Source: Gongronella butleri (Eukaryota > Mucoromycota > Mucoromycetes > Mucorales > Cunninghamellaceae). From it: a stretch of 64,000 bases of DNA. Below, in pieces: positions 1 to 64,000 of the stretch. The notes under the pieces were generated by a model, which worked only from the letters and a program-made list of their open reading frames with translations, made no database searches and was not told the DNA's origin. The stretch spans positions 1,089,078 through 1,153,077 of the forward strand of contig JAIWZP010000004.1 in the NCBI GenBank assembly GCA_025201375.1. The letters are read 5' to 3'. The translations under genes were made by a program, and so were the position numbers. Numbering within the stretch: position 1 is the stretch's first letter; each line of letters starts with the position of its first letter.

Positions 1-873
1 GCTTTCCTTGCTGTCGCTTTTGCTCGTGCGCTGCCGTTTCTTGGGAGGTGGGTGCAATTGGGTGGAATTTGGCCTGTCGGCGTCGTTTGTAGGCGATGGA
101 ATGCCAGTTTCTGTGTCCGCACTGCTCAATGGCGCCGCATTACCATCAGTGTGAGCACGCACAATGTCCAAGAAATCATCTGGCACGAGCCCGTGGCAGA
201 TCACCGTGAAACCAAGACGAATGGCGCTTTGCTGGTACTTTGCAATGATCTCTTCCTTTTTGGCTTGCGTCTTGGCCACAATTAGCTGGGGGGGGGAAAG
301 AAAAAAGCAAATGAGTGAGCAATACACATGTCGCGTCGCGTGGGTTGGCGCGCGGGAGGCGCGCGAGGTAAAAATGACATACAAGACCCGACGCAGGCTT
401 GGGTACGACATATGGCAGCCAGATCAGCTCAGCCTCGGGTGACTTGAACCTCATCAATTGCACAAATTGCTGCTGCGTCTAAAAAAAAAAAAAAAAAAAA
501 AAAAATCAGAAAAGCAAGGCGGTCAACGGGAGGGGGAAGAAAAAGCAAAGATCGGACTTACCATGCCGGGAGGCTTCCAAGCAATAGCCATGTCCGCATC
601 TTGGTGCATGATTTCGACCTCGATGCCCTGCAGCCGGCGCAGCTGGTCTATTTGCTTGTCGAAATTGAGCTCGACGCGGTCGTTTTCCAGAAGAATGCGT
701 GTTTCCTCGGCCACTTGGCCATTGACAAGCACCTCGCCACGCTTGATACTCTGTCGCGCGTTCTCCTTGCTGCCCACGATCTGGCGCCACACGGTCACCA
801 AGTACTTGCGCAGCCGCAGACCTGCATGGCTCGCACCAACAACACGGTCGGCTCGTATCACAGTATCAGACAT
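1..873 (-). CDS. S4-domain, RluA-like protein with degenerate pseudouridine-synthase motif (partial, C-terminus outside window)
   Basis: Exons on the minus strand are 873-562, 478-383 and 285-1, all joined in phase 0 at GT-AG introns; the gene runs off the left edge, leaving about 231 residues. Residues about 30-85 look like an S4 RNA-binding domain (SKENARQSIKRGEVLVNGQ). The stretch ending KPPGM resembles the RluA segment that starts the catalytic domain. The spliced motif ASGLLIVAKTQA aligns with the RluA signature HRLDxxTSGLLxxAKT, but the place of the catalytic Asp is taken by Pro (VVPKPASGL). Known: RluA enzymes use that Asp to make pseudouridine. Inference: this is an RNA-binding relative that has probably lost synthase activity, perhaps with another domain beyond the window. 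The visible C-terminal end is polar and basic (PPPKKRQRTSK). The start ATG at 873 gives a clean S4 fold. Confidence 0.6.
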
Positions 874-1349
874 AAAAAAAAATCAAGAAAAGAGACGAAA
901 ACAAACGGGAGATCTATGAAAAAGGGTGGTATACAAAGGGAAAGAGCAAAGAAAAAAAAAAAGCGGGAAGAGGGTCAGGCAAGTTGACAGATGAGGAAAC
1001 TCCAAGAAGTCGGCCATTTCATGCGCCCTTTGAAAATGGGCAATGCAGTCGCACCAATTCATACGCGCTGGCTGTCTAGAGGTCGGCTGCAATTGCCCAT
1101 CTTTTTCTACTCTGCTTCACGCACGACAAAACTGTATGCCTTTGCTAATAAAAAAAAAAAGGGTATTTCAAAAAAAAAATTGCAATGAGAGAAACATCTT
1201 GTAGCCGGAACATAGCGCGTTTCACTGCTTCTTCGCCTAAGTCACCTACGACCATGGCCAATAGGATGATGAGAATTTCGTAATGACAGCCGTCTAAAAA
1301 ATTATTTCGTCGTATTTGGCGTCTAACTCTAGCTGCTTGGCACATGCAT
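874..1349. other. Intergenic, no gene seen
   Basis: AT-rich spacer upstream of the S4 gene with several A runs (for example about 950-962 and 1151-1160). Short open frames lack splice context and resemble no family. Confidence 0.5.
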
Positions 1350-1735
1350 GAAATTTTAAGATAACTTTCAGCACGTGTTTTGCTGCGGCGACCAGAATCG
1401 GACTCGACTGCGATTGATCCGAAGGATTTTGCAGCATTCTACACGCACGTCCAAGCGAGCCATGAGCCCATGACACGCGCCCTAAAAACAAAAATTGGAG
1501 AAGTGGAGCCCTGAAATTCCACCACACTTGCACACAAGAAGCACATCATGGTGAAATTGGAAAGATGTTAAAAAAAAAAGACTATCTATCATGCCGTTAA
1601 TAAGCAACGCGAGATTTTCGACAATGCATGACGCACGAATTGCTCCATAGGGGACGCGTAATAGAGCCGCGCTAGTGGGTTGATCAGCAAGACACGCTCC
1701 AGTTGCATGGATTTGTCATAGTCAACGAGCACCGA
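1350..1735 (-). repeat. Dispersed repeat family A, partial copy
   Basis: Shares blocks with 54270-54670 in the same orientation (an ACTTGCACACAAGA-like block and a TGCATGGATTTG block) and with 18140-18870 and 43390-44250 in the opposite orientation. No coding potential is visible. Boundaries are approximate because the copies are divergent. Confidence 0.5.
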
Positions 1736-1994
1736 TCATGGCTGAATCGCGAGTCACCGCACTTTAACTACGACACAAAGCCGACAAGTTTTTTTTTGCC
1801 ATCATCCCAATTCACCCCAAATTCATTTTTCTCCAGTGATCACGCGTATCCAAGTATGCGGCCAGTCGTTTTCTTTCTGATAAATTTTTATTTTTAGCCG
1901 TGACAGCCATTTTTCATCGAGTGAACCTTGTCGCGAAAAAAAAAACAGCCAAATCTAAGAAAATGGCGCGTTTCTCCAAAACCATGCAATGAAC

Positions 1995-2090
1995 CCCTCA
2001 TTTTTATTGCATTTCCATCGGTGAATACAATGTGTTTACCATGTGGTTAATTTTCAGGGCGATCCGTGGACTCAAGTTTCATGGCTTACG
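1995..2090 (+). repeat. Short dispersed repeat family C
   Basis: Starts with a TTTTTATTGCA block, then GTGAATAC, then a GGCGATCCGTGGAC block. The same order of blocks occurs at about 54862-54945 and, more diverged, at about 55245-55330. The rest of the spacer to 2567 holds nothing recognisable. Confidence 0.4.
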
Positions 2091-2567
2091 AACGCTGCTG
2101 GCGTCAGTCAGCCAATCATCTAGATTGCCATTGCCTCAAACGCCAGTCATGTAGGGGCGCAGCACATGAGCCATCTCTTCGTCATAGTCCACTTCGGGCA
2201 CAGCTTCTTCAAATTGCGGCTCCACTTGGTCAACGTGAACTTGCATTGGCTCCTCCACGCTCTGTTGCAAGCAATTCTCTTGTCGTGCTCTTATTTCATG
2301 ATTCTAAGAGCAAAATATGAACCTTTTCCGATAATGTCCTTGAACGCGCCAACGCCGTGCATGTTCACATGCGTGATTTGCGAGTTCAGAGCTTGAAATC
2401 GATTTTGCCACTGAAATTTGATGAAGCTTTTCTGGTTCTTTTAAGGAGCCTGTCCAAGCGACCCCAAATTTGGACCAGTTGATGGTAGACACAAAGACTT
2501 GACTATTGTATTTCGAATGATGCCGTCGCGATTCCTCCGTCAATGCATAAAAGGTCATTTCATGCGC

Positions 2568-4134
2568 TCAGTGCCCAGCTTCCACTGCATCTAGCTCAAT
2601 GCCCGCATAATCCTGGGCCAGGCCATGCATGTCCTTTGTCCGTTGCAGCACGTAGAGCACAACTATGGTGATTGCCGACGACACCACACCAATTGTGTCG
2701 GCCCACCGCTGGAAAAACGTGAATTCGATGTGTTCCAGGCTCGATGCAAGCAAATACCGGTAGTCGGACGGCAAATTGAGCTGCATCATTACCACCGAGC
2801 TGAGAAAATACAATCCCATCAGATGCGCCGTGAAAAGAAGCACCTGATCGCTATGTAGTGTGATGGCTTGCGAGAAATGACCGAGCACCTAGCGAAAATA
2901 TAAGAAAACAATATGATTCACATGCCAATTGACGCGCCCGTCATCATTTTTACCTTGGATACCAGCTTGAAAAAGCCGCGCACCGAGCCAAACACGATCA
3001 TGCCAGCGAACCAAAAGCTCAATTGCTGCGACCAAAAGGCCGGATCAATGTTCACGTTGCTCTTGGCTACCATCCACGACAAAAGGTTCGTAATAGGGTC
3101 CCCATTGCCAATTCGCCCCACAAGCATATTCCAAGTCGTCTAAATCGGCGAAAATAGCAAGCAAAAAAGAGAAAGAAAAAGAAAAGTGAAGTAAAAAAAG
3201 CAAAGAAAAATATGAATTGCATGTCCACGATGGCAAGGCTGACCAAACAAAACGCCAATTCTTACCATGCCAAGCTTGTACACACAATAGGAAGCAAATG
3301 CAATGTCAATCAAGCACCGGATGCGGCCAGACCAAGTCTGAGATTGGCGATGGTACATCCAATAACGCTCCAATTCGTCGAGATCGGTTTTCATGTTGTT
3401 GGCCAGAATCATCAGCTGCTCCACTTCCATCTGCAGCATCTGATGTTCTAAAACGGAAATAAAAGCACGAATTGAGCAACAAATTGCGCGATAAAAATGC
3501 GGCGCGCGCTCAATTGCCCTATTCTTCCATGTTTTCCTCGCCAAACGCGCCCACACGCCGGCCCACGGTCTTACCTGAGAGACGGAACCCAGACATCATG
3601 CGACTCAACAGGCCGGCGGACTAAAAACAAAAAAAAAATTGATTGAAAGATCAGCACAACGCGACACAATTGGGAATATAAAAATGAATGTTCCATACCT
3701 GTCCTTGCTCGGGGCGCACCTGCTCCAGCAGGCGTTTTTTGTCTTGAATGGTCGTTAGAATATGCTGATAGGCGCGCTGCGCAGTGCGATAATCGGAGTC
3801 TTTGACACGCCTGAGACGCGTAAAATTAAAAAAATGAGGACAACATTTCCATTTGTCGCGTATTTTCCTCCCATTCCTATCATTTACTCACAATGTCAAA
3901 GCTGTCCATGTGCTGAATGGCGTGTGCACCATACCAAAGCCGGAGAGCATGGATGTAAGCGTGATGCCCACGACACTAACGCGAATAATGCCGAATTCCA
4001 TCCAATTCAAGTCGACTTTCTCCCAATACTGTGATGAAAACGCAATGCAAAACATGTACAGGTACACCATCCAAGCAGCCGTCGACACGTAAGCACTTGT
4101 TCGTCGTCGCCATCCTATGGAATGCCCCATCCGC

Positions 4135-4177
<43 letters not shown>

Positions 4178-4635
4178 GCGGCAATTGAGCGAAAATCATG
4201 CCATTGTCGCGCGTTTCCGGGGCAATACCTCTGGCCTGGCGCAAGAAAAAATAAACCTGGCACCATGGAATGATGAGGATCACCAATGCTAGCAAAACGC
4301 CAAGGTTCCAATGCCAATAGTACGAGCGCGCGCTTTGGCAAAGATAACGAATCCGTGCGTGAGCCATTGGCCAGCATTTAAGCACTTTTTTTTTCTTTTT
4401 ACCCCTTGGAAAAAAGATGGATGATTTCGCCAAAAACCAGCAAAAACAGACTGCCGGCGGTGCAGAGCGTCGTGGCAAACACGAGGTGCGCGACGTAATG
4501 ACGATGAGTCCAATCAAAAAGACGAGGGGGCGCAGAATCATCGCGCGTCAACAGGGGCGCCGCCCACCTCGCACCCACTGTCAGTATAAATAGCTGCACA
4601 AACAAGGCGGCCGCGGTCTCCAGGAACAGCACCAT
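2568..4635 (-). CDS. GPHR: Golgi pH regulator (GPHR/GPR89) family membrane protein
   Basis: Eight exons: 4635-4403, 4332-4229, 4114-3892, 3810-3699, 3620-3575, 3447-3266, 3139-2954 and 2888-2568, giving 468 residues, close to the usual 455. Family hallmarks appear in order: an N-terminal pair of membrane helices; GITLTSMLSGFGMVHTPF, matching the LLSGFGAVN motif; a charged middle region ending in the DLDELERYW coiled coil; then WSQQLSFWFAGMIVFGSVRG, GLYFLSSVVMMQLNLPSDYR and FFQRWADTIGVVSSAI, the conserved C-terminal helices. Known role: an anion-channel-like Golgi/ER membrane protein needed for organelle acidification; plant relatives are the GTG proteins. Intron 2 carries a run of 41 A on the plus strand (4136-4176). 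The exon 2 and 3 acceptors were chosen to keep the frame and are the least certain joints. Confidence 0.92.
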
Positions 4636-5270
4636 GGAAAAAGAAAAAAGGGGTGGACAAGAAAAGTGACTAAAAGTGAGGAACAAACAAAGAAGAATAG
4701 AATTGCAAAGCAAAAAAGGAACGGCGCGGTTTGAAAATGGGCAAGCAGCATTGTGCATTTTTGCATTTTTAGTGCCACGAAAGGGTAAAAATCAGGGAAA
4801 GGGCGAATTCCATCAAATTATGCGAAGCTTTGCGGATGCAAATCTGGCAAGTGTGTCTCGATAGGCATTAGAATCACGGCAAACGCGTAGATGCCATGCT
4901 GGAATATTAAAAAAAAAAATTGATAAAAAATTGAATGTAGACCACAGTTTTAGATTTTGGGTGTGCATTAAAGGGTGCGCTTGTCTGTCTGGCTTGCAGC
5001 TTACTTTGCAAGCAGTCTCCAACCAACGCTCATCTGATTGATTCTGAAATGATGTTGCGCAACTTTTTTCCTGGATTTTCACAGCCATTTAGGCTTTTCG
5101 TTGATTTCAAGACATTCGGCCTTAATATTGACTTGGCAACGCGTTGTGAAAAAGAGAATGCGTTTATTGAGCAAGAGAGGCAATGCAGGATGATATATTA
5201 TAGCAATTCTATGAGAACATGTAACATGAGAGAGGGGAAATGTGCAAGAGGAGGGGGGGAATCGCGTGTT
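4636..5270. other. Intergenic between GPHR and the UPF0014 gene
   Basis: Promoter side of GPHR and 3' side of the upstream minus-strand gene. AT-rich; no gene, RNA or repeat recognised. Confidence 0.5.
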
Positions 5271-6496
5271 TCACGATCGCAACAGGGGTCGCGCCTGATC
5301 ATCGTCGGTATTGTCATCATTGTCGCTGTCGTGGTCATCTTCAGCATTCGCGGCGCGTGATTTTCGCCGACCACAGCAAGCAATGGCGCTATAAAGCTTT
5401 TTGGCGACCATTTTCACGTCGTTCCACAAGCTCGGGCGGCCGCTGATGATGCGTTCCGGGCGAAGGCGGTCTTGGCCGTCAATGACTACCTGGATGCTCG
5501 CGTACACGGCCCCAAGGACGCCCATAGCCGTGGCCGCCGAGATCATGAACATGATGATCTGCTGGTATCGCACGGCGTTCATGATGGGCGCGCCGCCGAG
5601 GATGGAACCAGCCATCATGCCGGGCAGCGAGATGAGCCCAATGATCGACATTTGGTTGATGGTCGGCAGCATCGCAAGACGCACGGCCTCGCGCGCAATG
5701 GATTGGCCCGCCTCCCAGCGACTCGCGCCAAACGCAAGGTACGTCTCGATCTGCTCCTTGTTGCTACCCACCGTCGACAAGCAATACCCAAGGGCCACGG
5801 CCATCCCGCTCAACAAATTGCCCAAAAGCATGCCCATCGTCGGAATGAACGTCTCGGGCGTCCAGAATGGCTGCTGACCCATGGCAAAGCGCGCGCCAAT
5901 CACGCCAACAAACACAGTTGAAACAGCCGTCGACATGAGCACCGAAAGGAACTAAAATGACCCAAAAACACGGGCAATTTGAGCAAAAAAAAAAAAAAAA
6001 AGGGCGAAATTCTTACCATGCCATCATAGGAATTTTTCGACTTGTTGTAAACTGTTTCAAATGCACCAAGAAGGATCAACACGACGGCCAAAAGTAGCAC
6101 AAGATAGACGTTTTTAGCCTTGAACACATCCTCGAGAATAAAGCCCTAAAACACCCAAGATCGCATCGTGGTGAGAAACACTAGTTTTGAATGCGAACTT
6201 GCTCTTCTTACCATAATTGTCAGTTGCACAAGACAGCGAGTGGCCGCAATCACCAAGGATTTCTCCAAACGCAGCTCCAAAAAGTAGGAAATGATACCTG
6301 TGCGTGAAAAAGCAAGCCTTTAGCGTCCAGGCAAAAGGAAAAGAAAGAAAAAAAGAAAAAAAAACCTACAATTCAACAAGATAAAGCAAGCAGCGATGGC
6401 GACATTGGCCCACGACAAGCGAGGGGTGCCCGCTGGATCATCGTTATCGGCGCCTCCCTCCACGGCCCGCCTGGCAAGCAAGAGAAGCGAGTCCAT
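5271..6496 (-). CDS. UPF0014 (FetB/ALS3-like) membrane transporter
   Basis: Four exons: 6496-6370, 6297-6212, 6145-6017 and 5951-5271, giving 340 residues. About seven hydrophobic segments are visible. Family motifs are LELRLEKSLVIAATRCLVQL near the N-terminus, then YLAFGASRWEAGQ and SLPGMMAGSILGGAP, the conserved loops of the UPF0014 family. The C-terminal tail is acidic (DDHDSDNDDNTDDD). Known relatives: bacterial FetB (iron export, with the ATPase FetA) and plant ALS3/STAR2 (aluminium tolerance, with the ATPase STAR1). No ATPase partner is encoded nearby. The ATG at 6496 is used because the upstream in-frame start would be GTG. It lies only 87 bp after the stop of EMC5 on the same strand. 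Confidence 0.88.
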
Positions 6497-6583
6497 GATC
6501 GTTTCGAACACTCAAAAAGTCAAAAGAAGGAAGAAAAAGGGAAAAATAGAGCAATTGCTTGGCCGATTGAGCTGTTTTATTGA

Positions 6584-7126
6584 TTATTTCAAACTCCGCT
6601 CTTTTTGAGCTTTGAGCGATGGCACCTTGCGATGATCAAACGAGATGAACGAGCTTCGGGTATCCATTCTGTCGATCGTCCTAGAAAAGTAGCGTGTCAT
6701 GAGCCATCCCATCCCCACAATGCCTCGTCCATGCGCTTTTTTCTTACATCTTTTTGATTTCTTCTTGCATTAGAATATTTTTGAACGGCTGCGCGTTCAT
6801 CACCACGCCAATCAGGGCCACCAATGCCGAAACGACGCACTCCATCACAATCTGCAAGAATAAAAGGCATGTGAAAAAGACGTCCAATCCATATTCCATG
6901 CTCAAACACGCGCCAGCCTTTTCATCCTTTACCTCGAGAGGAATGCTGCTTTTGTCCAAATCAGCCGCCTTGAGATACGAGAGATCTACGTGAAAACAAC
7001 GCTCAAGATGAGCAACAAGTGGTGAACTCAAAGAAGCCACTCACGTTCATAAGTCGAAAAGGCCGAGTGGAGCAAAAACAGCGTGCCAACAAGGGCAATT
7101 GCCTTGCCCAAAGAGCGCTGGGTCAT
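6584..7126 (-). CDS. EMC5: ER membrane protein complex subunit 5 (EMC5/MMGT)
   Basis: Four small exons: 7126-7045, 6985-6933, 6851-6748 and 6680-6584, coding 111 residues, the usual EMC5 size. The N-terminal segment MTQRSLGKAIALVGTLFLL plus HSAFSTYE matches the first membrane helix and the A-HAAFSAAQHR-like motif of the family. The second helix is CVVSALVALIGVV. The C-terminal FISFDHR corresponds to the conserved F-NHRG end. Known role: core subunit of the EMC insertase for membrane proteins in the ER. A poly-A tract (7136-7147) lies just upstream of the ATG. Confidence 0.9.
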
Positions 7127-7399
7127 GACAACAACAAAAAAAAAAAAGTGGAAAAGAGAGGCAAAAAGTCGGAAGAGGAGAAGCGATGCGCGCTTTCCTT
7201 TTTATGCGCTCTTTGAACACGCCTAATTTTCGATATTTTTTCGCGCCGAAGCTTGCAACACAATAATCTGCAACCTCTTTTGACGCACAGTGATAAATGT
7301 AAAATATGCACGTGCCGCCCACTCAAGTGTCAATTGCCATTCGGACAACTTTACAACGAGCATCTCGTGATTTAGCTAGTTTTAAGCATTTTTCACCCG

Positions 7400-7990
7400 G
7401 AGCTCAGGAATTGTGAGCCCTGGAACGCGTCCCAACGTCAAATTTTAATGAGATAGAAATGGTAAGGTTCAACCTACAGCTGTCACAAGTCAATGGGACG
7501 AGATACCATACACGCAAATCAAAAATGAGCTGCAAATAACCACCAAACAAACAAAAAAAGGGGTTTCCAAGGTTCCCCGAATTTACACACAACACCAACG
7601 TCATCTGCTTTAAATTTGTGACCAGTTGCACGAGGGTGCCAGGAGAAACACGCCAGATGGCCCATTTTAACAGAAGGCCCCTAAAATCAATCAGCCAGCC
7701 CCGATGACAACCCAAAATACAATGTAGCGTGAAATGGCGGGCTAAAAACCTCGAGGGGCACCAAACTTGCAAGGTGCCAGAAGGCATCGGGGCGCGCCAC
7801 ACGCAAATCAAATTTCAGTCGTGACGAGCGCCCTGAACTAAAATTGAAAAAATGGGTCTTCAGATTTCCCCCAAACTTCCACACAAGGTACAACGCAGGG
7901 AGAAACTACGGAAAACACCAAAAAAGAGTGGGGTCGATCTGGTGACTGACGAGCAATTCGTTATATTAGATTAAAATTCGAGTGCGAATT
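7400..7990 (-). repeat. Dispersed repeat family A, two diverged partial copies
   Basis: The block at about 7740-7890 (ACACGCAAATCAAATTT ... CTTCCACACAAGG) and a similar one at about 7500-7600 match, in reverse orientation, the copies at 18651-18760 and 44041-44140. A TACAGTA heptamer lies just past it at 7993-7999. No gene is seen in 7127-8151. Confidence 0.45.
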
Positions 7991-8151
7991 GCTACAGTAC
8001 AAGCATGTCTTTTGCTCGGCACGCTCACACACACGCACACAAGGCACACAATAAAAGGGATGGATGCCATATTATCTTTATTAATGGATTGAGCGAGGAA
8101 AGAAAGAGAAAAAAAAAGAGGTAAACGCTGTACAAGGTATGATAAAAGCTT

Positions 8152-11100
8152 TCAAGAAGCACGGGGAGGAGGAGACGCGTCGGTTTCTTGATTGAAAAAG
8201 TCGTCGAGGTCCTTCAATGCGTTGATCAGGTCGTCGCCGCCACCGGTGACGGCAGGCACACTGGCCGGCTGGGGCATGGGCATATGGAGGGGCGGAGATG
8301 GCTGATTGTTGTTGTGGTTGCTGTTGCTGTTGGCCATGTGGGACGGGAGGACGGAGGACGAGGGCGTGAGGGAGGGTGCACCAGAGACGGTGGTAGGGGA
8401 CAATGTTGGGGACAGGGACGGGTGCGGAAGATGGTGCGCATAATGGTGAGGATGATGCGGTGGTGGTGGTGGTGTGGACGTGGATGACGACGTCGGCGTA
8501 GGTTCGTCCATGCTGGATCGGGCGGTGGGCGACGTGGAGATCATGCCTGCGGCGGTGACGACAGGCGCGTATTGCGGGTCGCCCGTCAAGAGCGAGAAAT
8601 CCTCGACCGAGAATTGGATGGCGTCCTCCTCGACGGTGGGTCTGTTTGTCGCGCACTCGTACACAACGGCATGTACGTTTTTCCGCGTCATCTTGGTACA
8701 GTCAAAGTCGTCCATGCGCCAATTGGGGATGGGCACGTCGGCCGGCTGCTCCGTGGCCAGGAATCCTTGGTTCAGGATACTCAATGCCCTGTCCGCAAAA
8801 GCCGGCGTGTCGATCAGGCGTAGCAGCGGCTGCAGTGACACGAGATCCACGCGGATCACGTCGGGCGACTTGGATTTCACGTACGGAAGCAGGATTTCCA
8901 ACAATTTCAACGATTTGTCACGATAATAATCGATGGTGTTGTTGGCCATGCGCAGCACAAACATGAGGGCCTCGGCGGCAACCTGCCTATCAGTGTCCAG
9001 GTACACGGGGCCCAGCGACCAGACCAGTTGCTTTAGGTAGTCGTCCTGGAACTTGGCCTTTTGCTTCGGATACGTCTGCAACAGCCGATGCGTCTCCAAG
9101 AGCCCATTCTCGTGCGCAAGACGTGCCAATTCACTGGCCAGTGCCACCATGGTTGGGTCGTCATCGTCATTGTCCTCTTTTTCGTCGCTCGCATTCTCTT
9201 GCTGTTGCTGCTACAAAAAAAAAAAAAAAACAAAAAAAAAAAAAAGGAAAATCAGAAAAAGGGATCAGTGTCGTTCATTTTTCGTCTCCCCCCCTCTTTG
9301 TTTAACTTTTTTTTCTCTTACAAGCAATTGCTGCTGCACCTCGAGGCCATGGAGAAGGCGGGGGACGGCGCCGAGAAAGAGAAAGAGAAAGCGTGTTGGT
9401 GTGGGGTCGATGAGGGCGAGATTGTCGACACGATTCATGACCTGGCGCAGCAGGCGCCACGCCGTGTCCTCGACCATTTCGTGCTGGAGGCCCTTGAGGA
9501 GCAAAGGCTGCAGGCCGTCGAATTCGCTTGCCCAATGGATGGGGAATGTGTCGATGAGCAAATCTGTCCTGTCGATGAGTTTGTCGAGGACGATCAAGAG
9601 CAGATTGAGGGCCTCGACTTGTTCGGACGGGTAAGGTCCATACAGACACGCGACGCCAGCCCAGAACAGCTGCGGGAATTGCTCCATTTGTGTCCTGTCC
9701 ATGGCGCGGGCAACATGCATGAGGGTGAGGATGATTTCAAGGGAAAAGCCGCGAATATCCTCTGATTTGTCGGCCACGGTGTTTGACAAGCGCACCAGGG
9801 TGTCTGCGAGCATGTGCTGGTTAAAAGCGGGCAATAAGCCACGGAAGCATTGGAACGAACGACAGGCAATGTGGCGCACGGAGCAGCATGTGGCCCATTT
9901 GAGGGCTGTTTCGCCCCATTTCTGCCTCAGATCGGGGTCTTCGTGTGAAAAGACGGCAAGGATGCGGTGGACGAGGTCTTTGAGGTCCTGCGAACTTGCC
10001 AAGTGGCGGTTCTTGGTGGGGCTGATGTTCTCATAGGCCCATAGGCGCTTGCCCTCCTTGCTGGCTAGCCATTGGATCAGATCGTTGCCCTGGGCAGACA
10101 CGTCGTCGTCAAGGGCTTGGCGCACAACAATGGCGTGGATCAGATTGATGAGCAGGCAGCGTGCCTGATCGCAGATGATGCTGGTCAGGTGGTCGAGCTG
10201 CACCACGATGCAGTGCAAGAGCAAAGGAAGATGCGGCGCAAGATCGGCGCCGGCCTCAATGGCTAAATCGACGAGATAAACCATCGCCAATTGGCCACGT
10301 GCAAACGCTGGTTTCTTGGCATACAGCGGCAGCACCTTGTCCGTGTCGGCAATGAACATGGTTGGGTGCTGACGACACACCGAGGCATGGCTCGATGCAC
10401 TGACCACCTGCGGCACCATGGACCGCGGGCTGATTTCGCCAATGACCTCCTCCACCACGCGCGCAAATGCCGGCGTGCGACCAAGACATACAAACACGCG
10501 CTTGGCATGCACAAGGAACCACGGATTGCGCTTTTCAAGGCCAATTTCTAGCAAGTACGCGGTGATGGGCCGCACATTGCGTCCCTGATCGACCAATTGG
10601 TTCCAAAGAGCACCGATTTCCTTGACAAACGTGTCGCCAAACTTGATGGTGATGTAATACAGGTTGTTGAGCACGACATATGCCAACGTGTTCAATTCCA
10701 TTGGATGATCCGGCATTAGCATCATCGACAGGCTGTTGTTGGCCACATTGGCCGCCGACGCGCCTCCCGTCGACGATAACGATGAAGGCGACGACGACGC
10801 GGCGGACGCCGTGCTGGACGATAAATCGACACGTCTGAGCCACGGCAGCATGTAAATGAGAACATCGCGCTGGCTGTTGGGACTGATGTGCTCAAATCGC
10901 TGCGTCATCTCGCTCAGGATCTCGTGGGTCTCTTCGGGGTGGTCGACGGCAAGGCGCGCCGATAAAAGTGTCTGCGTGTGCTTGTAAATGGTGGGCAGGC
11001 TGCTGTGGATGCCAATCTCATAGTCCTTGGCGCATGATTCGCCAAAAACGCGCTCCTCGACGACGCGCAGCAGCTGCATCGCCGCTTTGCGAATGGATTT

Positions 11101-14100
11101 CTTGGCGTCGCCAGCCTTGAACAGCGCCAATGAGATGATCTGCTTGACCTGACATGGAAATTGCGCCTCACGCGTCACCATGCTCACAATCGCCAGGAAA
11201 TACCCTTGCGTGAACTCGAGCTTGGGATTGCCCGCGTAGCACTGCTCAATCACATCATCTAAAATCATCGGCTGGTCCTGATTGTAGTACAACACAGCCT
11301 CGAGCGCGTCTCTACAGGAAAAATTAAATGGTAAAAACTCGAGAAATTGAAACGCCGCCCCCCCCCCCTTTTTTTTTGGGTGGCTGTCTTTTTTTACGCC
11401 TTTTTGTTTTACCTGGCAATCAGATGGTGTTTGGGATCAGGGCTTTCAAACACCGCGTCAATCCATCGCAGCACATTGAGCATGTCAAACTGGATGACTG
11501 CTTGGCGCGCCTTTTTCTGGCCAAGGAATGAATACGAGGGGCCTCTCTATGAACGTAAATTGAAAGAAATTGAAACAATGGATGAGATTTTTTTCGTTTT
11601 TGATCTTTTTGGTTTTTCGTGGTAGTCCTTTTTTTTTCGATTTCGTCGCTTTTGGTTACTCGCTCGCTCGCTCTTTTTTTTTTTTTTTCTTCCACGCGCG
11701 CACAATTTTTTTCTCTCTTTCTCATCTCAAAATATTTTACACAGAGCATGGCCATGGCATTGAGCGAGGCTGTTTCCAAGGCTTTTCGTTCTTCTTCCAT
11801 GAGTTTTGTCATATGTGCGCGGTCCTTTGCATCCTTGCACTGGTCGAGAACATCGCGGATCATGGCGGCGTCGCGTGAGCGCGTGACATGGGCGTGAGCA
11901 CCATAGCCGCACCATTCCTCAAACATCTTGTATAGGCTAAGGCGCGTTTCAAAGGACATGAGCGCCATGGCCGCATCGTCGACACGCAGCAACACCTTGT
12001 AAATCTGCTCCACGAGACGGCACAGGTACACGCGTAGCTTGTGGTACTCCCAGTCCAGTTGGACCTCGGTGTCGGACAAAAAGACCTTGGTTTCCTTGAT
12101 ATAGGCGAGAATAGCCGCCGCCGTCTTGCGCATGGTGTCTCCCTGGTCGGCATTCTCAAGGCAATGCACCGTCAACGCAAGCACATGCAGCAACGACGTG
12201 CGCAATCGATCGTTTTTGCGGTTTCGCTTATTCTGGTATGGCTTTTGGCTGCTGCCATGTTTGCCTTCCTCGAGAATGGTGCGCATATCGGGCTGCAAAA
12301 GGTGCATGAGCGTCGCGTACGCGTCCACGTGCAAATGGCCCAGCCCGTGGATCGCCGCTTCGCGAATGGCACGGTGGTCGCACGGCAAAAACGGCAAAAC
12401 AAGGCGAATCAGGTCGTCTGTAGACGCAATGCGATCCACGACGGCCGACCCCTTGCGGTCCGATTGGAATCGGAACGGCCGTCTTTGTTGTTGCTGTTGC
12501 TGTTGCGAAAGGAACGATGGCGGCGGCTGCTGAGATGCAGAGGAAGACGAGGACGATGACTTTTGCAATGCGGTCATTTCCGAGGACGCCGTGGCACAAA
12601 CAAAGGAAAGATACACTTTCCACTGCTCGACAAGGTCCGGCGACACCATCATCGTCTTCTGCTGTGCGGCCGTGCCCTTTTGGATGGACAATGTGCCGGT
12701 GGTGCTCGCTTTTGTGCTCAATTCAATGGACGCAAGCAACGACGGCTGGATTTGCAACAGGCGCTCGCACAAATGGAACCGCGCAAGAGCGACGGTGGAC
12801 GTGAAATGCGTAAAAATATGTTTTAGGAGGCCCATGAAGCACATGTGCCAGATCCATTGATCCGTGGGGTCGTCGGACGTGGCCAATTGCGCAATCACGG
12901 GCAATGTGGCGCGGCGCTGGTGGTGCTGCAAGCGAAGACGCGTCTCAATCGACAATTTGGCGCCAAACAACAGATTCTTGTCCTTGTCGAATTGGATCAA
13001 TTCCTGTGCTAGGCTGCCGTCGTGCAATAAATCGTGCAAACGCGCAAAAGGCGTCCGTTGCCGGTGCTCATGGACGTATTGTTGCAATTGCGCGACAAAT
13101 GCCGTGGCCGCCGGCGATGGTGTCGCCTTGTCAATGAACGCAAGCTCCGCGTCGACTTGGGCAAGCAAGCGCTTTTCGAGTTTGGCGGCCCAATCGATCA
13201 TTTGCATGCCCATGCTTCGCGTGCGTGTTGCTTGGTGACAAACAAACAGCAGGCCCATCGCTTCTGTTTCCTCGACCATGTGGAACAATCGGTCGACATC
13301 GGCCTGCACGTCGGCGTACAGGTGTGGCGATGGATCGGCAAGGACAATTTCGCGTAATGTGGCCAAATCGACCTGATTCACCCAAATCGCGAGCAAATCC
13401 ACGTACAAATCGAGGACGCCGTCCTTGGTGGTGGCCGATGTGTCGTCCAAATGTGCCTGAATCCCGTCGGCAAGGGCATCCACCACATCCATAGCCTTGT
13501 CCTCAATGCGCTGCACAAATCGCGCATAGCCCATTACCACCGTCTGGCTGTCGATCTGCTTGGCAATGCGTCGCAAAGCAAGCGCCGACGCGTGGACCAA
13601 TTCCGGATCGAGATGCACCGTATAACGCGCAAGCAAGTCCACGACTTGGGGCAGCGGAATGCCCGCCGGCATCAACCTTGGCATCGCATCTACCATCGTG
13701 CGAAGCAAATCAAAGTACGATTGCTTGTCTTTGGCATACGACACGGCGAAATTCGCGTATTGGTATACAATTTGTGGCCCGCTCGCATCTGGCGTGGCTG
13801 CTGCTGCTGCTGCGGCGGCGGCGGCGGCGGCGGACGAATTGCTGCTACTGCTGCTGGGCGACATGGACGAAGACGCGCTCGAACTCGGGACAATCAGACT
13901 GCCATGATGATAACTATTCACAGTGAGGCTGCCTCCAGGGCTACTTCCATGCCCTGACGCACCTAGGCTGCCCGTACCAAGCAAAGACCCTCCGCCATGA
14001 TGCATGGAAGCCGAAGCCGTCGGCACCACAGAGCTAATTCGAAAGTGGGATTCGCCACTCTGACCAAACAATGTCTTGTTGTTGATAAAGCTGCCGCCAC

Positions 14101-15978
14101 CACCACCACTGGAAGAAGCATTGGACGCCGATAAGGACATGAACGTGCCCGTTGTCGCGCCCATGGAGCTGCTGCCGCCACTTGCGCCCGTTCCAGACCC
14201 GTGACCATGAGCATGATGATGGTAATGGTGCAAATGAGACGCCAAATGGCCACCCACCATGGTCGCGCTCGTGCTCGTGGTCGTCGTGCTTGATGTGGAC
14301 GCACTGACACTTGCTGCAGGCGATACGAATGGCCCATGGCCACCAAGGAATAAAGCCGTGCGGATGATATTCTTCTCATCAAGCACCACCAGCCGCCCAA
14401 AAGACGCGTCCATCCCCAGCAACGACTTGGCCATGATGTCTTCCATCTTTTCTGTCGCCTCGGGCCGGATCGCACGCAATGGCGTCTTGAGCGTGTCCGC
14501 GCTGCATTGCCGGAAAAACAGAGAAAGACCTGTAAACGCCATGTCCGTGTCAATTGGGAATGGCGGCCGCTGACGGCTGTTTTCCAGGTCTGTCAAAAGA
14601 AGCAAAAACGCTCGAATTGCAATCACAATGCGTTCCGGATTGATGAATTCCCAATGCACCGCCGCATGTGGATGATGCGGTGGTGGCGCCGTCTGTTGCT
14701 GTTGCTGCTGGTGCATGGGGGCCGCATTGGGCCCACCCGTGGCCAAAGAAGGAGAATGGTCAATGTTGAGCAGATAATACACAATGTCATTGAGCGCCGT
14801 GTCCGTGTCGCGCATTAACGCATAATACGTGATGAGAATAAAATGGTCCAGCGGCAAATCCGTCGGGTTCGTTGCGCGACGATATGACGGAAACAGCGTC
14901 TTGATGATCGTATCCAGCTTTTTAAACGTGATGGCCGTGCTCTCCGTGCACCGGAATAGGTATGTCCACGTCAATCGCGAAACGCACCCGAGCGCCATCA
15001 GGCGGGTATACTTGTCCTAATGAGGATTAGAAAAAAAGGGGAGAAATCGTGGAAAATGGGTCAGAAAAAGCGGAAAAGCTATGATGCGCCCCAATTTCGC
15101 GCCTTTTTTTTTTTTTTACCTTGTTGAACTTTTGATAGCACGTGTCGACAAAGGAAAGCCAGTGCTGAGCAAAGAAATCCTTGCGGCTGACACATAGCAA
15201 TGTCGTCACCAGAGGAAACGCGACCATCATGTGCTTGGGCTTGACCGTCATTTGCAGCGCACGCGGGTAAATCGCGTTGATCATCTTGACCCACGAAGGG
15301 AAATTCACCTCGGCCACCGCCACCTGCGCAATTGGCAGCAACAGATGCACAAAAAGCAGGCTGTATGCGTGCTTCACCTTGATCCCGTGCGAATTCTTGA
15401 AGAATTGCGCGCAGCTCGACAAAAAATCGGCCGTCTCCTCGAGTGCGTCCATAGGATAGATCTTGTTCAATAAAGGGGTATGAGCCAATGGACGCGCATG
15501 CGACGTGATTTTTGTGCTTTTCATTTTTTTTTTTTTTTGCTTTTACCTTGATTTTTAAGAAGCGCATGCTGCGGATCAACAGCTCCATGTGCGACTGAGC
15601 TTCCTTCATAATCGAATGGCTGTTGTACTTTTCCAATTCGGCAATGAAGCGGTCGCTGACAGACGCAAAGTGGATATTCGACAGCTCGCCAATCAATTCC
15701 GCAAACAAATCCATGCTCGCGGCACGATTGCGCGATTGCTTCATCGACTCGCTAAAAAAAAACGGGGGGAGGAGAAAATGAGCATCAGCGGCCGTTTTCT
15801 GCATTGTGCATGAGTGTGGAAGTGGAACAGAAACGTACGGATTCGCCTTTTTCAGCTGGTTGAATACGATTTCCTCGAGATTCTCGCCCAACTCTTGCGG
15901 CAGCGCAGCGGGCGTCAGCTGGCGCACAATCGCAATTAGCGTGCGGCATAGAATATAGACGGACGCAAGCTGATGATA

Positions 15979-16029
<51 letters not shown>

Positions 16030-16735
16030 AAGGAGACCCACGCGTCCAAGATGAGCATGCTAGGAACCTGTTTTCGCCATGCAACGAGTCTGCTTACCGA
16101 CTGGCGTTCCTTGAGAATCGCCTGCACGTCCTTGGCACGAGACAATGGCGCCGCCTCGCTATGGAAAAAAAGGGGGAGAAATGAATCACGAGGGGGAAAT
16201 GGAAGCGCGAAATTTGGAGCAAGCAATAAAGCGTGTTTTTTTTTTTTTTTTTACCTCATGCGCTTGATCAGGTTGCTATCCAGATACTCGGTTTGGCTCT
16301 TGCGCCAGCGCATGACGGCATCAATGACCGGCTTTTGCTGGTTGGCTGCCACTTTGGCCAACGACACGATTAACTTGTCAAACGAGGGGTCGGCGCCCTC
16401 GCCCAGCAGCATCGGCAGATCAATGTCCACTTCCTGTTATTAAAAAAGAAATTGGTAAGCTTCGTATTTATGCCATTTTTGATCTATTTTTTTTATTTTA
16501 TTTTTACCACGCCTGTATTAAGCACCAAAGCCATCTTTGCGTCGGCCAATTTTTCAAATTGCTCAAACACGACGTGAAATGCATAATCTGAGCTGTACAT
16601 GGACGGCGACGCGGCCGGTTCGTGGCTGTTGTTGCTGCTATTGCTGTTTTCGCTGCACCAAGCGCCGGTGCCGCGCGCAGGCGGTGTGCCGCCCGTGCCA
16701 GACGGCATGTGTATCGGCAGACGCGCTAGAGGCAT
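8152..16735 (-). CDS. MOR2: Furry/Mor2/Tao3 cell-morphogenesis scaffold
   Basis: Ten exons: 16735-16508, 16433-16255, 16158-16098, 15969-15839, 15751-15547, 15461-15120, 15016-11741, 11546-11413, 11311-9322 and 9210-8152, together 2534 residues, like Tao3/Mor2 (about 2200-2400). The N-terminal part has the family pattern FDKLIVSLAKVAANQQKPV then VIDAVMRWRKSQ, and FAELIGELSNIHFASVSDRF. The remainder is HEAT/ARM-like helical repeats, broken by low-complexity Gly/Ser/His and poly-Ala inserts near the middle of exon 7. The C-terminus has His/Pro/Asn-rich linkers and ends LINALKDLDDFFNQE. Known role: scaffold of the NDR kinase (Orb6/Cbk1) polarity pathway at growth sites. The exon 7/8 joint (CTC TGT before GTAAAA; acceptor at 11547) has close alternatives. 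Intron 4-side poly-A is 46 long (15982-16027). Confidence 0.93.
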
Positions 16736-17145
16736 CGTGCTTTATGTTGTTTGTGGGATGAGTTTGTGTATGTGCGGGTCCTGTGAAGAACAAGGAGCAG
16801 AAGAAAAAAAAAGGAACAGGCAAATGACAAAAAGCGGCCGACTGGCAAAAGAACGCAAAATGGAAACAAGTCGACGGCGCTTTTCGAGGCGAAAAAGAAA
16901 TTGAGAGAGAGGGAGGAAGGGCGCGGGCGAGTGGGAGTGGGTGGCGAGACAATGGCGTTCTTTCCGGCTCAGGCAGACAAACCAACAAAAAAGCAAAAAA
17001 AGCAAAAAGAACAAAAAAGAACAGCGGGAACAAAAAAAAAAAAAAGAGGAGCGCCCGTTTCTACCTGCTTTTAAATCCCGCTGCCGCCCTGTTCATAAAT
17101 TCATGCTCCGCTTTTCTTGGCCTCTTCCTTTCTCCACGAACAAAA
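16736..17145. promoter_or_regulatory. Divergent intergenic region between Furry homologue and HD-domain gene
   Basis: 410 bp separate the two start codons on opposite strands, so it must hold both promoters. It is rich in A and GA tracts (for example 17031-17045). No clear TATA box. Confidence 0.4.
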
Positions 17146-17977
17146 ATGGCCAACGTCTTGCGATTCCTGCACACGATCGAGAACCTCAAGGTAAAAACAA
17201 ATCTCAATGACCCTGAAAAGTGCTTAATTGCGCCCTTATTTAATAGCGCACCAAGCGCACAGGCTGGGTCGATAACAATGTCAAGCAACCCGAGTCCATT
17301 GCCGACCACATGCACCGCATGAGCGTCATGGCCCTCTTGATCGACGATCCCGCGCTGCAGCGCGATAAGTAAGCGCGTCACGTCGTGATTTTATAGTTAT
17401 TGGGCAACAAGAATGGCTAAATTGTTATCATTTATCCCAAAAAGGTGCATTAAAATGGCCATGGTGCATGATCTGGCCGAGGCGGTGGTTGGCGACATCA
17501 CGCCGCACGCCGGCGTATCCAAAGAGGACAAGTACAAGCGCGAACACGTGAGTATTGTTGCTTTTTTGGGAAAAACACGCGCATTGACCGTGTTTTTGTT
17601 CAATTTTTACCAAACAGGACGCGATGCTGCAATTTAAAGAATGGCTCGGGGACGCCCCAGGGGCTATCGAGATGGTCGACCTCTGGCTCGAGTACGAACA
17701 GTGCAAGACCCCCGAGGCATTGCTTGTCAAAGACCTCGACAAGTTTGAAATGATCGTTCAAGCGCTGGAGTACGAGAAATGTAAGCTCCTTTTTGCCTTT
17801 TTTGTATAATACACCAACGATTGCTGACCCTCATGCTCCATTTTCGTAGCGGACGGCAAGGTGCTCCAGTCGTTCTTTGACTCCACACAGGGCAAATTCC
17901 AACACCCCACCGTCAAGGCATGGGCTGAAGCCTTGTACGACGAGCGCCGCGCGCTGCACGCCAAGTCATCATCATAA
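17146..17977 (+). CDS. HD-domain 5'-deoxynucleotidase (HDDC2/YfbR-like)
   Basis: Five exons: 17146-17190, 17247-17368, 17445-17547, 17618-17780 and 17850-17977, giving 186 residues, the usual length for this family (yeast YGK1/YBR242W, human HDDC2). Metal ligands of the HD fold are present: H36 in [10 protein letters not shown]64-D65 in [13 protein letters not shown], and D129/D131 in KDLDKFEM. Known reaction: dephosphorylation of deoxynucleoside 5'-monophosphates with a divalent metal. It is divergent from the Furry homologue. Confidence 0.93.
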
Positions 17978-18139
17978 ATAAAAAAAATAACGCGTGTCGC
18001 GGATATGCAAAAAGTGCGGGTTTCAACAAAAGATTGCGCGTGAAATTGGTATTAGATGCATTTGGCCTGTTTTCGCTCATTTCGCCAAAAGGACACAACC
18101 TATGGAGGTGCAAAGGACTTTTTCAAAAAAAAAATCCAA
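17978..18139. other. Short spacer after HD-domain gene
   Basis: 3' flank of the HD gene; leads into a repeat. No terminator or polyadenylation motif stands out. Confidence 0.4.
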
Positions 18140-18870
18140 GCCTGCACTTTCGAATGAGCTCACCCGCGCCGTGCTGTGCCCGCCTGGATGGCGCGCTAAA
18201 ATAATTTTGAAAATGGCGAACTTTCCAAGGGGTGCAGTCGTGTCGTGTAAAACGCAAAAGGCTGCGATTTTTCATCTCATGGCAAACTCAACGAGGAATG
18301 GCTTCAGCGATTTGAAAGTCATCTCATCAGAAAGAGCACGACTTGAAGCGTGCACAGACGCGGGAGATCTCGGTATAAAGATGACCTACTGCAGAATTGA
18401 CGCGAAGAACTCGTTTGCGGGCAAACTTTGACGCGTCATAAACCGTGTCAGATGTTGAGTGACACGCGCCTGTTCCTAACCAATTCCATGCGCCCGACGT
18501 CTCTTGCGCTAATGGGCGCGTCAAAGCGGCACCATCACGCGGTGCTTGCAGAGCAATCCACGTGTAAATAACAAGACAAAATCGAGAATTGCTTTTCAAC
18601 ACACAAGCGGATCGTTTTCTTTTTTGACATTTCCCGTGGTTACTTCATGCGATGCATCTCGTGTGCAAGTTTGTTGCAATTCTGACACCTCGAATTTTCG
18701 ATTTTGGTTTTGGAGGTCGACCATGGCAAAATCTTGATTTGCGTGTGGCGCGCCCAAAAGTGGTTGACAGCTTGCAGTTGAGTGCCCATACGTGTTTTAA
18801 GCTTGCCATTTCAAGTGGGGGCGTGTTTCGGGAGCCTGCAGTGCCTGGTTGGCGAGTTCCAACTGAATAA
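18140..18870 (+). repeat. Dispersed repeat family A, long copy
   Basis: Matches 43390-44250 in the same orientation through several ordered blocks: TTTCCAAGGGGTGCAGTCG, a GATAAACC/CATAAACC...GTCAGA-GT block, ACACGCG-CTGTTCCTA and ATTTTCGATTTTGGTTTTGG. About 730 bp, non-coding, with no clear terminal repeats. The stretch 18871-19506 beyond it contains nothing recognisable. Confidence 0.6.
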
Positions 18871-19506
18871 TCTTGAAAAATGACCAAGTAATAAACTTGC
18901 TCTCAAAAGGAAGTGTTAAACGGCCTCAATTTGAAGCAAGATGTGGTTGGACATATGGATGATAGGCTTGCAAACTTTTTTGACCATCGACTAATGTACT
19001 TGTGATGGGCAAAACGTGAAAAATAAAAATTAAAATGCACTCATCGTATCTAGTTTGCTGAGATTGCAGCAGAATCGTTAATGAGAACTCAGTATGAGTC
19101 GCTGTCGCGTGAAAAGCAAGAACTTGGGGCGAGAGATTGGTCAACTAACATCTTTGCTCGTTCAAAGGCTCATCTTGCTTGCAAATCAAGTAAAAAAAAA
19201 AAAATCGACCTTGCCGCCGAAAGAAATCATTGAGCCCGCCAAGCCTCGTGCTCTCGCCACGCGCGCGTTGCTTTGAACGCATCGACAAGCTCCACGCTGT
19301 TGTAAACATCGCCATGGCGAGTGTTTTCTTAAAATCGCTCAAACGTCGTGGAATTGATCCAATATACACACGTACGAGTGCCCGCTCTTCCAATAAGAAA
19401 AAAAAAAAAGGAACCTGCATAATTATTTTAATACCAAAAAAAGAAAAAAAAGAGTGCATGACGAGGGAGAGAGGGGGAAATGTCAAAAAGGGGGGATGAA
19501 AAGAAT

Positions 19507-21755
19507 CTAATTGTCGACGTAGAAGTAGTTGCCGCTGAGCTTTTGCTCCTGGTCCATTTGCGAGTCGAGCTTGTTGATACGAGGGCGGTAGTTGGTGGGG
19601 TCGCGGCGGAAGGTGACCTCGAGTGATTTCAAGAACGAGTTCATACCGGTAAGCAGCGATTGAGGCGCCGTGGCCGTGGCGTGGACGGATGGTGTACCTT
19701 CGTACAAGATCGTGCGCGACGCGAGGTAGCTTGCCATGCTATTTTGTTTTTGAAAGAAAGAAAGAAAAAAAAGGGCGAGATGAGCAATGTGTTTCTCGAT
19801 ATCTTTTCGCTTTTTCTGCTTTCTTTTTTGCATTTTTCTTACATGAAATCGTGCTCGACGATAAAGGCTGTGCGCTTAAAGTGGACGACGAAGCGTTTGA
19901 TGACCTTTGCGGCGATGATACGCTGTTCAGAGTCGAGGTAGGCCGAGGGCTCGTCAATGAGGTAAATGTCGGCGGGCTTGCCGAGGGCGAGAACAATGGC
20001 GACACGCTGCAATTCACCACCGGACAAGTGCATGACCTCCTGGTCGATGATGTTGTCAATGTTGAGGGGCTTCATGACGTCGGTGTTGAATTGCGGGTTG
20101 AGGAACGCGGCCTTGATCTTGCTGAGGAACAGCATGCGCACAGTGCCCTTGAATTTGGGCGAGATCTTTTGCGGCTTATACGACACATTGAGCTGCGGCA
20201 CCTGCTCGTCACCGTCGGCCTTCATCAGACCAGCAAGCATGCGGATAAACGTGGTCTTGCCAGTACCGTTTTGACCAAGCAGCACCACAATCTCAGAGTC
20301 AGTGAATTCGCCAGCCTCGACATCAAGCTTAAAGTCGCCCATCGTCTTGCTCATGCTCGGGTACGAGTAGTTGCGGTGCTTGGCAACGGCCTCCTCCTCG
20401 GCAACCTCACCAATGCGGAACGTCAGCGATTCTTCGCGGAAACGCAAGTTCTCCGTGCGAATGTTGCCGTCCAAGAAGATGTTGATACCGTCACGCACAG
20501 ACGCGGGCAAGGTCACCACACCGTACACGGATGGCATGCCGTACAGGATACACACATAGTCGGAAAGGTAATCCAACACGGACAAATCGTGCTCCACGAC
20601 AATGATATACCTATTTTTTTTGTTAAAAAAATGCCGTGTCGTGTCAGAACACGCCCCCAATGCACACATTGTTTTTTTTTATGCTTACGAATCAGAGCTG
20701 ATCAAGGAGCGAATGACCTTGGCGGCATTGAGACGCTGCTTGACATCGAGGTACGACGACGGCTCGTCAAACATGTACACATTGGCCTTTTGCACGGCGA
20801 CAATGGCAATGGCAAAACGCTGCAACTCACCACCGGACAATTGGCCGACCTCACGCTGCAAAACATCGCGCAGATCCAAATTGTCCAAGATATAATCCAA
20901 ATTGTCGCGTTCCAGCTTGTCCTCGAGCAAGGCACCGACCTTGCCGCTGACCACCTTGGGAATATGATCGACGTACTGGGGCTTGATGATGGCCTATGCA
21001 AGAAAAAAGCAAATCGCATCGCGTCAGCACCCTCTATTCCTTTTGATTGGTGATATTTCGTGATTTTTCTTCTTTTTTTCTTTTTTTTTTACCTTGAGGT
21101 TGTCTTCGAGGATTCTGGTAAAGTAATTTTGCAGCTCGGAGCCACGGAAGTATCTAAGGAGCTCTTCCCAATCGGGGGGATTATCGTATCTGCCAAGGTT
21201 GGGCTTCATCTTGCCCGAAAGGATCTTGAGCGCCGTGGACTTGCCAATACCGTTGGTGCCGACAAGACCGAGGACCTGGCCAGGGCGAGGCATGGGCAAG
21301 CGATGCAGCTTGAAGGAATTGGCCGAGTAGCGGTGCGTCACTTCGGATTCAAGATTCGTCGGCAAGTTGATGATGTGGATCGCGCCAAAGGGACACTTCT
21401 TCACACAAATACCACAACCAATGCAAAGCTCCTCAGAGATGAACGCGATCTTCGACGTGGGCTCGACTTCGATACAGAATTTACCTAAAAATTCAAAAAT
21501 CAGGGGGAAAAAAATGAGTTTCTCGAGCCTCAATTCGCTAGATGGCTCATTCAACTTACCCATGCGATTCACGGGGCACGAGCGCTTACTATAAAACAAA
21601 ACGAGTGGAGTGTTAGTGTGAGCCCCATTGGGCAACTTCATGTCAAAAAACGTCAGAATCATCGGCAATGAAGATGCTTACCATTCTTGTCGGCACTTCT
21701 TGGGCTTGCACTTGTCAGTGCTGACAATGGCAATACGAGTCAGCTTGTCACTCAT
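19507..21755 (-). CDS. RLI1: ABC-type ribosome recycling factor Rli1/ABCE1
   Basis: Six exons: 21755-21682, 21588-21560, 21484-21093, 20993-20689, 20610-19843 and 19738-19507, giving 599 residues (family about 600). The N-terminal Fe-S domain carries the two cysteine clusters, including [16 protein letters not shown]. Two nucleotide-binding domains follow: Walker [10 protein letters not shown] and GQNGTGKTT, signature LSGGELQR twice, Walker [12 protein letters not shown] and [11 protein letters not shown]. The C-terminus [17 protein letters not shown] and GNYFYVD is the standard ABCE1 tail. Known role: essential ribosome splitting, recycling and biogenesis in the cytosol. The introns all sit in loops between these motifs. 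Confidence 0.98.
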
Positions 21756-22160
21756 AGTACAAAAGTCAAAGAGAAAATAAAAAGAGGGGGAAAGAAAGGG
21801 GGAAAGGACAATACAAGGACAAGGGAAAAGAGGAAGAAAGAAAAAAATGAGAACCAGCAAACAATTCCTTTGTGAGGGGCCAAAGCCACTTTGATTTTGC
21901 GTCTCTCATGTTACCATTTAGGGTAAAAAGGCTCTCAAGTGCCTGCGGCAAGCCGTTTGGCCCAAATTTTTGGCCGCACGCCTGCCTTTTATGGGCAGAC
22001 GCGTTGATCCAAGACCCAGCAAGCGCAAGACAAAGAGAGAAGAGAAATTGACACGGCATTTAATCATATATTACAAGTACAAGTAAAAAGTAAAAAAAAA
22101 GAGAAAAAGAAAGCAAAAGGAAGGGAAAAAAAGGACAATGAGGCTCACGACGGCAAGGCT
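21756..22160. other. Intergenic between RLI1 and Bsd2-like gene
   Basis: Purine-rich promoter side of RLI1 and 3' flank of the upstream minus-strand gene. No gene or RNA seen. Confidence 0.45.
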
Positions 22161-23348
22161 CTACACCATGCTTTCAGCCGTGGCCGGTGCCGGCTCCTGT
22201 GAAATGATCGATTCCATCTTTTTGGCGCGTGTGTAGTCTGCAATGGCACGGATGATCAAAAACCAGCCGATGACCATGAGCACATAGGACAAAATGTCCG
22301 CATCCATGGCCTCCTCGGTGGCCTCGCTTGATGCGCCATTGTTGTTGTTGTCATTGTCGTCATCGCCTTCAACACCATCAGGCATCAGCGATTCCCCTGT
22401 GGAGAGAAAGAGAAAAAAAAAAAAGTCAAAAATGCGTCATTTGGGTTATCCGGTGGCAAGGAGAGGGGGAGCTTACGACTGCGAATGTAAAAGCCTGTTT
22501 GCACAAGCGAGACACCAAGACCGGCCAACGAGCCATTCTATGTGGAAAGAAAAAAAAGGAGTGAGGTCAATTCCACGTTGTGTCACCGAATCCAGATTCT
22601 ATATTTGGCGACGCTCTTTTTTTTTTTTCTTACCTTGGCAGCATGAGATGTATGTAATAAATAGGTGAGCATGAAGCCGACGAATTGGAAGCTGCTCGAC
22701 ACCAACAGGTTCCAGGCAAAGGACAAAATGTTGCCCACCGGTAGACCTTCGACAAGCACCATGTCGCCCATCCCCAAGGGCGCAATCACGGTCGTCTGCC
22801 AATAAGGCGGCGTGGCATCTTGTACGGCCACATCGTATGACTTATCAATATAAAAAAAAAGATCGGGTGAGCATGCGCGTGGCCTTCAATGGCTCTCAAT
22901 GAATCCATTCATGAAGGAAATCGATCACTTACGGGAGGCGTTTCGTCCACTTTGTTGCTTTCAGACTCGGGCTTGGCAGACATGTTTGAAAAGACGCCGT
23001 CATTTGAGGCGTGGAGGATGGCGGGTGTGCTGGACGTAGCGGCAGCGGCGTGCACCACTGGCTCAGCCGAATTGGCGTCGTCCGAAGCATGGTACAAGAG
23101 GTGCTGCTGCTCGTGGCTGTCTGTTCCGTCGTCAAATTCTTCGCCAAACGTATCCACAAGCTCGTCGCGTTGCTGCAACTGCCGCTGCTCAGGCAGACGG
23201 CTGCTCGTCGTGCTTGGTGGTGGGTGAGAACCAAGAGAACTTGTGTCGTCACTCGTAGAAAGCTGCAAAAAAAATAAGAAAAAAATGAGCATTCGTCTTT
23301 TTTTGCCCCTTTTTCTCGTTGTTTTTTTACCTGTTGGTATCTGGGCAT
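22161..23348 (-). CDS. Bsd2/NDFIP-like ubiquitin-ligase adaptor
   Basis: Five exons: 23348-23331 (only 18 nt), 23262-22933, 22840-22634, 22537-22477 and 22396-22161, giving 283 residues. The N-terminal half is polar and disordered. Then comes the NDFIP/Bsd2 membrane core: EGLPVGNILSFAWN, FQFVGFMLTYLLHTSHAAK, NGSLAGLGVSLVQTGFYIR and ILSYVLMVIGWFLIIRAIAD, i.e. three helices with the small polar residues typical of the family. Known role: Golgi/endosome adaptor that brings Rsp5/NEDD4-type ligases to transporters; yeast Bsd2 controls metal transporters. I do not see an intact PPxY motif, only Pro-rich stretches (SHPPPST and DATPPYWQ), of which PPYW is close. Its promoter region is shared with the Siw14-like gene. 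Confidence 0.85.
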
Positions 23349-23537
23349 TGGTAATAAAGGGAAAAGAGGCGTGGAAGGGAATGGAAAGCAAGGAAGGAAA
23401 AGGAAAGAAAATGAGAGAAATGAGAAATCGCCAAGGCAAAAGGAGGGCGGGCTTTATTTGAGCCCCCCAAACCTGGCGATTGGGCGCCCAAGCACGATTG
23501 CCAGCGTTTCTTTTCTTTTTCCCGACCACTTTTGGCC
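23349..23537. promoter_or_regulatory. Compact bidirectional promoter region
   Basis: Only 189 bp lie between the start codons of the Bsd2-like gene (minus) and the Siw14-like gene (plus). Purine-rich on the plus strand at 23370-23450. Any regulation is likely shared; this is an inference from geometry. Confidence 0.45.
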
Positions 23538-24534
<997 letters not shown>

Positions 24535-24823
24535 ATCCTAGATTTTCCATATATCCGCCCTTTTTTTTTTTTCCTTCGCATCATCCCCCAGCATTGTACA
24601 TAGCCCCCGCCGACTTGCTTCGAAATCAAATAAATGACGCCTTTTACTCATCACGCATCAACTGCGCAGCGGCGCGATCGCCGAGATTTCAAATCGAGCA
24701 GTAAATCGTCAACTTGCCTATTTTGTGCGCATGATGGGCCCATTTTTTTTTTCTTCCATGCAATTTCTGCAACTCGTCAGTACAAAAAGAAACTTGAGAA
24801 ACAACGACCGGGGGCCCAGCGCG

Positions 24824-24832
24824 TATATAAAA
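24824..24832 (+). promoter_or_regulatory. TATA box of the MDR oxidoreductase gene
   Basis: TATATAAAA lies about 75 bp before the ATG at 24906, followed by a pyrimidine-rich leader (24841-24900). This is the clearest core promoter in the window. Confidence 0.7.
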
Positions 24833-24905
24833 GTTTGCTTTTTTTCCCACCATTCTTCCTCTCTTTGTTTCTTTACTCCATCTTTTCTCTGTCTTTTACA
24901 CTATC

Positions 24906-25982
24906 ATGAAAGCTGCTGTTCTGCGTGAATTCGGCACACCGCTGGCCATTGACCCATTGTTCCCCGATCCTCAGGTGTCACGAGGCGCAGCCATTGTCAA
25001 GGTGCTTGCTGTGCCTGTGAGCGGGTTTTACAATGAGACCCTGCAGGGCGCATTGCCACTTCAATTGCCGATTATCCCTGGGTTCAGCGCGGTCGGCATC
25101 GTCGACGAGGTTGGGCCTGATGCCACGGACGTCAAGGTGGGCGACGTGGTGTTTGTGGATCCGACGGTGCGGTCGCGCGACAATGTATACAGCCAGGCAA
25201 CGATCATGCAGGGCTTTTTCGCGTTTGGCGGTGCACTGTCAGACACGTACCGGCACGGCGCATTCGCCGAAAAATTGCTCGCCCCACTTGAGAATCTGGT
25301 GCGAATCCCCACGTCGCTTGTCAACCAACTCGGCGCGCCAAAACTCACGGCCCTGAATCCGCTGCTTGTCGCACAAGGCGCGCTTACCAAGGGCAATTTT
25401 CGCGCGGGCCAAAATGTCGTGGTGCTCGGTGGCTCCGGCCACTTTGGCAGCGCTGTCGCCCTGCTTGCGCTCGTGTCAGGCGCGCGAAAGGTGATCATTC
25501 CCACACGCAACCCTGCAAAAATCGACACGATCAAAGCAAAGTTCGGCGACCGCGTCATCGCCGTGCCCATCAAGGACACGGAAGAAGAGAATGCTGCCGC
25601 GTTCCAGGCCGCTGCGGGCGGCAATGATGTACCCATCCATCTGGCGCTCGATTTTCTCGACACCACGGCGCCCATGGACCTCGTGGCCGCCGCCGTCCAC
25701 GCGCTCGCCGTCAATGGCACACTCGTTCTATACAGTGGCACCGTCGCTCCAATCACACTCCCATATTCGCCAATCATGCTCAAGGACCTGACCATCCGCG
25801 GTGGCTTCATGTACGACCGCGACGCGCCCGAGACCGTCCTTGGGCTTATCGAAACCGGGCAACTTGATCTCAACTTGTACGACACAAGCACCCAATTTCC
25901 ACTCGAAGATGCGACAAAGGCCATTGACGCGGCCAGCACCACTTCTGGTGCATTTTACATCACCGTGGTCACGGTGGACTGA
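24906..25982 (+). CDS. Medium-chain dehydrogenase/reductase, zinc-independent
   Basis: Single exon of 358 residues. An N-terminal GroES-like fold is followed by a Rossmann domain with the dinucleotide loop VVLGGSGHFGSAVAL near residue 175. The usual GHE motif of zinc alcohol dehydrogenases is replaced by PGFSAVGIVDEVG, and no catalytic Cys/His triad is seen, so it belongs with quinone-oxidoreductase-like members. Substrate unknown. The strong TATA box and lack of introns suggest a regulated, highly expressed gene, unlike its intron-rich neighbours. An ATTAAAT-like polyadenylation signal follows the stop at about 25984. Confidence 0.85.
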   Translation: MKAAVLREFGTPLAIDPLFPDPQVSRGAAIVKVLAVPVSGFYNETLQGALPLQLPIIPGFSAVGIVDEVGPDATDVKVGDVVFVDPTVRSRDNVYSQATIMQGFFAFGGALSDTYRHGAFAEKLLAPLENLVRIPTSLVNQLGAPKLTALNPLLVAQGALTKGNFRAGQNVVVLGGSGHFGSAVALLALVSGARKVIIPTRNPAKIDTIKAKFGDRVIAVPIKDTEEENAAAFQAAAGGNDVPIHLALDFLDTTAPMDLVAAAVHALAVNGTLVLYSGTVAPITLPYSPIMLKDLTIRGGFMYDRDAPETVLGLIETGQLDLNLYDTSTQFPLEDATKAIDAASTTSGAFYITVVTVD

Positions 25983-26039
25983 TAATTAAATCGTTCTTCC
26001 TGCTCGTGGTGTACTTTTTATGATTTTGAATTAAATTAT

Positions 26040-26600
26040 TTACACGTCTTTTTCAACGTGGCATTTTATTGAAAACCAGAGGTCAGTTGAGTCGTGCAGA
26101 TGAATCCAAAAAAAATATGATATGATACTGTAGCGACATTTTCAAAATTATACAAGTACGCACGTACAGTAACAATAATGCCTTGGCCAAATTCTTCTTC
26201 GATCGCAATGAAATTTGCACTGTTCAAATCAGACAGGCTCGGACGTGGGACGTCAGATCCAGAATGTACTGTATGTTTGCCCGATGATGCATGACTTTTG
26301 TACTGTTGTACGCTTGTGAAAGCCGTTCAAACATCGTTTCAAAATTTTCAACCTCAATCGATATTCTCGGCAACCGATATCATAGGACGACACACGGCGC
26401 TTTTAACATGTCAAAAGTACCTGCTGAATCTTTCTCTATCGAATGGGACTAGTTTTTCATTGATGGATGCTTGGATGGCCAAAACTCGCGGAGAAAATCC
26501 ACTTGCTTTTTCAACAAAATCTTATTACAGTATTAATGGTGATTTGCAGCGCTTTAGAAGTTTACAGTAGATTGGGTTTGAACATTAATTTTGCGTGGGT
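26040..26600 (+). repeat. Dispersed repeat family B, diverged copy with five heptamer scars
   Basis: Matches 28975-29395 and 57600-57990 in order (the TTGCCCGATGA block, then CTTTTAACATGTC, then TCGAATG-GACTAGTTT, then GAGAAAATCCACTT). TACWGTA heptamers lie at 26126, 26165, 26267, 26526 and 26563. Confidence 0.6.
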
Positions 26601-27518
26601 CATTAACTCATGATATCTGCAGTTGTTGTTGAGATATTGAGAGAAAAAGAAGATAAAAAAAGGGAAAACAGGAAACTGATTGAGAATCTGATACCGTTTA
26701 TTAAGAAAAAGTGAGGACTCTATTATATAGACAATTTGTAAAAACTAGGGTTTGGGATGTAAGATGCAAAGAAATGCTTCAATGAGTGGCTGTCAAGCAT
26801 ACAAGCGTTCCGAGGCATGAATTGAATATGAGCCGCGCTCAATCAGCGATTGAGCTGTTCCTCGGATATGCAAACGATGCAGAGATGATGGTTCCGTGGC
26901 ATGAATGCACAAGGGCGCGTAAAGACGCGTATGGCCAAGTGGGACATTGTGTGATCGCAAGCAAATGAGAATTTTTATTATTTATTTTTTTTTTTTTTAT
27001 TTTTCTCAGGCTTGCATCTGCCCAGATCCTGGTCAATGCAATCTCTGATCATACATAGCGAATGAGGCATCTTAGCATGGGTGCGTACAAGAGAGCAAAT
27101 GAGGGAAAGGGTGCGCTATCCTTTCATGTATGGTAAAATCGCGATTAAAACGTAAAGACCTGGCGACAGCAGCCATTGTGTGAGCGGGGCTTAATTAGCC
27201 AGACTAGGTAAGTGCCCGGCCATCTGGATTTGAATCCAGGGATGCGGCACAGAGAATGCACGACGCGATTTGCATCGCGTAGCTTTATTTCTTTTTTTTT
27301 TTTTTTCACAACTTGTGAAATACCAGTCCAGACACGGCCAGCGCGTCAGACTTAGGGTAATCGCACATTCTCTTTCACATGGATGTGTCCATTGTGATTT
27401 TTACTTAATGAGATCACGCTCTGCAAGCAGCAAATACAACAGTTGTTGTATGATAATATACAGTAATAGCCCACCTGACCCCCTTGCAAAATCGTTAGAA
27501 AATCCTCATTTATGAAAA
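26601..27518. other. Intergenic, low-complexity and short repeats, no gene
   Basis: AT-rich with T runs at about 26985-26999 and 27292-27305 and one TACAGTA at 27459-27465. A tRNA T-arm-like stretch at about 27218-27236 does not fold into a tRNA. Confidence 0.45.
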
Positions 27519-29395
27519 TCAACGCTGCTCACTATCAAGTGCCCGCCGCTCCATGATTATTCTTGATTTCATTTGTTCGTTTTGGCTACTGGCTTCTCGG
27601 AAACAAAGTAAAAATCGGGGGTTGATCAGGTCGTTGACGAGAAAATCAAAATTTCTCTAGAAATTTACAATTTCTGCCCTGTCGTGCTAAATTGTTATTC
27701 GAGCATGCTGAAAACTCAAAAGTAAAAAGAGACGCGCGCGGCAGTCATTTTATTTTAGTCTGGCAAAGCTGATGCGCAATCTTTGTACACCTGCGACGCC
27801 AGATTTGAAATTTCAACTCCAATTTTCTCGGGAAGGAACAATGTAACCCACGGCAATCTTGCAGTGACAAAAGATGCAGAATTTGATTCTCTGTCAAATG
27901 GAATCAATTTCACTAACGGGCGACCAAAACTGGATAAGAAATTCAAGTTTTTAAAATTTGACGTTGATCGAATTTTTCTCGAGATCCGTCTCGTCAACTC
28001 CCAAATTTTCTTGCAGATTTGCTTGAAAGAGGGGGTCGATGCATCTAGTGAAGTGACTCTCAAAGCGCTGGTGCATAGGCTGCCAAACGGATTTGGATTT
28101 TCTGTCTGGAATTGAACCTCTCAAGCGGGGGACCCTCCAGATCCATTTTGACCTGAGCACCAAGCAACTTTTTTTCCGAAATTCGTAAAATCATTTCACC
28201 ACAAAGACTCGTCGCAACGCCACGAAACTTGCCGAACTATAGTTTTTGGCTCCTCTCTTTTCATAAAAAAATTAAAACCCCGAGGTCGCTCGAACAGCTG
28301 GTTCCGCGAGCGACTTGACATTGCTGATATTTTGGCTGTAACGCAGTTTTCGAAAAATCAGTTCGCAGTAAAATCGTGCTTCAATCACCACTAAACTTGA
28401 CATCCTGTATTTTTTAACGCTCCTCTTTCCAGAAAAAAATAAAAACCAGAGGTCGCTCTGGCCGTTGTCAAGACATGCACTGATTTCATGATTTTTCACA
28501 AAAAAAATGGTAATACAGTAGGCTGCCCCAAAACATAATTGGATCGGTACCAAAAATTGGCCATTTGGTGATTTTGGCACGTCAACTTACCGGTATAAAG
28601 TAACTTTAAAACCAGTGGGTGATTTGGCTGTCATTGGCAGTTTTTAAATTTTGGCATTTTTTCATGATGATTTTCACCAGTCTGGAGGTTATCCAAGGCT
28701 CGCTTGAATGGCTCGCCTTGGTTGTAAACAATGGTTAATTACGCGGATGTGCACATTTGTATAATCATGGAGGTGTCCCCAATTTTCTACATCCAGAATG
28801 TGCACAGACATCCAAAAAGATGGTACCCTGGATTTTTAAAAATGGTATTATTCACGCGGGATAGCCATTGGTAGATATTTGCCATGAATTATACAAATGT
28901 GCACATCCGCGTAATTAACCATTGTTTACAACCAAGGCGAGCCATTCAAGCGAGCCTTGGATAACCTCCTCTATAGTAGTGCTCTTAAGGACCACAAACC
29001 ACCATTCCAAATCTACATGCTGGGTTATTTCGGGTCCTTCTTTTCCTAAAAAAACGCTTAAAAACCAGAGGTCTGCTTGGTCGTTGTGCAGATGAATCCA
29101 AAATGTCGTTATTTTCAAAAATTTAGCAAGCAAGAGGCCTCAAAATATTTTGTGGAGCACCGTGCAAATGACACCGATCGAAAGAGACGCACTTGATTGT
29201 CATTTTTGGATTGTTTGTTTGCCCGATGAACGAACTTTGCACGCTTGCGAAAGTCGATCAAACATTATTGGATTAATTTCAAACTCACTTGTCTCGACAA
29301 CCGCAAAAACAACTAACAGTGGTTTTAACGTGCCTTAGACAGCTGCTGAATCTCTATCGAATGAGACCAGTTTCATCAATGGATGGCCAAAACTA
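27519..29395 (+). repeat. Dispersed repeat family B, copy 1 (left part)
   Basis: Collinear with 55395-55836 and 57081-57960. The pair provides a direct comparison of sites with and without small insertions. This copy is itself interrupted by a foldback element (28684-28969) and, immediately after, by a solo LTR (29401-30058), beyond which the repeat resumes. No intact protein is encoded. Confidence 0.7.
28684..28969. mobile_element. Foldback MITE with 87-88 bp terminal inverted repeats
   Basis: Left arm 28684-28770 and right arm 28882-28969 are near-perfect inverse complements (one base gap), starting GGAGGTTATCCAAGG. The spacer is 111 bp and non-coding. TCT flanks both ends (28681-28683 and 28970-28972), a possible 3-bp target duplication. 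The partner repeat at about 57510 lacks the element, which confirms an insertion. Confidence 0.85.
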
Positions 29396-29400
29396 CTCGC

Positions 29401-30058
29401 TGTGATGATCCTCTGCTGGACCGTCCTCTTGCTGCGGTGTTGGGGCCCAACGGGCCAGCGTCTCGGGCGCAAGCACGGAGCGCAAAGTGGGGCGGCGACG
29501 GGCCACGTCGACGGCCCGTTTAACAACGAGACGTTCGCGACGTGGTTGTTGTTGTGCGTGGCGTGAAGCAGCGCCACGGATATGGCGAGCGGGGCGCTCG
29601 TGGACTCTATTGGCAGGACGCATCTTGATATTGGTGACAGACAAGGAATTTTTATTGTAATACAGTAGCAAGAGGGGGGTTCAGGGGAGGAGAAACGGTG
29701 TTAAAAGGGTAAAGAAAAAAAGAAAAGAAAAAAAGGGGAAAAGGAAAGTGGCGGGTCTTTTATGTGCGACAAGGCCAATTGGTCTGCAGCCTTGGCGCAC
29801 AGACAGATCGAGATTCCAGCGGCGCAGCAAAAGGAGAAAAAGCGGGGCAAAGGAGAAGATCGGCCATTGCTCGATGGGGAGAGCAGCTACAAACTTGTAA
29901 GAGAGCGCGTTTGAAAGCCACGAGCCATGGCCAGATGATGGTGTTGGAACTGGGCGGCGGCCAAAGGAAAAGAGAAGGACTGGAAACAAAAAGGAACGAA
30001 AGGGAGCAAGAAGAAAAAAAAAGAGTTGTGGACAATGCTCACGAATTGGATCGTGACA
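29401..30058. mobile_element. Solo LTR (658 bp) with 5-bp target duplication
   Basis: Begins TGTGATGATCC and ends GGATCGTGACA, an imperfect 11-bp inverted pair with TG...CA ends. It is flanked by CTCGC on both sides (29396-29400 and 30059-30063). The flanks join into the continuous family-B repeat seen at about 57950. The weak minus-strand ORF (29393-29671) rich in Arg/Pro/Gln reads into it and is not treated as a gene. One TACAGTA lies inside at 29661-29667. Confidence 0.85.
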
Positions 30059-30063
30059 CTCGC

Positions 30064-30760
30064 AGAGAAAATCCACTTTTTCATCAAAATCTTTGACCGC
30101 GGTTTGTCTGACAACGGCCTTGTTGACCCCCAATTTTTATTGCAGTTTCACTAATAAACAGGGAGCAAAGCATTTAATGGAATGACTTGCGGCGCGCTAG
30201 CTTGGGTTTTAACTTTTTGCATCCGGTCATTTCACCAAGCAAGCTGCAGCCCACTCATCAGTGCACAAAAATGTGCAAAACAAAAATAAAATAAATACTG
30301 TACAAGAAAAAAAATCCATGCAATTTACACACCTTAATTTGGAAGTGCCAAACCTTAAATTTTTGCAAAACAATCTTGTCCAAAGTAGGCACTTTTCTCA
30401 GTCGATCGCCGTTCATGCGTCACTCTGCGCATTTTTCTCAAGTTGGGGCGATCTGGTATTTTGTCTGCCAAGAGCAACTTGTCGGAGTTGTCTGTTTGGG
30501 ATGCATTGATCACTCGGAGTTTGAAATTTCCCAAATTTGGCATTTTCTGAGATTGAAATGTGTGACCCCTGAGTGACCCCTGAGTGACCCCTGAGTGACC
30601 CCTGAATTTTTCAAAAGTGGTCGTAGCGCTTTGGGGGTTTAAGCTTTTTTGTTGCAAATTTTGCGCTGAATGCGTTGCAGCTATTTTTGAGTGGGGCCGA
30701 CCATGCAGGTGATGAGATGAATGCAAGATAAGACAAATACTGTATGATACAGTATGGCAT
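30064..30760 (+). repeat. Dispersed repeat family B, copy 1 (right part)
   Basis: Continues the copy cut by the solo LTR; collinear with 57960-58640. It includes three full tandem units of TGACCCCTGAG (30559-30602) where the partner copy has about two. Heptamers lie at 30296, 30738 and 30748. Confidence 0.7.
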
Positions 30761-30769
30761 TTTTGGAAT

Positions 30770-31810
30770 TGCTTAGCTGATTTGTTAATACTGTAATACA
30801 ACAAGAAGATATCCCTCTTCTTCCGCCGGGGACACATCTTCAGGTGTTATGCCCGCAAAGCCAAGATTCACGCCATGCATTTTTTTTTCTGGATTACCTT
30901 TTTCTTACGCGCTCCTGTGCCATCCCTCCTCAAGGCTGTCCCCTTCGCGCGACCGCTCTTAGCTCCTAATTCCTGATGGACAACACCAATGCATGATGAC
31001 CCAACCTCCTAACATGCAATTGACCCTTAACATGGCGTTAAATCCCCTTTTTACTGATGGATCCTTCAGATCCATCATCTTGACTCACCTGTAGATACGA
31101 CCCCCTATTTTCCCTTGATCCTTAGAGTATAAAAGGACATCCGCACAGCGCATGTCCTTCCTTTTTCCCTTATCTCTATAATCACATATATACCAATCCA
31201 CACACCCTTGCTTCTTCTTGAGTAATAAAGTCCTTATTACAATGATCTCTCCTATCAATGCTGTCCCCGTCGTGCCTGTGGCCCCGGTGCCCTTTTGTGG
31301 GCACAACATCAGGTGGCGGTGGACAATCTGTCGGCCAGGGCCTATCATACAGTATCATACGTACCGTACCTCGACAAGTTCGGGGGACGCGTTGTTCTGC
31401 GGTGCTGAACCAGCAGGTGCGTGGCTCTTCTTCAGAATTGGAAGAAGCATCATTGTTTCCAGAATCGAATCCATCTCGCGACGATTTTCGTGCCCTCGAA
31501 GTTCATCCGGTCGACGCGCCATCTCGCCGGCGGATGATCAACGAGACGGAGTGGCGCCTGCCTCCTCGCGACCTCGCCACACCTTCCAGCGCCTGAACGA
31601 GCTTTGGGGTCCATACCATGTGGACCTACTGTATTTGCATCGGCGACGACGACTCACCTTCTCCCCCTCCTGTACGTCTCGAGGACCCACGACCCTCTTA
31701 TTACTGTATCCCTCCCGCCCTCCTCCTGCTTTGTCTTTTCCTCTGTTTGCTCCTCTCAGGGATGACTTTTGCCCCTTTTCCCTATTTCTTTCTCTTTTAT
31801 TATTCGAATT
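30770..31810 (+). pseudogene. DIRS-like retroelement fragment (RNase H region), broken
   Basis: Split by the solo LTR at 30845-31308. Downstream of it, pieces read ETEWRLPP and FQRLNELWGPYHVDL, the conserved tail of the RNase H region of DIRS/Ngaro-type retroelements, where VDLF normally follows. At that exact point a TACTGTA (31627-31633) adds five bases and shifts the frame. Other heptamers lie at 31348 and 31702, and stops occur in all frames. No complete reverse transcriptase is present. Confidence 0.55.
30845..31308 (+). mobile_element. Solo LTR (464 bp) with 5-bp target duplication
   Basis: Starts TGTTATGCCC and ends GGGCACAACA (inverted pair, one mismatch). TCAGG flanks both ends (30840-30844 and 31309-31313). 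It contains TATAAAA at 31128-31134 and AATAAA at 31224-31229, consistent with U3-R-U5 organisation in plus orientation. Confidence 0.9.
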
Positions 31811-32589
31811 AAATAAAGCTCGGAAAGGTTGAAACCCAGTGCAGCAGCCCTCTCTGCATAATCAGCAAGTCCAATGCTTCACTAGCAGGAGTACTGTATG
31901 TAGGACGTTGTTACGGATAGAAAAGCACGACAATGCAAATAAAAGTCGTCGCCGTGACATGCTGCTGAGACAAACTAGATACGTAGTTACGTACGAGCGC
32001 CAATGCGGGAATATCATACTGTACACATGCATGACAAAAGACGGACAGGTTGAAAAGCGGTCCCGCTACAGTAAAAATGCCATTCTCCATTAATAAGTCG
32101 CACATTTACATAGCACCAATGCGCTACTGTATCTGATCGCTTTTGCTCAACACATACTGTACCTGTATGCCATGAAACTCGCCCTACAACTGATGCCTAT
32201 ACACGTGCACTAAAAGGCGCTTTTCAATATCCAATGTGTACCAGGTACATCAAGGTGTCATGTCAGAAACGGTCGTTTTCGCGTAAGTGTTCCTCTTTTT
32301 TTTTTTTTTTACTAGGCATCACTTGCGCTCTGTTGAACGCGAAAAAATGTAATAACGCAGGGGCCATTCTGTAAAGAAGATAGGACAGCTAAAACGCGTA
32401 AAATTGTGGATTTGATGATTTTTGTACAAAGAGCTGTGATCTGTGGAAGAGAAAAAAAGGATTCATGCGTTCCGACGCGCTTGTTAGCTTCGGCGCCAGC
32501 GGTGACTAAAATAAGCCCAGGTCGCCATTGACCCTGAATCCCCCTTTTCTCCCCTTTTTCTCCCTTTTTCTCTTGTTTGCCTTCCCTCC
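31811..32589. other. Intergenic with clustered TACWGTA heptamers
   Basis: Heptamers at 31892, 32017, 32067, 32125 and 32155. From about 32530 the sequence becomes a pyrimidine-rich leader to the ATG at 32590. No gene seen. Confidence 0.5.
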
Positions 32590-33495
32590 ATGCCCACAGG
32601 ATTTTACCTCACGCAAGAAAAAAAAACAGAAATTAAAAATCTTTTGCGTCAGGGTATGACACGGCCCGCGGTGGCAAAAGTATGTGGCGTGCGTGTCAAT
32701 ACGGTGCGAACGGTCGACCGACACCCCGAGCTCCCTGCGCGACGCCCGAGTCGACCCATGATCAAACATGAGATCTACCAAGTGAAGCAGCAGCTCCAGG
32801 ACGGTCTGTCTGTGCAAGACATGGCGCAGTTGATGGGCCGGGACTATGAGGAAATCGAGGCAATTCGCAAAAAGTACGGGATTGTCGTGGGTCGCCACTA
32901 CAAGGGGGGAATAATGCCGCCGAAAATGCGGGATGAAGTCAAGCGCCAACTTCTCGCCGACACGCCAGTGTCTCAAATTGCCAGTGCGCTTGGCGTTTCG
33001 CAACACAGCGTGCATATGGTGCGAGATGCATGCAATATTCCATCGCCAAACCTCAGCCCGGAGGACGCCGCACGAGCGGTTCACCCAAACACCATTGCCA
33101 TGATCAGAGAAATGTATAACATCCCAGTGCCTGGCCTGATGACGCCGATCCCTGTGCCCGCAGCAACCAGAGACAATATAAAGCGACTAATTGCGGCCGG
33201 CCTTCCCCGCTTTCAGGTGCGTCTTGCTGTCAAGGTGTCTCCAAGTTTTCTGGCGAATTTTTGCAAGGCAAACAATCTGCCAAGTCCCAAGCAAAGCTGT
33301 GCGTTTTTGCCTGGTGGCCGAACCTGCCAAAAACGCGTCAAAATTCCACAAAAACGCGGCCCACGTCCACGAACGCTTGATTCGACTGTCAGCAAAAAGT
33401 CAGGGACGCGCGCTACGAGTGACGACCACGCCACCGCGTCATCATCACGCCAAATCACTTTTTTAGATGAAATTCCGATGGTTGTCTTGTTGTAA
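32590..33495 (+). CDS. Protein with four helix-turn-helix-like repeats
   Basis: Single exon of 301 residues. Four repeats of the pattern (L)xxxVKxxLxxGxxxxxIAxxxGVxxxxVxxxR can be aligned at residues about 8-44, 58-98, 110-150 and 190-231. R3 (RDEVKRQLLADTPVSQIAS, then ALGVSQHSVHMVRDACNI) is the clearest homeodomain-like HTH of the type found in recombinases and Tc1/paired transposase N-termini. Three repeat-like units end in N-(I/L)-P-(S/V)-P (DACNIPSP, EMYNIPVP, KANNLPSP). The C-terminal 70 residues are basic and Ser/Thr-rich, like a DNA-binding tail. There is no DDE or YR catalytic domain. Possibilities are a transcription factor or a domesticated transposase DNA-binding region. It is convergent with the USP gene (107 bp between stops) and adjoins the scar-rich repeat block. 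Confidence 0.65.
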   Translation: MPTGFYLTQEKKTEIKNLLRQGMTRPAVAKVCGVRVNTVRTVDRHPELPARRPSRPMIKHEIYQVKQQLQDGLSVQDMAQLMGRDYEEIEAIRKKYGIVVGRHYKGGIMPPKMRDEVKRQLLADTPVSQIASALGVSQHSVHMVRDACNIPSPNLSPEDAARAVHPNTIAMIREMYNIPVPGLMTPIPVPAATRDNIKRLIAAGLPRFQVRLAVKVSPSFLANFCKANNLPSPKQSCAFLPGGRTCQKRVKIPQKRGPRPRTLDSTVSKKSGTRATSDDHATASSSRQITFLDEIPMVVLL

Positions 33496-33602
33496 TATAT
33501 TTTTATTGCGTCGAGTGAGGCGCGCAAAAAAAAAAAAGAAAGAAAGAAATTGAAAAAAATACAAGGTGTGTGGGTGGAGAAGGGGGGTGGAAAACAGCTC
33601 CA

Positions 33603-36144
33603 TTAGATATCGCGCTCATAAAAGAGCATGTATGCCTCTGACGAGAGGACGGTGTCCAGATCAACCTCCTCAACAATGGTGTCACTGCAGCGCCAGAATT
33701 TTGTGGAGGATGGCGACGGCGACGTGTCGATGAGATGTGGCGGCAGGCGGACGTCCTGGCCGGTGGGCAGCTTTTTGCGGCGATAAGTGACAAAGTGGCC
33801 CGAGTCGTGGTTGCCGTGGTGCTCAATGACGGCGGTCAGGCGGTACGGGATGGGCCGCATAGCAGGGATGGTCAATGACGGCAGCGGACTGGAGTGGATC
33901 TGGTGCCTTGGGTCGTCCGCGGGTGTCGCCAAGGGGCTGCCGTGGCTGTTGCTGCTGCTGCTGCTGCTTGAGCTCGGCTGATTGCTATGATTGCCATGAT
34001 GGTGATTGGCATCCTTGAAGCGGGCATTGCGATGTGTGTCGAGAAGGATGTTCAGGCCCTGCTGGGCACCGTGGTGGTGGTGATGGTGGTCGTAATCTAG
34101 CGAGGTGTGGCCCCACGCCGGTGCACCGGGCGATTTGGCGGCAGCCAGGTTGCGCAAATACACGAGGCTCGATTGCGACGTGCGCGGCTGCTTGGCGGCC
34201 ATGGATGACGACGAGGACGTCGAGTGCATGGCGTCCGGCGGGCTCATGGCGCCCGATTCTTGCGAATTTAGAAATCCATTGGTGCTGAACGGCGCAAGAT
34301 CCAATGTTTCGGCAAACTTTACACGACAATGGTTCTTTTGGACATAGCCCGACGGATGGAAGACCGACCGCGACAAATGGATGCAGAGCGCCTTTGGTGG
34401 ATTCGCAAACATCGTTTGTTTCGTCGTTTCTGCAAAGACCGGTGGAGCCGTCAGCGGGATATCATCCTGAAAATTTAAAAAAAAAAATTGTCAGCTCGCG
34501 TTCCTTTTAATACGCGTCGCGCTTTTGCTTTTACCAATTTGGCCTCGACGTTGTATTTCAGAGACGTTTTGATCCGGTCAATTTGTGACAAGAGATCGGC
34601 CGACGACGATGCGTCTGAATCCATTGCATCCAATTGCTTGGTGAGCTTGTCCAGGGTATGGATCAACGTGCACTTGCGGCATTGGAAGTCGCTCAAGACA
34701 TCCATTTTTGTGTAATTGTTGAGACAGGTCTCCAAAGTGCATGCAATCTATTATAAAACAACCCATTGAGCCTCTTTTTTTTTTTTTGTTTTCGTGGCGA
34801 GCCACTGTAGCTGATTTACCGTTTGAGGCACAGAGAGCGAGATATTGTCAAAGGTATGATGGCGGATAGGCGCCTGGAGAAAAGAAAATAAATAAAAAAT
34901 GAGTCGTATGTCGCTTTTCCGTGTCCAGTTCGCGAAATGATGGAACTTACCGTATAGCCACACTTTAGGCAGCTGATCTTGGAAGCGGCCAGGCCGGTGA
35001 ATGGATTGCGTGGACGGCGTGGACGGCGCTGTAAATGGCATCCAACGGTTGAAATCGAAAAGGAGCTCCACATGGAGCTCACGGAGCCCATGGACGACAT
35101 GGATGAAGTCTCGAGCAGGTCCGACGCTGATAATGAGTCCTAAAAATTGTTGGGGGAGGGGAAACGTGAGTACAGGAGCGCGACACAAGGTGGAACAAAA
35201 TGAAAAAGAAAACTTACCGATTCAGAGGCAAGCAGGCGCAGCGCGCCGGCATCCAATAGCGACGTGGGCATCTCTTTGTACTGTGCTTCCTCTTCCGACG
35301 TGAGTGTACTTGAAATGATCTGAAAGAGCTCGTGCGCGTCCTGCAAAAATAAAAAAACGACCGAATTAGTCGTTTTCATTTCCTTTTTCTGCGCTTTTCT
35401 CACCTGTTGATCGCGACTAATTGTGCCCTGGGTCTTGCGCTCGAGGGCAAGCACAAAGTCGCTCGGTGTAATGGATCGAGGGCGCGACAGTGGCCGATTT
35501 AGCACTAAAAAACACAACAAAAAACATGAACCACGACGTTATTCATGGGCAAGTTTCATTACGTTCGACGGTCGAATACAGCGCAAAGGCGACAGACTGC
35601 AAAATAAACTCATTCTGAGGCACTTGCGATGCGCCTGCCTCGTCGCCTTGTTCATCCACTCGCTCCGCCTAGCGAAAAAAAAAAAAAAGAAAAAATCGAA
35701 TCCTTGAGTCAAAAACACCCCAATGGCTATTTTTTTTTTTTTACCAAGTATGAGCGAAGACTGGACAGTGTAGCGAGGGCCTGCGTGCAATAAAAAAAAA
35801 AAGCAGGGGCAATGGCGTGAGATAACACAGAGCGACGGACAAGGGCGAAACGCGAGGATATACCTGCAAAATGGAATTGACAAAACAAAAATTGCCCGTG
35901 TTTTCGAGACCAAGCACGTAACGGTCGTCACGCTCTAAGACAAAAAGGCAAGGATGAGCAAAAACGAGGCAAAGGGGGTGCAACAAGCCATACCTTTCAG
36001 GAGTTTGGACTTGATGCGGCGCCGGCGCTTGCGCTTTTCTGTGGTTGACGTCGCCGACAGAGCGTAGCCCGACGCGGCAAGCGCAATACCGGCCATGACA
36101 GCAATGGCCGGCAAGTGATAGCTGCTAGACGAGGACGCTGACAT
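33603..36144 (-). CDS. Ubiquitin-specific protease, membrane-anchored (Ubp1/USP30-like)
   Basis: Ten exons: 36144-35994, 35934-35864, 35780-35745, 35668-35563, 35504-35404, 35340-35218, 35139-34951, 34873-34820, 34747-34535 and 34466-33603, giving 635 residues. A single N-terminal membrane helix (residues about 11-30) with basic RKRRRRIKSK after it suggests an outer-membrane or ER anchor. The Cys box is GLENTGNFCFVNSILQAL (catalytic C67). The His box is HHGNHDSGHFVTYRR (H572), followed by the WRCSDTIVEEV Asp/Asn box. Zinc-ribbon cysteines CLKCGY and CRKCT sit between them. A low-complexity Ser/His-rich insert lies between the last zinc motif and the His box. Known role: deubiquitination; USP30 acts at mitochondria and peroxisomes. 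Confidence 0.93.
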
Positions 36145-36433
36145 AAAAACGAAGCAAAAGACCGGGTAAAGAAATGAGAAAAGAACGAAAAAGCGATAAA
36201 AGGACAAAGAAAAAAAAGCGCCCACGCTCTTGGTCGTCCCCGCCTTTTTGGCTGACCCTTAATTCCAACAAAAAAAAAAAAAAAAATCGCACGCTTTTTG
36301 GGCTTTTTAATTCGTATGGCAGGTTGTAAAAAAAGAGTCATTGTCAATTTCCTTATGTAAAAGGACATTGACATGTCTTGAAATAAATAATATTGACTAA
36401 GTAATAGAGAGAAAACAAGAGGCTAGATAACGC

Positions 36434-37777
36434 TTATTCGTGTGTAAAGATGTTTCTACGAGCAAAAACAAAAGAAAAAAATCAGCCAATGCTTAAGTGG
36501 GCGCGTTTTTCTTTTTCTTTTTTTTTTTTTTACCTTGATGGGGCATTGTTGCGGCTGGGGCCATTGCCGACATTCAGGGCCTGGACACCCTTGGCAAGGT
36601 CGTCCGCGGCGGGGGCAAAGATGTTGCGGTTTGCGGGGGCCATCTTTTTGCCTGCGGGGCCCTCGGGGGTCGTGGGCGACGTGGCGTGGCCAAAGCTGAA
36701 CGACGAGTCTAGTCGTTTGGGGTCGTGCGCGACCAGTGGCTTTTGCTCGGGCGGCTCGTACGTGAAAATGTTTCGTTGAGGCACGCTGGTGGCTGCAGCA
36801 CCGCGCAACTTTGGACGGCCAACCTCATCGTCCGGATGCACAGGGCCAAACACGCGACCAGGCACTAAATGAGAGTAAAAAAAAAAAAAGGAAATCAGCA
36901 CGTGTCGCGCGTCGCGTCGTGCTCGCACGCGTGTCTTTTGCATTGCGCACACGCAACACCATTCATACCAAATGCATTCTTGCCGGGATTGAACTTTTTT
37001 TAAAAAAAAAAAAAATGCAAAAATGAGCAATTTGATCCAAGATTCTCCTTTTTTTTTTTTTTTTTGTTCTTTCTGCCTATTTTGCGAGGCTGATTGGCTT
37101 TACCTTTTCAGGCAGCTTGGTCGCGGTGGTGTCTTCCGATGTGGCGACCTTGACTCCTTGCTTTGTGAATACGCCCACTTGCTCGACGCCCAAGACGGGC
37201 AGCTTGTTGCGGTCCGAGATCAAGCGAAGCTGCTTCAACACGGACGCCTGATCCCAGTAATAGCGCACAGAGCGGATCAGGTTGTCCTCAAACTCGGCAG
37301 AAATCACCTAATCATAAAAAAAAAAGCGTCAGAAACGATGCCTGTCATCTCCAATGATGTTTGAAACACTTACAACAGGGATCTTGACCATGGCATTCGC
37401 CTAAACGAACACGGAGAAAAAAAGGGGGGTTGAGCCTCATCAACCATGGACGACGAAAAACACGCGCTTGTTTTTGGGGGGTTTTTTACCAGCTGATGCT
37501 CTTCAATTCCGGGGACAAGCCAAGAACAGGTGCCATGGTGGAAGGACAGGATCCACTCGGCCTCCTCGATGATCCTGTTACCGGTCTTGACCTGATGGTG
37601 CACGACCTCATTGACGGACGTGGTCTTTTGCGAGAAATCCGATTGCAGATACATGCGGCGAATGGCCGCGCGACCCTGTGCGGTCGTGCCGCTGGGCACA
37701 TAGATGATGGATGCATCCTCGGCAAACAGGTCGCTGTTGGCTGGCTTTATCTTATACTGGCTCCAGGTCTCTTCCAT
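36434..37777 (-). CDS. NTF2-like (SnoaL-type) protein with C-terminal RNIF motifs
   Basis: Six exons: 37777-37490, 37400-37374, 37307-37104, 36993-36969, 36864-36534 and 36455-36434, giving 298 residues. Residues 1 to about 130 form an NTF2-like alpha/beta domain (MEETWSQYKIKPANSDLFAEDAS ... RSVRYYWDQASVLKQL). The rest is disordered and carries RNIF three times: PQRNIFTYEP, ANRNIFAPAA and, in the 22-nt last exon, RNIFTHE at the very end. The last exon was accepted because it restores this motif; without it the frame stops two codons after the donor. The VHPDDEVGRPKLRG stretch between is conserved-looking but unknown to me. Function not assigned; the NIF repeats recall Jupiter/HN1-type short linear motifs. 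Confidence 0.7.
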
Positions 37778-37944
37778 GATTTGAAATTGGAAGGGGAAAA
37801 AGGAAAAGAAAGGATGAAAATCACCCTTTTGTCGAGGCAAATTCTATTAAAGCGCGCTGTGTCACCATGGCTATTTTGCTCATTGTTGCCCTTTAGCAAA
37901 ACAAAATCGAGGTGGCAAATGAGCTTTGGTTGCACAAGCTAAAA

Positions 37945-37975
<31 letters not shown>

Positions 37976-38250
37976 GGGCCAGCTTGGAAAAAAAAAAAAA
38001 AAAAGGAGAGGAACGGCATTCCCTATTTGCTCCTCAATTTTTTTTTTTTTTTTTTGCCACGACGCGAGCGCAGCTTTTCAAAGCTATACAAACGACCAAG
38101 TGGTTAAACTGCATGAATTGAAGGGGGAGGGCATCACCATTGCCATGCATGACGCGCCCATTTTCATAGTTTTGGAGCTTAACGCGCTCTTTTTTTTTAT
38201 TTATTCATTTCAGTGCATTGATTGGGCGCTCTTTTTTTTATTATTGGCTT
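37778..38250. other. Intergenic, homopolymer-rich
   Basis: T or A runs of 15-27 bases at about 37949-37975, 37988-38004 and 38039-38055. No gene recognised. Confidence 0.45.
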
Positions 38251-39234
38251 TCAATGGGAGAGGAGGGCGTCAGCATTGGAGGAGGGGGAGACATGGGAGG
38301 AGGAGGAGGCGGGTGTTTGGTCGTCGGCCAGATTTCGACGCGCTGTGACACGTCGCACGGTGGAAGGTTGGCGTTTGAGAAATTTTGTAGTGTTGTTGGT
38401 GTTGTTGGCATGGTCATGCAGCTGATTGGACACGGAGCGTGTGCGTGCATAGGCAGCGGGGGGAGTGCGCGAGGGCTGGGCGAGGCGGTTGTGAAAGGCG
38501 GGTGGCGACGATGTCTTTCGGAGTCGCACACGCAAGCCCTGTGCGGAGTGTGACACGAGCGGAGGCTGGATAGCCAAAAGAGGCGATGTGAGTGGGGTGG
38601 CGGCGTCCTTGTACGAGCCCAGGAACGATGTTGATTGCGATCTCTGAGGCATAATCACGGCGGGTGGGGCCATTGGCGACGAAGTCATGCTCTGCGACCG
38701 ATGCGCGGGTAAAAGAGACGTCGACGACGACTGCTTGGGTGGGGTATGCAAAGAAACACGTGTGGAATCGGCAGAATCGTTCAAGGACGAGACCAAATGG
38801 GGTTGTTGGTTGGTTGCGCGTTGATAAAGGGGCGATTGGACCACTTTGGTGTCAATGGTCACGCTGGACGACGACGTGGATAAGATGGGGCTTTCGGCGT
38901 GGTCGTCGCTACTTACCGTGCTATGGTCGGGACACACATTGTTCATTTCTTGCTCAACGTGCAGCGCTCGGGCCACATTATCCACGACAACAAGCCCAAA
39001 CAAAAGACCCCAGCGCAAAGGCGTCTGCACCACCTGTGGAATCTGGCTCTTTGTCTTGTGAAGGTGGCTGATGGCTTGGATCATCGATGCTTGCACTTGT
39101 AAAAGCACAATTGTCGTCACAGACGGCGATGGCCCATCGTCATTGCTATGCCCATCCCGAGGACCGCCGCCCAAATGCACAGCGCCGCCCGGATAAAACA
39201 CGTCGCGCTTCGTTTGCTCATACAACATGGTCAT
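38251..39234 (-). CDS. Hypothetical Ser/Thr/Pro-rich protein
   Basis: Open frame without introns, ATG at 39234 (a second ATG at 39228), 327 residues. The first third contains a short ordered-looking stretch, TTIVLLQVQASMIQAISHLHKTK and then LRWGLLFGLVVVDNVARAL. The rest is low-complexity (SSSTSLLP, SQSMTSSPMAPP, RSQSTSFLGS) with several RSxS and SP sites that could be phosphorylated. No family recognised. The long uninterrupted frame in a compositionally normal stretch and the ATG context support coding, but expression is unproven. Confidence 0.5.
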   Translation of the reverse strand: MTMLYEQTKRDVFYPGGAVHLGGGPRDGHSNDDGPSPSVTTIVLLQVQASMIQAISHLHKTKSQIPQVVQTPLRWGLLFGLVVVDNVARALHVEQEMNNVCPDHSTVSSDDHAESPILSTSSSSVTIDTKVVQSPLYQRATNQQPHLVSSLNDSADSTRVSLHTPPKQSSSTSLLPAHRSQSMTSSPMAPPAVIMPQRSQSTSFLGSYKDAATPLTSPLLAIQPPLVSHSAQGLRVRLRKTSSPPAFHNRLAQPSRTPPAAYARTRSVSNQLHDHANNTNNTTKFLKRQPSTVRRVTARRNLADDQTPASSSSHVSPSSNADALLSH

Positions 39235-40047
39235 TGGGGGCAAAAGGGAGGGGAGAGAGAGGATCGTGATTGCCGAAATGGCTCGATCGAGGATAAAAAA
39301 AAAAATGAAAAAAGGGGGAAAAAAGAGAAGAACGATGAGGTTTTTTTTTTTTTTTTTAGTGCTGTTCGGGTTGCCCGGGTCGCACAAGACGGATGCGATT
39401 ATTCATGGATCGCGGTGATCTCTATTTTCTGTTTGCATTTTCAGCTGATTTTATTTTTTTGGCCCACTTGTTTCTCGTGTGACATAAAAAAAAGAGTGGG
39501 ATCTGGGGCCCACACTCCCAATTGCAAGGTGCCTCAGCTGACTTGGTCTCCACAAGCAAAAATGGCCAAGGTCTTATCTTTTTTTTTCTTTTTTTTTTCT
39601 TTTCTCGGTCATGGTACCCGATGAGATGGCCAGCGACGCGTTTCGTGGAACGCGCTGGTCGTCGGAGCAATGACAAGTGGGCAAACCGCGTCGTCATTTT
39701 GTCGTTGACTCGCCCACGAAAATGAATTGGCGCTTCATTTACAAGGTAAAAAAAACGCACTGTTCAGTTGATTTACCCTTGACAGTGACGTTTGTGCAAC
39801 CACCGCCATCGATTTAAAATTGACGGCCCCCCTCTTTTTTTTTTTTTCTCATGGGCAAAAGTCAAAAGGCCCTCTCAGCAGCATTGTTTGCAGCTCGTGT
39901 TTACTGTTTTTTTTTTTTTGGTCATTGACGCCGAAAGCAAGGGGTACCCGTCCGAGGAACGGTGGCATTTGGATGATGCTTTTTTTCAATTTATTAGGAG
40001 AGGGAACCCACTGTGAACCAGCCACGAGCGGGGATGATTTTATTAGA
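39235..40047. other. Intergenic between hypothetical gene and forkhead gene 3' end
   Basis: Several T runs (39341-39358, 39833-39847, 39906-39919). A possible plus-strand mini-exon at 39722 followed by GTAAAA does not lead to a convincing downstream exon. Confidence 0.4.
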
Positions 40048-41553
40048 TTAGACGTGGAAGGGATTGAGCTGGACTGCGGGATCTGTGAACAATGGATAGG
40101 GTGAAAAGGCAAGAGACGCTTCGTCCAAGAGCAAATGATGCGAGGGGGGAGGAGCAGGTATCGTGGCAGGAGGGGGGGCTTCGAACCAGGTAAGGTCCAT
40201 TTGCGGGTCCATTTGCGGTATTTCGTTGTTATTTGGCGTGGCTGCCATCATTTCAAAGTGATGTGTGATGGAACCAATATCGTCGGACGAGGCAGATGCC
40301 GACGATGACGAGTACATCCAATCAACGGCCGGCAGCGGGGTCAAAGGGCCGGTCAAGGGCGTGACAGGTGCCATGGAGGCAAAAGCGGCGAATTCCGCGG
40401 GCAATGGTGGCACGGGCGGGATGCCGGTGTCCGGCTCACACCACGACGCGTCCATCATCATGTCGGAAAATGAAAGCGACGGCGTAGGAATAAAAAACGG
40501 GTCCATGTCGCTGCTGCTGCTCTTTGTCAAATTTGTCAAACACGGTGTGGATTTCGCTTTTTTGAGCTGGCGATGGCGCGTCCTTGGCTTGGTCTTGTTC
40601 AATTCGTCTTGCTCGCCCACATCGACGCCACTATCGCAGTCGGAATCATCCTGGACCGTGTCCACATCATGCTGCTTGGATGGCAACGGAGGAAGTGGCG
40701 GCATGGGGAACGACGCCGCAAGATCACGCGTCTTTTTGTGCAACTCGGGCATGGAGCGCTTCCGTTTGGTCGCCTTGCTGCTGCTGCTGCTTGCGCTGGA
40801 TGTGCTGTTGCTGGGGGTCATGCGGAATGTCGTGAAAAGTGGCGTGTTGCTCACAGGCCGCGTGCTGATGGGCCCCTCGTCTTCTTGATTCAGCCGACGC
40901 GACGATTTCTGTCGATGCAACGTACGCGGCAACGTCACGGGCTGCTTGCGGATCGGTCCGCGTCGCTTGATCAAATTGTCAATGAACGATTGCTCGTGAC
41001 CAGGTCGAATAGTCCAAAAGCTGCCCTTGCCCGAGCATTGCGAGCTGGATCGCTGCAGACGAACAAACGCCTTGTTCAACGACAAGTTGTGGCGGATTGA
41101 ATTCTAATCGAGGTAAATGAGTATGAGATGAGGGTGCTTGGGAGTTTTTGGGCTTGGATTTAAGCTTTTTTTTTTTTCGTCGTACCTGCCAGCCATGCTC
41201 GCTCATGGTGTAAAAGGGGTAATGTTGAGTGATCCACTGGTAAATGTCGCTTAATGTCAATCGGCGATGCTCGCTGGAAAGCAGGGCGTGCGCAATCAAT
41301 GTGGCGTAGGAATAAGGAGGCTTCTCATTGGCATCCAATGGCTGCCACGAGGGCACAATGTGCAGAGGGCCAGGGGTATAAACGAGCACGGTGCTTCTTG
41401 ATCTTCCTGCTGTGCCTTTTTGCCATTGGCCTCGGCAGGCGCCTTGTTGGGGCGCTTGCCCTGTGTCGCTTGCTCCAATGTCGCGCTGGGACCGTCAGAA
41501 ACAAACGTAAACGACGTAAGAAGACTGTGGCAATAATCGCTTTGTAAAGCCAT
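40048..41553 (-). CDS. Forkhead-box transcription factor
   Basis: The forkhead domain is unambiguous: EKPPYSYATLIAHALLSSE, LTLSDIYQWITQHYPFYT, then across a normal intron (donor after 41186, acceptor to 41103) NSIRHNLSLNKAFVRL and GKGSFWTIRPGHE. The recognition helix NSIRHNLS is intact. The C-terminal 270 residues are Pro/Ser-rich with acidic patches, like an activation region. The most likely ATG is 41553 (pyrimidine-rich leader before it), but its frame differs from the forkhead frame. A 50-nt GC-AG intron at 41459-41410 (donor GCAAGC, acceptor CACAG) would join them and give 457 residues; a sequence error is the alternative. Known role: DNA-binding regulators of cell cycle and morphogenesis in fungi. 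Confidence 0.9.
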
Positions 41554-43389
41554 GAAGGAGGAAGGAGGAAAAGAGAAGGGGGGAAATGGAATAAAAAAAG
41601 TGAAAAGGTGATAAGAATAAGATGACAAAATAAAAAAAAAAGTATCTTTTATATGCAAAAAGAAAAGAGAAAAAAAAGGCGCGCGCACTCCTAACTTTAA
41701 AAGGTAAAGGCAACGCCTGAGCAATGAGGATACGACCGTGTGTGTTGCACCAACTCGCTGCTCCTTCCATTTGGATAGTGTTCCTTTCTCCATCCTTTGC
41801 CTCCCCCCTCTCACCACGCACCTTTTTTATTCTTTTTTGCATGAAGAGTCTTAAAATAGCCCATGCTTTATGCGCGGCTTGGTTTCAGCATTGGAAAGAA
41901 AAATGAGATGGTGGGCAGGATATCAAGGATGACGCGACTTTTTTTTTCTTTGGGACAGATGATTTTAACAAAAAAAAAAAAAAAAAAAAAAAAAAGGCCA
42001 GGGACGGCCTGGCGGGGGAAAAGGGGGGAGACCGGCAGGGGATTGAAAAAGCATGCCATCGTCAGGCCAACCGCATGAATCGCAATGTTGAAAACCGCAT
42101 GGTGACAAACGTTAATTTCCAAGCCCGCTCTCGCTCACGATCTGGCCGATCCTGCACAACAGTGTTCCCCCCCCCTTCTTCCACCTCAGGGTCGTACAAA
42201 CAGCGTGTTCCAAAAGCCTGTTCAATGTCAAAAATGAAAAAAACACACTTCTTTTTTTGACGAGCGTCATGAGGTTGGTTTCACGTTGTGCTGAGGCCTG
42301 ACGGCAGATAACCCCACTGGCGCGCCATTTTCCCTGTGTCTCTCGCCCTCTCTCGCTCAGCTCGCGCCGCTTGGACGACAAGACTCCACTGGGCCCTGGT
42401 CGCCTTGGGAAAAAAAAAATTTAAGCTTCATGGTTTTGCATAAGGCTTCTCATTGTTCAATCGGCTTGCCCAACCTAGGAACAGGTCGCTGTCAACACGT
42501 TGGCACCCACGCCGGGCCCTGTAGATAGACTTGGCCGCTATCTGCGCGCATTGTTCCCGAGGAAAAAAAAAAAAGAAGGGGGAGGGGGATTTTATCTTTT
42601 CTTGGTAATTGCGTGTCATGGCGCGCCATTGTGTAGCAAGGTGGACCATGGAATCCCATGGGCGCTGCACGTTGAAGCTGGCGACGCGTCTCAACCACGG
42701 AAAAACGTTGGAAATAAAGAGCAAAACCGGCATTGTGTGTGCCATTGACGCTTCAACGTCATTGGAGGCGTCCGTGCAGACTCACAGGACGTCGGAGACT
42801 GGCGACAGCGGGCATGGACGGAGGGGTCGACTAGCGGAGTCGATGCGGAAAAGGCATGGTTGTCCGCACAATTCAGAAACACATCTTTTGTCACCCATGC
42901 CGATCTTGCATTTCGATCCTTTAAAATGAAAAAATGGCGCGACTCAGCACGCGTGTCTCGTGCGCAGGGACACCCGCGAAGAGTTTGCCTGAAAAGAAAC
43001 CCAGACCCGCTGGGACGTGGGCCCCAACGTTTCGCTTCCGTGGCCCTCTGTCTAGCTGATTTTTAATCTAAACGGTCGCCGATCGTACCATCGATGCCCG
43101 CAAGGTGGTCCAAGCGACACCAATCGTCATTTGAAATAAATGGAATCTCGGAATTGCAAGACCAAAAAGGCCAAAGAGCCTTTTGTATAAAATAAAACTT
43201 GTCGAGATTGCAACAGAATCATCTCATGGGAGCAGCCGCTTTTTGACCTGTCGCGGCTTGCTCATTCTTTGAGGTCGCCAACGTGTGGATGGATGATGAT
43301 GGCCTAGATGAGAAAAAGCCAAAAAAATGCCTTTTTGTCGTTTTTCAAGTACTTGTCTTTATAAATTTTCAAGTTGAAAGGACATCTGG
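41554..43389. other. Intergenic, no confident gene
   Basis: A-run 41970-41995 and several short open frames. A minus-strand frame near 42428-42745 has a plausible 3' acceptor but no donor, so no gene is called. Confidence 0.4.
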
Positions 43390-44250
43390 CTTCTGAATTC
43401 CGTTGCTCCAAGGCTCATCGTTCAAATGAGCCCACCTCTACGACGTTGCGGCCACTGGAAGGTGAGCAATCACCATTTTCAAAAACCACGGAATTTCCAA
43501 GGGGTGCAGTCGAGGACTTGGAAAATGCAAACTTTAGGATCTCCAATCGCCACGCTATTCAATCATATGGTGAAAACTACCTAATAACCGACAGACATGT
43601 AGTAAAAAAGGTGTGTCCATTGACGGGTGCTCGAGTAAAATGCAAATTGCCTTCTTTTTTCGCCTCAAAGTCAAGTCGACGAAAACTGGACACAGAGCCA
43701 CGAAACAAATACCATCGGAGAGAGCATCATTTGACGCGTACGTGGATGTCAATGATCTCTGAAGAAAGTGAATTGATGGCATGTTTGGCACGGTTTCAAA
43801 ATTATATATGTTTTTCGGCGCGTGATAAACCGCGTCAGACGTCGCGTGACACGCGTCTGTTCCTAGTCAAATCCATGCGCCTGGCGTCTTTCTTGCCAGT
43901 GGATGCGTCAGCATGAATTTATGGGCGCGTTTTTCCCGTGCAAATTGCAGTTGAAATTTACACTAAAATCACACATTGCTCGTGACTCTACAGATGGATA
44001 GCGCTCGTTTTGGCCTTTTCATCGGTTTCTCTACGCGGGCTCTCTTGTGTGCAAGTTTGGTGCAATTTAGGGGGCCTGATTTTTCGATTTTGGTTTTGGA
44101 GGCTCGCCATGACGAAATTTTGATTTGCTTGTGGCGTGCGTCCAAAGAGTTGTAGCCGCTACAAATCGCGTCCCTCTCGGGTTTCTAGTTGGCCAGTTCA
44201 CGATGTGGTGCGTTTCGATGCATCGTCGTGTCTGGTTGACGAGGGCCAGG
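43390..44250 (+). repeat. Dispersed repeat family A, longest copy
   Basis: Collinear with 18140-18870 in the same orientation, and inverse to 1350-1735, 7400-7990 and 54270-54670. An open frame (43374-43916) inside is not conserved in the partner copy, so the repeat appears non-coding. Nothing further is recognised up to 44879. Confidence 0.6.
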
Positions 44251-44879
44251 CTAATTATTTTTAAAAACCAGTCATCTATAGATCATCCTTTGAGAAACTT
44301 GCTCAAATCGTCCCAAGCTTGAGTCAGTGACGCAGCAACACAAACAATCCACGATTCCAAGCTTTTTTTTTAGGGACGAGGATAGTGCCATCTTGCGATG
44401 CTCACTGAGATTAGGATCCAAAGCCTTTTTTACTGGATAGTTCTCCAAGCTATCCACATCTTTTTCCCAAAATGCAGGTACATTTAGCTGTTTTATTCGC
44501 TAGTTCATGCATGTCGCGCATAAGAACCACCTCCATCATTCATTGCTGCGGCACTTCATGACAGAAAATCACAAATTGCACGCTACACTATAGAAACACG
44601 GCCTTTTGCCCCCGTTTTCTGGACGAAATGGGCTCTGATAGGCTCGCTTTTATTCAATGCACGTGGCTGTCATGGGTATGCGGCTGTCATGGGCTCTTGA
44701 TATGAGGCAAATGGATCATTCGTACTTTTTGCCCTTTTTGCATCTGCTGGCTGACTGTAGGACGCTCACGCCGGGCTGTCGGAGATTGAAATGACCGGAC
44801 AAATGCACCCCACCACGAGATCGTCTGTGGATTTTACTCAAACGCTTCTTCTCCCAGGTTTTTGTTCTTTTTTTGCAGA

Positions 44880-46993
44880 ATGGACAAGCTTAATTATTAT
44901 GGCTCCAGCGACGAGGACGATGGACCCGGCAACACGAGCGTTGCGGTAGGTTCGTCGTTGCTCAAGATCAACGCGGCACCCGACACAGGCTTTGATGTAA
45001 GGCAAAAAAAAAAAAAAGCAACATAAATGGCAAAAACTGATCTTTTTTGTTCATCGTCCATAGCAATCGAGCGGCGATCGTCTTTACACGGCGCCCACGG
45101 CGACGGAGCTGACGGTGAACGTGCCGTACGACGATATGAACCAGGCGGTGCTCGGGCCTAGCAATCCGTTCCGATCGCAGCCCCTTCCGACGCAAAACAT
45201 CCTTTCTGGGCACGTTGAGCAGCAGGCGATGAACGAGAGCGATTTCCGCACACAGTTGCGCACATTTGAGACGTATGGCTATGCACGCGACCCGTCTGCG
45301 GCGCCGGGTGTGGATGGCGGCGGCATTGATGGCACAGGCTACATCGGCAACATTGCCAATGCTGCGGCACTGGCGGGCGCGTCTGTCTACGACCGCGCCC
45401 CAAAGGCCATGCGACGCAACCAGGACCAACGACAGAAACGCGTGAAAAAGGGCGATTCCGGCATCCTCGAGGGTGAAAATGCGTACAAGGGTCCCTGGGC
45501 TGGATACGACGATGACGATTTCAACTTGCCTTCCGAAGAAAAGGACGAAGAGGAGCCGCAGCAAGAAGAAAAGGAGGAAGAGACGGCCGTGGTTGTGGCC
45601 GAAGACGAAGAAGAGGACGAAACACGCGACAAGGCACAACCTGTCGGCAACGAAACAACCACATTCCACGGCAAGCAATTGCACGATTATCTGGGCCGCA
45701 CGTACATGGCCATCCCCCAGGACCTCGACATCAACCTTACCGGCGAATCAGGCACTCAGCGTTGCTTCATCCCAAAGACACAAATCCATACTTGGTCAGG
45801 ACACAAGGGCGGCGCTTCCGCCATCCGATTCTTCCCAGGCTCAGGCCATCTCTTGCTCAGCAGCGGCATGGACAACAAAGTCAAGGTAAAGAAAAATTGG
45901 AAACGAAATCCCATTAATTGAAAAGGAATTGGGAAAAACGGGGAAAAAAAAAAGAAAAGATAACGAGATAAATGGAAAGAAAAAAGCTGCTCATCAGCAC
46001 CAATTCTTTTTTTTTTTTGTGAATAGCTATGGGACGTATACCACGATCGCAGCCTGCTAAGAACATTCATGGGCCACAGCAAGGCTGTACGCGACATTGC
46101 ATTCGACAACAGCGGACGCAAATTCCTCAGTGCCGGCTACGATCGCTATGTCAAGCTGTGGGACACCGAGACCGGCCAATGCGTGCGTTCCTTCTCCACG
46201 GGCAAGATCCCATACTGCGTCACATTCAATCCCTCGCCCGAGAAGCAACACATCTTCCTCGCAGGTTATTCCGATAAGAAAATCAAACAATTCGACACAC
46301 GCAGCGGCAAAATGACCCAAGAATACGACCAGCACCTCGGCGCCGTCAATTCCATCACCTTTGTCGACAACAACAGGCGCTTCATCTCCACCTCCGACGA
46401 CAAGAGCATGCGCGCTTGGGAATTCGACATCCCCGTCGTCATCAAGTATATTGCAGAGCCAGACATGCACTCCATGCCCGCCGTGTCCCTGCATCCCAAC
46501 AGTAAAGAGCATCAAAAACAAAAGAAAAAACACCATGTGCTAACCCCTTGGGCTACCCTCTTTTTTTTTTTCTTTTTTTACAGAGAAATGGCTTGCGTGC
46601 ACATCGCTCGACAATCAAATTCTCGTGTACGGCGCGCAAGGCCGCTTCAAATCCAACACAAAAAAGAATTTCCGTGGACACATGGTCGCGGGCTACGCCT
46701 GCAAGCCCGGCTTCTCAGCCGACGGCCGATTCCTCAGCAGCGGCGACGCCAGTGGCAATGTGTGGGTCTGGGACTGGAAAACCTGCAAGATCCTCAAGAA
46801 ATTCAAGGCCCACAACAAGGTCGTCATGAACACAGAATGGCATCCGCACGAAACATCCAAGATGGCCACTTGCTCTTGGGATGGCGTAAGTGACACCCCC
46901 CAAAAAAAAAATGCATCTTTTTTTTTGGCGCAGCTTTTTCACTTTTTTTTTTCAATTTTTTTCGCTCTGTAGTACATTCATTATTGGGATTAG
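44880..46993 (+). CDS. PRP17: Pre-mRNA splicing factor Prp17/Cdc40
   Basis: Five exons: 44880-44996, 45064-45885, 46027-46501, 46584-46885 and 46973-46993, giving 578 residues, essentially the length of human CDC40. The N-terminus [14 protein letters not shown] and [18 protein letters not shown] is typical of the family, followed by an acidic Glu-rich stretch ([12 protein letters not shown]). Then come about seven WD40 repeats: [69 protein letters not shown] and [15 protein letters not shown]. The last exon codes only YIHYWD, closing the propeller. Known role: second-step splicing factor in the catalytic spliceosome. The long internal T tract just before exons 4 and 5 is typical of this genome. 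Confidence 0.97.
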
Positions 46994-47734
46994 GCTACGA
47001 ATAGATTGTTTTCAAAAAAGGTTGAATTTATGCATAAAATCCACATCGCTTTGTCTTTTTTTTTTTTTTGCTGTTTCACACGCTCCTCTCGAATTGGGCA
47101 AATCAAAACAAGTCTTGGGCCGGCGTAACCCACGCGGGGCGCCTCCATGCGCTTGCGCGCTTGGTGCGACGTGGCTTTTTACAGAAAGCAAAATGGGCGG
47201 GAAATCATGCAGCCTTGCCGTCTTGATAGCCAACATGAGGTCGTTTCAAGCGCGTGGTCACTTGAGGCTCGTGAAAATAAAAAGGGGGACGCGCGTCGCG
47301 CTAGCTCAGCCTGTCGGGTCTGTCCAAATGGAGCCCTCATCTCGTTTTGAGCTCACACGCGCGGAATGGCGGGTTGGTCTTGGTCCCATCGTGACTGTAG
47401 GACCAAGATTGTTCCAGACGAAGCTAGATACTTCTTGAAGCATCATGCTAAACCGACATCACGAGATCCAGAAGAAGATGCCCAGCGTGTCAGAGACCAA
47501 ACAACCCCACAATTGCTATTTTGTCATATTTTGTTTTTTTTTTTTTGGTAATTCTTGTCCTACTTACCCTGGAAAACTCCGCTTGTACCAACAATTCTAC
47601 GCTTTCTTGTTCAAATGAGCCCACTCTTGCGGATCGTTGGAGGCCGAGCAAGGGCCATTTTTTTGGTTCTGCGTTTCTCTACTGTACATACTGTAGCAAA
47701 CTCGAATACAGTATCATCGGGAATTCTTACAGTA

Positions 47735-48830
47735 AGACTGAGTGATCCGATGATTCGCGAAAAAAATTAACACTGCTGAAGAATCGGGTCTATCATTACA
47801 GTAACTGGTCCAAATTTGGGACCACAGGAGCAAATTTCTGATGAAGCGCGCAAGCGCCAGTTTCATACATAGGCGTAAAGGGGGTAAGATCAGCAGCATT
47901 TGGTCTCGTACGGTGACAACGGCTGAGCGCCCCAACGCGAGAGTCACCTCAAATGAATCGGCAGCTAAACGCGGTAAAAGCGCTTGTATGTGATTTGGGG
48001 ATATCGCTTCCAGTTCTGGGCGATTATTTAATCTTTAGGAGTCGTTTTGACCCCGGTTTTGCCCTGAAACTATGCAAAATGCATTTTCTCAGGACTCAGT
48101 GATCCGATTTGTGAAAAATATTGGAACCAACGAATTTTTGGGTCCAGTATCCACTAGTCTAAATTTGGCCCCAGGTGGTCAAGCTGTTCAGGAGAAACGC
48201 GTAAAATATTATTTGACGCTGGGTTTTCACCAGCAAACACGAATCTCGAGATTTCTCGCGACTGAGTGATCCGATTCGCGAAAAAAGTTAACACAGCTGA
48301 AAAATTGGGTCTACCATCAACTGGTCCAAATTTGGGACCAAATGAGCAAGTTTCTGATGAAGCGTCAGTTTCATAGGCGTAAAGGAGGTACGATCAGCAG
48401 CATTTCGTCTCGTACCGCAGCAACGGCCGGACGCCCCAACGCGTGAGACACCTCAAATGAATTAGCGGCCAAACACGGTAAAGGCGCTTGTGGTTTTGGG
48501 CCATCGCATCGAGATCTCGGCGAGTTAGCCTTTACGGGGCCGGGGTCTATTTGGCCCTGCTGATTTTATGATATGAAAAATGCATGGTCTCAGGACTGAG
48601 TGATCCGATTTCTGAAAAAATTTGTCATCGTTGGCATTTTATGTTCAGCTTCTTCTAGCTCAAATATAGGACCCGATGAACAAGATCCGGGCGATGCACC
48701 CTGCAGCTGGTAAAAGACAGCGGCCCAACGTATCGAGCGCGAGTCACTTCAAATGAATCTGTGATCAAAGACGGTAAAAGCGCTTGTGTTTTGGAAACAT
48801 TGAGTTGAGATCTGGGCAAGTTGGAGTGCA
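47735..48830 (+). repeat. Dispersed repeat family D, tandem imperfect copies
   Basis: Copies start with ACT-AGTGATCCGAT at about 47735, 48094 (partial), 48261 and 48593. The 47735 and 48261 copies align over about 330 bp (AACTGGTCCAAATTTGGGACC; GGCGTAAAG; CAGCAGCATTT; CGCCCCAACGCG). A reverse-oriented piece occurs at about 55085-55180. Non-coding. Confidence 0.65.
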
Positions 48831-48840
48831 ATGGTGCACG

Positions 48841-49492
48841 CCTGAATACGCCTGAATACGCGTTGAATATGCCTAAACACGGGTTGAACAAGCCTGAATA
48901 CGGGCTTTCGCGAAGTCTTCACAATGTTCGTTTGATCTTTTTACGAACGTTGTTGCGAAGTCTTCACAAGTCAAAACATTCGTTTGGTGTTTTTACAAAT
49001 GTTGTTGTTCGCGAAGTCTTCACAACGTTCGTTTGACTTTCTTTTTTTTTTTTTTTTTTACGAATGTTGTTCGCGAAGTCCTCACAAGTCACAACGTTCG
49101 TTCAATTTTTTTTACGACCGTTGTTCGTGAAGCCTTCACAGCGTTCGTTTGATATTTTACGAACGCTGTTCGCAAAGTCTTTACAAGTCACAAGCTCACA
49201 AAGTTCGTTCGATTTTTTTTACGAACGTCGTTGTTCGCAAAGTCTTCACGGCGTTCGTTTGATTTTTAACGAACACGCCTGAATACGGGCTGAACACGCC
49301 TGAATACGGGTTGAACACGCCTGAATACGGGTTGAACACGCCTGAACACAACCTGAATACGCGTTGAATACGCGCTGTATATGCCTGAATACGCCCGAAT
49401 ACGCGCTGTATATGCCTGAATACGCCCGAATACGCGTTGAGTACGCCTGAGTACGCCTGAATACGCTGAACACGCTGAATACGCTGAATTTA
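48841..49492. repeat. Minisatellite of GAATACG units with about 10.5/21-bp period
   Basis: Two blocks (48841-48905 and 49270-49492) made of CCTGAATACG, GGTTGAACACG and variants; in the cleanest part (49278-49330) the period is 21 bp, two half-units. The hairpin array 48906-49271 sits between the two blocks. The minus-strand open frame over it is only a by-product of the repeat. Confidence 0.75.
48906..49271. repeat. Tandem array of seven hairpin units
   Basis: Each unit has TTCGCGAAGTCTTCACAA (or variant), sometimes with an added GTCACAA, then an inverted pair around a T-rich loop, such as AACGTTCGT ... ACGAACGTT. Arms change together in some units (for example AGCGTTCGT with ACGAACGCT at about 49139-49166). 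Confidence 0.7.
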
Positions 49493-51074
49493 GCGTTCAT
49501 TTTAAAAAGGCATATTGGCCGCAAATGGCTGCACACGTCATGACCCGCCGTGTCGCGTGAAAAGGCGTATTTTTTCTTTTAATTTTGGTTTCAAACGACC
49601 AATAAAAACATGTACTCACGTGAGTGATTTTCAGATATTTATGGGCAAAGAGCAACTTGAATTTATCTTTGCGCTTTTGCACCCTCCATTCCCCAGGCGC
49701 ATAATGGACAATAAAGAAGCGGGATCCAAGTCGGCAGGCATTGGATTTCAGTTGGCGCACGCGTTGCTCTTCCAAGAACAAGTGGATGGTGGACTCCAAC
49801 CCTTTAGTTCTATCAAGATTTGAGCGTAATCGGATCATACAGCAGTCAACCATCTTTTAAAATACAGATTGCGATTAGTCGTTTTATAACCCACGCGAGA
49901 TCTCTCGAACTGATGTACACAAGGAGATGAATTGGGCGTCTGTTAGTCGCGTGTCGCGTAATAAAAATTGGAGATCAGTGAGGCAGCTACCGAGAAACTT
50001 GCAACTGGATCTTTTTACGAGCGATTGTGCCGTCTTTTACTGCCCCGAACCGGATAGCTTGATAGTTGTTTCGCTTCATGAGATGGGAATGCTTTTATTC
50101 GAATCTGGTTAGGTCATATTGTGGAAATTGGGAAATAAAACGCGCGTTTCGCTAGGCACGATAATCGCCAAGGCTAAAACAAGTAAAAAGAAAGATAGTC
50201 TGGCACTCGTCTATTTTTTCTGTCCCAGGTTTCTCGAATTCATAGGCTGGAAGGAGGGTGCAGGGCATGGCATTCGTGCATGGTTCTTGTCGCGTCGCGT
50301 GAGCGTTCAAAAAATAAAATGGTTCTGATCACATGATTGCACAGGGATTGGACAAAAGGGGAGAGGGGAAGCGAGTCTTGCCGCGGAAGAGCGTGGTCTA
50401 TGGTAAGGCTCGGTCATTGGTGTCGGGGATGCTTTTGTTGAGACATTGGCGCCTGCTTACAAGGGCAGTCTTTTTTTTTTTTTGGGCTACTCGGGAGAAG
50501 CCCAAGAAAAATGGTAGATGGATTGCACGTGCATGAATATGGAGCCGCGCATTGATCCGAGTATGGGGGGGAGGCAGGGGAGCTGCCCGCGGGTGGCGCC
50601 CCCGCGTGCGGGCTTTGTGTGACCCGAGCCGGCCCATTTTTACCTCTTTTCTGTGATCAGACATGTGCTTTTTTGATGTCCTGGCTGGGCCACGAATTGC
50701 TCCTCAAGTATGCCGTAATGACAATGAAAAACAAGGCAAGACAAAATGAAATTACAAGAGGTGGGACGAGATTTATGCAAAAAAAGAGAAAAAGAAGCTT
50801 GTTTTAGCTTTTTTGGTGTGTGTGATTTTTTTTTTCTGAGCGCTCGGCATTGATGGATGGTCAAAATTCGCCATATTTACCGGGCGACAGGGTTTTCGTT
50901 GGGCCACGGGGACCACCGCGAGGAGGATCATGGGCTTGTGGATTAAAAGACCGACGTCCAAATAAAGAGGGCAAAGGTACAATTCAAGTTGGGTCGGTTC
51001 TTTTTTCTTTGCACTTTTTCTTTCTCTTTTTTTGTTTCCCACCCTCTCTTCTTTTATTCCAACAAAACTTGGCC
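49493..51074. other. Intergenic upstream of GUT2, no confident gene
   Basis: Includes overlapping open frames on both strands at 49497-49853, none with a recognised domain or splice signals. A pyrimidine-rich leader (51001-51062) precedes GUT2. Confidence 0.4.
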
Positions 51075-53467
51075 ATGTGGAGAAGCTTCAGCCGCTCAAA
51101 AAAGGTTCTCGCGTCGCTCAGCGTGGCTGGTGGTCTTGGTGGTGTGTCGTACTATGCACTTGACCGTCGCCAGCACAACAACAACGTATACCAGTCGGCT
51201 TTGCAACACCAGGAGGCCGCCATGGGCTCACTGTCGACTATCCAAAAATTGATGCCTCGCAGCGTTGCATTTGCCGAGGCTGTGCAGCAGCAGCAGCAGC
51301 TAGACAAAGCCGACATTGACTGGGTTGCGCCCTCGCGCACCGACATGCTTGCCAAGCTGAAATCCGGCGACGAGTATGATCTTTTGATCGTGGGCGGCGG
51401 TGCTACGGGCGCCGGCACGGCCTTGGATGCCACCACACGCGGTCTCAACGTGGCCCTTGTTGAGCGCGACGATTTTGCCTCTGGTAAGGACCACTTGATG
51501 AATTGACTATTGATCTGGAAGGGGTGGGGCGCATGGCAAATGAGCGGATCCGAGGAAAAAAAAAAAAAGCCAAGGCCAGATGGCAGGCTATTTTTTGTTG
51601 TTTTTGGGTTGTTCATTAGTCAGGTTTGCTAAAACTCCACTTTGGTTTTTACTCTTTTCAGGCACGTCGTCTCGGTCGACCAAGCTGGTGCACGGTGGTG
51701 TGCGCTATTTGCAAAAGGCGATCATGGAGCTGGATTATGAGCAATACAAGCTTGTGGTGGAGGCGCTTCATGAGCGCAAGGTGTTTTTGGACATTGCCCC
51801 TTACTTGTCGAGCCAATTACCCATTATGTTGCCCGTTTACAAGTAAGTGTTGAAGAGAGACCTGTCAATCGGCTTGTCGGAACGGACCATGCCCAAATCC
51901 GGCCTGTGATTGGGACAAAAATGGGAATGACAAAGCTTATTTTCCAATCAGCACATGAATGCACAGAACACCGACACTCAACTTTTTTTTTTTTTTCAGG
52001 TGGTACCAAATCCCTTACTATTGGGTGGGCTGCAAAATGTATGACCTCTTTGCTGGCCGCGAGGCTCTGGAGAGCAGCTACTTTTTGACCCGCTCCAAGG
52101 CCTTGGAGGCGTTCCCCATGCTCAAAAAGGACGAGCTTGTGGGTGCTCTGGTCTACTATGATGGTAAGAAAAGTCAAAAAATGACGCCAATTCGAGTTTT
52201 TTGATCCCTCCTTCCTTCCTGACACATTTAGGTCAGCACAATGACGCGCGCATGAATGTCGTGTTGGCACTGACAGCTGCTTACCATGGCGCGACGGTCG
52301 CCAATCATTGCGAGGTGCTCGATTTGACCAAGAACGAGCAGGGCCACATCAATGGCGCGGTTGTCAAGGACACGCTCACGGGCGACCAGTGGACCGTCAA
52401 GGCCAAGGGCGTGATCAATGCCACGGGTCCCTTCACGGACGGTCTGCGCAAGATGGACGACAAGGAGAACCAGGATATTGTCGCGCCCTCTTCTGGTGTT
52501 CACATCATTTTGCCAAACTACTACAGTCCGCGCAACATGGGCCTGCTTGACCCCGCCACCTCGGATGGCCGTGTCATCTTCTTCTTGCCCTGGCTCGGCA
52601 ACACCATTGCTGGCACCACTGGTACGTTTTTTTTTTTTTTTAATTTTGTTTTTAAAAGCAAAGTTAACATTTTTTTTTTCCATAGATTCCCCCACGGAAG
52701 TGACGCAGAACCCTCTTCCCAAGGAGGACGAGGTGCAATGGATCTTGGAGGAAGTGTCGCACTACCTGAGCCCTGACGTCAAGGTGCGTCGCAGCGACGT
52801 TTTGGCGGCATGGTCTGGTATTCGCCCTCTTGTGCGTGATCCTCATGCCAAGAACACGGAATCGCTTGTGCGCAATCACATGATCAATGTGAGCGAGAAC
52901 AAGCTGTTGACGATTGCGGGCGGCAAGTGGACGACGTACCGTGCCATGGCCATGGAAACAGTGGACAAGGCCATTGAGGTGTTTGGGCTCAAGCCCGAGC
53001 GCGAATGCCACACGGACAAGGTCATGTTGATTGGCAGCAAGGGTTACAGCAATACGATGTTCATCCGCCTCGTGCAGGAGACGGGAATGGACACGGAGGT
53101 TGCCCAGCACCTTGGCCAGGCTTATGGTAGCCGTGCCTTCACCGTCAGCCAAATTGAGGATAAGACATCCGTCAGCTGGCCAAACTATGGCAACCGCCTC
53201 GCGCCCAATTACCCTTATATCGAGGCCGAGATCCGCTACGCCGTTCGTCAAGAGTATGCATGCACCGCCGTCGATGTCCTTGCCCGACGCACCCGCCTCG
53301 CCTTTTTGAACGCCGAGGCCGCCCTCCAGGCCCTCCCTCGTGTCATTGAAATCATGTCCGACGAACTCAAATGGGACAAGGCACGCCAAAAACAAGAATT
53401 TGACAGCGCCGCCTCCTTTTTGGTGACCATGGGCCTTGCCGCCGATCGCGCACCAGAAAAGAAATAG
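51075..53467 (+). CDS. GUT2: Mitochondrial FAD-dependent glycerol-3-phosphate dehydrogenase
   Basis: Five exons: 51075-51483, 51662-51842, 52000-52163, 52232-52621 and 52686-53467, giving 641 residues (yeast Gut2 is about 650). The basic, Ser-rich N-terminus ([16 protein letters not shown]) and a nearby hydrophobic stretch fit a mitochondrial presequence with inner-membrane anchoring. The FAD-binding motif [19 protein letters not shown] lies at about 101-119. Family motifs include [45 protein letters not shown] and [18 protein letters not shown]. The C-terminal helical domain ends [15 protein letters not shown]. Known reaction: oxidation of glycerol 3-phosphate to dihydroxyacetone phosphate, passing electrons to ubiquinone. 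Exon 1 has a short poly-Gln stretch (CAG repeats at 51285-51300). Confidence 0.97.
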
Positions 53468-54269
53468 ATTCTTTTCCCCCTTTTTTTTTCCACAGCATAT
53501 CCCCCCCCCACCCTCACTTTTCCTCTCTCTCGTATTATTTTTCCTCCCCTCCCCCATTGCACAGTTCTTCTTTATTTTATTTTTTATGTTTTCCCTCGTG
53601 ATCCCATGTTTTTATACTCTCTTCTTTTTTTAGACTCATTCCTTGCTTCCCATGTATCCATAGTTTGCGCTTTTGCTAAAAAATAAATGCGTTGGCCGCC
53701 TCGTGCCATCCAATCTCCTCTAATTGTATCCAAATCCGCGCGTTCATTTGTGTGATTCATCCTTTTCGCGCGTTTTTCTTAGGTTTACATTGACGCGACG
53801 CGTTTCACATCAGTCAATTGAACTTGGAGGTCGTCCTTGGAGCAAACCACCATCATCATCTTTGCGTGACTGTGCCTGTCGTGTTAATTTGCACGAACAA
53901 GCAGAATAAACGGGGTTTCTTTAATGGATCCGATGAATCCAAAAGGGTTTGTTACCGCAAACCTGATGCTTTGAACTCAAGAGCCAGTGTTTCGCATCTG
54001 AGGACAGGTGTAAAGTGAGTCTCTAGCGATCTCGGTGAGCTAAAGGCGAGCTGGCTGATTTGGCTGTGATTAGTGGATGATTGCACAAGATTGCGTTAAT
54101 CCAATTACCTTGAGAGTTTGCCATTGTTGGTTTTATTCCTCTCCTCACCTCTCTTCCAATTTTGGCACCCATTGGATGCACTTATCCAGAGATGCTCTTT
54201 TAGCAAAATATGGTCGCGACTGGCCAGCCATGCATTGTAGCGCCACGAAACAAGTCATATCATGAATCG
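53468..54269. other. 3' flank of GUT2 and spacer, nothing recognised
   Basis: T/C-rich downstream region, with AATAAA at 53682-53687. No gene seen. Confidence 0.45.
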
Positions 54270-54670
54270 TCGAGCTAGAAAACCCGAGTTGACCTTGGCG
54301 CGCAGCGCACAACGGCCGCAGGGGATGCGCTGCATACAAATCCAAAAATGAGCTGAGCATCCGAGAAGAAATCGAAAAAATGGTTACGCAAAATGACACA
54401 AAACTTGCACACAAGAGACATCCTATGGTGAAAACGACGAATAATGCAAAAAAGAGCGTATTCGATCCGCTCGTTGGCGAGCAGTTCCCGAAATAAGATA
54501 AAACTTGAACCAAACTTGAACCGCGAATTGCACGGGAAGAACGCGCCCATAGAGCCCGGCCGACGAGTCCACTAGCAAGAGCCACGCCAGGTGCATGGAT
54601 TTGAATAGTAACGGGCGCGCGTAAATCGACGCTTGACGCGGGTTTTCACGCGTCAAAGATGGTTTATGAT
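54270..54670 (-). repeat. Dispersed repeat family A, partial copy
   Basis: Same orientation as 1350-1735; reverse of the long copies at 18140 and 43390. Shared blocks include AAACTTGCACACAAGA, GCACGGGAAGAACGCGCCCA and GTGCATGGATTTGAATAG. Confidence 0.55.
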
Positions 54671-54859
54671 TTTGTAACCGTGTCTAAAATGCCTGTACGT
54701 GCACTTTTTCACAGATCACGGGCATGTACATATGCGCCAGATTACGCTCTTTCCGATGATATAACATCCAAGGCGCTACATTCATTCCTCGCTGAGTTAG
54801 CCTTGGAGTGAAAAATCGCAGCCTTTCGCGTTTTACGCGACAACTAGTCCATGGAGCAC

Positions 54860-55394
54860 AGATTTTTATTGCAATTACATTGGTGAATCCGTCGTGTTTT
54901 ACTATGTATATGGATGGCGCATCGATCTGTGGACCTAAATTTCGCGTCTTTCAACTCTTCGACTGTACCCCTACGAAGAGTCGCCATTTTTAAAAATACG
55001 CGTTTCTCCCGATGGATCGGACCATACAGTATGACTCCATAATTAGATCAGTGGATACTCGACTCAAAAATCCGACAATGTCAAGTCTTTCCAGAGATCA
55101 GATCATCACTCAGTCCTGAGAAGAAAATGCATTTCGTATTAATTCAGGAGGGTACAGTAACAGGGTCAAAATCGCCTATTGTCGAAACAGCGGACAAAAA
55201 CGCAGCGAACTACATTTTTTACCAAAATCAGATACCGGTACCTGGCCCTTGATTTTTATTTTATTTTCGTAGACAAGCAAGGAATGTTTACCCAGGGTGT
55301 GACTGGCGCAGCGATCCGAGGACCTAAATTTTACTGCCCCAAAATGCTGACCGACCCGCGACCCCCTTGCAAAATCGCTAGAAAATCACAATTT
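54860..55394. repeat. Mixed short repeats (families C and D)
   Basis: Family C blocks at about 54862-54945 and 55245-55330 and a reverse family D piece at 55085-55180. TACAGTA at 55025 and 55153; TACCGGTA at 55233-55240. Confidence 0.45.
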
Positions 55395-55836
55395 ACTAAA
55401 TTCAGCAAGGCCCGCTACTGAGTGCCCACCGCTCCATGACCTTTAATGTCATTTGTGCATTTTGATTTTTGCTGCTCGGAAACAAAGTAAACCCCGGGTG
55501 TTGATCTGGCCGTTGGCGAGGAAATCTATATTTTTCTAGAAATTCACAATTTCGATCATGACGCGCTAAATTGTTATTTGAACGGGCTAAAAACTTACAA
55601 GTGGAAACGGGCGCGCACGTTGGTCATTTTATCTTAGCCTGGCAAAGCCGATGCGCAACCTTTGTACTGTACACTTGAAACGCCAGATTTAATATTTCAA
55701 TCCCAATTTTTTCGGCAATGAACAAGCCAACCCACAGTACAATCGCAGTGCCAAAAATGCAGAAATTGATTCTCTGTCAAATGAGACCAGTTTCACTGAC
55801 GGGCGACCAAAACTGGTCAAGAAATTCAATTTATCT
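55395..55836 (+). repeat. Dispersed repeat family B, copy 2 (left part)
   Basis: Collinear with 27519-27940 (GGAAACAAAGTAAA, TTTCTAGAAATT-ACAATTTC, CTGGCAAAGC-GATGCGCAA). Interrupted at 55837 by the DIRS-like element. TACTGTA at 55665-55671 is absent from copy 1. Confidence 0.7.
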
Positions 55837-56143
55837 CTTAACGCCCTAGCTTTAGCGACGGGCTTACTATAAGACACTATCAGTCTGCTCCCTCTGGGTT
55901 TTCAATCTTCTCCGATTTAATGAACAAGCACAAAAGAAATTTTTGAGAGCGCCCTGGATGCAACTCTATCTTTTCTGAAGTGAACAAAAAGGAACAAAAA
56001 AATCAACAAACTACTGTAGAAGGAGGGGGGAGGGTCATGCACCGGAGCAGACTGCTAGTGTCTTATAGTAGTACAGTAAGCCCGTCGCTAAAGCTAGGGC
56101 GTTAAGATATAAGACACAGCGCAGTCTGCTCCCTCTGGGTGTC
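55837..56143. repeat. Inverted-repeat terminal structure of DIRS-like element
   Basis: A roughly 56-bp arm (55837-55892, CTTAACGCCCTAGC ... CAGTCTGCTCC) is inverted at 56044-56107 with one heptamer-bearing insertion in the right arm. A third copy of the CAGTCTGCTCCCTCTGGGT end is directly repeated at about 56122-56140. About 150 bp separate the arms. The arrangement recalls the split inverted/direct termini of DIRS elements. Confidence 0.6.
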
Positions 56144-57077
56144 GTCCAGAGTGATCGCACTGAAATTGGTCATGGTGGACGAGGAGATGCGATAAAAGTG
56201 GTAGAACATCTCCTTGGAGGACCAAGAACCACGGGCCACAATGTCGTCTATGGGCGTACCTGCCAGAGCCGCGATCGTGGCGCCCAATGCGCGTGCCTTG
56301 GGGACCGGAAGGGAGGCGGGTTCGCGTCGTACGTGTCGCATGACCTCGCGTACATTGTTACTGATGGTGGTCGCGAGGATGGGGGCGTCGGATTTGCCCG
56401 TAATGCGGCGAAAAAGAGGCGTGACACTAATGCGTGGATCGATGGGGTGTGGATGGCGCGTGGTCGGGCGGCCGAGGCGATCGTAGTAGGCGCGGAGCGC
56501 GCGAACGGGACAAATGGCTGGATCGTCGTGTTTGTCCAAGGTGATCGACTTGACGTAACGTTGGCCACCCCGTCGTTGTTCCTTCGGGGCGACCATCATG
56601 GCGAGACGGATGGCTGGGGCGGGCTCGAGAAAAACGGATTGACCCAGGTCAATACGGGCCATATCCGATGGGCGGAGGAAACCGACCATTGCTGTCAACC
56701 AAGCAGCCTTGCGCGAGAGATTGCGCATGGACATGGTGGTCTCGTTGCGACCCAAAGACCGGATGTACACGAGGGCGGGGCCAATGTCGTACGAGCCATC
56801 CTTCAATGGCTGCACGACCTCGGCGCGCAGGTCGGATTGGAACTCCTCCAGCATGCATGAGGGGATCGGCGGACAAGGCTGCGCGCTTAGCGGCGGGGAG
56901 CAGGCGACGGACAATGCCTAACTCGTTGAGCGTGGTCGCCGGGATCCAAGAACGCGCTTGGGCTTGCGCCCAAATGAAATCCAAAACGTTGGTGACAGAG
57001 GGGTCATCGGGAGGATCAATCGGTGAATCCTGAGCCATGCACCATGTTTCAAAGTCGAGGCGCACCCACTTTCCCAA
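56102..57077 (-). pseudogene. DIRS-like tyrosine recombinase, frameshifted remnant
   Basis: Two overlapping frames together cover a tyrosine recombinase of DIRS/Ngaro type. The upstream frame (57077 to about 56860) begins after the repeat and has no ATG. The downstream frame (to 56102) holds the catalytic region: box I FLRPSDMARIDLGQS with Arg, and box II KARALGATIAALAGTPIDD plus SWSSKEMFYHFYR with the final Tyr. The frame changes at a duplicated 4-mer (about 56850-56858). The box II His expected three residues before Arg is Pro. The reverse transcriptase and RNase H parts of a DIRS element are absent here. The remnant sits inside family-B repeat copy 2. Confidence 0.65.
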
Positions 57078-57080
57078 CCA

Positions 57081-58640
57081 TACGGTAGTTTTTGACTCCT
57101 CTCTTTTCAGAAAGAAATTAAAACTCAGAGGTCAAACAGGTCGTTCCGCGAGCGACTTGACATTGCTAAAATTTTGGCCGTAACACATTTTTCAATACTG
57201 TAAATCATTTCGCGGTAAAATCATGCTTCAATCACCACCAAACTTGACATCCTTTATTTTTTAGCGCTCCTCTTGTCAAGAAAAATAAAAACCACAGGTC
57301 GCTCTGGCCGTTGTCGAAACATGCACTGATTTCACGATTTTTCACAAATGGCAATATTGACTGCCACAAACCATAATTGGCTCGGCGCCAAAATTAGCCA
57401 TTAGGTAGTTTTGGCACGTCAACTTATAAAGAAACTTTAAAACCAGTGGGTGATTAGGCTGTTGTTGGCAATTTATAAAATTTTGGCATTTTTTCATGGT
57501 TTTCACCAATCTAGTCTTAAGGATCACAAACCATGGATTGATTGTCCCTCCAAATCTACAAGTTATTACAGTATGTTACTGTATTTCGGATCCTTACCGG
57601 TATTTCCCTAAAAACGCTTAAAAATCAGAGGTCGACTTGGGCGTTGGGCAGATGAATCCAAAATGTCGTTACAGTATTTTCACAAATTTAACACAGGGGC
57701 TCAAAATATTTTGTGGATCGCCATGATGCAAATGGCACCGGTCGAAAGAGACACACTTGACTGTCATTTCCGGATTGCTTGTTCGCCCGATGAACGAACT
57801 TTGCACGCTTGCAAAAGTCGATCAAACATTGGATTAATTTTCAAACTCACTTTTCTCGACAACGGCAAAAACAACCAACAGCGCTTTTAACGTGTCGTAA
57901 GAAGCCGTTGAATCTCTATCGAATGAGTCAGTTTCATCAATGGATGGCTAAAACTCACAGAGAAACTTCACTTTTCCATCAAAATCTTTGATCGTGCTTT
58001 GCTCGACAACGGTCTAATAAACCTGTGATTTTTATTTCAGTTTTACTAAAAACAGGGATGCAAAGCATCTAATGGGATGAGTTGCAGTGCGCTAGCTTGG
58101 GTTTGGCTTTTTGGATCGGTCATTTCACCAGGCTCCAGCCCACTCATCAGCGCATAAAATTGTGCAAAATAAAAAAATAAAAAAATAGGAAAAAAAAATT
58201 CCATGCATTCCACATACTGTACCTTAATTTGGAAGTGTCAAACCTTAAATTTTTGCAAAAAATCTTGGCCAAAGTAGGCACTTTTCTCAGTCGATCGCCG
58301 TTCATGCGTCACTCTTTGCGCATTTTTCTCAAGTTGGGGCGATCTGGCATTTTGTCTGCCAATAGCAAATTGTCGGAGTTGCCTGTTTGGGATGCGTTGA
58401 TCACTCGGAGTTTGAAATTTTCCAAAATTGGCCTTTTCTGAGATTGAAATGTGTGACCCCTGAGTGACCCCTGAATTTTTCAAAAGTGGTCGTAGCGCTT
58501 TGGGGGTTTAAGCTTTTTTGTTGTAAACTTTGCGTTGAATTCGATGCGGCTATATTTGAGCGGGGTCGACCATGCAGATGACGAGATGAATGCAAAACAG
58601 TACAAATACAGTAGAAAGTTTTCGGAATTTTCGAATCCAA
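57081..58640 (+). repeat. Dispersed repeat family B, copy 2 (right part)
   Basis: Collinear with 28230-29395 plus 30064-30750. It lacks the MITE and the solo LTR of copy 1 but carries heptamers at 57196, 57567, 57577, 57670, 58215 and 58607 and a TACCGGTA at 57595-57602. Confidence 0.75.
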
Positions 58641-59226
58641 AAAAATTGGACGGGTTCGTCTTGAGCAATGGACCGTAGTTTAAGCCGTGACGCGTTTTAC
58701 ATTGGTGGGCAAGTAATAAGCTGTAAAAAAAATTCTGGAGGCACAGCAGGCCGACAAAGTCTAAAAAACACGCTCTTTGGATTTTAAAAGGTAAACGTGC
58801 ACGTTTTTGTGCAGTGTATGATAGCGCGATGTTTCAGACATTATTAAAATGATACTGAGCACAGTATGATACAGTAGCACGCGTCAGTTTCTGTCCAGTG
58901 AGATTGAAACCTGGACAGATCAGTCATCATTATTATACTGTATTTGTGGTGAAAATCGCATTTACTGTCTAATTTTTTTAATTGGAGACAAGGAATTACA
59001 GTAAAGGTCTGAAGACAGTGCATGAAAAAAATGGTGGCGCATGTTTGTGAGCTGCCCTTTGCCGCTTTGAGTACGCGCATTGGAAAAGATCCTCTAGAAA
59101 TGCTTATTGTGATTTCTTTTTGTCTCTCTCCAACGTCTGGACGGATGCATGGATCGCATCATCATCTTCTTGATCTGATTTATTATCAAGTTTAATAAAA
59201 AGTAGCTATTCACGTTGTGTCGTTGT
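58641..59226. other. Intergenic, 3' side of recombinase gene
   Basis: Contains TACWGTA at 58870, 58937 and 58997. No gene seen. Confidence 0.45.
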
Positions 59227-61804
59227 CTAATGTTTATGGGAAAGGCGGGACCGGCTGGAAGCAGACTCGCGGCGCTGCTTGTCCAAAAAATAATCAAATG
59301 CGCGTTCGTCAAAATGGACGCCATGGTCAGTGAACAGGATGTCTTGAATCAATTTCAAAGAGAGTGTTTTGCTTGTGTCGCATGGATCAGGATGCGCAGC
59401 TTGGACGTGACTCATGAAGCTATCGCGCGTGATCTCAGTCCAATGCATTTTGCACGCCGGGCAAGTGATGTTTTGCCGCAGATCGCGTGCGCGACCTCCG
59501 GAAAATCCAGCCTGACGCGACAGCTTCATAATATTGGTATGCGCTCCAGCTCGGGTGCCTTCAGAAGGTGGGTAGCTTGCATCTGTCCAATAGGGCGACC
59601 GCAGAGATGACACCAAGTGCTGCAGCAATGTGACGTACCCGCTAAAGGTGTTTCCATCACTTAACGTCGAGTCATCCACGCACAGCTTGCACTTGCTGGG
59701 CCCCACAATCTTTTCATTCAACGTAAGAAGGCGCCGCAGCATTTTGAAGCGCGGGTGCTCACGCTGTGGGCCCAGAGTCGCCTTGGCCGACGATGTGGCC
59801 AGAGAATCGGCATCGCCATTGCAGTCGGCAGTGTCAAATTCCACATCCATCTCATCGTTTTCTTGTTCCTCAGTGGCAGGTTTGATTTCTAGGGGGGAAA
59901 AAGAAATAGTCAGCGTGCAAAAAAAAAAAAAAAAAAAAAAAAAGGCATGCGTACTTTTGTTGTGTCTTGAAGCCAAATCAAAGGCTACGCGCTTTCTGGT
60001 CGCAGGCTCAGCATCATTTTTTGCAGGTGACTTGCGCGATGACTGCTGCTGTCGCTCTTGATTCAGGCGCTGCAATTTGTCTGCCATAGCTTTGCGTGAC
60101 AGCCGAGCAACACGATTTGTACGCTGACGGAAAAGACGATGCCAGACGACTGCCTCTTCCTCATTCAGGATGGCCAGGTCAAAATCAACATCATATTTTT
60201 GTTCCATGGCCAATTTGAACCGTTCCATAGCTAGGTCCTCCGTGGTCAGCTTGTCAAGCACCAATGCCTTTCTTTCCTCGGTTGTCAGGTGGCGATCATT
60301 GTAATCGGCCAGAGAAATATTGCCCTGTAGGAGCTGCAGCCCATCGTCGCCAAAATAAGACATCTTGTCGTCGACCATGAGCGCCGTCGCGTCCAATTGA
60401 GCAGCTACGGCCTGGATGACTTTAAGTTGAGCGCGAGAACCTGGTGCGAGTCCCGTCATGCCGCTTGCTAGTTCGGACGGCAGCTGTCGCGTGGCAGTCA
60501 GCATGAATCCGCGCCGGACACTATCTGAATTTACATCACCGACAAGATTCCCGTGCTTGAGCAGCTTGGCAATGGCGCGTGAAGCATAGCTGGTGTTCCA
60601 CACGGTGTTTGTCAGCGCCGCTGCTGTGCCTTCGTGCTCAGACTCGCAGAATACGGGCATATCGCACCACTCGGGCTTGATCACGAATTGCACCTGATCA
60701 GACGCGTACCAGTCATCGCAAGACACAGCAGCTGCGCCGCGCAACGTTGCAAGCACCATGAGCATCAAAGGAAGATCCATCGTTGCAGCAAATTCGGCCG
60801 TCCCCGGCGAACAAATTGCGCGCACAAACTCTTGATCGCGTGTATTGACAACACGCTCAAGGACGTTGACGCGATACAATTGAAGACGACACATAAGAAC
60901 ATCCCCCTGATCATCTTGACCTTGCCTTAGAATTGTCACATCCTTCAAAAGAAAAGAAAAAAAGCAAGAAAAAAAGGGGATGAGACAACACTTTTGAAAT
61001 TGTTCCCGTTAAGAGTGCTTTTCGTACCTTCCACGTCAACGATCGCCATTCGTCTTTCAAAACCTTATGGCTGGGCATCAAGTTTCCTAGACGCACACCA
61101 GTGTAAAAGATTGTCAAAATGAGCGCGATCAGCTGGATCTGGTATGCGACATTGCGGTGCACCACGGGGTCGAGCAAGGACGTTTTGATCGCATGGTTCA
61201 ATTCGATCTTTGTGACGATTCTTTTGGGCCGACCGGTATTAGACAAGATGCCTTTTTCAACGAGAGCAAATAGACAATTGTGATAGGCGTCCCTAAGCGG
61301 ACTCAGTGTGTCAATGCCCTTGGACGCAGCCTGCAGAGAACAATGAGTTTGCAATCACTCTCTTTTTTTTATCTGCCTTACAATCATGCACAAATGGCGG
61401 AAATCTTTGCGAAATGTAATCAGCTGTGGTTGACCAGCCCTCTGTGATTTTTTCATGGTACGATGGCGAAAGAGCGCGTAGCGGACAAGCATGTCTAAAG
61501 TATACATGGCTCAGAACCGCCCGTTTTTCCTATTTTTTTTTTTTTTTTTTGACATACTCAATGTAAAATTGGCTGGGTCCCAAGGATCGGGCATGTTGTA
61601 CGCGTGGCAAAAAGTTTCCCACTGGCAACTGGTAATCATTAATGCGTGCTGTGTCAATGGCCCATGATCTGGCCGAGGCGCCATCACATCACCAGCTTGG
61701 GCATCAATGTCACGCCGCACAGCATCCAAATCCATGGCGGCGCAGATGTCTTTACCGCGTTCCAGGAGACGAGCGCGTTCTTGCTCAATGAATTGAGCGG
61801 ACAT
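59227..61804 (-). CDS. DUF3435/Crypton-like tyrosine recombinase-related protein with zinc-finger tail
   Basis: Five exons: 61804-61558, 61494-61382, 61330-61028, 60942-59955 and 59888-59227, giving 770 residues with no stop or frameshift. A helical N-terminal domain (WDPANFTLS, RYALFRHRTM, LITFRKDFRHL) precedes a recombinase-like core: LIALILTIFYTGVRLGNLMP with the first Arg, WRSLTWKDVTILR, DLPLMLMVLATLRGAAAVS, DDWYASDQVQFVIKPEW, and SDSVRRGFMLTATRQLPSEL in the box II place, where HxxR is expected but Ser stands for His. The pattern resembles fungal DUF3435/Crypton proteins. The C-terminal third carries possible zinc ligands (CKLC; CPACKMHW ... SHVQAAH). Being spliced and open, it could be a recently active element or a domesticated gene. 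No flanking element ends were recognised. Confidence 0.6.
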
Positions 61805-61856
61805 GTTACGAAAAAAAAGTGAATCAAATGAAAAAGAGCGCCTACACTCAAAAAAA

Positions 61857-61887
<31 letters not shown>

Positions 61888-62233
61888 AACAATGAAATGA
61901 AATGGAAAAGAAAAGAGACAAAGAGAATAAAAAGGGGTTGCTCGTTTGCATTTTAGAATTCAGACACCGCTGCTCATTTTGGCATGAACCTTGCACTAGC
62001 AAAAAAAAAGAAACAGGCATTGACGAGCTCTGAGATTTCATTGTTTGAAAAAGGCGAGTCAATTTGATCCCACCTCGAAAAAAAAAAAAAAAGGTATGCA
62101 GGCATAACGAACGGCTATTTGTCGCGGTGCAACAATCAAAAAAGGCATTAGGTCACCCTGACAACAATGCATCACTCTCTGCCATTAAAAAAAAAAAAAG
62201 GGGGAGCCAAAAAAGCCAAAAAAAAGAATCTTT
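61805..62233. other. Intergenic between recombinase gene and tRNA-His
   Basis: A runs (61851-61876, 62079-62092, 62187-62199). The A run at 62219-62225 gives, on the minus strand, the T-rich pol III stop just after the tRNA. Confidence 0.5.
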
Positions 62234-62303
62234 GCCGGAGCTGAGAATCGAACTCAGGTTAACACGGCCACAACGTGGTGTGATGCCACTACACTACTCC
62301 GGC
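62234..62303 (-). tRNA. tRNA-His(GTG)
   Basis: 70 nt, no intron. Acceptor stem GCCGGAG pairs with CTCCGGC; D stem GTGT/ACAC; anticodon stem CACG/CGTG with loop TTGTGGC, so anticodon GTG; T arm CTGAG-TTCGATT-CTCAG. A T-rich stretch follows on the minus strand. The extra 5' G of tRNA-His would be added after transcription. Confidence 0.95.
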
Positions 62304-63414
62304 TCGATGAAAATTTCAATGAGGAGAATATTTTGGCCCTTCTGTAAAAAAAATTAGCCTGAAAATTAGCACCAGAGGCATCTTTAACAGACATTAAGGT
62401 GCTCAATGTTTTATTTAGAGGCGATTGAAATCAAATCTGAGCGATTTCTGCCGCGATTAGCCTCAGCAAAGGGTAAAGGAGCGCCATTTAAGACTACAGT
62501 CAAATGACGCTCTCTGTCTCTTTGTTTGCTCTGGAGTGTCCGTTTTGGTCATTGAACGTGCTCGTTCGCCTCGCATTCATGATGCTCTGTGGTAGTGAGC
62601 AGCGTGCTGGCCTTTCCATGTGATTTAAAGGCAGAACTGATCGTTTTCGAGAATTGGCGTGAAGTCAACTTGGCGACGCCACATGACATCAAGGATTTTC
62701 TACGAGTTCGCGGTCGTCATGTCGCGCAAGGGCGTTTTCTTATTGTTTTTTTTTTTTTCTTACTGAATTTGCGATTTACGAGCCGCTTGACCCTACAGTA
62801 TCATGACCATCATTTTGCGCTTTTTTACGTTTGTCGATGATTATCATAATGACAATACGACTTGTTCCCTTTTTTTTTTTATCATTCCACAAAAACCGAT
62901 CATCACCACGTACTGCAATTCTGAGAGTCGAGAATCGGTCCGAATATCTAAAAATACACTTTACAGCCGTATTCATACACGAATACTGCATCGACAGCCA
63001 TTGCAACACAAAATACAGCTGATTTAGCGACAAAGATTGTGCCCCATGAATGCGCGACTGGCGACGCTCCACCTTCCTAATAAGGCAAGTCCAAGCCTAG
63101 AATTCTCAAGGCAAAGCGCGTTTTTTTTTTTTTTTTTTGGTCGCAATGGTCCATTGCGCCAAAAGGAAGCTTTCAAATAAGAATTGGAAGCGTGTATGAA
63201 CGGTAAAATGTGAAGATGGCCGAAAAAAAAACAAGGTCGATTGGTGCTGACAGGCGGACAATGTCGAAAACATTGACAAGTGCAGAACACTGTGTGTGGG
63301 GCGGGCTTTTGGCCATTTAAAAATGTCCCGCCTGGTGGGCTCGGCGTCCTTTTTACCTCTTTTTCTTCTCTGTCCTCCTTTCTTTTGTTCACCACCTAAT
63401 ACACTTTATAATAT
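62304..63414. other. Intergenic, no gene seen
   Basis: Short open frames only. TACAGTA at 62794-62800. T runs at 62747-62759 and 63121-63138. An ATAATATATG stretch lies at the start of the next gene. Confidence 0.45.
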
Positions 63415-64000
63415 ATGAACGGGTTGCCGGCCTCCCCACCTTTTAGACAGGACAACAGTCTTGTGGACAGGATGAATGAGCTTCACCTTGTTGATGACGA
63501 CAAACTCGCCGAGCGGCGGCGGCTCTTCTTTATGTTACTGCAGACTTACTTGGCTATCGACGACAAGTAAAGGCGCCTGAGTGTTGCAAAACGCGCAAAC
63601 ACGGGGTTCTAACATGTTTTTTTTTTTTTTTTTTGCTTCACGTCACCTCTAGAGAACTAATGGTTGCACGGACACTACACTTGCTCAACACACAAGGCTA
63701 TTATTTTGACGCGCTGCAGGTAAAAACCAACAATGGCGGTGCTTTGGCTTGGCATTGACGGCTCTTTTGATTTACCTTTTTTTTTCGCAGGTTCTCGACA
63801 TCATTCCGGACGATTGGCCAGTGGACCAGCTACAAGACTTTCTTGTGCACTCATTGCGTCGCTCGTTGCACGATACACGCGAAGGACAGGTCGTGCTAGC
63901 CATGAGTCGCGGTGAAAATCTGATGGTAAGCCGCTCGTTTGCCCCCTCCTCTTTTTTTTTTAACACGCGTCTCGGGCGCATGGACTCAATTGCTCTTTTT
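63415..64000 (+). CDS. Vps3/Vps39/TGFBRAP1-like protein, C-terminal-domain part (runs off window)
   Basis: Exons 63415-63566, 63653-63719 and 63791-63925, then a donor; the rest is outside the window. About 117 residues are visible: RLFFMLLQTYLAIDDK, ELMVARTLHLLNTQG then YYFDALQVLDIIPDDWP, and QDFLVHSLRRSLHDTREGQ followed by SRGENLM. This matches the late part of Vps39/Vps3/TGFBRAP1 proteins (the region with LPD-WP and FL-RSLR), which in the family lies after a large N-terminal CNH domain and helical repeats. Here an ATG with an in-frame stop just upstream (63408-63410) and no splice acceptor begins the frame directly in that region. So the gene is N-terminally short, or its upstream exons were lost or lie elsewhere. 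Known family role: CORVET/HOPS tethering at endosomes and vacuoles. Confidence 0.7.

What the first reader, a model, noticed from the sequence alone, without database searches (positions are those of the whole stretch)
26126..32161. Block 1: Tc1/mariner excision footprints (TACAGTA/TACTGTA) cluster in the repeat graveyard
Twenty heptamers lie in 6 kb: 26126, 26165, 26267, 26526, 26563, 27459, 28514, 29661, 30296, 30738, 30748, 30789, 31348, 31627, 31702, 31892, 32017, 32067, 32125 and 32155. Window-wide I count 41 against about 8 expected for two 7-mers with equal base use, and none in an annotated host exon. TA + CAG or CTG + TA is the known scar left when Tc1-family elements (Sleeping Beauty type, ends CAG...CTG) excise and the 3-nt overhangs are filled with an A:A or T:T mismatch resolved either way. 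Both forms occur about equally (22 CAG, 19 CTG), as that mechanism predicts. This implies many dozens of excisions across the genome.
Basis: partly seen in the sequence, partly recalled or inferred. Interest (0 to 1): 0.92.

Follow-up and report, generated by a model that had tools for sequence, protein, structure and literature searches.

The report
Thousands of transposon excision scars
The odd seven-letter words look like scars left where cut-and-paste transposons jumped out, and this fungal genome appears to hold thousands of them, far more than the transposons found that could have made them.

Summary
All 20 heptamers are where stated; the window has 41 against 1.27 in dinucleotide shuffles. 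The 22:19 ratio proves nothing: TACAGTA and TACTGTA are reverse complements. Decisive are indels between repeat copies: of 55 clean 5-bp indels, 31 are TA-flanked, and all 31 insert CWG (24), TSA (5) or CSG (2) plus TA. A plain-TA empty partner exists for 70 of 77 informative CWG sites and 12 of 116 other TA-NNN-TA sites. Genome-wide (33 Mb) TACWGTA occurs 16,213 times, control TAGWCTA 554. A candidate source exists: near-identical Tc1 elements with ends TA[CAGTGCCC...GGGCACTG]TA and a Sleeping Beauty-like transposase. Two more scar classes occur: TACSGTA, matching CCG...CGG elements, and TATSATA, source not found. Unexplained: all 35 held ends of the CAGTG and CCGTMCCC families that do not abut another element have a CWG or CSG unit just outside their TA, and scars form 5-bp chains. 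Host probably Gongronella butleri. Excision itself, or a full-versus-scarred locus, was not seen.

The parts
26126..26132 (.). CWG scar TACTGTA
   Evidence: exact match; its one alignment is ambiguous
26165..26171 (.). CWG scar TACAGTA
   Evidence: exact match; its one alignment is unclear
26267..26273 (.). CWG scar TACTGTA
   Evidence: exact match; 2 empty alignments, 1 unclear
26526..26532 (.). CWG scar TACAGTA
   Evidence: exact match
26563..26569 (.). CWG scar TACAGTA
   Evidence: exact match
27459..27465 (.). CWG scar TACAGTA
   Evidence: exact match
28514..28520 (.). CWG scar TACAGTA
   Evidence: exact match; paralogue near 57350 lacks the word but the alignment is unclear
29661..29667 (.). 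CWG scar TACAGTA
   Evidence: exact match
30296..30302 (.). CWG scar TACTGTA
   Evidence: exact match; 4 empty, 4 ambiguous, 10 unclear alignments
30738..30744 (.). CWG scar TACTGTA (with 30743-30749 TATGATA and 30748-30754: chain CTG-TA-TGA-TA-CAG)
   Evidence: sequence; alignments unclear
30748..30754 (.). CWG scar TACAGTA
   Evidence: exact match
30789..30795 (.). CWG scar TACTGTA
   Evidence: exact match
31348..31354 (.). CWG scar TACAGTA, followed by TATCATA
   Evidence: exact match
31627..31633 (.). CWG scar TACTGTA
   Evidence: exact match
31702..31708 (.). CWG scar TACTGTA
   Evidence: exact match
31892..31898 (.). CWG scar TACTGTA
   Evidence: exact match
32017..32023 (.). CWG scar TACTGTA
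   Evidence: exact match
32067..32073 (.). CWG scar TACAGTA
   Evidence: exact match
32125..32131 (.). CWG scar TACTGTA
   Evidence: exact match
32155..32161 (.). CWG scar TACTGTA
   Evidence: exact match
7993..7999 (.). isolated TACAGTA, may be chance
   Evidence: exact match; 0.36 expected in 1-26099
47680..47803 (.). five CWG scars (47680, 47689, 47707, 47728, 47797)
   Evidence: exact matches; 47797 has 4 empty alignments and 1 ambiguous
55025..55031 (.). CWG scar TACAGTA
   Evidence: exact match; alignment unclear
55153..55159 (.). CWG scar TACAGTA
   Evidence: exact match
55665..55671 (.). CWG scar TACTGTA; paralogue near 27786 is empty (ctttgTAcacc)
56012..56018 (.). CWG scar TACTGTA
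   Evidence: exact match
56072..56078 (.). CWG scar TACAGTA
   Evidence: exact match
57196..57202 (.). CWG scar TACTGTA
   Evidence: 4 empty alignments, 1 unclear
57567..57583 (.). two CWG scars (57567, 57577)
   Evidence: exact matches; alignments unclear
57670..57676 (.). CWG scar TACAGTA; paralogue near 29110 is empty (cgtTAttttca)
58215..58221 (.). CWG scar TACTGTA
   Evidence: 13 empty, 1 full, 4 ambiguous alignments
58607..58613 (.). CWG scar TACAGTA
   Evidence: empty alignments among unclear ones
58870..58876 (.). CWG scar TACAGTA
   Evidence: 1 empty, 2 unclear alignments
58936..58942 (.). CWG scar TACTGTA
   Evidence: exact match
58997..59003 (.). CWG scar TACAGTA
   Evidence: exact match
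62794..62800 (.). CWG scar TACAGTA followed by TATCATG
   Evidence: exact match

Best explanation
Most TACWGTA words here are the repaired donor sites of excised Tc1/mariner elements of the Sleeping Beauty type. The element had inserted at a TA (duplicated to TA...TA) and had ends CAG...CTG (or CTG...CAG). The transposase cut the transferred strand at the TA and the other strand 3 nt inside, leaving 3-nt 3' overhangs on the chromosome. Joining these pairs C:G, W:W and G:C, and repair fixes the W:W mismatch either way, giving TA-CWG-TA. Shown here: the 5-bp insertions at TA between paralogues; their strict sequence (CWG, TSA, CSG); plain TA in the empty alleles; elements with CAG...CTG and CCG...CGG ends. 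Inferred: excision as the cause, the overhang chemistry, and which family made which scar. Scars often abut, because an insertion into the TA of an older scar would leave another 5-bp unit (inferred).
For: Precise indels: 31 of 55 clean 5-bp indels are TA-flanked, and all 31 fall in three classes whose outer bases are complementary, as overhang pairing requires: CWG 24, TSA 5, CSG 2. Three of four 10-bp TA-flanked indels and one 25-bp indel are two and five stacked units. Sites with an empty (TA) partner: 70 of 77 informative CWG, 23 of 35 TSA, 5 of 5 CSG, 12 of 116 other TA-NNN-TA. With alignments of at most 95% identity and duplicate flanks removed: 67 of 72, 20 of 21, 5 of 5 and 12 of 66. 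Direction: inside family A elements (99% identical) a CWG unit lies at the same TIR site in L039:5926 and L040:4171, each with 20 empty alignments and 1 full, probably one shared event. Target TAs of CWG scars are moderately A/T-rich, and CAG/CTG is not among the twelve commonest neighbours. Genome counts: TACWGTA 16,213, TAGWCTA 554. Elements: 1338-bp copies with TA[CAGTGCCCGGAC...] ends; transposase with HTH_Tnp_Tc3_2 and DDE_3, only PDB hit Sleeping Beauty SB100X, E 3e-29. SB leaves a CAG footprint at TA (passages of PMC8151067).
Against: No locus was found with a full CAG-ended element in one paralogue and its scar in another. Of the 41 window sites 16 had a usable alignment; 9 showed an empty allele and 7 were unclear; in the finding's own block 2 of 6. 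Over all held sequence 133 of 210 aligned CWG sites were unclear; the stricter count found an exact empty partner for 19 of 127. The resident CAGTGCCC elements do not sit at plain TAs as the scars do, so they may not be the makers of the single scars. TSA scars have no matching element in the sequence held, about 1% of the genome. 12 empty partners fall in other classes (AAA 4). Scars copied with repeats inflate the number of events. In rice clean footprints are rare after excision (8 of 94; passage of PMC4423477).
Confidence: 0.9

Rival explanations
1. TACWGTA is a bound or structural DNA motif (for example a dyad binding site) selected or spread in repeats.
For: It is palindromic apart from the middle base and clustered in repeat blocks.
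Against: Where it can be aligned it arises by whole 5-bp insertion at unrelated TAs, not by point changes; two further words of the same TA-NNN-TA design but other letters behave alike; flanks share nothing evident.
Confidence: 0.03
2. The words are ends of tiny inserted elements (MITEs starting CAGTA or CTGTA) or slippage of a CWGTA microsatellite rather than excision scars.
For: Chains of 5-bp units occur (TACWGTACWGTA 1,613 times, reversed control 12), and neighbours 8-10 bp apart occur (51 pairs).
Against: 308 of 561 chains are one CWG unit alone; empty alleles show plain TA; TA-flanked indels of the three classes are 5 bp or multiples; the middle base varies between neighbouring units.
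Confidence: 0.05
3. The scars were made by other, now rare or lost, CAG...CTG elements; the present CAGTG and CCGTMCCC elements only home into multi-unit scars.
For: 35 of 35 held ends of these families that do not abut another element have CWG (34) or CSG (1) just outside the TA, 33 with TA beyond it; family A 1 of 21. 174 of 237 TACAGTGCCC words genome-wide are preceded by TACWG (reversed controls 51 and 0). Single scars sit at plain TAs.
Against: Around four of 18 resident copies (two in L042, L047, L034) aligned paralogues carry no unit at that site, so two earlier lineage-specific scars would be needed each time; these paralogues are diverged (about 66-79% identity), do not always keep the TA, and L047 has a CWG scar a few bases from the L034 site. 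Double chains are ten times rarer than singles.
Confidence: 0.3

Closest known systems
Sleeping Beauty / Tc1 excision footprints (TA-CAG-TA or TA-CTG-TA)
   Same: Same 5-bp scar at TA, CAG...CTG element ends, transposase related to SB100X (CAG footprint: passages of PMC8151067).
   Different: Here a genome-wide excess of about 15,700 words in 33 Mb, two further scar classes and multi-unit chains. The related zebrafish element ZB left 0-3 bp (passage of PMC7913693).
Stowaway MITE footprints in Triticeae and DNA transposon excisions in rice
   Same: TA-flanked elements leaving short TIR fragments at TA; one insertion beside an existing footprint (passages of PMC1925063); genome-wide survey of excisions in rice (passages of PMC4423477).
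   Different: One intron, or 94 excisions of which 8 were clean and the rest had deletions or filler; here thousands of uniform scars.
Fungal Tc1-like element impala (Fusarium)
   Same: A fungal Tc1 transposon (named so in a passage of PMC3464196).
   Different: Its footprints are recalled only; nothing on them was read here.
Euplotes Tec elements and Paramecium IESs
   Same: Tc1-like, TA-flanked; Tec circles have a junction of two TAs separated by 10 bp of partly heteroduplex DNA (passage of PMC3464196).
   Different: Developmental excision, precise for IESs. Here scars stay in the genome.

Membership tests
Tc1/Sleeping Beauty-type excision footprint | 3 nt of the element end plus a second TA inserted at a TA | tested here: met
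   31 of 31 TA-flanked clean 5-bp indels are CWG, TSA or CSG plus TA
Tc1/Sleeping Beauty-type excision footprint | middle base ambiguous, outer bases complementary | tested here: met
   Outer bases: the indel classes are CWG, TSA and CSG. The ambiguity of the middle base cannot be tested by the CAG:CTG balance, since the words are reverse complements
Tc1/Sleeping Beauty-type excision footprint | same site seen full, scarred and empty | tested here: inconclusive
   Scarred and empty seen; full versus scarred not found
Tc1/mariner element (1338-bp family B) | TIRs flanked by TA | tested here: met
   TA[CAGTGCCCGGAC...GTCCGGGCACTG]TA
Tc1/mariner element (1338-bp family B) | HTH plus DDE transposase domains | tested here: met
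   PF01498 E 9e-16, PF13358 E 7e-16; PDB 5cr4 Sleeping Beauty E 3e-29
Tc1/mariner element (1338-bp family B) | DD34E catalytic spacing | not tested
   Motifs MEDGA and NPIEN are visible in the frame but were not aligned to a reference
Tc1/mariner element (1338-bp family B) | transposition activity | not testable with these tools
   Seven copies 99.7-99.9% identical to the eighth suggest recent movement

The most novel reading that the evidence does not exclude
The CAGTG and CCGTMCCC elements are tied to their own scars. All 35 held ends that do not abut another element have a 5-bp scar unit just outside their TA, with the middle base differing between copies that are otherwise 99.7-99.9% identical. 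Either the elements home into multi-unit scars, so that each jump builds a better landing site (a self-reinforcing hot spot), or the outer CWG-TA is carried by the element and its middle base is redrawn each cycle through a mismatched junction, for example in a circular intermediate like that reported for Euplotes Tec elements. A slight excess of equal middle bases on one strand (42 of 68 end pairs, p = 0.07; 37 of the 58 pairs under 1.1 kb, p = 0.05) hints at the second, weakly.
Probability: 0.55. Interest if true: 0.85.

Novelty: new variant of a known kind. Interest (0 to 1): 0.74.

Why it matters
Scars outnumber the elements found with a matching end by about two orders of magnitude: some 15,700 excess TACWGTA words against 237 TACAGTGCCC words, at most about 120 two-ended copies; other CAG-ended families may exist. 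If the scar letters name the ends of the element that left, the TA-NNN-TA spectrum of a genome is a fossil record of past cut-and-paste activity, possibly including families now rare or gone (TATSATA). Element copy number would then badly understate transposition history, and 5-bp scars could serve as insertion/excision markers and as a reporter of repair at W:W mismatches. The link between resident elements and scar units makes target choice testable.

Tried and rejected
Equal numbers of CAG and CTG as support: rejected, reverse complements. Reversed-pattern controls of the genome search (6,355 for TACWGTA, 1,031 for TATSATA, 9,577 for TACSGTA) are poor because they lack the TA-NNN-TA frame; TACSGTA (1,999) is in fact below its reversed control. 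TAGWCTA (554) was used for TACWGTA; no matched control was run for the other two. A 7-bp target duplication around resident elements: rejected because the middle base differs between sides in 26 of 68 pairs. A TCA...TGA-ended source of TATSATA in held loci: the listed pairs were mostly inner parts of long foldback repeats. DDE_1 transposases: three matches with stops, loci not cut out. Joined flanks of 18 resident elements against held sequence: four gave usable empty sites. DDE_3 loci L001-L015: no TA-flanked TIRs in the flanks held. An earlier tally of '34 of 34' ends counted 3 that abut another element; recounted. Literature: ten searches listed no paper that, by title or abstract start, reports genome-scale Tc1 footprint accumulation; passages were seen of PMC8151067, PMC7913693, PMC3464196, PMC4423477 and PMC1925063. 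The first indel script returned no alignments, probably for its gap costs, and was repeated.
Full report
OBSERVATION. All 20 heptamers lie at the listed coordinates and the window holds 41. Dinucleotide shuffles of the window give 1.27 on average, largest 6 of 100. Both words rank first of 420 anagrams. Block 26100-32200 has 20 against 0.23 expected from local first-order composition, and block 55000-59100 has 14 against 0.15; 8152-25982 has none, with 0.21 expected. Flanks differ from site to site. TACAGTA and TACTGTA are reverse complements, so the 22:19 split carries no information.

WHOLE GENOME. The window is part of a 33.0-Mb assembly in 110 contigs. TACWGTA occurs 16,213 times there and the equally built TAGWCTA 554 times. 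TATSATA occurs 9,529 times and TACSGTA 1,999; these two have only the reversed-pattern controls (1,031 and 9,577), which lack the TA-NNN-TA frame, so the CSG excess genome-wide is not established by counts. In 264 kb held (window plus 20 stretches of 10 kb chosen around transposases, hence biased) TACAGTA/TACTGTA have the highest observed/expected of the 7-mers seen at least 100 times, 58-fold. In the 200 kb of transposase stretches the TA-NNN-TA classes are CAG 439, TCA 215, AAA 60, CCG 37, median 11; in the window CAG 41, AAA 15, TCA 13, median 3.

INDEL TEST. Repeats in the held sequence were aligned with each other. Of 810 clean insertion sites (1,037 alignments of at least 75% identity), 55 are 5 bp long; 31 of these are TA-flanked and all 31 are CWG (24), TSA (5) or CSG (2) followed by TA. 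Three of four TA-flanked 10-bp insertions are two such units in a row, and one 25-bp insertion is five. A site-based test scored each TA-NNN-TA word against its aligned partners as 'word present' or 'plain TA'. CWG: 210 sites aligned, 77 informative, 70 with an empty partner. TSA: 85, 35, 23. CSG: 11, 5, 5. All other classes: 175, 116, 12, of which AAA 4 (Fisher p 2e-31 for CWG against the rest, which treats related sites as independent). Dropping alignments above 95% identity and duplicate flanks: 67 of 72, 20 of 21, 5 of 5 and 12 of 66. A stricter column-based count gave an exact plain-TA partner for 19 of 127 CWG, 7 of 52 TSA and 2 of 7 CSG sites, and 30 of 329 for all TA-NNN-TA together, so 2 fell outside the three classes. 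In the window 16 of 41 sites could be aligned: 9 have empty partners, 7 are unclear. Direction is clearest inside family A elements, where a CWG unit at one TIR site is present in L039 and L040 and absent from 20 aligned TIR copies for each. The target TAs are moderately A/T-rich; CAG/CTG is not among their twelve commonest neighbours. This is what insertion and excision of TA-targeting elements would leave; a binding site or slippage explains it poorly.

ELEMENTS. DDE_3 has 74 and HTH_Tnp_Tc3_2 37 matches in the genome, many in frames of equal length and score. Family A: 1634 bp, 212-bp TIRs, ends TA[CCGTGGCTC...]TA, 11 copies examined; 20 of 21 ends have no CWG outside. Family B: 1338 bp with its TAs, ends TA[CAGTGCCCGGAC...]TA, eight copies 99.7-99.9% identical plus two at 86%. 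Family C: ends TA[CCGTACCCTA or CCGTCCCCTA...]TA. A non-autonomous foldback family of about 1.0 kb shares the CAGTGCCC end; 58 of 68 end pairs are under 1.1 kb apart. Family B and A transposases match Sleeping Beauty SB100X in the PDB (E 3e-29 and 1e-48); relatives of the B transposase include fungal proteins of Puccinia, Mucor and Entomortierella. The end trinucleotides CAG and CCG match two of the three scar classes. No TCA...TGA element was found in the sequence held.

CHAINS AND THE ODD FLANKS. TACWGTACWGTA occurs 1,613 times genome-wide, its reverse 12. CWG, TSA and CSG units mix in chains, and spacing 5 dominates neighbour distances (187 pairs). Of 32 chains of two or more CWG units in held sequence, 10 touch an element end and 22 do not. 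Held ends of the B, B-like, foldback and C types number 38; 3 abut another element; all other 35 have CWG (34) or CSG (1) directly outside the TA, 33 of them with TA beyond it. Genome-wide 174 of 237 TACAGTGCCC words are preceded by TACWG (reversed controls 51 and 0, so part of the 237 may be background). The middle base of this outer unit differs between near-identical copies (genome-wide 72 CAG and 100 CTG views, p 0.04 for equality). Where the repeat around a resident copy has empty paralogues (four of 18 copies examined), these show no unit at that site, but they are diverged, do not always keep the TA, and in one case a CWG scar lies a few bases away. Two readings remain: homing into multi-unit scars, or an outer unit carried along with its middle base redrawn each cycle. 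Homing needs earlier scars that the paralogues lack; carriage needs a source of variation. In 68 end pairs the two sides carry the same letter on one strand 42 times and the mirror 26 times (p = 0.07; 37 of the 58 short pairs, p = 0.05). Euplotes Tec circles with a partly heteroduplex TA-flanked junction are a precedent for a mismatched junction (passage of PMC3464196).

COMPARISON. SB leaves a CAG footprint (passages of PMC8151067). In rice 8 of 94 putative DNA transposon excisions were clean, the rest had deletions or filler (passage of PMC4423477); Stowaway footprints in one Triticeae intron are 1-4-bp TIR fragments, with one insertion beside an older footprint (passages of PMC1925063). Uniform scars in the thousands were not described in anything listed in ten searches, judged by titles and abstract starts.

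HOST. A paralogue of the window's oxidoreductase, named Gongronella butleri, lies on a contig of 527,591 bases, the length of contig C22 of this genome; Mucorales, Cunninghamellaceae. This is an inference from a contig length.

LIMITS. Fungal relatives were not checked for the same scar load.

Noticed in passing
genome; window 30743-30749, 31353-31359 and others: A second scar class, TATCATA/TATGATA (9,529 genome-wide), is TA-flanked and often abuts CWG scars, but no TCA...TGA-ended element was found in held sequence.
   Followed up: partly
L031-L050 and window: TACGTA is 4.4-fold over a first-order model, eight other TANNTA words 0.5 to 2.1-fold; it may be a scar that lost the mismatched middle base.
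   Followed up: no
L040:1484-2494, L041:3197-4205, L042:3170-4175: A family of about 1-kb foldback elements sharing the CAGTGCCC end with family B; 58 end pairs under 1.1 kb among those listed genome-wide.
   Followed up: partly
L008-L013: A DDE_3 gene family (312-336 aa frames) lies 0.6-19 kb from contig ends in near-identical copies, without TA-flanked TIRs in the flanks held; perhaps subtelomeric.
   Followed up: partly
window 56102-56914 (-) and 59227-60948 (-): Two long frames in the repeat block without Pfam match, the first also without a PDB match; the first reads like a tyrosine recombinase to me (recall only).
   Followed up: partly
window 30562-30605 against 58453-58474: An 11-bp unit GTGACCCCTGA is present four times in one repeat copy and twice in its paralogue.
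   Followed up: no
L041:3197-5541: A foldback element and a family B element abut, sharing one TA at 4204-4205.
   Followed up: no
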